Positions 1 through 64,000 of a DNA stretch of 64,000 nt are shown one piece after another. Both the position numbers and the translations under genes were made by a program. The DNA lies in the NCBI GenBank assembly GCA_950106755.1, contig OX467086.1:28972001-29036000 (forward strand), read 5' to 3'. Source of the DNA: Climacium dendroides. Lineage: Eukaryota; Streptophyta; Bryopsida; Hypnales; Climaciaceae. Under the pieces are notes generated by a model. It was not told the origin of the DNA. It worked only from the letters and a program-made list of their open reading frames with translations, and made no database searches. The stretch's first letter is position 1. Each line of letters begins with the position of its first letter.

Positions 1-3000
1 GCTCATAAGCATTAGTTTCTTCGTCAGCGGAAAGCATGGCCTCCACATCAGAAGTGTCATTCTCTGTTGCTTTTGCTTCTGAGGCTGCTCTAGCCATCTA
101 TCTGGGCATTCCGAGTACCAGCAGTTCATAACCCCCCAAGTTGAAGAATCCAAAACTAATGAAAGACACAATGGGTGACTTTAGTGTTATCAATCGATGT
201 CTCAGTTGTAGTAAAAAGCTTGAAACGAAACGTCATACCTGAGAAATTTGAGCAGGGTCTGAAGATCGACTGGCAATTAGCCGAGCATAGGCAAGTAATT
301 GTGCTGGAAAACCATCCTTCCTTACTGGAAACCGCTGTGGCCTGCTTTAGTCAAAGATCCAAACTCTACCTTCCCAAAGTAGAGAGAAAGAAAATGATAA
401 ATAAATAAATCAAATTCCAACGTACACAATTGCAATGACCTTGAAAAAGTGAACTTTAGACCGTCGATTCCAAGTGGACTTATAGAGTGAAATTGACATC
501 AAATGCGAAGGATACGAAGAAAGGCCTTGTTCTTTTAACGCAGTCAACTTGACCTCGTATGAAGGGTCCTCATTGTCTAAATCCATTTCGAGCTCCACAG
601 AATCATGTGCGTTGAATTCAGACGGAATGAAGCCATACGCGAGGAGAAGCTCTCCGCTTGGTCGTTTACCGTAAGAAATGAAGACCTGTTCCAGATATCT
701 TGCTGAGACACGTTCGCATACTTGGGTTGTGGCAGTATAATACCCTTCTCGAATCCAAATTCAAATCTATTGCATAATTAATAGACGATGGCAAATACAG
801 CCAAAAATAATGCGGAATTTGCAAGTCTGTATCCCCCATACCTGTTCTCCAGATTGATAAGCACGGTCTGTGACAAACAGAACTGACTTTCCGTTGCTCT
901 GATCGAAATCCAAAAAAGCATCTACCTGCAAATTCCCTGACGGTGCTTCAGTGGCCAGAAACCATCATTATCTCTTCTGTGGCAATCAGAACAATTTTCA
1001 AAGATGCAGACTCAAAGGGAAAGGTAGCACAAATTGTCTAATACAAGATCCTTGCTCCATTTTTGCCCCCCAAAATTGATATTATCCAGACCGTCGAGTA
1101 GTACCTGAGGGTTGTGATTCAACATGTCGGCCCAGGGTACAAGGGCAAGTTTTCCGAGTGACGGCAGTCTTACCTGTAAAATTCACAGAAATCTTTAGTT
1201 AACAGAGATTCTCTACGTTTCACTTACATGCTAAATGTGAGATTTCAAGCATGTCTAGAGCTAACTTCCATTACACTCGACAGCTGATTTCCAAAATTAA
1301 CACGACATACGACGACGACCTGTAAAAATTGTCAATAGACAGGAAGAATAAGGTGAGAACTTACCAGTCGGGAGAAGAGAATACCAAAAGCCCATTTGAA
1401 TGCCTCCAAAGTATACACCTGGGGATTTTCCAAATGTCAAAGCTTTAAGTTTTCTTGCAACGGGGTACTTCATTCCTATATATTCTTACAGTCGTAGCCA
1501 TAAGCAATCTCATACATAAACAGTGAGTTCCTGACGCAACGGAAGACTCATGTAGCTTACCAGACAGAAGAGATCGTACCGAGAAATGTTTGAAATACCT
1601 GAGACGGAAAGACTTCAGGATGCTTGGAGAAAATCGTTGCCCGGAGATCCCGATATCTGTTCAAAAACCTCAATCCTCTTAGTGATCCACACGCAGCTTG
1701 CCATGAAGACTTCTTCAGGACCGATTGCAAACTAATCTGCCCTTGAGTTCCATGCCGGTTTGGAAGAAAGGTGGTACATATCCTTACGTTTCTGTCACAT
1801 CTCTGATACACTCCAGGGCTTTCTCTCTGACTGGTGAAGCAGTTAACCAAATGTTGACTTCATCCTCGGTCCTGTTCAAAACCCCATCAACAGGTCTGTT
1901 TAAGGAAATGTGTTAACGATTTTTATTTGTCAAAGTATCAGTGCCAATTGAATCCTTGACTGAGCTAAAGTGGAAATTTGCGACCGGAGGCTACTTAGAT
2001 TCATATGCTGTAGCAGTAAATGCTTCATCACTAACCACTGCAAGATGGACGAAGGCGTCTTTGGCAAGGTAACGAAGTAAGGAAACCAACGAGATGCCTT
2101 TCCTCGACTGGCCTCACTTATGAGAAAAACTGCCAGTGTGGGCCATTCTGGAAGTCCAGCCTCCCTGATTATCTTTCCTGTTTCAGCACAACCCCACTCC
2201 TGCCCCGGCGCGTGTCAGGACATAGGTAAAATGAATAGGCCTGTCGTCTACATGAGCACTTCTCCTGCGCAAATTTAATGCCCACCCTCCGGACGTGTTG
2301 CAAATGAGATGATTACAACTATCCACAACAGCAAATATTGAGAGAAACGCAAAGCCTGAAAACACAGCAACCACATTACAGCAAAATAATTATTCAAAGT
2401 ATAGAAATAATGTTTCACTCAATTTTAACCCCTAAGTGCCTAAACAGCCACAAGTGGCCACTTCCACATCTTTAGGGCTTCAAATAAATCATTTAGCAAA
2501 ATATATCTATAGAACGAAGAAACCATGCCCAAACAATTAAAAAACTGTACTGGAAATTAATACAATTGCCTATGAGATTCAAAAATGAATTTTTCAATTT
2601 TTTAGTTTAGGCAATATATAAGGCGTGGTGATGGCAAGGGATCATAATAACACCTGCAGAACCAACTCACCGAATCAGTAGAAATAAGAAGCCTTGATGG
2701 CACAAACAACAGTCGTTCACCCTGACGCAGGCTTTGCGTTGCCACAAGGCCCCTGCCTCCAGAATCTACTCTGTCCAATACCAGCTTCTGTTTCGCAAGA
2801 CCTTCATTGGTTAACCAACCTTGTAACAACGATCCGTTCTCAATAGACTGAGGCTCGCATCCCCAGCTCACACCCGTCCTCTTCCTACAATACATTCAAA
2901 ATTGCAAGTTTCATAAGATCGTTCCCCAATGGGACGTATAACGCAATGTCTCAGACTCTAATAAACAACGTGCACTTCCGAGGTTCAGGAGTCAACTTCC

Positions 3001-4087
3001 TTTGCGAGCGAATTGAAAAAATATTAAAAGGTAAAATCCACTTCATTGCGTGGACGTAAGCTGTTCCAAAGAAACCTGCTTTATCTATAAATAAAACGAG
3101 CAAATCCGACAAGCGATACTTCCTCCCTTGATTTCCAGTTCCGAATCTGAGAAACTGCTCTTAGAATTAATGGCACTTCGTTGCTTAATAAGGGATTTCG
3201 TCACATTCCAAGCTGCAGCTGAAACCTATCCATAAATCCCGACAACGCAGGAGGCTCATTTGAAGTAATTGCTTCGTGTAGAAGCGTAATTACCTATAAA
3301 CGACGAGATTCAGCTTCCCCTGGAGTCACAATTGGAGGTCACTACGCTAAATAGCTGAACTACAGAGACTACTAACAACTCTGAAATCTGAATGACAATG
3401 TGAAAGATCTGTGCTATCTCTGATGGTTTGCAGGTTTGCAGAAACCGTACTATCACTAAGACAAGAAGATGAAAGACATTGTTTAAATTTCATATGCGTA
3501 CACAATCCAGCAGACATTGTAAGGAGATACGTGGAGTGACATATAGGAACAAAAATTGCTACTAGTAATTGCTACTTGTAATTAATCTCTTTTCAACTAA
3601 AACTTCGGTAAAGGCACGAAAACATCATAATTCGATCAGTTCTTGTTGTGCAGACTTTTTAGTGAAACGAATCAAATTGCCTAATCAAATATTTCTCAAA
3701 ATTCCGAGTTGCAGCCGCAACCATCCATACACTCAGACGGCGATCACAATGCACGACAACGCAGGAGATTCATTCGAGGGAATTGCTTAGTGTAGCAGCA
3801 TAACCTGTGACTAATCTAAGAATTAGGTCAAGACATGGGATATTTTCTGAAACTGTGGAGCTTTTACTGTAAAGGCGGTGTAAATGCGGGGAGAAGGCAA
3901 AAAAAACGAGAATCAGAGGTGATAGGAAATACCGGTCTTTCTCCTTCTCCTTAGCGCTCTGCAACGAAGAGACAAGAATAGGAGAGATGCACAGAGATGG
4001 AGATGAAGGGAGAGAAGGAGCAGAGAGTGCCGCCGGGGGCAGAAAGGAGGAACGGAGGCCAACGGCGTTGAATGCCAGGGCGGCCAT
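1..4087 (-). CDS. SET-domain protein, Rubisco LSMT family (spliced, 3' end outside window)
   Basis: Predicted chloroplast lysine N-methyltransferase of the Rubisco large-subunit methyltransferase family, resembling the Arabidopsis AT3G07670 type. Exons read from the minus strand by family similarity and GT-AG borders: 2671-2884, 2036-2199, 1788-1871, 1599-1656, 1365-1418, 1105-1173, 842-925, 516-685, 239-341 and the window edge to 97. Seen motifs include LPEWPTLAVFLISEAS, FKWAFGILFSRL, VPWADMLNHN (the NH of the SET cofactor pocket) and the GEQVFISYG stretch, with YGFIPSEFN after it. Exon 1 probably starts at 4087 (MAALAF, then a Ser/Pro-rich, acid-poor stretch like a plastid transit peptide). 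Its donor site was not resolved; exon 2 needs an upstream exon ending in phase 2. Introns are short except the first (up to about 1 kb, which holds nothing else recognisable). The remaining C-terminal substrate-binding part lies beyond base 1. The family call is firm; the substrate is not known from sequence. Confidence 0.88.
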
Positions 4088-4800
4088 GGCGACGTCGTTG
4101 ATTGATCTTCTGAAAAAAGAGCACAAAAAAATAATTCAGGATTGCGAGAGCAGTTAAACTACGGAAGGAGATCCTCCATCGTCATTCCGGTGCCGCAAGG
4201 CGAAATTGGAGCAGGAGATTGTTGTCGCAACACGTCGCCTAGTGCTGCTCTGAAGGCGCAGAAGGAGCAGAAGCTCAAAGCCCAGACGCTTGAGGTCTTG
4301 AAGGGCCTATCCACTTCCCTCGTCCCTATTTCACATCCCTTTCCAGAATTTGGCATCTCGACCTACGCCTCATCCCCCCGTCAAAATGTGATTGCTACGG
4401 TTCACTAATTACAACCAAGCATAATTACAATTATTAATTATTTTAATAAGATACTAATCCCACTCTAGCGTGCATTATTTGGACAACATATCTAGTTGTA
4501 CCAAAAAACAGTAGGGATCATGTTCTCATAGACTCTCTTGTTTTGATTGTATACATCTTGTGTAATCAATATTTAGTTTTAGATGAGGCTTTTTTGGTTT
4601 AAATGTAGGTGTCGCATTTTAGGCAATGTTGATAATGGATGTACATACCTTTTTGGTAAACAAATTAATTCAAATTATGTGAAATCCCAAACTAATATGG
4701 ATGAATGTTGAATGAATGTGCTCTAATTAGTGTAAACATATAAATGAGGTTTAAATGATTGGATGGATGAAGATAGAAGTGGATGAAAGTTGCATAAAAG
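4088..4800. other. 5' flank of the SET gene and AT-rich spacer
   Basis: About 350 bases of mixed composition next to the SET gene start are likely promoter and 5' UTR of that minus-strand gene. A minus-strand ATG at 4126 is in frame with the preferred start and would add 13 residues. No clear TATA box was identified. From about 4410 the sequence becomes AT-rich and shows no gene. Confidence 0.4.
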
Positions 4801-5342
4801 TTACATCAGGAAAAGCCTTCCATTGCAACAATATTGTTGCAATACTGTTTCAATGCTTGAACAATGAAAACATACTATTTTTAGTACTTCATTAATACAA
4901 TTTCATTGGAAGGTGTATCCTATCCATTGAAAATATACTATTGCAATATTGCAACCATTAGATGGGATTTGAGGCCTGTAGAGGGCTGTTTCGGGCATGT
5001 TCCCTCATTGTTCCCCCCGCATTGCCCGCAATAAGGGATTGGCCGGCTATCAAGGAAAAAAATTCAAAAAATAATAATAAATAAATAAATTTAGTTCTTA
5101 GAATGCAAAAAGAATTGGAAAAAAATTTAGTTTTTTTCTTCCAAAAATGACGTGGCCAGGATCAACCTGCTCCATTGTCATTGCTCTGTCACTGCTGCAG
5201 TGCACTGCAACGAGTTCCCCTCCATGACAACTCATCACCTTCTAAAGGCCTCAAATCCCATCTAATGATATGCTTTTAGTACTCTACTATTCAAGCATTG
5301 AAGCAATATTGTTGCAATTGGAGGATATTTTCCTGATGTAAA
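4801..5342. mobile_element. Foldback (MITE-like) element, copy 1
   Basis: The two ends are inverted copies: TTACATCAGGAAAA at the left and its complement at the right, followed on each side by a TTGCAACAATATTG core. A second pair of inverted segments lies further in: ATTAGATGGGATTTGAGGCC near 4955-4975 and its complement near 5248-5268. The middle holds no reading frame. No clean target duplication was found, so the superfamily is not assigned. Related inner segments occur near 8.07-8.33 kb and 11.93-12.14 kb. Confidence 0.6.
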
Positions 5343-6358
5343 TGACAATCAAGGATTGAAAATAGTAAAGACCACACTACATTGAATTTTAACAAAACTA
5401 TTAAGAAATTTTATATTATTAGTACACCTTATGGATTGTCATAAATAATTTTCAAATTACCATGTGTTAATGTTATTATTACAAGGCGCACTAATTAAAT
5501 TAACTCGTGTAGCAATTACTAGGCAATCACTATTTTCATTAGTGATAGAAAAATTCACAGACTTTTATATTATAGACAATTACATTGTTTCATAGCATTC
5601 TATTTGCAAAAAAATATTATAATATCCTCAAATTATTTATCAATTTTTTCTTAAAATTAAAATAAAAGACCATAGTCTTGAAATGAGAATGATTACCCCA
5701 AAACTTATTTCAAAAGTCTCATTTGAAACAACTCTTTCACATTATATTATGTTGCCTTTAGTTTATTTTGTCTTTTAGAATTATCTTCATTTTATTTTCT
5801 TGCTTTTAAATATATATCAAGGTTGATATTTAACAAAAAAATCAAGTTTTTTATTATAAATATTTGAATTTTAATTTATAATGAAATGGGAAAAAATAAC
5901 ATTGTAATTGAATTTCCTTATAATGACTCATATTCAATGGCATTAAAGTTTTGGACAATTTAAAATATAATCAAAATTATTTTAGTAGATGGAAATATAA
6001 TTATGAAATTCAAGATTTAAAAATCCAAATTTCACAATTAATCATTAAGAGTTGTCATTGGACATTGTACAAAAGCAAATTTATGAACTTAAAAACTTAC
6101 AAGTGAAGAATTTTCTTATGTTGAATATCATATTTTTTATTCATCTACAACCATTAAAGATTTTTATGGTATTTTTCTAATCTCTTAAAGGAAGTTTTCT
6201 GATGTCAATGTAATTTTCTATTTATAACAAGATGCAAGAGAATCAATGAAGCCCATTGAATTGGATAAAAGTGAATACATTAAGAGCAATAAAAAATTAT
6301 TTGATTTCGTTTTAATAAGGGATATGAAGTTTTGAACTTGGAAATGAACAATACTAAT
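5343..6358. other. AT-rich intergenic DNA
   Basis: Very AT-rich, no reading frame of note and no recognisable repeat. It lies downstream of the H1-like gene and may hold its 3' UTR. Confidence 0.5.
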
Positions 6359-6901
6359 TTAATTACGTTTGTTTGATGATCTAGATGTAGACCTAGGTGG
6401 CTCGCTATCAGGAACCTCTACTGATGGAACACTATTGGTATAATCCGGTGGCTCTAGTAGTTCGTTTGTGCAATGGCGACCTCTAAATTTTCGGTTGTGA
6501 CCTTTTCTAATATGAATCATGTGATGTCCACGGCGACGGTGATGCCGATGTCTACCATGATGGCGCCTTCCATAATGATGTCTACGACGACGGTGATGGC
6601 GTCTTTTAGAATGTCTTCTATATCTTGAAGAATGGCGTCTATAGTGCTTTCTTCTAGGGACATCAGCACGCACAATAGCTCGTTGCTTTGTAGATTTGTA
6701 AACAACTCCTTTTTGCAAAAGTTTTCCTTCTTGAACAAGTGATTTGAACATCCTAAAGATAAATTTCTTTTTCTTTACATCTAATTTTTCTTCATAAGTT
6801 GCTTCTAGATGCTTGCCTATTTGAAATAGGCTTGCACCTTTTCTTTTTTTCTTCACATGAACAAAAGCTTCATGGATCAAAGCACAATTTGGTAAAACCA
6901 T
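6359..6901 (-). CDS. H1-like winged-helix protein with Arg/His-rich tail (protamine-like candidate)
   Basis: Intronless 180-codon ORF. Residues about 5-72 fit the globular winged-helix domain of linker histone H1/H5: an IHEAF helix, the KKRKGASLFQIGKHLEA segment, a KKKKFIFRMFKSLVQEGKLLQ segment and a short beta wing. Residues about 83-145 are an extreme basic tail of alternating arginine and histidine (RRHH, HHRRRR, HRHHRRRGHH). The last 35 residues are Pro/Ser-rich and less basic (EPPD, SEPPRSTSRSS). Canonical plant H1 has long Lys/Ala/Pro tails, so this is not an ordinary somatic H1. Proteins made of an H1 domain plus an arginine tail pack sperm chromatin in some plants with motile sperm; that role is inferred here. 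The start is the first ATG of the frame. The gene stands alone in AT-rich DNA, and its sustained open frame in such DNA argues that it is real. Confidence 0.72.
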   Translation of the reverse strand: MVLPNCALIHEAFVHVKKKRKGASLFQIGKHLEATYEEKLDVKKKKFIFRMFKSLVQEGKLLQKGVVYKSTKQRAIVRADVPRRKHYRRHSSRYRRHSKRRHHRRRRHHYGRRHHGRHRHHRRRGHHMIHIRKGHNRKFRGRHCTNELLEPPDYTNSVPSVEVPDSEPPRSTSRSSNKRN

Positions 6902-8063
6902 TGTAACAATGTCTTGTCAATCTTAGACAATTTGATATTTACCAATGAAATTGATTGCGTTCCTTGTTACAATTTTCAAGTCAAAAAATTTAAAACCGAA
7001 ACTTTAAAATCTTGTATTGGTATCATGAGGGTAAGTCATATATTTGATTTTGTTTGCTTGATTCTTTACACAATGTCCTTGAAGCTTTGATTCCTAGCTA
7101 AGAGTATTTAGATGAAATGCTAAATTTACTAAATCAAATTTTAAATCTAAAAAAATCTTTATGGTCAAATTTTATAGTTGAAAATCAATGGAATAATTAA
7201 TATAGATAAATATATAATAATTGACTAGCTGACAATGGATAATATAGGAGAATTATATATATTTTTAGACACTTTGAATTTTCAACATAACATAGAATAA
7301 AGTTTAGACTTTCTACTTAGTTTATGAAAAAAAATCATCTTCTTTCTTTACATTTTGAAATTTGATAAGTACTTATATTATAAACTCCAGCTCACTAAAT
7401 TACAATACAAGGCCTAAAATTAGTGAAGAAGATCAATGGATCTATTATACCAATGATGTCACTTTTGAAGAGGCATGTCTTTTCATAACTATGAAAGGTT
7501 ACAAACATATAAAATATACATTGTAAATCTTTAAAACCATAGTAGAATTATGATAGTTTTTAAAAGTCTCAAATTATAATGGGTTCATTATATTTAAATT
7601 CACTTGTAATAATTATTGTTGTAATAGAATTTGAAAAGAAAACTAATTTCCAAAAATAATTAAAAAAAAACACCTAACTACAAGAATTCAAAGTAAATAA
7701 TTATATATGTCTATATGCATATCATATGCATAATCATGATGTTGAAATATCAACTCAATGAACCTAAATTTTTTATTAGAGATGATTGTTTCTATGGTTA
7801 TTATATCCCTTATTTTTCAAAAATAAAAAATAATTTTACATTTTAAAGTCAAATTTTCTAATTTATCACACATAGAAATTTAAATTTTTTTAGTATTGGG
7901 AAGTATCCAAAATTAATGATGTAGAGCTAGAATTTTTTTGTGGTTTGTTTCTAAGTAGGTGGGTATGTTCCTACTAAGGGGCATCTAAAATACATTACTT
8001 ATGTCCTCCACATTTGTGCAAAGAGGGCTCCTTATTCTTTTGGTAAAATTTAATCACTAATTC
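6902..8063. other. AT-rich intergenic DNA, likely promoter side of the H1-like gene
   Basis: AT-rich DNA with short frames only. The 5' flank of the minus-strand H1-like gene should lie at the left end, but no clear TATA or other site could be singled out. Confidence 0.4.
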
Positions 8064-8330
8064 ACTATCATTAAATGAAATTTGAAGCCATTAGAAGACT
8101 GTGGATTCCCATGAGTTCCTATACTGCAAGGAGCTCTAGAAACTCTGCCAAATCAACAGTTTGACATGGCCAAGCCCTTGCTATGTCAAATAATATTAAT
8201 TAATTAATGTTTTAGTTTTTAGTTTTTTAGTTTTTTTAATTTTTAATTTTGACATATTCTCAACCTTAGGAATAAGCTTGAAACAAACCTCTCAAGGCCT
8301 CAAACTTCATCTAATGCAAGTCCTTACAAA
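8064..8330. repeat. Degenerate foldback element, copy 2
   Basis: The left segment (CATTAAATGAAATTTGAAGCC near 8069) and the right segment (GGCCTCAAACTTCATCTAATG near 8302) are imperfect inverted copies. Both match the inner segments of the foldback element at 4801-5342. The outer arms are degraded; sequence near 8420-8470 (TTGTTTCAATACTTG, TTGCAACAATA) recalls the outer arm of copy 1. Confidence 0.4.
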
Positions 8331-9900
8331 TTGCCAAATTTTTTTAATGATTTTCTATTCAACATTAATTTAAGTCTCTTTTTATTTGTTTTTCGTGGCA
8401 AATTATATTTTTTTCATGTAGTATTGTTTCAATACTTGTAACTAGCTAGTTCATAGTATTTGCAACAATACTTTTAGCAATAGATTTTTCCTTTCACTGT
8501 TTGAGATTGTTTTGCTAAAAAATACTCATAGTATTGGCTATCAAATCCTTGTTTTTGCCAAAATGCTACAAAAAAATTACACGTCTCTTATAGTATGAAC
8601 GGGAGTATGAAGAAGTTAATTTGGCTTCCTAATTCATCATAGAGAACATTTGGAAAATAGTGAAAGATTTGTTGCAACACCAAAGCCTCAATCAAAGCAA
8701 GCCAAAGAACATAACAAGAAATGATATAAATAGTTCAAGAAGAATGGGATCAAATATCTCTACAACAATTGCAATTTGCAAGTTTTCATTTCTAATATGT
8801 CTAATGGAATGCAATCTATAATTTTAACAAAGGGTGGCAACACCAGATGGTAGATGTTGTATAGAAAAGATCGAAATTGTTGTATGATTATGAATTTCAT
8901 ACATAATTATATATTTGTTAATCGTTATGATGACCAAGTACTTTTGACTATGATTCCAAAGTAATTTGTAGTTTGGAAATTTTTCCATTTTTTTAGTATG
9001 CTTGAAGTTCATGAACTATTTGTTGAATCTGGATGGGACCAAAATTTGTAAGATTATGTTAACCCATAAACAATGTAGAGGATGTTTTCTAGCCAATGAA
9101 TGATAAAGAATCTCTCCATATAGAATAGAAGTGTAACTATTCATCCTCCAAATTTTGTGTGAATAGGGAAGGTCTTTTCTAGAATTTTGTCTTCCAATGA
9201 GTACTTTTACATTTTTTTAAGCCAACAATTCATGTAGTACCCAAACAAATGATTTCCAAGGTAACCAGCTCATTGTTTAGGGGTTAAACTTATAGTAGAA
9301 CCACCCATAACTAACTGAATAAGCAATTGTGGACATGATGTGGAGTACAATAAGAAAAGAAAATATTTTCATAGGTGTAGAGATAGAAATGAGGGGGATT
9401 GCCAAAATTTGGTAATTCTATCACATGAACTAAAATTACTATGAATTTTGAAAGGCAAAAGTTGGTCTAGATCCATGTTCAATATGTAGACTATTCCAAA
9501 ACCACTCATTTAAGAGACTACTTTTTGTTCACTTTGGCACTCTAAACCAAGTAGATGTGTCATGAAAAGAATGGAGGAATTGATGGTGGGAAATCAAGAA
9601 CTCATGTTTGAAAATTAGTCCCAACTTTTCTTGAATTACAGCCTCCTATTGATTGTTGATGGGTTTGTGGTTGGTAATAGGTGGTTCCACTATGGTAATA
9701 GGTCCAAAAATTGCCCACCTAAGAGTTGAAATTGAATTTTGGGGAGGCTAAGCTTCTTGAAATATTTCTTAGTAAATTTTCCTTGAAAGACAAGTGGAAT
9801 TGCCATCTACCCCTCAAGTTGTTCCATAATTTTTGGAACGTTGTGGAGTTAGTTATGAAATTTTGAAGTTGAAATGGCATAAGGCTCTAAAATCGCCCAC
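8331..9900. other. AT-rich intergenic DNA
   Basis: No supported gene. The reading frame at 8824-9012 is short and has no recognisable motif. Confidence 0.5.
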
Positions 9901-11620
9901 CTCCTAAAATGTGCAGTGTTTGTACATTGCTGAAGTCTATTAAAAAAAAGGTAACAAATACACATAATTACTGTACATTTGAACATGTGGCCGGGTTTAT
10001 AGCCTGTGCAATTTCAGAGCCTTATTGCACTCAAGGTCTCAAACTGCCTCACCCTGCCGCGATGAGTTGGCGTGTAGAAGCCACATGGCCACCTGATCCA
10101 CAACCTGGGACTGCCGTAAGTTATTTCCAAATCCTGGGTAGAAGGACCAGGCAACTCTGGAGTGAAATGCTGCAGAATAGTCGCTCGCGGGCGTGGGGAG
10201 GCCTTCAACAGGGTCGTGGCCGGAGCTTGTTTGCAGGAGACCGCAAACCAGTTCATGGCTGCGGGTAATAACTTATCAAGGTGGGGCGCACTTTGCCCAA
10301 GATAACTTAAGCTTAACACGCTTCGGCCATGCCCAACTTGGCAGGATGTCAATGCTCTTCCGTAGCATAATCTCAAGAAAGATGCCATAAAGAAAAATAC
10401 CACGTAATAAACAGATAGAATAGAGCATATCATGCCAAGAGAAATGGCTTATTACAACGGAGTTTCTCTTTTGAAATGACAGGTTGCCACATGCCCACAT
10501 GTACCTCAGAGTACGTAAGAGTCCCCATCGAAATTACGACGTACAATGGACCTTCCTCCTGGTTTCCTCCCTCGGATTCCAACTGCAATGCGCCATGTGG
10601 CAAAGCAAACACCAGGACGGGGAGCTAGCAACTTCAGCGTAAGCTTATATTATTAGTTTCGCTTCCTCTGAAACTCCACGTACGCCATCGCGCTTTCCCC
10701 GATGATGAGTGTACGCTGCAACTGTACCGAATTTCCAAGTTCCAGACCCCTACGATCCAGATCCCTTGTCGTTGGACGATCGATATTGTGTAAGCTGTCC
10801 TGTCCTGTCCAGTCCTGTCCTGTAACAGCCCCAATCATGCGGCCATGTGGGTAATGTGGGGCTGTTGCCAACGAACCATTTCCTGTCCGTCCCGGAGAAA
10901 CGAAAACGACAGACTCGAGAAGAAATGGAGGAAAAGGGCGCAACGTCCCCGATTACGGCGGAGACTCGGGTTCCACGTACGACACGATCGACCGGTCCCC
11001 AGCTGGAGAGCTCGCCGATGTCGCATGTTGGCTGCAGGCCACCAACGAATTGGAATCCCTCACCTGATGGTCGAACTGAATATATATATTTAATAACTGA
11101 TTAATTAAGTTACTTGACTGTGTGAGGGATTGGGGGTTTGGGGTGGGAGTGGGTGGGGGGCGGTCAGCCACCAGCTCATCAGCGGGCCTCAATTGATGAT
11201 GAGCTTGATCTGAAGTTCAGATACTTTCCTGGAGTTGTGCTCGGGCTCGATCTCTGAAGCAGGCACGGAGTTAACGGGGTGCTCAGATGTTCGAGCCATC
11301 GAGGGCAACTGGAGAGCTGAGCTGCGCTGAGCTGAGCTAGATATTGTAGCCTATTGATTGAAGGAAACCGAACTCCATTAAGATATTTGCGCAGTTCCCA
11401 GCGAAGCTCTGGAGCTCTACGGCCGTCGGATTCTTTGCTGCTGCCGGATGCAGGACATGTGTGAGGTTGGAGGACGGTTTCGGCTGCTCTGTCAGGCACG
11501 GTTTTGCGGGGAGCAATTTTTTTCTTATATTGAACCATTTTGTAAAGAATAAAAATCAAGTGCATTTTTTTCGGCTTTTTATCATAGACTTCCAACTCAA
11601 TTGTTCAGAATATTAAATTT
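9901..11620. other. GC-rich unassigned island
   Basis: Composition changes sharply from the AT-rich surroundings to GC- and CpG-rich sequence. Several overlapping frames exist on both strands (10014-10433 minus, 10847-11104 plus, 11179-11595 minus), but none shows a motif I recognise and they cannot all be coding. A short run of TCCTG pentamers lies at about 10797-10824. The island could be the promoter and first exon of an unrecognised gene, a decayed gene, or an unmethylated regulatory segment. Confidence 0.4.
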
Positions 11621-11932
11621 TTTGATTCAATATTAGTAATGCGAAAAAATTTAACTATAAATTTTCTTCAAATTTCAAGCTAAAAATATTTTAGTCAAGC
11701 AAGGTGTTGAAAACCCGGATTCCTTTACTTCAAATGCAAATATCTTGTAATCCACAAGGTCAAAGTGTATGGAATTTCTTTGACGCAAGAGTCTATAGTT
11801 AGATATGCAACACAACAATTTCTAGAAATTTTTGCACTTTGCAATAGAAATGGTAGTTTTGAGTGGAATTTGATTAAAAAAGAAAGAGGCTTTGGGACTT
11901 TAGAGGTTAAGAAATCATACTCCTCTAGAAGG

Positions 11933-12136
11933 GCATTAGAGAAAATTTGGGGCCTCTATAAGGGCCATTTGATTTTCAGAAATAGTACAAATATAAGAAA
12001 ATAAAAAAACATTTTTTAAAACATTTAAAAAAAATTAACTTTATAAATATCATTATTTTATTTATTTATTTTGTTGTATTTGTATTGTTACCAAAAGTCC
12101 AACGGCCCTATAGAGGCCTCAAATTTTCTATAATGG
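11933..12136. repeat. Foldback element, copy 3
   Basis: Inverted pair: CATTAGAGAAAATTTGGGGC and CTCTATAAGGGCC on the left, and the complement of CATTATAGAAAATTTGAGGC and CTCTATAGGGCC on the right, with an AT-rich loop of about 120 bases. The arms belong to the same family as the inner segments at 4.96-5.27 kb and 8.07-8.33 kb. Confidence 0.55.
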
Positions 12137-15100
12137 TAAGTAATGCTTCAACAAACTCAAAAAATTACTATTCACAAATTTGCAGTTAGCTACAACTCCC
12201 TCTCTAATGTGTATCAATAGTGTACATTTAAAACTCTATTGATGCATAGTAACCACAAAATGGCTCAAATAGGGTCTCCAACCTTAGTACACATGCCATC
12301 AAGAAGAAGAATTCCAATTCTTTTGATAGATTGATTAAAAAAAGGGTTTATTCATTTGATTTCTAAAGCCCTGACAGGATGTTTTTTGTCAAAAAGCACT
12401 CAAAATTGTCACTTCTGCTGCATTCACCTAAGAAAATTAAAAAAGTACTTTAAAAATTTAACCTTAGGATCTTGTACTTAACTTGTTTAAGAACATGTGA
12501 TAAAAAAATTCATCAAATTTGACTGTACGGGTTGGAAGATATGAGCATTCAAAGTTGGAAGAAAAGTTTTTTTGAACTCTGCCCTACAATTTCAGCTGCC
12601 TTTGACCACCATTTGTGGAAAAATTTTGCATTAAGAACTTTGAAATTAAGAAACTCACACAATGAAGGTAATACTACACATATGTACAACAATTTCACTG
12701 AATTTTTTTTTGTGGAACGCATCCAAAAAAATCTTGCAATGACACAATATCTAGAGAAATGACAATACACTATCTTTTTTTGCTAACATGTTTTCTACCT
12801 CATAATTTCAAAACTCCAAAATTCCAACCATGGATTAGAACATTTATTTAACTTTGAAAAACTCCTCCAAATTTTTATTTATTTTTAAATCTCTAATTTC
12901 TATTGAATTTAGAAGACCGTAGTGAGCCAAAGTAGTGGGCAATGAAAAAAAATGGGACCCAATATATTCCCTACATTCTCGGTATATTCCCTACTACATT
13001 CCATTGCATGAGACCTCCACCTCACCACATCATCCACCTACAATGCTCTCCATCCATCAAGTGTTTCTATCCACCTACTTCTCTATCAACTTCAAAAATT
13101 AGTAACTAATTCCACAAAGGTCCAAAAAAATAACACAACTTGGATTAGATGCCATTTTCATTTCTCTTTCTATGAAAACTTACTAAAAATTGATTCAAGG
13201 AGTTTAGCTTCCCCTAATAGCCAATCAGCTCCTGAAAACATCATACTACATTATCTCCATCTAGATGGTGTTGTTTCTTTGATTTTTCCTTTGGTTGTCT
13301 CTGTCAAAATTGGATTGTTTTCCTCCATGTGTCATGTACATATACAATAGATGGCATGCAAACTTATGAGGACATGAACTATCAAACTACATTCTTCTTA
13401 GGACATTAGATATGCAAGCCATCCAGGCCTATAACATTCAATAGTAGTCAATGGTATTGCCTCCTCCAAAGAGAATGATGTCGAACATTTCACATGATTT
13501 CATCCCTTTTATATCATTTCATCTCTTTCACATCGTTTCATCCACATCATTTTAAAACAATAACTACAAATACACGCACCAAAATGTATTAGAGAAATGA
13601 AGTGCAAAAGTTGGTACCTTGGTTGCAAGTTGCAACTACAAACTAAGTCAATGCCAATAAAACATTCAACTTTTAAATAAAACTTTCAACAAAACAACAT
13701 ATAGCTCATTGAAATTAAAGACTTCAACATTTATATTACTACACTTCATTGAAAAATCCACCCATGATTAGAGTGTTATTTAATTAACCTCTAAAGGAAC
13801 ATTGCATTTAAGGGCCCAAAACCACTTCAAAATACTTGTTCCCAAAGCAAGGTCAAAATCTTCATCAATATTTATTTTTTAACAAAACCAACCATAGGAT
13901 CTTTGGGTTAACTTGTTCATATACATTGTTCCAAAATTTTAGAGTGAATATTTCCACTAATTGCAAGTTCATTGTGCTTAAACTTCAAAACGTAAGCTTT
14001 TCTATGCCTTCCAAAAGGTGAAGTATTTCAACATTTTTAGGAAAAAACAAGTATGTCTTATAAATTGTGCATCTTAGTCAATCAAGTTGGAAAATGGTTT
14101 GAAAACATATATTAAAAAATTTAACCAAAAAAACTTTGATATTCATTTTTTTTTAAATTATAAAGTGGAAGGTGTCACTAAATGAAAGATATAACTAATA
14201 TGCTAATAAGTTTTGGAAGAATTTGAGAATTGTTAATCCCAATGGTAAAATTGTTCTAGTGGAAAAATCAATATCTTTTATTTTTATTTGAAAATTTTCA
14301 AAATTTTGAGCAAAAGATGACTTCATATGTTTTTTCTACCTTCATTGCCCACAAAATAAAACTTCTCATAACTTTTACCTCATTATTTGAAATTCAATGG
14401 TTAAAGTTTTTTTGAGTAGGTATCAATCTATATAATTTCAAAAAAATAATTAATATCTTTTAGAATATATTTTTTACTACCCAATGGGACATTGAAAATT
14501 TTTAAAATTAAAATTAAAAATAAAAATAAACTCCAATTTTTGCAATATTTATATGAATAGCATGAAACAAAGCTTCACTCATAGATTATAGATTATGATG
14601 ACAAGTACCCATTCTAAAAAATTCATGCAAAAATTCCAAAATTATAAAGTTAATAGAGCTTACCTAAGTTCTTTTAAAGCCCAAGTGGACTCTTGGGCTA
14701 AAGGTGTAGTAATCTCTTTACTTTTAGACTCATAGGTTGGTATAAGATGAAACAAACAATGTGGAATACATAAATTAAGATTCGTAAGAGCTTTGGCGCT
14801 CATAGTCAAGTCAAATTAAAATAAGAATTTTATTTGAAGTAGAATTTTAAACTTCATTTAATTATAGTGGAATAAATTTTCTCAAAAAACTTTGAACTAA
14901 AAAAGGTTGGAAAATCTATTGAATTTTTCTCTCCAAAAATTTGTTTGAGATTTCTAGCCTCCAATAAAAAGTTATGGACAAATTTCAAAGAGAAAATGAA
15001 AAGGACATTTTTTGATGTTTTCTAACATCCTCTCTCAATTTAATTTGTAACTTTTGATTGGAGGTTAGAAATATCAAACAAATTTTTGGACTAGAAACTT

Positions 15101-17605
15101 AACCCTTAAACAACAGGTTGATCAATGTGGCCAAAGACAAAGCCGCTATAGATGAGGACAGTGCCCATCACAAGGCTTCAACCAAGGCTTCAACAATGTG
15201 CCTTTACAATAAGTGTCTACTATTGCATAAGTAACCATTCCATGGTGTCCTCTTATGAATTTGTAGGGAGGGCAGCACTGAATCCAATACCGTGAATATG
15301 AATGTGTGAGACCTCTCCTCACTAAGGAGAGTGCCTAAGAATATAGAAGAAATCAATTTCACTATTTTCTACCTTGTATGATGCAACACGCCTCTACATT
15401 CACTTTGAAAATAAAGGATGAAAAACAGCCTTCTAACATCCAACATATGATTTTTTTGTCATCCATTAGACAAAAAACATCTGCTGTGACCTCCACCGTG
15501 ACATTTGAGGGTTAAATAGATTTCCTAAATTTTTTTAGTTCACAAGTGTTAAAAAAAAGTTATTCTACTATAACTAATGAGGTTTGAAATTCTACATCAT
15601 ATACAATTGTAATTTTTGACAATGAGCGCTCAACTCTCATTTTCAAATTATCCCATATCCTTTGAGGATTCATAGTAGACAATTGATTTCAATATAAAAA
15701 TGACATCTCTTACCTCAAATTCCACAAATTTCATTGAAGCAATTCTTTGAGCCATCAAATTATTTATTTGAAGTCAAAAGATTAAATGACATTGATATTT
15801 GATTCAAAGGATCCTTAAGATTTTTGGCAAATCATCTTAACATTTTTTTGTTGTTTTGTTTGGCTAGTTTGAATATTTCATAAACCTCTTGCTTTAACCT
15901 TGGTACCTAGAACAAAAGTTTATTCTAATTCCCTATGTAGATGCTTTTTGTGGATGCATGGGGGAAGGGGTGCCAGGCCTTCACTTGCTATCCACCTTGG
16001 CGGGGCCTATTGCCCAAGTTTCTTGCCTCTTTCAAAGTCAAAGCAATTTCTGCTACCCAATTTGCCTCTAAATTGTAGATTTGCCAAAAACTATTGATAA
16101 TTTTTCCATTTGGCATGCGATTGAAACAAAAATTATATGTCCAAGAAGCTCTCAGCAAACTACACAACTTCAAAAATCTCAAAAGAAGCCACTACAAATT
16201 AAGACAATAGGAACCTACCCGGACCCAAATTGTCCCCCTAAAGGTACAAATGGTCCTTTAGGGATTAAGTCCTACAACATAATTATGGATGATAGCATAA
16301 GAACTATGTTTCTTGTCTAGACTATGTAGAACTTTTGCTATTGTAATTGTTTATATAAGTTTTAATCTTTGCACATACTTACTTGATTTTCTTTAGAGGA
16401 ATGGTGTTGGCATGTGCGTTTTGTTTGGTCTAAATTGTCTTATATTTGAGTGAGTCATATTTTAAATGTTCACCAATTTAAAAAAAAAAAAGGTTTGGTG
16501 TGACTTATTTTTTATGGACTTTACTAATTAATATGACATACTAGTTTAGTTGTAAATATTATTACTACATCTCCAACAATGTGAATTACTTCACTATGGC
16601 ATAAAGATAGGCTACTTGTTTAGATTGTGGATTATTTTAAATACCACTTGTGCAATTATTACATTCACATCCAACTAATCACAAATGTTGAAATGTGCAA
16701 ATATAAAAAGGATCTCCATCATTTATTATGTTGACCTACTATTGTTGATAAAATAAATGTTTGGTGGAGTTGCCAACCTAAACAATTAGTCATTTGGGCA
16801 AAGAAAACTTTAAAGTAGGTTCAAAAATTAATTAAACACTTTGCAACCAATAATTTGCAAGCGTCCATTATTTTAATATAGGTATTGCAATGCATATGTG
16901 TTAATCTCTTATCCCTATGTAGACCATGGTATTCAATAGCATCTTCAAAAAAATCTTTGGATATACTATAATATATAATAACATTTAATCAAGTATCTAT
17001 AAATGACTTATAATATTGAATATTAGTAATATTAATAGGATATTGAATATTTAGTGTTTTACTAAGTCATCTTGTTAGTTAGGGAAAAAAAATTAGAGTC
17101 ACAAACTTGAACATTATTGCCAATACAAAAGAAATCTTTTATTAAATAATTATAATATAGAAATAATTTAGTCTCCTCTAAATAAAAGTAATATAAATTA
17201 AATAAACTAGTATTACACATGCAACTATACAATAAATGAAGGTAGCCAACCAACTCACTTAGCTATCATTAATCATTGAAAATCCAATTTCACATTTCAA
17301 ATACATCAATGTTAGTTGTCATATGAAGATTACACTTAATTAGAGAACTTCTTGATTGTCTTGTTTTGTGTTAAATTTGTACTTTTATAATGTAGTTGTG
17401 ATAATTTCAGCCCAAATTTAATACAAGCCCATGGTTTGAAATGGCTTTTTTAACATAGATTTGTACTAGCGATTGAATCTACCTATAAGCCACCTTCTAT
17501 ATGAATTACAAGTTATTAACACTTAATCAAGTGCTTATATGTACCTCCTTCAAAGTTGATATTGTTAATAAGGTTGTTACTATGTGAGCTTGAGATCTTG
17601 AGCCT
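12137..17605. other. AT-rich intergenic DNA
   Basis: Long AT-rich stretch without a supported gene. A small less AT-rich patch near 15950-16250 has frames on both strands but no domain I can name. It may be an old repeat fragment. Confidence 0.5.
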
Positions 17606-17895
17606 AGGCATCTATATTATAGGCACTTATGTTATTGATCCCTTCCATGGTTAATTATAAGATACCTATATTGTAGGTGTTTATATTATAGATACCTATA
17701 TTATACGTACTTATATTATAAGTACCTATATTATAGGTATCTATAGTTTAGGTACCTATGTTATAGGTGTTTATAATTTAGATACCTATGTTATAGATGT
17801 TTATGTTATAGGCACCTTCTATTATTATGAGGTACTTACGTTATAGATATGTATGTTATAGGCACCTTCAATAGACTTAGGGTACCTACTTATAT
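17606..17895. repeat. Palindromic AT-rich minisatellite
   Basis: Roughly 15 degenerate copies of an 18-20 base unit close to TATTATAGGTACCTA. The GGTACC and AAGTACTT cores are self-complementary, so each unit could form a small cruciform. No coding potential. Confidence 0.65.
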
Positions 17896-20800
17896 TTAGA
17901 CTCAAGGCTCAAAGACTCGCATTCCTAGGCTCACATACTACCATTGTTGTTATTCTTAGTAGGATATAATACATCCATTTAGATTTGGTGAGTCCTACTT
18001 TGTTATAATTAGTGTTGTTAAAGTTGCCGATTACCACTATCATATTGTCACTTAAAACCTGAACTTGTACTTCCAACCCCTATCAAATCAATGGAAATCT
18101 TTTTTATTTGCTTTTAAAAGAGTTGTTATCATTATAGATGACAATCAAGTGTTTGCTAAAGTACGAAGAGGAAGAATACAACTTTTTGTGCTAGTAACAT
18201 TATAATAAACCATACTATTGTGGTCATTTGATTATTGAGTCCCTCTTATGAAGACTTCATTATGAGCATATAAAAACTCGCTACATGTCTCTTCTTTGTT
18301 GTATAATTCAAGAATTGTATATTCTTTGGATGGGACAATGAAGTTTTTGAGGTGTTTAAGTGACTTAGTGGTCTTAACCTTTAAAGGACAATCCAAGCTT
18401 GAGGGGCATGGTAAAAAATCAATTTCACTGCGCAATTCTTGATTTTAAAAGTCTTTAAGCTTAACTAAGAAAGTCTAGCTTTACAATCTATTTTTCTATT
18501 GCATCTTAATTTTTTCTAAAATTGTTAAAATTATAAATTTTTTTGAAACTTTAAAGGGAGAATCTTTAAAACTATATCCCTAAAGGATCAAGTGATTGTT
18601 CAATATATGCAAGAAATTTTGGATAATTGTGTATGAAGTCAATTATAGTTAGATGTTCACAAAATTTTGACATAATGCATGAATATGTATTTCCTAAATG
18701 GAGATATCATTTTTTCCAATCAAGTGTATAAATCAAACATTGCATTGCCTTGAATTTTTTGGGTACTCAAGTAGCTTTGGAAAAAATTACAAGTATTCCT
18801 CTTCTATTATTGAAATTTGGCAAGTATTTAACTAATATAATATAAAATGCACTTGACAAAAATAATCATATGTAATGCAAAAATCTCTTTCTAGAAGGAG
18901 TTAAAGTTTGCTGACCACATTCACTAAGCTTAGGAAAAAACATCTTTTTCCAGCTTCAAATTCTATAATCTTTCAATCTATGAAGGTTAAGGTTTTAAAT
19001 TTTTTCCTACACATTTCCATGGTTGTAATTCAGGGATAAAATATAATACTTTTGAACTTTTCTACCAAGTTTGTTTTAGTGTGAGTTCAAAAAGTATACA
19101 AATTATACCACAATATTTACCAATATCATCTCCATTTAATCTAAAAAATTTCATATTATTTTAACTATTTTTGTATAATTTTAGTAAATAAGTTATTTTA
19201 AAAATCATATTATATTTATTTTAGTGTTTTTAATTATTATAAAATTAATTTAAATTTTGGAAATATAATTCTATATCAAAAAATATCAAAATTTTAAAAT
19301 TGCATTCTAATATTAAAAATCAATGAATTTTGACTAAGTAAGAATATAAAATGTCTTTTAATCCCAAAAGGACAATTGTCCATTCACAAAATAATTGAAA
19401 ATCTAAGTAGAATCTTATAAAGTCACTTTTAGTTGGATGATCTCTAGGGCATCTTTTGCTAAAACCTTCATTGACTTCTAAAATTTGACATTTATGAAAC
19501 TGATAATATATTGCATACAATTGTTTAACAAAAAAATAGTTCTCAAATCATATTCAAAGAGGAGTCAAACTTCATTAGGTATTGATGTTGAGGTGATTTC
19601 AAGAAAAAATATTTTTATTTATTATTTACTTTATGTCCTAATATCTTATAATTTGTGAATTCAAAGTTCTTGAAAATTTTCCCACATATTTCAAATGTTT
19701 TTTTTTAACTTTCCACTTTTTGCATTTCAAATAAAAAATTCCTTCGTTGTACAAAATTATCAAAAATTGATTAGTATATTATTAGTTCACTTAACCTTTT
19801 TACATTATAGGATGATTTAGAATAGATTAGACTCTTTAATTTCTTCTGAAAATTTTCGTGAATGAACCTATCACTATACACTTATGAATGGTAAAAATCC
19901 TCATTTTTTATAGAGCAAAAATTCTCCTCCAAGTGGGATTGAATTATGTTGGTTCTATTTCATAGGAATAAAAAAAAGTTTTTTTTCACTTCAAGTGTAG
20001 TCAAACGGGCTAAAGTATTTTCTACATATTGCCTTACTTGTATAATACAACTTTGTATGATTGGAATTTTTAAAAATTAATCTTTTATTTTGGACAATGC
20101 ATTGAAAATTGATGTGGATTATGTACTATTTGAGTATAAAATCATCAAACAATATTGTCATTTGAAGACCTTGGTATGGCAACCTTTTTAGGAATATGTA
20201 TTCTACAATTTTAGATACTAAATTATAATTATAATGGACAAATTTTTTCTAGCTTTAAATGTCACCTACTACCGCTTCCAAGCTCTAGGGCAAATCCCTT
20301 CAAATTTTTTGGCCCCAATGGTATAAGATTGAACCATCCATTTCCAACCAAGGATCCATCTCCAACATATAACACTATTTTGAGCCAAGCAAGGCATTAT
20401 TTCAATCAAGGCTAGAATAGATTTCCAAGCTTGAACTTTTTTTTTTGCTTTTCAAGGTCAAGACTAATAAGTTCATGACACATGTCCCAAACTATGTATG
20501 GGAAAGTAGTTTTTGCCAATGATTAGAATTAGAAGAGTCTAGACATTGGCTATGGGTTATGAGCACTTTTTGCCTCCTAAAATTCATAGTAATTTCAATT
20601 TTGGGAATGAAATTATAAAACTTTGCAATCTTCATATTTCCTATCTTCCTACATAGTAAAAATTTACATTGTATCATATTGCTCATGATCTGTTGTATAA
20701 TCAATTAACCTATAAAGGTTACAAACATTACCCATATGATATAGATACTACTACAACTTCTAAGTACCAAAGCCATTTGCATGTAGAAAAAATTATTTTA

Positions 20801-21420
20801 CAACAAAGAATTTTTTGTGAGACTATTTGGGAGTACATACACTTTTGTTTTGTGATTTTCATAGAATTTTTTACAATACAATTGTGCAAAAAATAAACTC
20901 TTGTATTCTAAGACCATTGCAAGAATACAAGCTATTGTAAACCATTCCTAGTCTTAACATCTTAAATGGTTTAAATGAGGTGCTCACTTTATCCCAAAAT
21001 AAATTTGGGATTTCAAAATATACATGTCCCAAATTAAATTCAAGATTGGCTCTCTACAACTTGATGGACGACAATTGAAGCTAGTTCTAATACCTTGAAG
21101 CAAAAGAATCCATTGATACCACGTTCAAGAAACAATATAGCAATCTGATCACTATGAAGAGAATCAAAACGCAAACTCTAACCAACCAAAGGTAAAAAAT
21201 TCAACCTACAACTATATATTAATTGTTACTAATAAATCTCTTATTGAGAATTTTCTGAACTTGAATTACAAGACATTATTGGATTTGAATATAGAAGACA
21301 TCAATGGACATCATTGCACCATCATTGTTTAGAGAATGATAAAAATTAATACCATTGGAGCAGTTTTAAAAAGGACAAATATTTATTGATTTTTCTACTT
21401 GTTTTCAACATGCATTGTTG
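17896..21420. other. AT-rich intergenic DNA
   Basis: No supported gene or clear repeat. Short reading frames are scattered and lack motifs. Confidence 0.5.
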
Positions 21421-23330
21421 CACTGTAAATGTGTACATAATGCAAAAAGATATATTAATATATTATTTTGATAGATTTTATTATAATAGTATAAAAAGAA
21501 GGACGACATCATGCTAAGTAACTTCAAGGTGTCATCTTCTTGTTATGGCATGCCATCTATTTAAGAAGATACAACCACGTTTAAGCTTCATTTGCTTGAT
21601 TTAATTTTTTTTTGTTTTCTACTTTAGATTTTAGTATGCTGAATTGGAAGATTTTTTCTGAGTCCAAAGATGATGAATCTCAACCAAAAGCAGAATTTGA
21701 GTTTTATTTATCACAACTACCGGATCAGCATTTTCTGCCATTGGATCTTGTATTATTTCATAAATGTCTTGAAGAAAAAGATGGACTTTCTCAACCATTA
21801 AAGTAGTTTTGTGTGGAGCAAAGTTAGTACGGGAATCTTCAACACAATGCTCAAACGTTGGTAATCTTGTTGCAAGTCGGATGTATTGAACCTGATAGTT
21901 GAGAAGTGACATTTGAAGGGTGTTTTGAAGGTCTGAACATTGATTAATACAATTGTATGATGGAACTTGTAAATGGAAGTTGTGGCCACCAACGATGGTT
22001 AGAGAAATTGGTTAATCCTTTGACGAAGACAGATTGTACAGATTATGTTGTTGTCACTGCCAAACACATTCTTAAGTTTTTGTAGATGAATTGAGGTTTT
22101 CTTAGAACTTTGATTTTTTACCTCTAGTAGACATCTAATAAACTCTTAGTATTTTATAAATTTTATTTTGTGTGTTTAAGGTCATAGAAGAAAAATATAG
22201 AAATTAATAGCCTTTTAGTGATTTTAGAATGATTTACCTTTTAGTTAAAGAGGTGAATTTTATAGTTTGGTTAAATATTTAACCAATGAGTAGTAGGATA
22301 GCCTTATGACCAAGTTATGGGCTAATGTTTACTTGATTTCGCATTATTGAGTTGTCTTATTGAGTTGTCTTATTGAGTTGTCTTATTGAGGTGAAGGATA
22401 AGGTGACACTATTTATTTCTTCTCTATTGTTGGTTTAGAAGGTCCGAATGTTTGAGGAGCTATAATGTGTTGAATGTTGAAAATTTGGAATAAAAATTTG
22501 AGAAGTTTTGTATCATGCTGTCATCTTTCCAAAAATTCCTCTTTTACTTGAATTGAAGTTGTGAGTTGAAATTTGTGCTAGTTTGAGTGGAGGAAGGTCT
22601 TTTGCCTCTTATGTGAAGTGGTAGAGACTTTGACCTACCATAAAAGACGAATAGGTCTTTGATTTGCAATGAAATTTGAAGAGATTGTGGAAAATTTTAT
22701 TAGTTTTTTAAATAGCTATTATTCATTGTATTTGAATCATGAATTTATGAATGAGTTATAAATGTGGAAGTGAAGAAGGGTTTGCTGCCTTCAATTGAAG
22801 TGAAGCCGAAACTTTGAGTGGCCATAAAAGATGGACAAGGTATTAATTTGATTTGAGTTTTGAATGAGTAGTAGTGAATAGTGGAGAGTGTAAGCTTTCC
22901 AAAAAAATATTTTATATCTCTTTTGAGTGCATAGATCATGGGTGGCACTACACCAAAATCAGCTAAAGAATTGGAGTTGATGTTGAAGTTGAAAGACATT
23001 GAAGACTTGTGTGTTGTAGCTTGTGGCTTTCATTTCTTTGTAAACTTTGTTGTTGCAAGCGACATGGATTAATTCATTACTTATCCTCATTTTGTGTTGT
23101 GGTGACAAAGTGGGATTAATGGCCCATATGGTTGAAATTTGCTCTATCTTTATGGTGAAGCTAGATTGTTCATGTTGATCACTGGGAGTTTGAAGTTAAG
23201 GGGCCAATTTTTTGAATGGTTTAGTTCGTGGTCTGGCCAACCTGTTTTATCCATTCAAGGCCTGTGGTTGCTTATCACCTATCTTAACCCTTAAATCCAT
23301 TTTAAGCTACTAATAGGATAGGCCAATGGA
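21421..23330 (+). mobile_element. Dispersed repeat, copy A (inverted partner at 59.8-61.6 kb)
   Basis: Several blocks match the reverse complement of 59840-61640 in the same order: the CTGTAAATGTGTACAT block, a block around GGTGTCATCTTCTT, the CAACTACCGGATCA block, the CACCAACGATGGTTAGAGAA block, the AGGTCTTTTGCCTC block and the GTGACAAAGTGGG block. A decayed protein-coding stretch is shared; it reads best in the other copy and I do not recognise it. Length and arrangement would suit a solo LTR or a degraded retroelement, but no LTR pair, tRNA primer site or polymerase motif was seen. Ends are approximate. Confidence 0.5.
22344..22391. repeat. 13-bp tandem repeat
   Basis: Between three and four head-to-tail copies of TTATTGAGTTGTC, inside the dispersed repeat copy A. 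Confidence 0.7.
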
Positions 23331-24536
23331 AAGTAGTTTGAAGATTCGAAGATTCGATTGAATTTCTTAGCAAACCATTTCTTGTTGCAACTAGAATCCC
23401 CGTAATTTTTTTGAGGCAAATCTTTGTCTACTCAATAGCGTTGCTTCACTATTGACTTCCATTCTTCTATGCCTAATGGAATTTAGTAAGAAGCTACAAT
23501 AGCTACACAATCATTTGAAAATAGGAGCTACTCACGTCTAACTCTGTCCATTTCTAAGCAACCTGGGATTTATTTAAGGATAAAGGTAGTGTTATACTAT
23601 AGTAAGTTTAAGGAAGTCACCCATTTGTGACCAAGGACCCATTCCCGTCATGTAGACTACACTCTTTCCAAGAGATTCCAAGAAAGCAAGAGATTAATTA
23701 TGGCACAATTTCTAATGCAATCGTGGTGCATTACGATTGGCTGCAGTCTTGGTTGATTTTGCAACCCACTTGTGGTTGGAAATAGGAGGACCTACATGAC
23801 AAGAATATGTTGAACATAATCTTCCATCTTCAACTAAACAATTAGTAGTAATCCCTATGTTTTGAGAAACAAAATTGTGACAAAAATATGGAATCCTTCT
23901 CAACTCCATTTTCTGTCCCTGGGACAATTTCTCCATTCCAGGAAACAGCAAATTTCTCCAGATAGTATGCGAAGTTGCTCCAGTGGCCGCAAATGGGTCG
24001 GCTCGCAGAATGCGTGTTGTGTGTGTTTTTCAGTTTCCCTTCCTTCGGTTTGAAAAGGGTTGATTCCCCAGCTGAAGAAGAAGAAGTTGCAGTATGTGTA
24101 TATTAGTGTTGTGGGTCTCCTCCACGTTGTCAGTTGAGGGTCTCCAGGTCCGTCCACTGTCAGAATAAGTTGATTTCAAAACCTTTCCTTCTCCGGCCTG
24201 GAGAGCTGTCACTCTTCCACATGTCGCCCGGGAGTTTGCTCAGGCCCACGGAGGCCGCTTGCGGGCAGTCCAGGAATAAAGTTCTCCCTGCCCGCCATTG
24301 GCCTCCTTCAAACCCTAGACAACCCCCACCCCCGCTCGCGCTCGGAGTCCTCTTAACTCGCTCCTTTCCCCTGTGCAATTCTCCTTCAGATCTTGTGCTT
24401 TCGTGCTGCGGGATAGGGTCGCAGGGTGCTTTTCCGGTCGCTTGTGGCTTCGTGTTAAGGAGTGGTTTCGTTGGTTCTCGTCGGCCGTTTCCGAGCTCCG
24501 AGTTCGCGTCCTCGCTCCGCGCAGTCCGTAGCCAGG
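23331..24536 (+). promoter_or_regulatory. Upstream region and 5' leader of the 14-3-3 gene
   Basis: The first 500 bases are AT-rich spacer. From about 23900 the sequence becomes steadily more GC-rich up to the 14-3-3 start, as expected for promoter and 5' UTR. Pyrimidine-rich tracts near 24180-24400 fit a leader. No TATA box could be fixed with confidence. Confidence 0.5.
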
Positions 24537-25912
<1,376 letters not shown>

Positions 25913-26800
25913 AATTTAGACGAGTAAAATTGACACTTCAATTGAGTGAGAAGATGGAATTGGTGTTGGTCTGTTGTTGTTGGTCTGGGAAGCTTTAGCA
26001 CTTTGCACAAGTAGGTTGTTTTTATAATGGAGCCTACTGGCATGATCTTTACTAGATAGTTAATCTGTGAATGCTCATATCTCATTTGCATCTTCTGTTT
26101 TTGGGTGTAAAGGATGCAGAACCCGTCTGATTGATGTGTCACATTGGCCTTGTTGTCCCATCCTTGCGGGGTTGGAGACTAGGGGTACATTTAATTGTGA
26201 CCATGTCCAGCATCTTTCTTTATATTTCACTCTTTGTTCCTCGATCAGTAATTTGACTTGCCCAATATTTTTGGTGACTGCATGTTTTTTTTCGGGGTTT
26301 GATTTCTGTGACTTTTATTCATACATTAGGTCTGGGCCGCCATCGACTGTGAATTGCTGTGAGATTTAAAGTTGAAATTTAGAGTTATAATTGGCGTAGT
26401 TTTTTATTATTTGGTCGGCGTTTGCTCTTGAGAGGTACAATAAACTGAAAATAGGATATTTATTTTGAACGGTGGAACTGGAGTATGGGGGTTCGAATGA
26501 GCTTCTGTACTTCTGAGACATCGTCGCTTACTTGCAGGTTTCCTCGGGGTTTGTGCTTCGGAGTGTGGGCAAAGTCACGCTCGGTTCTGTTTCCTGGTTC
26601 TGTAGCTGTCGTATGCTGTAGATTCGTTGGCTCTTGTCACTGCTGACATTCTTGAGCAGACTTTCCAAGGTCTGTTGTCCTGTGTTCATTGGTGGGCCAC
26701 TGGGGGTGCGAGTTTCCTTGGTTACCACGACACTACATGGATCTGTCCTTTGTTGCGTGTAACACTGATTTACCAGTGTCACACTATTTGTATATTATTG
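25913..26800 (+). other. 3' region of the 14-3-3 gene
   Basis: Moderate GC with T-rich tracts, probably 3' UTR followed by flank. No conserved frame was seen. The AATAAA-like motifs are not specific enough to fix a polyadenylation site. Confidence 0.4.
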
Positions 26801-29237
26801 AAATCAATATAGGCTGAAATATTGTCTTAGTGTACCTTTTTTCTCAATTAAAACTTAGTAGTGACCGAATGGTTATAGACTTTTTACACTCTTTTGACCT
26901 GGCTTCTCTATTGGACGTCAAACTTCTATGCAAGCCCTTTCTTTCGACATTAAAGTTGAAGGCTGAATGTATGCACTTCTCTCTCACAGAGAGGAATTGT
27001 ACGTCATCCATTGCACACTTTTTAGTTGTGTCCGTACATGACAAATAAGTGTTATGGTCAGATTGCTAATCATTTGTGGATGTTTGATTGCTGATTGAGA
27101 AGTTTGTGATCATGGCTAGGATTTTGTTTTTCCCACATTCTAGGGAGTGCTAGTTACTATTTTTCAAAAGTTGAAGTTACCCACTAGGTGATTGTGAGGT
27201 GACTTCCACTCAAAGCTGCCATTTCTATTGCAAAGTGCAAAAAAATTTAGAATCTTTTTCTAAAAAATTTGAATTTTTTTTCATTCATATCTAATTGGAG
27301 TATCTATCATTAGATTAGTAGAAGAATGTAAGGAAGAAATTTCAAAACCTTTTTGGATTGTGAGATATTTGCATTTATTTTACATTTAAAAAAGAAGAAG
27401 ATATTTGCAATTGAAGTGAATGAATCCATTTTTTTGGCACCTTGTCCAATTATATTTTAAAGACTTTAAATCTTTAGTTTAAAATTTTTGCACTACTAAT
27501 ATTGAGTTTGTTTTAAATGTTAAAGAATTGAGTTGAAAGTCTAGGAAAAAGATTCTAAAAATATACATTTGATTTTTTATCTATTTTTAAAATCCTAAGT
27601 AGAAATAGATACAACATTGAAGGAATAATTAAATTGTAAAATGGTTTAAGATGGAATCAAAACACAATAAAATAGTGGGATTGTTCTAGCAAATGATCTC
27701 AAACCTTTTTTTTTTTTTTAAATAGTAAAAATTGCATTAGAGAATGAATTCAAAATATTATTTCTTAAAGAAGATACTTAGATTGCTTGAAAAACAATAA
27801 TTTTCTCATCACTAGTCCAAATAAAATGAATCAAATCTTTTGATGTAAACAAAAATATTTCCTATGAGAAATAAAATTTTGAAAATTTTATTGACTTTTT
27901 GTGAACCCTAAACCTATTTTAACAATGGGAAAACACATTAGTTTTAGAAGAATATGATTTTTTTATCATGAAGAAATAATTTTCATGATTGTTAAAAAAG
28001 GTTAAATTTTTCTAAGGTTTATAAAATCATGAAGAAAATTGAGACTATAAGATTATAATCAAAATCCATTTTATCCCTTTAGAAGATAATAGAACTTTAA
28101 GGGTTAAAAACTATAGCTCCTTTCGCAATTGAGGAGTACAAAGTCAAGCTCAAATTTGTGATTCAAATTTTTTTTACACATTACATAGTGAATCGTCCAA
28201 ATTTTGATTCTAGAGACAAGCAAACCAAACCAACATAGAATCTAAAGATAAACAATATCCAACTTAAAGATAGGTGTTTCTTCTTACAAGTAAATTAATT
28301 TCAAAAAATTGTCAAAATAATTGTTTTCCATTAATACAAACAACAAGAGCAATTGCAAAATTAGGCATTTTACATGTACTAATAGTAGTAGAAATATTAT
28401 TGTATCTAAAGAGAGAATATGATACACTTCAATTTCTAGTAATTGTTGACTCCATTTGAGTCTTGTTTATACCAAGAAAACTTCAAGGTCCAATTCTCTT
28501 ATTATCCCTTCTTGAAATAGTGCAAAGCAAGTGGAGAATGTGTTAGATTAATAATCAATACAAAAGGATCCCATTCGTAGACCAAATGATGTCTGTCTAA
28601 CCTTGGATTGTAGATCGATATTCTTTGATCATATTGCAAGACCTTGACAATACAATAATGAGCAAGATGACAAACCCTCCTTCCATGATGATAGTTGATT
28701 TAGAAAGAGCAAACATCAACAACAATAATTAAACAACATGAGTAGAAAATTGAAAGAGGAAGGGTTGTAGGTATTACTTATAGTAAGGCTTTTGGATGGA
28801 TACTTTTGCTATAGCAACATCAACAATCATTGAATCTAGAGTATATTGTGGTGTGACCATTGAAGTTTCTAGTTTGCTTGTGTTTGATGATGGATTTCTC
28901 AAACGAGAATGTGCAAAGGCTAACTTGGAAGAACTCAGAGCTTCCCTGGTGTGTTGCCCTACCTCTCTCAACATCTTCCAATGTTTGTGTGAAGAATTCA
29001 CTTCAACTTGAAACCCTAAAAATGCATTGCTCATGATGTGCAACTATAATCAACACATGATTAGAACAAAAAACACATTTAAATGAAAACAATACATTGT
29101 GACACTAAGGTGAAGTAAACCTCCAATTGCAAAAGCAAAATAACCAAAATTAAGTTTTTGGAATGTAGAAAACTAAGACAATAGAGCTTGAAAATTCACA
29201 AGAAGGTCACAAACACATGGAGAATAAGTTTGATGAC
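26801..29237. other. AT-rich intergenic DNA
   Basis: AT-rich spacer between the 14-3-3 gene and the Harbinger element. The minus-strand frame at 28774-29043 (89 codons) shows no recognisable domain and is left uncalled. Confidence 0.5.
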
Positions 29238-29680
29238 AATAGAGTTATTCGTAAAGTCCCTTCCAGTTTGGGGGGGATTTTTTCACAAATTTCCTTTGAC
29301 GAAGTGAAAATGCAAAATCAACTGAAGTTTTGAAACTCCCACCAACAGATGGGGAGTTCTGCGATACTCAGGGAATACCCAGTGATATCATCTTCCTCAT
29401 GCCACCCCGTTCAAACTTTGTCCGATGGGAAGTAAAGCGCCTGCCTTTGCATCGCGCTCGCAACTTCGTTGGACGCCAGGGTCAGACGCACATCGATGTC
29501 GTGCACTCATGATTACTAGAGTGGGTTTTGAAACTTGATTTCAATAATTCTTAGGGTCAGACCAAATTGGTTTGTTGTTGTTGGTGTTCATCCAGTTTCG
29601 GTGAATTCTGATGTTATGGCAATCTGTTAGGGTGGAGATTTCGGTGAGTTCTGGTGTTACGGCAATTTGTTAGGGCGGAG

Positions 29681-30826
29681 ATGGATAGCAGCTCATCAAG
29701 TTCGTCGTCCTCATCAGAGAGTGATGAGGAGCAGGCCATGCTTGCTATTCAATTAGCAATGCAGAGCACGACGAAGCTCCTTCACACAAACGAATTGGAA
29801 GAAGGTGGGCAGGAGTCAGTGAACTCCAACAAAGGTGTTCATGATGTGTTAGGATCCCTGAGGTCTACTCCAGCTTTGTTTAAGGTTCTAACAAACTTCT
29901 CCATCTCTAAATTTATGGAATTGTGCCAATTGGTTTGTGCGACAATTGCAGACCATGCACGATCTATAGGTGTTGTTCGCATCCTGTCAGGGTGTCCGTT
30001 TAAGTTGAGTCTGGATCAACGATTGCTTAACTTTTTGTTGTATTTGAAGCACGATCCTAGTACAGCCTTGCCAAGTTTCTTCTGGAATTGGTCAAAGTCC
30101 TCAATTATAAGTGATGAAGTTTTTATTGCTAGTTGTGTGAATTGGGCTTTAAGGGATGAAATCAAATGGCCTGATGTTATGGAGAGGCGGGCCTTAGCTT
30201 CCATGGTGCCCAGATTTCTAGGGTGTATTGGGATTGTCAATGGTACCTTGGTCAAGATTCGTAGGCCATGGAAAAATGCAGATCATAGCAAGTGGTTCAA
30301 CAGTTGCAAAAAAATGTACTACATGAACAACGTTGTCATTGTGGATCACCATGGTTTGTTCATCTATATAGATTCTACCTACCCCGGGTCATTTCATGAT
30401 GTGAGTTGCCTACGCACATCAAAGCTGCACGGAACATGGCTTGACCATTTTGCTCATGACGACATCAACTAATATTTTGAGTACGTGCTTGGGGACTTAG
30501 GGTACGTTGGTACAGAAATGTTTATTATGAGACGTATTCAAGGCCATGAGATGGGCGAGGGGATTTCACAAGAAGTGGTAAACGTTTGGAACAAGATGCA
30601 TGCAGGCTATCACATTCAGGTAGAGTGGGGCATTGGAGGTTTGAAGCAAAAGTGGCCAAGGCTGATGAAACGATTTGACAACTGACGGCCATCATTTTGT
30701 CATTTCTTTGAGGCTGCTGCAAAGTTAACGAACTTCCTTCATCGCCGCCGCATGAACTTCAATACTGTTGTTCTAGATGAGCAAGAGGAAAACAAGCAGC
30801 ACTTTGGTTGGGGTGGGGATTTCTGA
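29681..30826 (+). pseudogene. PIF/Harbinger DDE transposase (two in-frame stops)
   Basis: One continuous frame of about 381 codons, broken by TAA at 30470-30472 and TGA at 30683-30685. The N-terminus is a Ser/acidic stretch (DSSSSSSSSSS, then SDEEQAM). The nuclease part shows the family pattern: GIVNGTLVKI, the YPGSFHDVSCL block, the LGDLGYVG block and IQVEWGIGGLKQKW. These are the usual sites of the D, D and E residues. In the first block, Asn stands where the family has Asp (IDGTHI-type motif), so the protein would probably be inactive even without the stops. Both stops could come from CAA and CGA by single C-to-T changes. The preferred start is the ATG at 29681. Confidence 0.85.
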
Positions 30827-31297
30827 CCATTACAGCATAATTTGATTATCACTGCTATGGGTTTAGGGTTCGTTCTCAGTTTGTGATGTCAACTTTTGTT
30901 GCGAATGATGGCAGCTGCGAGTCATTGCACCTTCTCAAGTTGATTTAGCTGGGTTATGTTCTTAGCTTCGTCAGTTGTAGGTCATGTCTTTGCAGCTCAT
31001 GCCTTTGAAGCTACATACTTTAAAGTCTAGCTCTTTCAATCAGATTTCATTACATTTTTTCTTCTTTGGCCGTAAATTGGCAACTGTTGAAGTGTCAAGC
31101 GTTCAGATTTTTGTACACTAAAATCTATCTCAAGGGCCTGTATTTATAGCGATACATTCCAATCAACTGACCAACGTGAGAGAATGTCTACCTCCCACCC
31201 CATATTGCCATGTGTTTGATGCAAAACATGTGAAACATCAGTACTATGACATTTAAGTCATGTTGAACTAGTGCTAAGAACAAACAAAACAAAAGTA

Positions 31298-33300
31298 TCA
31301 AATTGTATATGAAATCACAGAAGACTTAATCGGTGCTTTGGCAAAAGTAAATCGGCAGTGCTCAACAATTGACGAATCATTAATATACTTTCCTTGCACG
31401 GAAAAAGTAAACAACTTTGCTAAAATGAAGTCCAATGAAGTGAGAGCCCACCGATTGGCAAACTCAGCTGCATGCCTAAGCACCTTGCGAGAAATGAGGA
31501 GCCTGCAATGACAAATCGTATTGACTGGGGCATGCTATATTACTTACAATATGTCTACAAATTAGACCTCTATTAACTCAACGTGAGAAAAAAAATGCTT
31601 GCTACAAGGCTTCGACTGTCTAGGAAGAGCGATGCCATGACCAACATGATGGTAGCAAGCATCTTGATCGGCACATGGAGAGAAGGCCCAACAGTGTCTT
31701 TGAATGGATCTCCAACTATGCAATCCAAAAGTGCATGCGATCAGCTCTTCTGTTGCAAATAAAGTATACAAAATCGAGGCGAAGCCCCCTCACTAGAGGA
31801 CGAAAGGTTCTCTAGTCACTCACTCCAAGTAATTCATGTGGAGGGCTGCTTCGACGTTGCATGCTCAGACCTCGAGCTTTTTCAACCATCAGCGTCTCCT
31901 AAGGGTGCATATAAACAGTACATTTCAGTGAATCGATCGTAACATTAATTGTAAGCACACCAGAGCAGCATAGCGACATCATTGCTCAGGTGAATCGATT
32001 TCAGTTCAATCCCTCTGAGCACTATAGACTCTTCATTTGCACGTCGCAAACCCCACACAAGTGATGGCGCAGGCGCTTCATGGTGTTCTCTCCTTCGCTG
32101 TAGGCATACATTAAATTTTTGTATGGTGATACCAAAATAGCACAGCGCCTCTTCCCACCTCACCAAGTAATCTTAAGATAAATTGTCCTTGAGAAGAAAA
32201 ACATCTTCAAAGGATGACTCATGCTTGTTTATAGAGGGTCTCACCAATTGCAAGACTCCACTAGAGCAAGTACATTGTGATTTTCAAAATGCAATCTTCT
32301 CAAGCCACTGCAAGTTTAGCTCAAGATGGACATCATTCAACCGCATGAGCAATTCTCCGTCCCTTCTGATGCAATCTAGTTTTCCTCTCCAAATGATTTC
32401 CGTAATGCCATTGCAGTCGTTGAAATCAACATATACTTTGTAAGTAGGCACGACAAATTGCCCACCCCGACATTGAAAATTATGGCCATTGGAAATGATG
32501 GACAACTCTCTAGTTACACTACATATCGGAATTCAAATACCATATATGTATGTATTATGATCATCATCATTATGAAATGAATTTTAAAGTCATTCATAGT
32601 ATACGTCAGATTGCTAGCAAATATACCTTCCTTTTGCTCCAGATTTGTAAACTCCAACCGTGAAAAGTCTAGAACGCCAACATCTTCTGCTTGTTTTGAT
32701 ACGTCCTGGAAAATCTTGGATGCCATACTCGAAAATCGACTCTGATTCAATTCCCCCATCCAAGTTGATATGTGTTCCTGGTCTTCCTCCTATTTCTTTA
32801 TTTTTGTCTCAGAATGCTGGGTAGACAAAGAAGGCATGTACCTTCCCATCAACAATTTTCCATCCATTCTCGGTCTCCATTCCAAAGCGTACATGGTACT
32901 GGTTCCTTCTTTGTGACTCGAATTTAGGGCAATTTTGTAACTTCTTTTGGATGCATCAAGAAGAGTTGTTGCTAGTTTCTCAATATCTTTTCGTTCCTCG
33001 CCCGTCATAGTATCAAAGGGCTGAAATTTGGTCATTAGTGCAATTTTTTTGTCACTTTTGTCTTGTACTGTCGCTCGATCATAAGAAAGTCGAATGTAAT
33101 CATCTGGAATAGTTTCTAAGAATTGTCCATCGAAATTCTCGAGACATCGTTTTTTCTTGAAAATATAAGTTGGTTGTGCAGTCCCAATGTTTGAAAGAGC
33201 TTCTTTCACATCCTCTTTCTCATTGAATTTTTTGAGTTTCTTTGAATGATGGTCCCGAGTTCCTTTCCCTCTAGATCCTCTTTTTTTCCCATTGTAAATA
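31298..33300 (-). CDS. Unidentified minus-strand gene inside the Harbinger element (probably spliced)
   Basis: A chain of minus-strand open stretches with GT-AG-like borders. The first (about 33300 to 32842) has a Lys-rich start and segments such as YIRLSYDRATVQD, followed by a plausible donor AAG/GTACATG. Then come 32759-32640 (SKIFQDVSKQAEDVGVLDFS), 32505-32284 (GGQFVVPTYKVYVDFND, LNLQWLEKIAF), 32166-31945 and 31483-31298. The amino-acid composition looks coding, but I do not recognise a family and the exon joins are uncertain. It could be a gene picked up by the transposon or a resident accessory ORF. Confidence 0.35.
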
Positions 33301-33359
33301 ATTTTGTGAAACATTTGAAATTTCATATAATTAATAATTAAAATGAACTGGAATTTCAA

Positions 33360-35431
33360 AATTTATTACTGTTTCATAATTGGGAGGTTTTTCTTATTTG
33401 TGTTTCAACATTTTTATTTGCAGAATGCAATGGAATTGAAACTACAACATGGACTCAAATTAGGTCTGTGCAGTGTACTCAATCCACATTGCTCAAAAAT
33501 AAAAATGTTGGAACATAAAAGGTATTTCAAGGATTCAAATTTGCCTCGTATTTAAAACACAATGAATAAAATCTATACATGATAAATGGTACCTGAGAAC
33601 TGCCAAGAAGTAGACACGGAGAGGATGTAGGGAAAGCCAAAATACTGTTGTATAAAGGTTGCAGAGGCTGGATTGTAGAGAAGTCCTTGGAGCACTTTCA
33701 CTCTCTAGCTAACCAAGGGCTCCGGCCCAAAGCAACTGTTGGAGCAAAGCAACAAGTCAAAATATAACCGCAAATTCAATATGGCGGGCACCGTAGTGCC
33801 ATTACAATTGGTCATAACATATTCATGAATTACAACAGAGGTGAGAACCCCGAAACCCAACCCAGCTGGATCAATTCAATTGCCACCTTCTCAATTTTCC
33901 CATGTATTGTGACCTATTGTTCCAAGAATTTTAACCAGATAAGAAGTTAAAACAAGAAGGAACTTAAAAATGAAGGTTCTAGAAACATACATTTCGTCTC
34001 AAAGAACTGGCTCTTTGTAGTGCTCACGCGTTGGTGACACAAGTCTCCTCTCTGCCATAATACAATAAGACCCTAAACTCAGAGACCAATTCAAGAAACA
34101 AGCCTGTGAGGCTTAAAACCACTTGCGGTCATATTACAATCTCTAATCCTCTCAAGCTGTCCATGACTTTCGATACTTTTCACTTCTTGAAAATAAATTG
34201 ATCATAGCTCGGGCTATCTCTTCTTTCCAATGGATGAGCGCGGCACATATCACATCCCTTAAAAAATATTCTCAAACATCCCTTCATTCCGAGGACGATA
34301 CAGCCAACCCATGCTGGTTTGTGATTGATTGCAGAGTCCAACAGTCACCAAATCGGAAAAGCAAGAAGTCATGGTAAGGATTTTTCCTATTTGTATCCTC
34401 TCACTCTCAGAAAGAGCTACCAGGATGTTTTGCCACTACCTGTGCGCCATCGGAGCAAGCCATCCAGATCTAAGAGGATCAATTCATGGTTTGAAAAGGG
34501 AACCTAATTTTTGGCTGGACAGGCACTGTGGAGAAAAAAGCTCACGGAAAAGCCGTTCACTTCTTCCTTCAAGTTGGGTAGTCCACTCCTCCCTCACGGA
34601 GATGAGACGCTTACCAACGGCATTGACACGATTGTCAGAATCGACAAGATGACAGTTCTCTCTGGACAACGCTCCTTCCCCAAAACCCTAGAGTATGATC
34701 CCTTCCACATTAGGATGAGCGAAGGACTCTCGTAGCATAACCTTGGAAAGGACCAAAAAAGCATACGAATGTTAGTCATTGGGTGTAGCAACAACTCAGT
34801 ATGAAAAATTAGAAATACAGTTGATGAAAAGCACAAGCCTACGTGCATTGTAACTTCACCCTACGTGTCCGAATGGCCAGAAATGGCCGCTTGCATATCT
34901 ATACGAGCTCATATAAACAATTTAAGAGGCTTCAAGGAAAGTAACAAAAATGTACCACTAAAAAGACGAAGTCATACCCTACAATATTGAACGATAGAAA
35001 CATGTTTGACTCCTTAAGTTGCTCCAAGGTATGAATGAGGAGCTTGGTGTCATACTCACCAAACCTCACTCAGATATTGAAGAATGGTTCGAGCCTTGTA
35101 CTATCGTGTGAGAAGATTGCCCAACCATCTCTCCAAAAGAAGCAACACACCTTGAAGTAAAAAATAATAATACGCGCCACAGAGGTGCCCAAAATCCACA
35201 GCCAGGTCCCTTACCAACAGGTCCGGTGTTCGTTGTGAAAAATGACAAAAGATAAACATAGTTTCGATTCAAGAGTCCTGGAACATGAGCTTACATTGGA
35301 ACATGAGTCCTCAAACATGAGCTTACATTGAAACAATAGGTAGTACAAGCTGGAATGAAGTAGTAGATTCCAAAATAACGCCTACCAGGGAAGCAAACTA
35401 GATTGGAAGTCTAGATGTACCAAAATGAACC
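33360..35431. other. Internal region of the Harbinger element without a clear gene
   Basis: Mixed composition. Short frames on both strands (for example 34329-34652 plus and 35066-35272 minus) show no recognisable motif. It may hold untranslated parts or decayed exons of the neighbouring minus-strand genes. Confidence 0.35.
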
Positions 35432-36216
35432 TCATTCTAAGGGGGCCACGACTTGTAGACCAAGAATGGCCCTAACCTCGGACCTGAATTCGATATTAGT
35501 GATGGCGCCCAAATCCTTTACAGACTCCAGGTTTGCAATTTTTGCAGCTTTTTTTTTTTTCATCTTGATGTCCATCTTCAGAGAGAGAAGAGCCCCCTTC
35601 CCTTCTGTTTTGGCTTCCATACTACAAGCAATGGATTTCAAACTCTTAGATTGAGCTGCTAGGAGCTCAACTTTCGATGGTAGCTTTAGATTTGATGAGG
35701 GGCTTGGTGAACGGGTACCAGCTCCACGGGTGGGTGCTTGCGGCCCTGGATTCGCATCCTCCACTTGATTGGGCGCCATTCCAGATGATGAGGGCTCTGA
35801 AAATGTTGTAGGCGAGTTCCCACCACCTAACGATGCTTGCTCTAGCATGTTTTGGCGAAGCCTCAAAATGTTGCGTATTGCATGGGAATCTGTGTTTCTC
35901 AAGTGGGTGAGAACGTCGTCGGCTTGTAGGATAGCCCTATCCGATCCTTCTTCGTATGACATACCTGTCTTTAGCTCCTTGAGGGTCTCCCAAAGCTTGT
36001 CCTTCAAAGTTTCCTCTGTGAACTTGTTGCCAAGGTGCTCACAAAGGAATTGGTCATAAACCAATTTCTACACCTTCCTTGGCACCAATTGTGTGACACT
36101 CGTCTTGCCTTGTTGTAGGCCGCAAAGTACGTCGTGTAGGCCGCAACTAGAGAGGAGAGGACAACGGAATCAACAATAGGGCGATGGATCTTCTCCCTGC
36201 GTGGCATTTTTGCCAA
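35432..36216 (-). pseudogene. Possible Harbinger partner protein (Myb/SANT-like), broken
   Basis: The main frame runs from 36064 to 35432 and is preceded in another frame by 36216-36004, so a frameshift or an unrecognised intron separates them. The segment LKDKLWETLKELKTGMSYEE resembles the conserved linker of plant Myb/SANT-like proteins (LKNKW...LK...), followed by RNTDSHAIRNILRLRQ. A Pro/Ser/Gly linker (GPQAPTRGAGTRSPSPSS) and a Lys-rich stretch (KMKKKKAAK) follow. Harbinger elements normally encode such a DNA-binding partner. The call is inference from position and weak similarity. Confidence 0.4.
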
Positions 36217-37080
36217 TCGTTGAGAAAGGCGCTACGAGTCCAACACTGTGCACTCATCTGGTTCATCGGCCATGGGAAATCTGCAACGACAATATTGGAA
36301 TGTGGCTGTGTCACTTACTCTCCACACCTTATGGGACCAATTTAGAAACCCTAAGCGACTTTGCAACTTCTTCACACGTACAAATTGACGGAAACCATCA
36401 CGTAGCATCACTCATAAAGAAGGCAATTCACCCAGGTCACTCATTGCATAAATGCCCAGTAAGATACATTGTAAATGGAAGTGAATGGGAATCAAAGCGG
36501 AAGGGATTGAACAGCCACCGCATTACCGCAATCATCTGAACCCACCAGCTGACAAACAAGAACTCTACCTTAGACTCACACCAAAAAAAAGTATAGCTCA
36601 TCACAAATGTTGAACTACCAACTAAAACAAAAATTGGAAGGCACAAAGAAAATAACGTCAACAACTACCTCTCTTCTGCTAGCCGTTGCTCCAGATCCAC
36701 GTTCAAGGTCTGCAAGTCCTTTCCCCTAAGGCAAACAATTGAGTAGAAGAAAAGCAAGTAGTATATGATGCATCTTTGCAAACTTAATGAGGCACCCTCG
36801 ACGTCGCTAAGCCCCTCGATACGTACTTGCGAGACCACCTACTCCACCCTCCCAATGCGCCCAGTAGAAATCCTTTGCCTGAGTTGTGCGCATCCGTGAG
36901 TCTTTGCTCTACCCTTCCGACGCTGGCGACTACGACCCCGTAGGTAAAGTCCAGTCAAAATTTTTTTTTGGTCGATTTGGGCACGAAAAAAAGTTTGATA
37001 CCCACTCTTGTATTGGGTATGTCAAGTGCGGCCGGCTTTTCGCCTAAAACCTATTTTTTCACAAAACTACGGGGTTTAAA
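36217..37080. other. Right subterminal region of the Harbinger element
   Basis: No supported gene. The region leads into the right inverted end, which also contains a small palindrome (GGGGTTTAAACCCC at about 37070-37084). Confidence 0.5.
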
Positions 37081-37779
37081 CCCCAGTTTTGGGTACTTTA
37101 CGAATAACTCTAATGTTCTTGTGAGCAACTATCATTCTTGAGATGAGCCATGTAGACAAAACAATTTAAAATAATTTGTCGTTTAGCCTCTTACTTGTTT
37201 TTGAAATGGTCAAGTTATTCTTTTTGATTTTGAAGAGACAAATTGACAAATATTTCATGTTAGTCTTAAAATGACCTAAAATTGGAATATTGGATATGAA
37301 TGAAATCAATTTAGCAAGAGTAAAAAAGACAAATAGGCATGGCGTCATGCAACTTTTAAAACTATATAGCTAAGACTGATTAGTCTCAAAAGTATTTCAT
37401 ATCAAAGTTGAGATTACAAATTTATTCATTGACAAATTTTATTATTAAATTGTCTATTTCTAGAGTATGCAATTGTAAAGGTGGAATTGTCTTAGTGATA
37501 GGCAAATGAGTATAGAGATTCCAATAATTTTATATTTGTAGATTTGTCAATTAAATTGTGTGTCGGATGGAATTGTTGTTAGGGAGTGAGCTTGTTGAGC
37601 TTGTTGATTTGAGAGATTGATAGGCAGATTCATGGTTGTCATAATGGACAGACGTCCAATTCGCCCATCCGTCCGATTCGCCCGTCCATTAGAGGGCTCG
37701 CCCGTCCAATACAATCAACACAAAGTTGACTTTATGAAAATGGAAAAATAGGCCACGTGGATACCACGTGGATTCTGGA

Positions 37780-39480
37780 ACATGCAGGGCGCGGACGGGA
37801 TTTAATAAATATACTAAATTAATATGCTTTTACATATTTCCATTTCATATTCCATATTCTAAGTCACTACAACAGTCCATATTTTTATTTAATGTTAGAT
37901 CATATCACTGTAACACCCAAATAAATTCCATATAATCAATCCATCATTCCATATTTTTGCGAGGTGTTAAATTACCTCATTATAAGTTTGTAACACCCAA
38001 CCACTTCCATGTCCAAATCACTCCACCAATCCACCATTCTATAAATGTTTTGGGTGTTACATTATATTACACTAACACCCAAAGCATTTCCATATTCGAA
38101 AGCACTCCACCATTCATATTTCTTTTAATGTTAGATTATATAACTCCTTCAAAATAATTGGCCACCCTAAAATAAATTGGTATGCTTTTCAAAAGCTTTG
38201 GTCACCCCATCTCCCCTTTTGGACATTGATTTTTAAAGCACACTTCCATTCCAAGTGACTGCCATTATTTTTTGGGCGGAATCATTCTCTTTCCTATTTT
38301 TTTGGCATCATTACCAAAAGTCTTTTATTTGAATTCAATGCCACTTGTGTAGGGTGGAATGACTTTTTTTTCCTATTTTATTTTCCGTGATTAGCAAAAT
38401 TGTTCCATCCCAAGCCGAGGCCATTTCTTTTTCGTTGATCATTCCCATTCCTTTCATTTTTTGCTCCATAGCAAAACTCTTTCATCCCAAGTGAATTCCA
38501 TTTATTTTTTGTGGTATCCCAACTCTATCTGAACTAAATGGTAATTTTTGGGGGGTATTAGTTGAAATCACTTTGACACACTATTTTTTGTGGGCTTATC
38601 TCTCTCACAAAATTGTTCCAACCCAAGCCCAATCCATTTTGTATTTGTTCCATCATTTCCTTTCCTATTTTTTTTCCATTAATGAACAAAGCTCTTCCCA
38701 TCCCAACTCTATGCCATTCTTTTTGGTTCAGATCATTCTCTCTTTTTTTTTTTGCTTCATTCTTAAAACTCTCCCATCCCAACTCATAGTTATTCTTTTC
38801 TTTTCGAACTTTTTTTTTTGTTGAAAGAAATGGACAATTTTCATGTTCTAACATTCCAATTTCTATTTTGTTTTGGTTCATTAATTAGGAAGACTATTTT
38901 ATTCGAACTCATAGTTCTGCTTTATTTGTTCAATCTTTCCCTTCCCTATTTTTTTTTTCTAATTCACTAAAGTTATTCCATCTCAACTCAAAGCCATTAT
39001 TCTTATTTTTTTGTTCCATCATTCTCTTTCCTTTTATTTATTTTTTTCATTACTAAAATTATTCCAATCTACTTCAATGTCATTCTTTTTTTTGTTGGAT
39101 CAATTACTTTCTTTTAGAGGGGGGGCTTCATTAACTTCTAGAACATAGACCTATTTTTTTAATGCATTGTTTTTTCCATTTGTTCAAAAACAAAACAAAA
39201 CAAAACATAGACCTACTGAAAAAATACAATATATGTATTTTTATACCTAACTACTGCATTCACTGTTTTTATAGAGGTTTTACCATCAACTCATAGAATT
39301 TAGAAAAATGCAATGAAAAAGAACAATGATATGGCATATTAATATATTATGACATTTTGAGTAGAGAATACATCCGATTTTATATATATTTGAAATGTTT
39401 CGCAATTGCCAAGTATGTACACATGGTCCTCTACGAGAATGGTTTACCTTCTATGCCTGAACTATATGGTAAACTACAAA
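37780..39480. repeat. Left-end repeat tract of the giant hAT element
   Basis: From about 37840 to 38150, a degenerate repeat of about 90 bases built on TAACACCCAAA and CCATATTC-like motifs. From about 38200 to 39130, degenerate units of 75-90 bases containing TCCCATCCCAACTC, GCCATTCTTT, CATTCTCTTTCC and TTTTTTTTTGCTTCATT. These are the reverse complement of the units at 47.4-48.25 kb and 51.05-52.2 kb. The remaining part to 39480 is AT-rich, without a gene. Confidence 0.7.
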
Positions 39481-40084
39481 AATTAAAAAAAACTAAATAC
39501 TATGTACGATAATAACAATCTGGCATAGTCCAACAGTGGGGGGCCTTCTTCAATGTGTCCAAAACATCTTGCACTTTTGCCCTTTCACTCACATCATCTT
39601 TGATGAGGCTTCTCAATTTGATCCTGAGGTTCACATATTGCTCTGGATTCTTCGTTGTAAAGTATTTGGGGTCCCACTCCTCTTGCCAAATTGCAACTGC
39701 TATCCATCCCGCTGCATATACATCAGCTGCCATGGAGTACAAATGTGTTTTTTGCATGGCCTCAATTGAATTAGCTGAACCCTGCTCTCACTATAACAAA
39801 AGCAGTGTTTTATGACTGCAAAATATGACTACAGTGAGTCGTAAAATAAAAAAATATGACTCACGCAGAAATCACTGTAGATGACTTAGAATATAACTGA
39901 CTCCAGTCGTTTAGAAGCAGTCGCTTCAGACATCAGTCATATTGGCAGTCATACGGGTTGAAGGGTATAAATATCCATTTTTAGCCATAGTATGCCAACT
40001 AGGCGTATATTTTGACTATCCTAGGGGGGGTTTGGCTTTTTCTTGGGTTGCCCGGGCAAATAGAAAAATCCTACGCGGAATACG

Positions 40085-40660
40085 ACTGTGTCGAGTCATA
40101 TTTTTTGATGACGTGGAATATGATTGCGATGAGTCATATCTTTTGATGACGTGGAATATGACTGCAATGAGTCATATTTTTTGATGACATGGAATATGAT
40201 TGTGGTGAGTTATATTTTTTGATGACATGGAATATGACTGTGGTTAGTCATATTTTGCAGTAACATGGAATATGACTGCGGTGAGTCATATTTTGCAATA
40301 ATGTGGAATATGACTGCGGTGAGTCATATTTTGCAGTAACGTGGAATATGACTGTAATGAGTCATATTTTACAGTGATGTGAAATATGACTGCGGTGAGT
40401 CATATTTTACAGTGATGTGAAATATGACTACGGTGAGTCATTTTTTGCAGTGATATGGAATATGATTGCAGTCAGCCATATTTTGTAGTAACATGGAATA
40501 TGACTGCAATGAGTCATATTTTTTGGTTACATGGAATATAACTAGGGTGAGTCATATTTTGCAGTAATGTGAAATATGATTGTGGTGAGTCATATTCTTG
40601 TTAATGTGAAAAATGATTCTCATGAGTCATATTTTTGAATGATGTAGAATACGACTCTCG
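40085..40660. repeat. 38-bp palindromic tandem repeat (CACTA subterminal region)
   Basis: About 15 copies with a 38-base period, each containing ATATGACT, a 5-6 base spacer, GAGTCATAT and then a TTTTGCAGTAACGTGGA-like linker. AGTCATA motifs also occur close to the right end. Multiple short subterminal motifs are where CACTA transposition proteins bind in known elements. Each unit can fold into a hairpin. Confidence 0.85.
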
Positions 40661-41059
40661 TCAGTTATATTACTAACTACAATCACATTTTTAATGCATT
40701 TTAAATGGACATGATATATAACTATCATACATCAAGATGATTTGACAATTGAATAAAAAGTCTCATGCAATTAAAAATGAATACATAATATATGATTTTA
40801 AAGATGTATGAGAGATAATCATATTAAAGAAGGAGAATGCAAGAACAAATACAACTATCTTCATTGACATTTATTAGTCACTAATACAAAATATATATAT
40901 CACAATGAATCATTCACACAATCCAATAAGGCCTACAATCCTTACAATAATGTGAAGATGACTTCATTGGGTTGTAAGTAGCTTCCAATGTCTTTGTTTC
41001 AACTTTTGGTGCTTGCATATATAATTAAAGAAATGAGAGGTTAATTTTTAGTGATTGAA

Positions 41060-41720
41060 CAACAAAGCTCAACCTTCAAAGGCTTATAACAACACAAAAT
41101 ATGTAGCTCAAGTTTAGGATAGGAAGAATAAGATTGATGATGGAGAAAACAAGAAAAAAAAGATAAGTATTAAGAAATAACAAGAAGTAAAAGTTAAGAT
41201 GCAACAAAAAATAAGAAGCAACAACTAAGCAACAACTAAGACACAACAAGAAACAAGAAGCAACAACTAAGACACAACAAGAAACAAGAAATAACAACTA
41301 AGACACAACAAGAAACAAGAAGCAACAACTAAAACGCAAAAAAAACCACAAAACACAAAACAACAACTAAGATACAACATGAAGTAACAATTAAGACACA
41401 AGAGAAAATAAGAAGCAACAACTAAGACACAAGAAGAAACAAAAAGCACCAACTAAGACATAACAAGAAACAACAAGAAATGAGAGTGTAGATGCAACAA
41501 GAAGAAATAAGAAGCAAGAACTACAAAACAAGAACTAAAAAGAAGAAAGAGTTCAAATGCAAGAGAAAAAAAGAATTTAGATGCAACAATAAGAAGCAAG
41601 AAACATGAAGTAAAGAGCAACAAGAAACAAGAGTTGAGATGCAACAAAAAGCAACAACAAATGAGAGCTAAGAGACAATAAAAGGTAAGGAAAAAGAACC
41701 ACAAGAAGTGACGGCTAGGA
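41060..41720. repeat. Purine/CA-rich degenerate repeat tract
   Basis: Degenerate copies of a 25-30 base unit close to AACAAGAAGCAACAACTAAG. One strand is almost free of T. Leu/Cys/Phe-rich frames on the minus strand here are by-products of the repeat. Confidence 0.75.
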
Positions 41721-42028
41721 TTTCAAAACCCTAAAAAGTGGCGGCTAGGGTTCTAAAATCCTAAAAAAATAATGGCTAGGGTCCCAAAACACTAAAAAAG
41801 TGGTGACTAGGATTCAAAATCCGAAAAAGTAGGTGACTAGGATTTCAAAATTTTAAATGATGGCTTATTTATATTTTTTTAGAATTGCCCATATTTTTCT
41901 TGAATTGCCCAAAACAAAAAAAAATTCACTACTATGAAAATATAATTGATAATATGACTCAACGTTCCTAAACATGTTCCCTACGTTCCCTATGAAGTAC
42001 TTTGATATTCCTAATGGCCGTATAATAT
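41721..42028. repeat. Short GGCTAGG-containing repeats within the CACTA element
   Basis: Four or five degenerate copies of GTGGCGGCTAGGGTTC-like sequence separated by CAAAATCCTAAAAAA-like sequence, then AT-rich DNA leading to the right subterminal region. Confidence 0.5.
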
Positions 42029-43620
42029 TCACTTGTAAAGTACAAGGCGTAAAAATGACTGGTAGTCATATTTTGCAGTCATATTTCTCCCTAAAGTGTT
42101 GGCTTTCAAGAATATGACTGCAAATAGTCGCCAGTCATCCTCAGTCATAATTCTGTAGTCATAAAACATTGCCATTGTTGTAGTGTCTCCGTATACATAA
42201 AACAATTCAGGGGCTGCAAACTTTCGCTTTTTCTTTTCCTTCGCTAGGATCTCCATGCTGGGAAAGCCATACCTTGATGGCTCCTTCTCTACAGCTCAGC
42301 TAGAAAGTCCCCAATCACATATCCCTATGTACACCCTGTGCTCTTTCCAATCATCAAAATGGAGCAAAACATTAGATGGAGTTATGTCGTTGTGCATGTA
42401 CTGCACATCGTAGCATTTCCCCACAATGACAAGCAAGGAAAGTGCCAAGTTCACTCGGTTCCTTCGGTAAGTTACAACCCATGCAAACTCTTCTTTTGTT
42501 AGCAGCGTACCTTGTTCACGCTCAATGTCATCCACATCCACTTATTCGTTCACTTTCGAATTGTACTTGGATAAGAAAGAAATTAGAGATCCTCCATTCC
42601 ACCATAGGGTATAGCCTTCCATCGTTTTAGGGTGGATGTACGCAATTCGAATGATGCCAGGATGTATCACTGGACACCCTCCAACCTCATTGATGACACC
42701 TTGGCGCTTCTCCTTTTCATTTGTGATTTTCAAACTCTTCCCAGCAAAAAATATCCAACTAGGAATGCTCTCAAGTTTTGTAAGCATCACCTTCCTCACG
42801 GTCCCATATGAACAAACCGCACTCTGTTCCGGCATGGGGATGACTTTCACTGTACTTTCAAGCCACTTGAATGTTCCACTCACACAATGAGCCGTTATGG
42901 CATCTTCAATTGTCACTTTCCATGGTGCTTGTTTTTTCTTACGCGATGAAGAAAATTGTTGAGCAAAGTTTTGAATGATTTTCAACTTTGCAACCACCTC
43001 TTTATTCTACGTCTCCCAATCGCTACCATCTTCTTTCTTCCCTGTGTGGTAACACCAATTTGACACTATATTGGTTGTGAAGGCAACCACCTGTTTATCC
43101 AGCCAGTCCTGGTGCAACCAATAATCAGAGAAATTGAATTTCTCTGATGATTCAAATTTGGACTCCAGCTCCTTTCGTAGGTCCCTCGTCAGTTTGTGGT
43201 ATCCTTCTTCGTTGTGCGCCACATACTCCCTGGTCAACATAGTTGTACTTCGATGAGTGTAGAATACCACAACTATTGCTCTCCCTTCAACTATGAATTC
43301 GTGTGGAGGCATATGGAAATTGGGTGCTTTCTTGTGCTTCTTTTGGCCCGATGAGGAAGGATTCGATGAACTTGAGGCCACCAATGTATTCGTGGATGGA
43401 ATTACCATCTCACCGACGTCATCTAAATCTATGAACATGGGACGTTTCTCCACTGATCCACTCCCTTCCCCTATTATAATGAAGAATATTTTATATGATG
43501 GGCCTTCGTATCTCTCTCCAAGCACGGAAGTTCAAAATTTAAAAAAAAAAACCGGGTCACATATGCGGGCCAAACCCACCACTCACCAAACTCACTTGCA
43601 TAGGTCGTTAGAACTAGCGT

Positions 43621-44060
43621 GTGAGGCATAGGGTGCGGACTTGGCAAAAAAATGAGGGCAGGGACTTGCTTTATATAGTCCCCCCCTCACGTCCACGCCC
43701 CATCCTTTCGCGTTTTCGCCCCATCTCTTCACGTCCCCGCCCCATCATTTCACGTTTCCGCCCCGTTCCCACACGTCCGCGTCCCAACCGTGATGACGTT
43801 CGCGCCCTGGCACGTGGCGTCCACGCCCCCACTCGATGGCGTCCACGCCTTGACTTCACGTCCACGCCCCCACATCAATGGCATCCATGCCTTGGCTTCA
43901 CGTCCGCGCCCCCGCTCGATGGCGTCCACGCCCTGACTTCACATCCGCGCCCCCGCATCGATGGCGTCCGCACCCTGGCGTCCCCCACCTCCCACTATAT
44001 AAAGCCGTCCCCACCCCATTCGTCCCCGCCCTGTATACTTTCAACCTTCCACCTCTTCAT
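43621..44060. promoter_or_regulatory. Divergent promoter array between the two cargo genes
   Basis: TATATAAA faces left at 43670-43677 (minus strand) and right at 43996-44003 (plus strand). Between them lie about 300 bases of GC-rich degenerate tandem repeats of GCGTCCACGCCC, CTTCACGTCC and CCTCATCGATG-like type. The plus-strand TATA is 137 bases before the RING-gene ATG and the minus-strand TATA is 232 bases before the kinase-gene ATG. The layout suggests one shared enhancer-like array serving two genes. Related arrays occur at 48.69-49.24, 52.60-53.17 and 57.21-57.47 kb. Confidence 0.7.
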
Positions 44061-44132
44061 TGAGTTGGTTGTGAGCGTTGTGCGGGGTCCTCTTGATTGC
44101 CACGTGGGAGGTTTTCGAATTTTTCTGCAAAA

Positions 44133-46944
44133 ATGGCTACGCCACCAAGAATGACCAAGGAGGAACGAGACAAGACCCGACTTTGACCAGGAAATAAACA
44201 TCGTAAGCGACTACATGTTCTACGTAATCCTGCCAAGCTTGCATTCAAGGGGTGGGAGGACGTGCTTGACCCATGACCTTTGATGACTGCGCCAATTACA
44301 TCGAGTGGTGCCACATTGATAGGGTCTTCCCAGAAAAGCGCCACAACTTCCACAAGGCAAATTTGAAACATTACCTTGACAAGGAGTTCACCACCCGATG
44401 CATTGAGGTGGTCCAGGTGTTGTATGATGTCGCGACCGTCCCACGCAATGAAGTGCATCTTTTCATTGCACAAGCGGTCCATGCGGAGGTGAAGTTGAAC
44501 AAGAGAGTGGATTGGTCAACTTTGAAGACAATGGAAAAAAATGTCAATATTCCTACCCCAGAAAATAGATTCATTCCAAGGGGGATAAAAAGATACCCGG
44601 AAGGTGGTCTAGGGAAAACAACTACACAAGTTCAACCACCACCAACATATGAGACTCCGGACTCATCTACGGACAGCGACTTTGATGGATCTCGTGTGGT
44701 AGTTCTAGTCAGCCATAGAACACAACAACAACATGCTAAAAGGAGAAGGGTTGCGCGTGCAACTACTGAGGTTTTACCTGAAAATGTTGTGGAGGAATAG
44801 GTGCCACCTACGGACAAACCAATAGTAGGAGTTGTCCATGTTACAACTGTTCCAAACCGAATCCAGAGTTTGCTGACCGAAGTGAATGACAAGAATGCGG
44901 AATTGCATTCTTTGTATAATTATGTTAACAAATTGAGGGAAGAAATCCAAGAGAAGGACAACATCATCAATTAACAACAACGTGACATGGAGGCACTTCG
45001 ATACGCTCTCCAAGCAGCAACAATAGCTAATGCTGGTCAAGATCCACGAGGCGAAGCACAAGGGCCTTTGAATACTTCTCAAATTCCATTGGAACATGCA
45101 GAAGTTGGTGCAACAATGAATACTCAAGATGATTCATTGTCCTTCGGAGAATTACCAACGAATGAAGTTGCAGCAATGCCTGTTGACCAAAGCACCCAAC
45201 TGACGGACGCGCTTGCAAAAAATTTGAGATTGAAAAATCAATTGCATGCGTTGATGGAGCAGTATTATCAATGGAAGATGGCATGCGTCTTCAGTGTTGA
45301 CAGGACTAGGCAAATGGTGGAAGAATTCAAAAAATTGACCACAATTACGGCGCACACAATCAGGAGAAGGTTTTTGGATTGACATCGTGGGCCCTGGTGG
45401 ATGATCATTTCAATATGGATGAAATGACGACCATCGACATTACTAGTCAACCAACAACCATCGATTGGTCCAAACATGGTTGGGATTTCAAGAATCAAGT
45501 TGGCACTGCCGTCGACCATCAGGGCAATCCATTACTACTGTGGCCAAACCTTTCAACCTTCGTGCATGATGGAACTACATGTCTCATTTGCCTTAATCCA
45601 TTTGGCATGGAAGGTGGAATGCACCTAGGCACATGCGAACATTTGTACCATCCATTCTGCCTAATTAGCTTGATGATTGTTCGCTGACATTGTTCATTGT
45701 GCAAGGCTCCTTTCCATGAGCGCTTGTATGAGTTGTTTGGATTAGTTCCCTACATGCCACCGCATTGAGAATACAATGAAGAAAATGCCCCTGATCATTC
45801 GTCGAAGTGGGGAACAAACTTGGTGTGGAGCTGGAAACTGAACATCCATTCGTTAGGCAAACAACACCTTTGTACTGAATGGGGTTGGGAAACAGATCCA
45901 TCTAAAATTGTCGAGGTGTGCCACCACTTGGTTCCACTAAAGGACAACTTCAGCCAAGGACGATGGAATTTCTTTTTCCAATGCTTCAATGGGCATTGGA
46001 ATGAGGCTGGACAATACTTCCAATTTGGCCCTCATCCTCGTGGATGGTTGTGGGGCGTTGATGGACGTCGCATTACTGATGACCACGGGATGCGTATCAG
46101 GGGAGACATTGACATGCCAGACCCAGGGTTGTCCCCGTCACGTCGCGTCTGTCCATCAGGATGTCCGGACGGACGTCAGGATCCATCCCCGGCGTCCGTC
46201 AGGATGAAATCCCAATGAAAACTGTCCATAGGGGATGAAACTGTCTAGGAGGCCGTCGAAGGAATGCGTAGGCCGTCCAGGGGATGGATGGCCGTCCAGA
46301 GGACGCATGGCCGTCCAAGGACGCATGGCCGTCTAGGATGTCGTCCAAAGGACGGATGGCCATCCAGGATGCCGTCGAGGGGATGCATGGCTGTCCAAGA
46401 TGTCATCGAGGGGACACATGGCCGTCCAGGATGCCGTCGAGGGGACACATGGCCATCTAGGATGCCGTCAAGGGGACGGATGCCCGTCCAGGAGGCCGTC
46501 CACAGCTGGACAGACTTCATCCACGCTGGGACGATCACGTCAGTATTGGGGACGGATCCTGACGGCGTCATGACACGTCAGGACGGACACGTCATGACAT
46601 CCGGACGTGAAAAGCCCACGTCACATCCGGATAGACAACCCTGGCCAGACCCAGCTAAACTTGCACTACTATCAGAGTCAGAGTGGAGAGAAACCTTTCG
46701 AGATGAAGGGATGGACTATTTGATGGAACAGCATAGCCCAGGAACTCTGCAATGTCTTAAGAGCCTCAAACAATCACAAATATTGAGGACTATATTAGAG
46801 GAAGACGAACCAGCAAGGAGAACCCGATCCGCAGTTCGTAGACTTTGTTTGGGCTCAGATGAAGACCTTCCAGTCTGCGCCGGGACACATGACAATGAGG
46901 CTGGACCAAGTGGCAATGCAAGCAGTCCAATGAACATGGACTGA
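44133..46944 (+). pseudogene. RING-finger-containing cargo gene, interrupted by a hAT MITE
   Basis: Reads from ATG 44133 (MATPPRMTKEERDK) through three linked frames, with small frameshifts or missed introns near 44260 and 45370. The N-terminal third (TFDDCANYIEWCHIDRVFPE and what follows) and a Gln/Glu-rich coiled-coil-like middle (LHSLYNYVNKLREEIQEKDN) are unfamiliar. At 45580-45705 is a RING-like set: CLIC, CEHLYHPFC and CSLC, suggesting ubiquitin ligase or zinc-binding activity. After it, Trp-rich sequence (WGTNLVWSWKLNIHSLGKQ, GRWNFFFQCFNGHWNEAG) leads to the MITE at 46124-46643; reading resumes in frame with DPAKLALLSESEW. In-frame stops: TGA 44184, TAG 44798, TAA 44972, TGA 45685 and TGA 45766. 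The frame ends at 46944. Gene identity unknown apart from the RING. Confidence 0.7.
46124..46643 (+). mobile_element. hAT MITE, copy 1 (520 bp) inside the RING gene
   Basis: Both ends begin CAGGGTTGTC, and GCCAGACC flanks it exactly on both sides (46116-46123 and 46644-46651), an 8-bp hAT duplication. The interior is a tandem array of about 30-base units containing GGACGGATGGCCGTCC-like palindromic motifs. There is no transposase. Element plus one TSD is 528 bases, a multiple of three, so the host frame is not shifted. The terminal 10 bases match the giant hAT element, so that transposase could have moved it. Confidence 0.93.
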
Positions 46945-47293
46945 GTACAGTTTAGAGTGTTTTAGCTAGTGAGTTTAGGTTTTCTTAGAAGACTTACTTT
47001 CTTAGCATTGTATAGGCTTATATACTTTCCTACTTTGTATTACACTATGCATATGAAATATATATGATTTTGTTTTGAATGGTTTTGCCCAAAGTGACTT
47101 CGTTCATTTTTTGCACGTACTCATTTGGAACGACTTGTCCACTTCATACATATTAAAATTATTTATATTATGAAATAAAATGTCATTGAATTGGAGTACA
47201 ATTCATTCCCAAACACAAATCAATGAATAAAATTAGAAAAGGACCACAAATGTCATTTACTAGGAAAAAACGCTTTTGAAATGTTGTTAATGG

Positions 47294-47295
<2 letters not shown>
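46945..47295. other. Downstream region of the RING gene
   Basis: AT-rich, probably 3' UTR and terminator region of the RING cargo gene. No further frame was seen. Confidence 0.4.

Positions 47296-47349
<54 letters not shown>
47296..47349. repeat. (AT)n microsatellite
   Basis: Uninterrupted alternating A and T for 54 bases. Confidence 0.95.
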
Positions 47350-47352
<3 letters not shown>

Positions 47353-48326
47353 AAGAAAATAAAGAATAATGGAACCCAAAAAAAATGGGATGAAAATAGT
47401 CAAATAGGTACGTATTTAATTGCAAAATAGGCAAAGGAATGATGGATAAAAGCAAAAAATTGGGAAGGAATGGTATACAAGAAAATGAATGGCATTCGGT
47501 TGGGATAGAATAATCTTGCAAATCAAGCCCCAAAAATAAAGAATGGATTTAGGGAATACAAAAATTAAATGGCCTTAGGTTGAGATGGATCTATTTCGCT
47601 AATCAATGATTTACAAAAAAAAATGAATGATTTACAAAAAAAATTAATGGCATTGAGGTGGGATGAAAGAGTTTTAGAAATGAAGAAAAAACAAAAAAAG
47701 GAAAGAGAATGATGGAACAAAAAAATAATGGCTTTGAGTTGGGGTGGGAGAACTTTGGGAAATAAGCAAAAATAAAATAATGGCTTCGGGAGAACTTCAG
47801 GAAATAAGCAAAAATAAAATAAGGGCTTTGAGTTGGGAATTTTGGAATTGGGATGGGAGAATTTTAAGAAATAAGCAAAAACAAAATAGAGAAGGGAATG
47901 ATTCAACCAAAAAAAAATGAACTATGAATTGGGATGGGAGAGTTTTAGGAACAAAATAGAAAAAAGAATTATTCAACCAAAAGAAAAAAATTAAGTATAA
48001 GTTGCCATGGGAGAGTTTTAGGAATGAAGCATCTATAGAAAAAAGAGAGGGAATGATCCACCCCAAAAAGAATGGCATAGAGTTCGGATGGGAGACCTTT
48101 ACTAATTCATGGAAAAAAAAAGGAAAGGGAATGATGGAACAAATAAAAAATGGCATTGACTTAGGATGGAAGAGTTTAAGGAATGAAGCCTAGAAAATTA
48201 GGAAAGGGAATGATGGAATTAAAAATTCAAGTGGCATATCAAAGGCCTAGAATTTTGGATAACTCCCTACTATTTCTTTCTTTTAAACACAATGCATTTT
48301 TACCCTTTTATCTAGTACACTACATT
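47350..48326. repeat. GAATGATGG-type repeat tract, block 1
   Basis: Degenerate units of about 75-90 bases with GGAAAGGGAATGATGGAAC, AAAAAATGGCATTGAGTTGG and GATGGGAGAGTTTTAGGAAT-like parts. Same family as 51.05-52.2 kb and, inverted, 38.2-39.1 kb. Confidence 0.8.
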
Positions 48327-49240
48327 TCCAAAACATTTTCAAAATATTTTCAAAATATTTCCTCAAAGTGTCCTAACCATTTCCTAAATCAAAGAATTTA
48401 GAGTCTTTGTTTGACACCCTAAAGTATATGTTGGTTCAAAGTAGTTTGAAGTGTTAGAAGAAGTAAGGAGAAACATTTTCCACCACAACGATGGGACATG
48501 CTCTTCCATGAAGTTTCTTTCAAATCTTAGTCCGTGGAGCTTTTAATTTGGCCTCTTGCTTTCATTGACTTGTCGGAATCCAAAACAAGTTGTTGAGGCT
48601 GAAATTAATGGTTCTTCTGCTCCAAGAATAGGACGGATTGAAGGATGTCAAGCCCAAGCGCATTTCAAAGTCATGCCTCCTGTACTGGACGACCACATCC
48701 ACGCCCTGGAGTCCGCGCCCTGACTTGAAGTCCACGCCCTGACTTGAAGTCCTCGCCCTGACTTGAAGTCCTCGCCCTGGAGTCCACGCTCTGACACAAC
48801 CCATTCAGCGAAAACATATGTTCAACTTTGCCATCTTCTCTCCCCACAAATATGAGGAATCTAAAACAAGGTGTGTCAGCATTTAATGTTTTCCTTTTTC
48901 CATGAAAAGGAGGGACACCATCTTCCAAGACCATTAAATAGGAAGAAGGAGGGATCCCATGCCGGAGGTCAACCTACTTTTCATTGCATCCTTAAGTGCG
49001 TACTGCCATTTCTGTAGTGGAGTCACGCCCTGAAGTCCGCGCCTTGGAGTCCGTGCCCTGTTCAGGAGTCCACGCCCTCTGATGACGTCCACGCCCTGGA
49101 GTCTGCGCCCTAACTTCAAGTCCACGCCCTCATTTGAAGTCCACGCCCTCGCTTGAAGTCTATGCCCTGGAGTCCATGCCCTCACTAGAAGTCCACACCC
49201 TAAAGTCTACGCCATATGATGACGTCTGCACCCTGAGTAG
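48327..49240. repeat. Duplicated module, copy 1, ending in a GC-rich array
   Basis: Bases 48361-49065 match 52262-53052 over a long stretch, with most visible differences being C/T or G/A. The right part (48690-49240) is a degenerate array of AAGTCCACGCCCTGACTTG units like those at the other promoter arrays. Unlike copy 2, no gene follows. The frames over the array are repeat by-products. Confidence 0.85.
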
Positions 49241-49311
49241 CGCCAGCGCAGTGAAGTTGCAGCCTCCAACTTCTTGAATTATCGTGGGCAAGGTTTTCAA
49301 GAGTGCAGCGT

Positions 49312-49334
49312 TAGGGTTTAGGGTTTAGGGTTTG
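49312..49334. repeat. Short telomere-type TTTAGGG run
   Basis: Three head-to-tail copies of the plant telomere unit TTTAGGG. Such short runs (telo-box-like) are often seen near plant promoters; it directly follows the GC-rich array of module copy 1. Confidence 0.8.
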
Positions 49335-51050
49335 AGTTAATGGCTTAGGGTAGATAAAATAACAAATCGATGTAGCAATTACCTTTAGAAAAGAACCTTT
49401 CTCATGCATCGAAATCAATTTGACTTGTAAGTTCATGTGAAAATGAATTTCTTGTAGCAATAATTCATAATTGTGGATTGGCATTCACAATCACTCTATT
49501 TCAATTTCACTTGTATGTTTAATTAAGAAAGAGTCCCTTGTGCCAAGTATTAAAAAAAAGAATCTCTTTACGTTTAGAACAAAATATAACTTGTAATTTC
49601 TCGTTTCCCAAATAAATTTCTTGTAGTTAATATGCCTAAAATTGAATCCTTAATTATGAATAATGGATTTGAAAAAATAAAACCTATGGGTTCATTAATA
49701 AAATTCAATCTATCAATTACTTTTGAGAATTGACTCCCTTCCACGTGAATCTAAATAAACAAAACTTTGAAGTTCTTAAAAAAACAACTTGTAGCAAGCA
49801 TGAAGCGTCTACAAAAATGAATCTCTTTACGTGAATCCAAAAGAATGTAAGCTCTAAGTTCTCATTCAAAAACAATCTCTATTAGTGAAATTGTTCAAGA
49901 ATGAATCCCTTTCTAAGAATAACGAATTCAAAAAAATGAAACTTACAGATTACGTTTAAAAAAAAAACCTCGTACGAAGCATTTTCAAATATTAGTCCCT
50001 TCATGTGAATCCAAAAAAATGGAAGATCTAAGTTTCAATTCAAGAACAATCCCTTCTAGCTATTTTTTTAGAAATGGTTCCCTTCCAAGTTATCCAACCC
50101 CAAAAAATGGCATTGACTTCGAATGTAAGTTCTTTGAAATTCAATGCCCCCAAAGAGGGATGGTGTCACCCAAACTTTTGTAAATTTATCATCGGTATGA
50201 TTCAAAACTTTAGTTACAAGTTAAAATGTTGGAGCCTAATGGCCTAAATCCCAAACACAAATACTTGAATTTTCTTTTTTGCTAAAATATAATTCTAGGA
50301 AAGAAAAATGGTGAGAAACAAATCCAAGGAAGAGAACTAAAGGCAAGCAGGGAATCCAAGGGTAGGATCCGATGTAAGGCCCTACAATTCTTTTTTATAA
50401 AAAAATGGGAACTAAACCAATAGAAAAAATTGTTTCACCTATTTTCCTTTTTTTAAAGAGTCTTTTGCCCCATGTACCATAAACAAATGGGTTAAATTTT
50501 TCTACAGAAGATTTAATGCAAAGTATCCATTGTCATTCTTGATTTTCTAATGCATGTGATGGCCTTTAACTTCATTTTTTTTATTATCTATTTTTTTATG
50601 ACATGTGAAGAGAATGGAAAGGTATTGTAAAAAAATTTATCATTGAGTTGGAATGGAGTTGGGATGGAGTGAGTGAGTGAACCTAAATCTAAACCCTGAA
50701 CCCTACCCCTTAAATAGTTAAATTTGGCTTTGAGGTGATTGCTAGACTAACTTCATATTTTTTTGATGTTCTATTTTTTTTATGACATGTGAAGAGAAAA
50801 AAATGGAATTGAGACATTGAGTTAAATGGAAGAGTTTTTCTTGTAAAGAAAAAAAGAAAAAAAAATGCTTTTGCCCCCTAATTAAATGTCCCATATACCA
50901 TACATGGAACGGAAAGGAATGTCAATCCGTTGGAGTGTAAGTGCATTTTAAATGTTGTTAATAAAAGCAAACAAATGTGAAAAAATTATGAAACAAATCT
51001 TGTTTTTCATTACCTATTTTTTTATATGAGAAATGGGAAGTGAATGCAAA
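49335..51050. repeat. AT-rich degenerate repeat spacer
   Basis: To about 50110 there are degenerate units of 60-110 bases containing CTTGTAGCAA, GAATCCCTTT, ACGTGAATCCAAAA and CTAAGTTCTC-like parts. Then AT-rich sequence without a gene, including two TTTTTTATGACATGTGAAGAGA repeats near 50590 and 50775. This is where a third cargo gene might be expected from the module layout, but none can be read. Confidence 0.5.
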
Positions 51051-52230
51051 GACTCCAATTTGGTACCATAAAAAAATTTATGTTTGAGTTGGGATGGAAG
51101 AGTTTGGTATTAGTGAAGCAAAAGAGATAAGAAAGGGAATGATTCAACAAATAAAGAATGGCAATGAATTAAGATGGTAGATTTTTTGGAATGAAGCAAA
51201 GAAAAAAATAGGAAAGGGAATGACAAAACCCAAAAAAATTGGCATGGAGTTGGAATAAAAGAGTTTTAGAAATTAATGAAGAAAAAAAAATAGGAAAACA
51301 AAAAAAATAGGGAAGCAAATGATTCAACATATAAATATTGGCATGGAGTTGGGATACAAGAGTTTTAGGAATTTATGAAGCCCAAAAAAATAGGAAAGGG
51401 AATGGTGGAACCAAAAACAAATGGCATTGACTTGAAATGGAAGTGTTTAAGACTTTAAGGAGTTGATGAAGCCAAAAAAAATGGCATGGAGATGGGATGC
51501 AAGAGTTTTAGGAATGAAGCAGAAACCAAAAAAAAGAGGAAAGAGAATGATGGAACAAAAAAATAATGGCTTTGAGTTGGGGTGGGAGAACTTTAGAAAA
51601 TCAGCAAAAATAAAATAGGAAAGGAGATGATTCAAGCCCAAATAAAAGAACTATAAATTGGGATGGGAGAGTTTTCGGAATGATCCAAAAAATTGGGAAA
51701 GGAATGATAGAACCAAAACAGAACATTTGGCTTTGAGTTGGGATGGAAGAGTTTTAGAAATGAAGCCCAAAAAAAAGGAAAGGGAATGAATTTAGGGAAA
51801 AAAAGGAATTATGAATTGGGATGGGAGAGTTTTAGGAACAAAATAGAAAAAATAATTATTCAACCAAAAGAAAAAAATTAAGTACAAGTTAGAATGGGAG
51901 AGTTTTAGGATTGAAGCAAAAAAAATAGGAGAGAGAATGATCCAACCTAAAATGAATGGCATAGAGTTGGGATGGGAGAGCTTTCCTAATTCATGGAAAA
52001 AATAGGAAAGGGAATGATGGAACAAATAAAAAAATGGCATTGACTTAGGATGGAAAAGTTTTAGGAATATAACCAACAAAAATAGGACAGGGAATGATTC
52101 ACCAAAAAAAAGAATGACAATGAGTTGGAATAAAAGAATTTTAGGATTGGAGTAAAAAAATAGAAAAGTTTTTCTAATTAATGAAGCAAGAAAAATAGGA
52201 AAATAATGATTTTATCAAGTACAATACATT
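51051..52230. repeat. GAATGATGG-type repeat tract, block 2
   Basis: Same degenerate 75-90 base units as at 47.35-48.33 kb, in the same orientation. Confidence 0.8.
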
Positions 52231-53170
52231 TTCAAAATATTGCCTAAACATTTCCAAAATATTTTCTCAAAGTGTCCTAACCATTTCCTAAATCAAAGAA
52301 TTTAGAGTCTTTGTTTGACACCCTAAAGTATATGTTGGTTCAAAGTAGTTTGAAGTGTTAGAAGAAGTAAGGAGAAACATTTTCCACCACAACGATGGGA
52401 CATGCTCTTCCATGAAGTTTCTTTCAAATCTTAGTCCGTGGAGCTTTTAATTTGGCCTCTTGCTTTCATTGACTTGTCGGAATCCAAAACAAGTTGTTGA
52501 GGCTGAAATTAATGGTTCCCCCGCTCCAAGAATAGGACGGATTGAAGGATATCAAGCCCAAGCGCATTTCAAAGTCATGCCTCCTGTACTAGACGACCAC
52601 ATCCACGCCCTGGAGTCCGCGCCCTGACTTCAAGTCCACGCCCTGAAGTCCATGCCTTGACTTGAAATTCACGCCCTGGAGTCCACGCCCTGACTTTAAC
52701 TCCAGGCCATGGAGTCTGTGATTCAACTGCGCTTTCTCAAATTCCTCCGCCTTTGTGAATTGTCCGCCCTAAAGTCCGCACCCTGACACAGCCCATTCAA
52801 CGAAAACATATGTTTAACTTTGCTAACTTCTCTTCCCACAAATATGAGGAATCCAAAACAATGTATGTCAACATTTAATGTTTCCCTTTTTCCATGAAAA
52901 GGAGGGACACCATCTTCCAAGACCATTAAATAGGAAGAAGGAGGGATCCCATGCCGGAGGTCAACCTACTTTTCAATGCATCCCCATGTACGCATCCCCA
53001 TTTCTGTAATGGCGTCGCGCCTTGAAGTTCGCGCCTTGGAGTCTGCGCCCTACCTTCCTGTACCCGCCTTGATGCCAAGAATTCAGGTGTGCGTTGTGAA
53101 CGTCCTTCACAAATTCTCAGATTGTGCGTCCGCACCCTACTGGCACGCACAACGATGAAGTCCACGCCCC
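52231..53170. repeat. Duplicated module, copy 2, with the GC-rich array before the transposase
   Basis: Direct copy of 48327-49065, about 3.9 kb downstream of it. Its right part (about 52600-53170) is a GC-rich array of CCACGCCCTGACTTC-type units that runs up to the TATA box of the transposase gene. Confidence 0.85.
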
Positions 53171-53183
53171 TGCATTCCCTAAG

Positions 53184-53191
53184 TATATATA
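53184..53191 (+). promoter_or_regulatory. TATA box of the hAT transposase gene
   Basis: TATATATA in AAGTATATATAGAAAAGG, directly after the GC-rich array and 261 bases before the transposase ATG. The same array-then-TATA order is seen at both cargo genes. Confidence 0.65.
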
Positions 53192-53451
53192 GAAAAGGAA
53201 GACCCAGCATTCCCCACATTTGTCACCTAGCCTCTATCTCTTCGACTTCAATTCATTTTGAGCTCCTTGTGAGTCTACTTGGGTGGCAGATGGCCCTAGT
53301 TTGCTGCTGAGGTGATGTCAAAATCAGTTCAAGCAGTGGATTAGCGCTAACTATTGTTACTGATACTTTGTTCGGTATATCTTTGGTCTTTTTAACTTCA
53401 ATACAAAGGAGGAGGAAGACATTTGAAATTATTTGTGAACGGCTGAACGCA

Positions 53452-56400
53452 ATGGTAAGTCAAAGGAAGCAGACCAAGGAATGGGAACCGTGGCTAAACT
53501 TTGCGAAGAATGGGACGAAGGTGACTTGTGTTTTTTGTGCTGGGACCTTCAGTTACAAACGTGAGCGTGCTTTTGCACATTTCAGATATGGCTCAAAATC
53601 GGAGAGGTCAATTTGTCAAAGTATGCCTCGTGCAATGCGCCATAGATTTGCCAATTGTGCAGGTTTTGTCCCACTACGAATGGATCCTGGGGACATGTAT
53701 GAAGGAGAACCAATTCAAAGTGCGCCATCTAGAACAACTCCACTTGCAAGTTCAAGTGAAGCCACAGAAAATGAGGTGATGGGTGGGGTTAATAGTGGGA
53801 GAGCAGAAGAAGGGGTAAACGTTTCAGAAGGAAATGAAACCCTACAAACGTCCAATAGCCTTGCTGCATCAAATTCTACGAGATCTGGATCATTACGTCA
53901 GTAGCGTATGGTGGACGCATTCAACATTGCAAAGAGGAAGGAGTTGGATGAGAAGTGGGCAAGTTTTTTCTATGAAGTGAATGTACCATTTAATGTGGCA
54001 AAGCATCCAGCCTTCTTTGAGGCTGTGAGGGCAACTTCATTGGCGAGGTTTGAATATAGTCCACCTTCTTACCATCAGTTCAGAACTAATTTAATTAAAC
54101 CGAGGAGGTTGCAAATCGAGAAGCAGATTGAAGAGAAGGTTGGTTTTGCTGTGAAGCACTACGGGATGACGATATGCATCGATGGTTGGGATGATGTCAA
54201 TTGGAGGCCTCTCATGAATGTGATGATGTCATGCCCCGCAAGTGATGTATTTTGGGGGTCGATTGATACTACCTCACAAAAGAAAACCATGCGCTACATA
54301 GCGAACCAAATGAAAGTGTACATTGAGAAGGTGGGTTCAAAATATGTGACACAAGTGTGCACAGATAATGCAGCAAACATACTTGGGGCATTGCAAGACA
54401 TCACTCGAACATACCCGCACATTTTTGCGCAAGGCTACATGGCACATGCATTGGATCTCATGTTGGAAGATTGGGCCAAAATCCAGGAATTTGCCGATTT
54501 AATTGTCAGGGCAAAAAGATTGTGCCAATACATTCGAAACCATCATGTGACTATGTCGGTTTTTCGTGAGTTGAGTCCGAATCTGCAACTCGTAGTGCCT
54601 ACTGAAACTTGTTGTGCTTGTAATTTCCTCATGTTGCAGCGCCTGGTGAGACTCAGAGCAGTCTTGGAGCGGTTGAATAACCACCCGCGTGTTCTAAATT
54701 ACTTTGATACCTTACGGAACGAATAAAATGGCCCGCAGTCAGCTACCGCTACACGTAATGTCAGAAACACCATTCAAGATGTGGCCTTCTGGCAACGATG
54801 TGTGAATTACGTGTACATGACTGAAGATATATTGAAGGCTTTGCGTGTATTTGATGGACGAGAACCATCCATGGGTCGGGCGTGGCTCGTAATGCACAAT
54901 TTGCAAGGGCATGTGTATTTTTTAAGAGAACCACCTTTCAGCTTACGTGATGACATAGCTATCACTTTGGAAGAATCTTTCAATGAAAGGTGGGAGATGG
55001 CTTTTGAAGATACACACTACGCTGCGGCCCTTTTGAATCCATACCTCTTGGATAATGTGGCGCTCAGGGTGGATGGAATTGCCCTACGTGCATTGTACAA
55101 AGTCATTTGTAAGATGGCAGATTCAGTGGGTGTGGATTTCGATGATGTGCTGGCGGAATTAACACAATTTGAGGAGGGTACTGGACCGTACAATGCAGCT
55201 GAGACACCCAACATCCGTGTGACACAAATGCTTCCCCACCAATGGTGGCATAGGGTTGGAGATCGGTCTCTTTCTAAAATTGTCGTGCGTCTTTTATTCC
55301 TCACATGTTCCGCAAGCTCTTGTGAAAGGAATTGGAGTAACTATTCCTTTGTTCACAATAAGGTCCGAAATCGATTAGCCCCCGAAAAGGCAGAGTCATT
55401 GGTATATATTTATACCAATAGCCGTGTATTTCAGCAGCGACCAGAAGCCGATCCAGTTCGTTGGTATGATGTAAATATATACTCGGAGGATTCCGATCCA
55501 GATGCCCTTGGTCCAATCCCGGTGAATGAACGCAATCGGGAATTCGATGCAATGCAAGCAGAGGAAGAAGAAGAGGTTGATGGAGAAGCCAATCTAAACC
55601 CTCAAGAGTATCTGGCAAACCTAGATCTTTGGAGGCGAGGAGCCGATCACCTCGAGGAAGCGAGGAACTACTATGGAGATGATGATGATGAAGAGGAGGA
55701 ACTCCTATATGGTCGTTGGGGTCCTTGAAGGCCACCCATTCCACCCAATCCACGTCGCCATCCTTCACCTCCACTTCCTCAAAATGAAGGAAATGCTAAA
55801 GTCCAAGCTTTGTCGTCTTCTTTAGAGACCGACAATCCAAATGACAATAACGTCGATGATGGTATTTCCCATAACAACAACGACGATGATGACAACCTCC
55901 CTCCAGGAAATGGCGGTGGAAATGGAAATGGCGGTGGAAATGGAAATGGTGGTGGAAATGGAAATGGTGGTGGAAATGAAGATGGCGACTGAAATAGGGG
56001 GAGGAATGCAAATCCAAATCGTGGAGGATCTTCTCACAATCGAGATGGCAATACAGGGCTTACGGGAGTGAGGCCATCAACTCGTAACATTAGAGTTATT
56101 CAAGGACACCATGATAGAAACGTTAGAAATGCAAGAGTGGCACGCCCTATTGCAAGAAATCAACCGGATGGTAATGTGAGAAGGCCTTTTGATCCAAAGC
56201 GTGTGGACCCTAATGATGTTTTTGCATTTGTGGACCCTGCAGAAGACCTTGCCTGTGTACCTGCTCTAATTGCGGGCCATCCTGCTATTTCAGACCAAGG
56301 TACACAAATGCCACATTCCATAGACCCAGCTTCAATAACAACTTCCAATGCCATCCGAAGACCTTCTCAAGAAGGGTTAGGCTCAGTGGGGAATGTTCAT

Positions 56401-56913
56401 TTGACTCCTCAAAGCGTTTCACGTGGTACTACTGGGGGTAGACCACCTATAGCTCCTCGGCCCCCCGTTCGTCATGAAGTAGGGCAATATCAACAAGGCC
56501 GTGGAGGGCTGGAGGCCGTGGAGGGACTGGAGGCCCACTATAAATTCAAATGCAGAAGACCCCACGCACAACGACATAAGAGGTTGAAGCGCAAACGTAG
56601 TCAAGGTCAAACTACTGTAGAACTTCGAAATGAAAACTCGGAAGTTGAAGGACATTGGACCATAGATAGTGGTGAAGCAGAAGATGAATATGATAGCAAC
56701 GAAGATGCCCATGATGAGGCACCTGAGGATGATGATGTTGTCATTTGAGATGCTAATGCAGTGGATCCAAGTGCCCAAGAAGTTCGTAGGTCAAGTCGTT
56801 TGAATAATTGAGGTTATAGAATTGCATCGATGGTAGATCTCGGGTCTTTAAGAGTTGAAGAGAATTGTAGCAATTGGAAGAAAGATGGACGAGAAGCCAA
56901 AGGATTGTCTTAG
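53452..56913 (+). pseudogene. hAT transposase with long C-terminal extension (six in-frame stops)
   Basis: Single uninterrupted frame of 1,153 codons apart from stops TAG 53902, TAA 54724, TGA 55726, TGA 55990, TGA 56746 and TGA 56809; no frameshift. BED-type zinc finger at about residues 25-55 (CVFC then AHFRYG). DUF659/catalytic part: ICIDGWDDVNWRPLMNVMM with Asp 244, and CTDNAANILGA with Asp 305. The YMAHALDLMLED block has Tyr where many relatives have the Cys of CxxH. The hAT_C dimerisation domain ends with PHQWWHRVG and TCSASSCERNWSNYSFVHNKVRNRL, with catalytic Glu about 625. Beyond residue 760 comes an unusual tail of nearly 400 codons: acidic runs, NGNGGG repeats at 55905-55985 and basic patches. 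The ATG overlaps a GTAAGT donor-like sequence, so a 5' exon border there is possible. Confidence 0.93.
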
Positions 56914-57215
56914 ATAACCTATGAGAAAGTGGGCGTATTTTGGAAGTATAGATTCATTGTATTGTTATTGTACTTTGCAATGCATGAATTTTATAAACAG
57001 TTTTGGTTATCACAAACATTGCAGCCTACTATTATTTTTTTTTGTATTTTTGTATTTGACGTGCATGTTAGAAACATTGGTGAGTGCAATCATGTAAAAT
57101 ATATTGCAGTTACTGGTTCTTTTAAATGCAGTGGGGTCATTACCTTATTCAAAAAAGAATATGTATATATATTACATATATTGTAGAACACATAAATAAA
57201 ATCCACCATTACTTG
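56914..57215. other. Downstream region of the transposase gene
   Basis: About 300 AT-rich bases, probably 3' UTR and polyadenylation region of the transposase transcript. No gene. Confidence 0.4.
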
Positions 57216-57609
57216 ATTACCCATCCGCGCCCTGTCTGTGACGTTGAGGTCCGCGCCCTCACACTCACGGTGAAGTCCGCGCCCTAACTATACGAGTCCG
57301 CGCCCTGACGCTCACGTTGAAGTCCGTGCCCTGACACTCACGCTGAAGTTCGTGCCCTGACGCTCACGCTGAAGTCCGCGCCCTGACTTCACAAGTCCAC
57401 GCCCTGACGGTGGCACGATGACGTCTACGCCCACACATGACGTCCACGCCCTGGATTCGCTGTTTGAGGTGACATGTCATTCAAAAAAATTCCACAACTT
57501 TGAAAAATTAAAGCCGTCCAGTTGGTCCGGCCCATCCGTCCGTCTAGTCCGGTTTGCCCGTCCGTCCGGGACATCCGACGACCCTAACTCGCCCGTTATG
57601 ACAACCCTG
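57216..57609. repeat. GC-rich array and right subterminal region of the giant hAT element
   Basis: About eight units of GAAGTCCGCGCCCTGACGCTCACGCT type to 57470, then subterminal sequence dense in CCGTCC/GTCCGG motifs up to the inverted end. Similar GTCCG motifs stand at the left end (37650-37720) and in the two hAT MITEs. Likely transposase-binding region, by analogy with other hAT elements. Confidence 0.75.
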
Positions 57610-57617
57610 GGCAGATT

Positions 57618-59839
57618 GATCAAGAAGGTCAATTTGTCACTATGGAAAATGAAGAGAGTGTTTAGGAAAGGCTGTTGTTTGTAAGTTTGCAAAAATTGTC
57701 AAAAAATGATGGCAAACACTACGGTCAAATTGTTGAGCAATACAAATCTTTTTGCCAAATTGGATTGATTGAAGATGAGTTAAATTTTGAAATTGCAATG
57801 CTTGCATTGTAAGTAAATGTACTTGTTTTAATTGGTCTGGATTGTGTTTGAAATGAAGTCAAATTGTCTTGTATATTTGAGGAATGAATTGCTAAAATAT
57901 TGTAAGACTAATTGTCTATGTAATTGAGTGACTGATCTTGTGGTCGCCGCAAGTTTGCATTGTTTAGTTGACATGAAGTGAATGTTATCAATACAAATTA
58001 ATTATTTGAGATTCTAATTGTTCAAAAAAAATTACTACCTTGTAAATTGTAGCATTGACGTGCTAATTTTTTAATGGAGAAATCTATATCTGTTGTGTGT
58101 AAGTAATAGTTAAATAATAAAAAATCATGTATATAATAGTAGAATATTCTAATATAAGCAATTAGATGTCTTACTATGTGTAAAACCTCAAGGATCTATA
58201 CATTTAACCCCTAAACACCCCAGAGGACCAAAAGTGTCATCACCTAGATTTAAGTCCAATTCAAAGTGTTGTAACTTTTGCATTGAATATCCAAATTCAA
58301 TAAAATTTGTTGTAAAATTTTCTCTCTCCTTTGTATTTTGTGGTAAATTTTTCAAATCAATAAAAAATGCATTGATTTTTGGTAAGCCATTTGGATTTTG
58401 GAGGTTCAATTTGAGTTTAACAAACTACATTTGATGGTTGCAACTTCAGGGGCTTGTATCTCCATCCAATGTTTGTTTTCAATAAAATTTATTGTGTTCT
58501 GTTCCCCTTGCAAACTAGTTATGTAGTAAAATTTTCATGTCAAATCAAGTTATTTTTTGAATGTTTGGGAGTAATTCAAAGTTTAAAATCAAGACATTTT
58601 TGGATTACAGTGAACTTTAGTGGCTTATTTTTTCTTCATAGATTGTCCATTTCTAATAGATTTTTTGGAAAAAATTGTGTATATTGGTCTGGTTTATGTG
58701 GATAAAACTTCGTATCAATCCAAGAAGTTATGAGTGATTGAGAAGCATTTTAGAAAAAGATTTAGCTCCAAAAGTGTTGTTTCAACTTTTCTTACTATTT
58801 TTTGACATTTCAAAGCCATTTTCTAGACACTGATTTATTTAAACAATATTTTTTTTTTACCAATGTATTTTTTATGATGGTTTTGAATCACTTTATAATT
58901 TAAAGTGTTTTCATTTGAATAGGTTTAGAAATTAAATTTCACCTGTAAATGTGTTACCAGGAATATTTTAGCATCCTTTTTCAATACTAAAACATTTTAA
59001 TTTAGCAATCTATGTGGTCAAATGACTTCAAATTTAATTCACATCATCTACAATATGTACACTATAAGATTACTATAAGATTTTATAGTTGAGATTTCTA
59101 TACCTTAGTGACATTCACATATATAACACTTCAAAAGCAATGATGTTTTTGAACCCAAAAAGGCCTTGGGCTTTTAGGAGTTAAGAGTCAAATTGTCCGT
59201 AAGTCTAATGTAATGTGTGAAGTTTATTATTGAGATTAATAGACTAAACTATTGTGTTTGAATTATATTTGACAAGTGATGTAGCTCGTAATAATTGCTT
59301 AAAAGTTTGTGCACACTTGGTGCCAAAGGTGGCATTAGTTGGTAGTTTCATTATGGGAAGTGAGTGTGCATTTATACCTGAGGACATATGAAAATGTTGA
59401 GCCTACATGGCAGTTTAGATTATAAGCAAAAAGAGCACTTTTGAAAGCAATGGCAATTGCATGAATTTTTTAGCATAAGTGCTTATCAACACCATTTAAT
59501 TAGAAAAGCCAACTGCATAGAATGTAGATTTCAGAAATATAAACGCAGTTTAAGTTAATTGGCCTATAGGAAGCTGATTAAGTATAAGTGATTATGTTTA
59601 CAATTGAAATAAATGTCAACGACATTGAGAGATGTTTGCTTCAAGAAATTACAAGGATCTTGATTGTAACCAAGAATGATTGAGGAACAAAAATAGACGT
59701 TGCTATATAAATCTTTAGTCTTGAATAATGAATCTTCTACATCACTATGGAACTGCTCCCCATTGGCCTACTCTATTTTGGCTTTAATTGATTCACGGAT
59801 CAAGATAGGTATAAGAAACCACTACACAAGATATGTGAT
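57618..59839. other. AT-rich flank right of the giant element
   Basis: No supported gene. Short frames only. Confidence 0.5.
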
Positions 59840-61640
59840 GGATAGAACCAATGGTATATCATAAGGTACCATTGGTGAATATGGTTCCTAAACTTTCAAA
59901 CTCATGGTTTGCTAGTCATCAATCTAGCCTCACCATGAAAATAGAATAAATCTCAACCATGTGGGTGAAACCCCCACTTTGTTGCCATAACATAAAATGA
60001 GGCTAAGCAATGGTTTAACCCATACCACTTGCAACAGTAAAAAATTACAATGAAAAGAAAGTCATAAGCCACAACACAGAAGTCTTCAACTTTTCTTTCA
60101 ATTTCAATTCCAAGCACACCAATTTCAAATTCAACTCCTTAATCAAGCTTCAGTCTCATGTCACCGCTTTTTCAAGAGTCCAAATGAAATTAGTGATATT
60201 TTTTTGAAAAGCTATCACAAATTTCTATTCTTCCTCCAAACCTTAAATCATTCTAATTTTATGTCCAACTTCTATGGCCATTTAAAATTTCAGCCTTTAT
60301 AATTAAGGATAGTAGTTCCTTTTTTTACTTTGATACTCACAACTTTCTTATAACAACTCCATTTACAACAAATGATAGCTCCATGGAAAGACAAAAAATT
60401 TCCTACACTTCCTTAGAATTTCATTTCAAATAAAAAACTTATTTGTCATCTATAGCTGGTCAAAGTCTCTGCCCCTTTACATAGGAGGTAGCAGACCTTC
60501 CTTCACTCAAATTAGCACAATTTTTGAATGACAAATTCAAATCAAGAAAGTGAGAACTCTTTGGAAATAAAACACCATGATATATCATTCTTCAAACCTT
60601 TATTTCAAAATTCTTTTTACACAACAAGATTTCTCTTTCCAAAATCGGTCTCCAAAAACTCCCATAAAAAAACCACACACCAAAATTCCTTTGGGAAACA
60701 TCCTAAATTACTTCCTAGATATTAAATCCATATAGACTAGCCTATACCCCTCCTTTACATGGGTGGGCCTTTAAACCTATCTTTATTCTTATCTTGAAGT
60801 CAATGACCTCAAAGCTTAATGAAAAGACAAACTATCTTTATTTTTCTATCTTTCAACTTCAAATACACAAAATAAAATTTGAAAATATTCTTAAGTACAA
60901 CAACAAAAACTAATAGTAGTCTATTAGAGGTAAATAAAATAAAATTCAAAAAAAATTTCACTCTATTTATAAAAATTTGAGAATGCGTTTAATAGTGACT
61001 GCAATGTAATCAATACGATCCACCTTCGATAAAGAATTAACTGGATTCTCCAACCAACGTTGATGGCCATGATTCCCTTTGATAAACCTAACCATACAAT
61101 AATATTGATCATTGTTTAGATATTCAAAACATCCTTCAAATATTACATCTCGACTACCAAGCTCAATACATCCAACTTGCAACATGATCACTAATGCCCA
61201 ACATCATGTTGAAGGTTTTTGTGCCATTACTACTTCATGTGAGGTTGCTTCAACGGTTGAAAAGACCTAGCGTTTTTTTGAAGACGCTTATGCAGTCAGA
61301 CAAGATCCAACGGTTGAAGAGGTTGATCCGGTAGTTGCAACAATGAAAATTCAAACTCAAGCTCTAGTCAAGGCTCTTCATCTTGAGACAAAAAAAACTC
61401 TCTAGTTTGACATACTAAAATTTAAAGTAAAAAACAAAAAAAAATTACATCAAAGTAATAAAAAATTTGAGTGGTTTCTTCCTTTTAAATAGATGGCACA
61501 CACACTAGTGAGAAGATGTCACCTTGAAGCTACTTAGAATGATGTCATCTTTTTTTCTATATTATTATAATCAAATTTATCAAAATAACATATAAATATG
61601 TATTTTTACACCATGTACACATTTACAATGGGGACAACGG
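59840..61640 (-). mobile_element. Dispersed repeat, copy B (inverted partner of 21.4-23.3 kb)
   Basis: Ordered blocks match the reverse complement of copy A. The minus frame at 61191-60967 (74 codons) reads GCIELGSRDVIFEGCFEYL, then NHGHQRWLENPVN and an IKRILKFL end. The same segment is present but broken in copy A, so the repeat once carried a coding sequence that I cannot identify. Which class of element this is remains open; a solo LTR or a captured gene fragment are both possible. Borders approximate. Confidence 0.5.
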
Positions 61641-61994
61641 AAGAGAGCAATGTCCGTAATTTATAATAGCTATGACAATGCAACAATGCTATATAATAGA
61701 AGATGTGGACTTAAATTGCAACGATGAGTTAGTATACGCAGGTGCAATTATGTATGGTACAATGGAGATTTTGCATCTATATAGATCAAATTTTGACATC
61801 CCATCTTCCTTACATTGGTCGCATGTTGTTTTGTTTGCTTTGTAGTATTAAAATTCTATGCTTGAACAATATGATTTTTTTTGGATTCAAAGAGCAAGAA
61901 ACATGGAAGGGCGATGGTCTAGAATGCCTGCATTAGCGCCACTTACTAATAGTGAAGGTAAGTGGCAATTGGATCATACATTTCATCTTTTTAC

Positions 61995-62160
61995 CACTAC
62001 AAGAAATCCATGTTTTATGTGACGTTTTAAAATTTTAGTAGATGGATTTTAAGCAACATTGAATAGAACAACTTGTATTTTTATGTCAAGAATAATATCT
62101 AATGTAACATCTAAATGTTTGCTAAAATTATGTTACATAAAACACAGGTTTCTTATAGTA
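61995..62160. mobile_element. CACTA-ended MITE, 166 bp
   Basis: The left end CACTACAAGAAATCCATGTT and the complement of the right end TACTATAAGAAACCTGTGTT are alike and both continue into TTATGT. Flanking triplets TAC and TAT are almost a 3-bp duplication. The last base of the right end differs from a perfect CACTA terminus. Confidence 0.75.
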
Positions 62161-62466
62161 TATTTAAGCATCAAAGAATTTAATGTAGAAGACATGAAAA
62201 AAAATCAACAATGGTTACTCATCGACTACATTCTGCCATCATCCTCACTAATCTTCCATCTTGTGTAGTGCAATCCATGATTGCAACAAATGCACTACCA
62301 ATGTTAGGTACTTCGATGACTGTGGAAGGTATGCCCTTTGTTACTATTTGCTTTACTTGTGATTAGTTATGTAAGAAAGGAATTGCAATGCAACAAACTT
62401 CCACTACTAGTTTTGATTTTTGTATTGTGCAGTTCTGTCTTTCTCATCACCAATTTTTTCCTACGC

Positions 62467-62616
62467 CACTACTAGAAAATTTAGTTGTTTTGTTGTTTTG
62501 GCCATGTTGATCCAGTCAAAATTTGACAGAAATCTGTTAAAATCAACAGATTTCTGTCAGATTTTGACCAGATCAACGTGACCAAAACAACAAAACAACT
62601 AAATTTTCTAGTAGTA
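62467..62616. mobile_element. Near-perfect hairpin MITE, 150 bp
   Basis: The left arm begins CACTACTAGAAAATTTAG and the right arm ends CTAAATTTTCTAGTAGTA. The arms are almost fully complementary for about 70 bases around a tiny loop (AAAATC). The ends are CACTA-like, with the last base of the right end altered. A transcript would fold into a long hairpin. Confidence 0.85.
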
Positions 62617-63067
62617 TACCTTCATGGCTTGTAGCTGACAATGTTTTCAATTGTCTACTTTTTGCATGTTCATGAGCAACCATGCGAGTAGGAACCATAG
62701 GTTTGCAACCTCCGTTGATTGGAAATCACAAAATTGCAGAGATGCTAGTCCTAGTAGAAGGTGTAACTACTTCTAAACATGCTTGAAAGGAGCGGGACCT
62801 AAATTGGTAGCATTCAAAAATAATGGCACTAATTCAAGTGGAAAAGGAGCTTGCATGGGAAGAATCAAATATGCATGTTGTTTGAGACCTCATGAATCTA
62901 AACTCAACAAAGTAGAGTCATATCAACAATGCCATGATGAAAGTTGGAATTTTTCCTTGTCTCCGTACTGGAGCTGCATATAATAGCAAGTGGAACTAAC
63001 TTGTACTAGAGTATAAACGAATTTTGGATTACTACACAAAGAACAAAACCAACTCATCTGATTTTTG
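62617..63067. other. Intergenic DNA
   Basis: No supported gene. The frame at 62783-62983 shows no recognisable motif. Confidence 0.4.
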
Positions 63068-63712
63068 CAGGGTTGTCTATCCGGACGTGACGTGGGCTTT
63101 TCACGTCTGGATGTCATGACGCGTCCGTCCTGACGTGTCATGACGCCGTCAGGATCCGTCCCCAATACTGACGTGACTGTCCCAGCGTGGATGAAGTCTG
63201 TCCAACTGTGGACGGCCTCCTGGACGGCCATCCGTCCCCTCGACGGCCATCCGTCTTCTCGACAACATCCTGGACGGCCATCCGTCCCCTCGACGGCCTC
63301 CTGGACGGCCATCCGTCCCCTCGACGGCCTCCTGGACGGGCATCCGTCCCCTTGACGGCATCCTGGACAGCCATGTGTCCCCTCGACGGCATCCTGGACG
63401 GCCATGTGTCCCCTCGATGACATCTTGGACGGCCATGCATCCCCTCAACGGCATCCTGGACGGCCATCCGTCCTTTGGACCCGTCCCTTGGACGACATCC
63501 TAGACAGCCATGCGTCCTTGGACGGCCATGCGTCCTCTGGACGGCCATCCATCCCCTGGACGGCCTACGCATTCCTTCGACGGCCTCCTAGACAGTTTCA
63601 TCCCCTATGGACAGTTTTCATTGGGATTTCATCCTGACGGACGCCGGGGATGGATCCTGACGTCCGTCCGGACATCCTGACGGATGGACGCGACGTGACG
63701 GGGACAACCCTG
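63068..63712 (-). mobile_element. hAT MITE, copy 2 (645 bp)
   Basis: Ends begin CAGGGTTGTC on both sides and GATTTTTG flanks it exactly (63060-63067 and 63713-63720). It is the same element as 46124-46643 in the opposite orientation, but longer because it has more copies of the internal CTGGACGGCCATCCGTCC-type unit. No transposase. Confidence 0.95.
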
Positions 63713-64000
63713 GATTTTTGGAGTCTGACTACCACTTAGCGAAAGGTTGAGGGTCTTCTATGGACTTTTCCCACTACAAGAGAAAGGGGGTGTTTTCAAT
63801 GAGTTTTCAAATATAGTCCTAGACATAAGATTATAAGTAGTGCCTTTCGTCATGTCACTCAAACTCAAAAGTTGAGCTATAACCCTTGGAGAAAAGCATG
63901 CCTTTTGTACAACGGCAAGGTTGCCATTTGGACTAAAGATGGAGACGTCCACTAGAGACTGAGCCTTCGAACTTCCAACTGTAGCTAGCTATGATTGTAC

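Follow-up and report, generated by a model that had tools for sequence, protein, structure and literature searches.

Is the 20-kb interval bracketed by an exact 8-bp duplication in Climacium dendroides a single hAT transposon, and are the kinase-like and RING-like genes inside it cargo that one element picked up or part of what its lineage normally carries? The interval lies in a 64,000-nucleotide stretch of contig OX467086.1 (hereafter the window), which also contains a plant-like 14-3-3 gene (24459-25055; best PDB match, GF14-C). The inserted element, here termed E0, and its flanking target site duplications (TSDs) and terminal inverted repeats (TIRs) are placed as follows.

37623..37630, no strand: left 8-bp TSD, GGCAGATT
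37631..57609, plus strand: whole inserted hAT element, copy E0, 19,979 bp
37631..37647, plus strand: left TIR, CATGGTTGTCATAATGG
57593..57609, minus strand: right TIR, CAGGGTTGTCATAACGG (as reverse complement)
57610..57617, no strand: right 8-bp TSD, GGCAGATT

Both border features of the original prediction were reproduced, namely the exact duplication of GGCAGATT at 37623-37630 and 57610-57617 and the agreement of the inverted ends CATGGTTGTCATAATGG and CAGGGTTGTCATAACGG at 15 of 17 bases. A scan of the whole window returned 11 pairs combining an 8-bp duplication with ends matching at no fewer than 13 of 17 positions; four of these reached 15/17, and the three besides E0 lie in the two inverted copies of a single miniature element. 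Without mismatches, CANGGTTGTCATAA occurs in the window only at the two ends of E0, while at up to three mismatches it was found 22 times versus 25.6 expected. The decisive evidence that E0 is one insertion is a paralogous empty site: a 300-base query joining E0's two flanks aligns over the junction to C3:1673806-1673910 (85 of 108 bases, 79% identical), with the junction ungapped. E0 went into its 8-bp target as a single unit, and it has the 8-bp TSD, short TIRs and single empty target of a hAT element.

The coding content of E0 agrees with this assignment, beginning with the transposase.

53452..56811, plus strand: hAT transposase gene, a single 1,120-codon frame interrupted by 5 in-frame stops ahead of its end; domains DUF659 and Dimer_Tnp_hAT; C-terminal tail acidic

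Pfam recognized DUF659 (3e-33) and Dimer_Tnp_hAT (3e-7) in the E0 frames, bearing out the predicted hAT transposase, and did so again in P0044, the transposase of copy E9 (4.5e-36 and 8e-9, respectively); the family to which E0 belongs therefore encodes the C-terminal dimerisation domain typical of hAT transposases. A CxxC stretch is visible in the frame, yet Pfam gives no BED match. In the protein search, relatives assigned to a named organism were limited to those of Silene latifolia (27%) and of Chara braunii (25%). Stop-free transposase frames occur among other copies.

The two remaining genes are divergently arranged, and each is split by a later insertion in E0.

39503..39788, minus strand: kinase-like gene, C-terminal part (tblastn 39503-39781; insertion junction)
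42189..43474, minus strand: kinase-like gene, main part, with G-loop, Lys, HND, DWG and APE motifs and 3 in-frame stops in E0
44133..46123, plus strand: RING-like gene, part ahead of a miniature insert, frame-shifted and with stops in E0
46644..46944, plus strand: RING-like gene, C-terminal part

Both genes were anticipated by the original prediction, and their presence inside the element was confirmed. The predicted kinase P0002 matches Pkinase (1.4e-8, Pfam), and the catalytic residues of the G-loop, Lys, Glu, HxD, DxG and APE are invariant across it and 13 of 18 homologues, with HRD replaced by HND and DFG by DWG; Lys, Glu, HND, Asn and DWG are also invariant over 17 of the 18. By sequence, the best PDB match of the kinase reached an E-value of only 0.11, while homologue P0028 resembles kinases in Foldseek with a probability of 1.00. 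The predicted product therefore has the features of the protein kinase fold. For the RING-like gene, seven of the eight C3H2C3 zinc ligands are invariant in P0001 and 17 of 23 homologues, the exception being the eighth, the first His; in a broader alignment that includes truncated members (21 of 23 homologues), only four ligands are invariant. Pfam RING on P0001 fell under the curated cut-off, and homologue P0003 matched the RING-H2 domains of Arkadia and RNF165 in Foldseek with a probability of 0.99, but with E-values of 0.37-0.65. We read the product as a RING-H2 protein and a probable ubiquitin ligase.

The length of E0 is partly acquired. An uninterrupted family A element, as we call the family of E0, measures about 13.4 kb, and E0 consists of this core plus a CACTA insert, a hAT miniature and an internal duplication.

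39789..42185, no strand: nested CACTA-type element, 2,397 bp, TSD TCT at 39786-39788 and 42186-42188
46124..46643, no strand: nested hAT miniature element, 520 bp, TSD GCCAGACC at 46116-46123 and 46644-46651
47452..49237, plus strand: first copy of an internal repeat region, an AT-rich array followed by a GC-rich one
51121..53051, plus strand: second copy of this repeat region, lying upstream of the transposase

Both nested elements have the TIRs and TSDs expected of their kinds (TCT and GCCAGACC, respectively), but they are separate, later arrivals outside family A proper: the two are missing from all 12 comparable copies, and the CACTA insertion site is intact in all 12 other copies that hold the kinase gene end. 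The ends of the miniature are 89-90% identical to those of element B, described below. The kinase, RING and transposase frames are all broken in E0, so this copy does not look autonomous any longer. After a single unit insertion, E0 was disabled by stop mutations and by two insertions, the CACTA element into the kinase gene and the family B-derived miniature into the RING gene. The idea of one giant 20-kb hAT element with its own transposase holds for a single large element enclosing DUF659 and Dimer_Tnp_hAT domains. Such an element naturally measures about 13.4 kb; the rest of the 20 kb is two later inserts and an internal duplication, and the transposase carries five in-frame stops in a copy that is apparently not autonomous. 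In our reading, E0 is a copy, now decayed, of a giant hAT transposon that naturally carries several genes (family A, with a core of about 13.4 kb).

Family A is large and many-copied, and carries kinase, RING and transposase genes. Fourteen further copies were fetched on the basis of matches to both ends, a selection by which copies with other ends could not be picked. Exact 8-bp TSDs, all different, flank seven of them; three match at 7 of 8 bases, and four (E7, E8, E9 and E12) show no match. The original prediction had named copies ending well inside these borders as evidence against it, and such copies were looked for among the 14; all share E0's borders, with one gap, the 5' end of E8, which could not be located. 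Two copies, E1 and E12, are deletion derivatives of 3.3-3.4 kb without genes, and the longest reaches 29.2 kb. All 12 non-deleted copies contain the three genes, although the RING gene is incomplete in E8 and E11, as is the kinase gene in E9.

A second family, B, is represented by one fetched copy of 15,751 bp with an exact TSD, GTGACGGG, and with kinase, RING and transposase genes. Its ends share CAGGGTTGTC and are alike at 10 of 16 bases. The proteins of the three genes are 26-55% identical between A and B, and the transposase, which adjoins the left end in B, lies on opposite sides of the kinase/RING pair in the two families. Kinase and RING genes thus accompany the transposase in the 12 non-deleted A copies and in element B, which sets both families apart from one-gene hATs with a transposase only.

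The pairing recurs throughout the genome. Among the matches listed, a kinase match lies no more than 12 kb from 50 of 60 RING-A matches, 46 of them divergent, and from 68 of 74 RING-B matches, all 68 divergent; within 25 kb of 67 transposase-A matches, a RING match is near 43 and a kinase match near 45. The chance expectation for each such pairing is about 0.5-1%. Unpaired among the matches listed are 14 of 60 RING-A (no divergent kinase within 12 kb), 6 of 74 RING-B (no kinase) and 15 of 67 transposase-A (neither partner), of which part are misses and part partial copies; matches in one duplicated block on C39 are non-independent. In family A the kinase, RING and transposase genes co-travel; in family B the first two do so, and the single copy fetched has a transposase as well. 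The notion that the kinase and RING genes are passengers of E0 alone is ruled out by the 12 other copies and by the genome-wide pairing in A and B. What the original prediction took for cargo collected by one element is standard in family A and common to the far-diverged family B. Further kinase matches at 20-29% identity occur in the genome, many of them frames of 300-568 residues that are stop-free or nearly so. Outside this genome, IMG/VR was searched with profiles of both the kinase and the RING protein, and the GTDB contigs with that of the kinase; no relative was confirmed, records near the window's genome being possibly absent there.

Each family also has its own GC-rich motif array, found at the element ends and ahead of the genes.

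43692..43952, no strand: array of the GC-rich motif TCCRCGCCC, flanked by the divergent kinase-like and RING-like genes
57224..57451, no strand: subterminal GC-rich array on the 3' side, built of the motif found ahead of the genes

We take the first of these as a putative shared promoter region of the kinase and RING genes; the original prediction gave each gene its own promoter array, but one array is shared between the two and only the transposase has a separate one. In four of the 13 gene-bearing A copies (E4, E14, E13 and E10), 22/27, 23/26, 17/18 and 22/29 motif matches, respectively, fall within the ends and pre-gene stretches, zones that make up 13-16% of the element and were drawn once the arrays had been seen. 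In element B, whose array is built on GGACGG, the corresponding zones (17% of its length) take in 44 of 45 matches.

These observations probably reflect a naturally multi-gene hAT lineage in which the kinase and RING proteins serve as accessory proteins. Alternatively, a hAT element may once have captured two host genes and carried them without any role, in Pack-TIR style, an explanation we consider unlikely. Kinases and RING proteins are numerous in hosts, most copies carry stops, and the internal median dN/dS of family A is fairly high (0.47-0.81), i.e., mostly decay after insertion. However, the pair was retained in two families at 26-55% protein identity, arrays precede the genes in both, and the catalytic and zinc-binding residues persist in environmental homologues as distant as about 30% identity. 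Stop-free matches also persist among those listed: 4 of 60 for RING-A, 20 of 74 for RING-B (some partial) and five near-full-length for kinase-A. Against a 74%-identical subfamily, RING dN/dS is 0.40-0.44. When C>T and G>A changes were left out, shared changes were non-synonymous less often than private ones (pooled p 0.0008), with no significant difference for the transposase alone (p 0.15); with all mutation classes kept, none of the genes reached significance (p 0.14, 0.44 and 0.85).

Less probable still is a non-autonomous passenger whose ends were moved by an outside transposase, the internal hAT transposase being itself nested. Short gene-free derivatives, E1 and E12, do exist and need a transposase in trans. 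The transposase nevertheless sits at the same internal position in 12/12 non-deleted copies and adjoins the left end in B, some of its frames are stop-free, and E0 encloses no further zero-mismatch end of its own type. A composite or chance border, with TSD and ends from different elements around a pile-up of unrelated insertions, has a negligible probability: nested elements and AT-rich and GC-rich arrays do lie in the interval, but the idea is refuted by a paralogous empty site spanning exactly E0's borders and by copies elsewhere that share both borders but have TSDs of their own, and the window has only one zero-mismatch end pair.

A multi-gene hAT lineage would depart from what is familiar. 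To our knowledge, hAT elements of the cut-and-paste type are viewed as having one gene, and our literature search of open-licence papers found no hAT element with kinase and RING genes. The elements described here resemble DUF659-type plant hATs (Ac/Tam3/Tip100-like) in their 8-bp TSD, short CAGGG-kind TIRs, C-terminal hAT dimerisation domain and DUF659, but ordinary plant hATs have a single gene in 3-5 kb, versus three genes in about 13-16 kb here. VANDAL and MuDR (Mutator-like) elements, which belong to a superfamily other than hAT, are likewise DNA transposons with an accessory gene. VANC is reported to bind noncoding target regions consisting of rapidly diverging tandem repeats and to bring about the loss of silent marks (PMC10398659); these repeats resemble our family-specific arrays, although VANC is a sequence-specific binding protein, whereas the accessory proteins here are a kinase and a RING protein with a proposed anti-silencing role. 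The fungal ToxhAT (ToxTA) is a 14-kb cargo-bearing class II element formerly called hAT, but it differs from families A and B in its reported 2-bp TA TSD and proposed Tc1/Mariner-like affinity (PMC12506042). Pack-MULEs and gene-capturing Helitrons are also plant DNA transposons holding gene pieces, some of them large. What they contain are fragments of host genes, and a transposase acting in trans mobilizes Pack-MULEs (PMC6431247); families A and B instead show the same full-length genes recurring, and the same pair in both is unlike the varying host fragments, with no conserved gene set, of Pack-type elements.

We infer, with strong support, that the kinase/RING pair predates the divergence of A and B, being present in their common ancestor, and has been retained for its usefulness to the element. 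With moderate probability, one element protein, likeliest the transposase, would bind the arrays and so couple gene expression to excision. More tentatively, the kinase and the E3 would work jointly, phosphorylating and then ubiquitylating host silencing factors or the transposase, whereby silencing would be relieved or dosage set. The accessory proteins may perhaps counter silencing. It is conceivable, at a similarly tentative level, that the lineage has its own phosphorylation and ubiquitylation pair, run via end-marking motif arrays and aimed at host silencing or the transposase, that this pair is as old as the A/B split and that the 20-29% kinase matches represent more members.

Because stop-free copies and a paired array system are at hand, the question is directly testable. 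If a plant lineage with many copies retains kinase and RING genes over deep divergence, it would be a natural test case for transposon control of host defence, and would bear on how accessory genes become fixed in transposons and on the upper size of a hAT element that is still mobile.

The element at 37631-57609 is a member of a real, large, multi-gene hAT family (family A). Its 8-bp target site duplication (TSD), inverted ends and internal transposase are, on re-examination of the sequence, as the original prediction described them, and the large hAT element holding several genes that it proposed was rightly recognized as a real object. Both checks suggested with that prediction, for an empty site and for further copies, succeeded in the host genome assembly (412.6 Mb, 123 contigs). 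Flanks joined with a single GGCAGATT matched contig C3:1673806-1673910 at 85 of 108 bases, the alignment running straight through the junction; this locus is a paralogous empty site, and the inserted unit is therefore 37631-57609. Queried with the first 278 bases, the genome yielded at least 57 matches (scoring 40 of 152 candidates), and with the last 178 bases at least 40 (scoring 40 of 168), the window included in each case. Fourteen other loci with both end matches correctly ordered were fetched whole (E1-E14). Exact 8-bp TSDs flank seven, each differing from the others and from that of the window copy, while those of E7, E8, E9 and E12 do not match, the border of E8 having been placed by hand where its 5' end was not found. 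Identity to the window copy is 91-97% over most common stretches and lower within repeat arrays.

Fetched family A copies, with length and TSD
E1, 3,279 bp, 7/8
E2, 29,157 bp, exact 8 bp
E3, 16,728 bp, exact 8 bp
E4, 13,444 bp, exact 8 bp
E5, 18,470 bp, 7/8
E6, 25,816 bp, 7/8
E10, 14,857 bp, exact 8 bp
E11, 25,060 bp, exact 8 bp
E13, 15,031 bp, exact 8 bp
E14, 13,500 bp, exact 8 bp

The length of about 20 kb, originally taken as the natural size, is in fact that of a nested copy: the family A core is about 13.4 kb, as displayed by E4 and E14. Two insertions lie within the window copy:

39789-42185, CACTA-type element, TSD TCT
46124-46643, hAT miniature element, 520 bp, TSD GCCAGACC

Both insertion sites are unbroken in all 12 copies holding them. 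The chief remaining length difference comes from a direct duplication (47452-49237 and 51121-53051). E2 (29 kb) consists of the core plus element B, a copy of a second, distantly related family, inserted within the transposase gene; two fetched copies are deletion derivatives without the genes. The CACTA-type element contains a 38-bp tandem array (40073-40656) whose motif resembles, by eye, its own ends (TATGACTGC). Elsewhere in the window are a plant-like 14-3-3 gene at 24459-25055 (best PDB match, 14-3-3-like protein GF14-C), which marks the host as a plant, and an ORF at 29648-30472, which we take, by eye, to resemble a Harbinger-type DDE nuclease.

Family A carries three genes:

Minus strand, kinase, 526 residues, stop-free in E7
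Plus strand, RING protein, 765 residues, stop-free in E3
Transposase, 1,120-codon frame in the window copy

In the window copy, the kinase gene is interrupted by the CACTA element and its main part has three stops; the RING gene carries an interruption and a frameshift; and five stops precede the end of the transposase frame. Fold searches on environmental homologues gave a kinase fold (model mean pLDDT 79) and RING-H2 fingers (probability 0.99, E-values 0.37 to 0.65; low-confidence model, mean pLDDT 59). The kinase-like and RING-like genes had been regarded as collected cargo; they are instead core genes of the hAT family. Among the matches listed, a kinase match lies within 12 kb of 50 of 60 RING-A matches (46 divergent) and 68 of 74 RING-B matches (68 of 68 divergent, gaps 3.1-7.1 kb), the latter against the 73 best-placed of 130 kinase-B matches, with weak matches and some second pieces excluded. 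Transposase-A matches, compared with 82 of 86 kinase-A matches (four second pieces excluded), have a RING match within 25 kb in 43 of 67 listed cases and a kinase match in 45, with both partners in 36 and neither in 15. Chance expectation is about 0.5-1%; the units are matches rather than genes, those of one duplicated C39 block are non-independent, and a missing partner is weak evidence since only listed matches were used. That contig region (C39:4399423-4583570) holds blocks repeated at about 44-kb spacing; they belong to a diverged subfamily of the A type (RING 71-75%, kinase 80%) and look like a segmental duplication.

Element B, the one copy of its family that was fetched, spans 15,751 bp with an exact TSD (GTGACGGG) and ends CAGGGTTGTC, and carries transposase, kinase (minus strand) and RING (plus strand) genes. 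Protein identity between A and B is 41-55% for transposase, 30-33% for kinase and 26-31% for RING. RING-B has at least 74 genome matches, from a search that scored 73 of 1,236 candidates; 20 of the 74 listed are stop-free, some of them partial. The miniature element inside the RING gene of the window copy shows sequence matches to each of the two ends of element B. A second, inverted copy of this family-B-derived miniature lies outside the window hAT copy at 63068-63712, with exact TSD GATTTTTG at 63060-63067 and 63713-63720. Further kinases at 20-29% identity (e.g., C2:51253435, C35:12556820, C41:26764136) may represent additional families of the three-gene kind; several have frames of 500-568 residues uninterrupted by stops.

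Among three RING copies without stops, dN/dS is 0.40-0.51, and between stop-free copies and a 74%-identical subfamily (itself with six stops) it is 0.40-0.44; medians over 78 pairs from 13 copies are 0.62 (RING), 0.47 (kinase) and 0.81 (transposase). With C>T and G>A excluded, the non-synonymous share is lower among changes found in at least two copies than among private ones (pooled p 0.0008): 7 N/9 S versus 59/22 for RING (p 0.038), 4/6 versus 40/10 for kinase (p 0.017) and 9/7 versus 99/35 for transposase (p 0.15). With all mutation classes kept, the difference is not significant (p 0.14, 0.44 and 0.85, respectively). These comparisons offer moderate evidence of old selection under later neutral, deamination-rich decay.

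A word-based search, scoring about 8,000 candidates for each protein, found 23 RING, 18 kinase and 48 transposase homologues, almost all environmental, without organism name and chiefly from short contigs; 26 of the 48 transposases, all 26 environmental, have 913-1,206 residues. No plant-named RING or kinase homologue was among those found, and the sole organism-named transposase relatives were from Silene and Chara (25-27%). Because of this search design, related plants may hold more homologues. One 72%-identical kinase (P0027), listed at NCBI as a protein kinase from a MAG assigned to the Bacilli, is probably plant transposon contamination.

The motifs TCCRCGCCC (family A, either strand) and GGACGG (family B) cluster at element ends and upstream of genes. 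In zones defined after the arrays had been seen, and covering 13-16% of the element, lie 22 of 27 TCCRCGCCC matches in E4, 23 of 26 in E14, 17 of 18 in E13 and 22 of 29 in E10, with just 1-3 in the 5' end proper; under a similar rule, zones covering 17% of element B hold 44 of 45 GGACGG matches. In the window copy and E4, inspection by eye places TATA-like sites between the arrays and the RING and transposase genes. In other hATs, the transposase works on the ends via subterminal arrays, and by analogy it most likely does so in families A and B, while the like sites upstream of genes would most likely couple gene expression to an element protein being present. In this scheme, kinase and RING protein would serve as accessory factors, and we tentatively suggest, with some doubt, that kinase and E3 could act on silencing. 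The closest functional parallel is VANC: its noncoding targets are reported to be tandem repeats from which silent marks are lost on VANC binding (PMC10398659).
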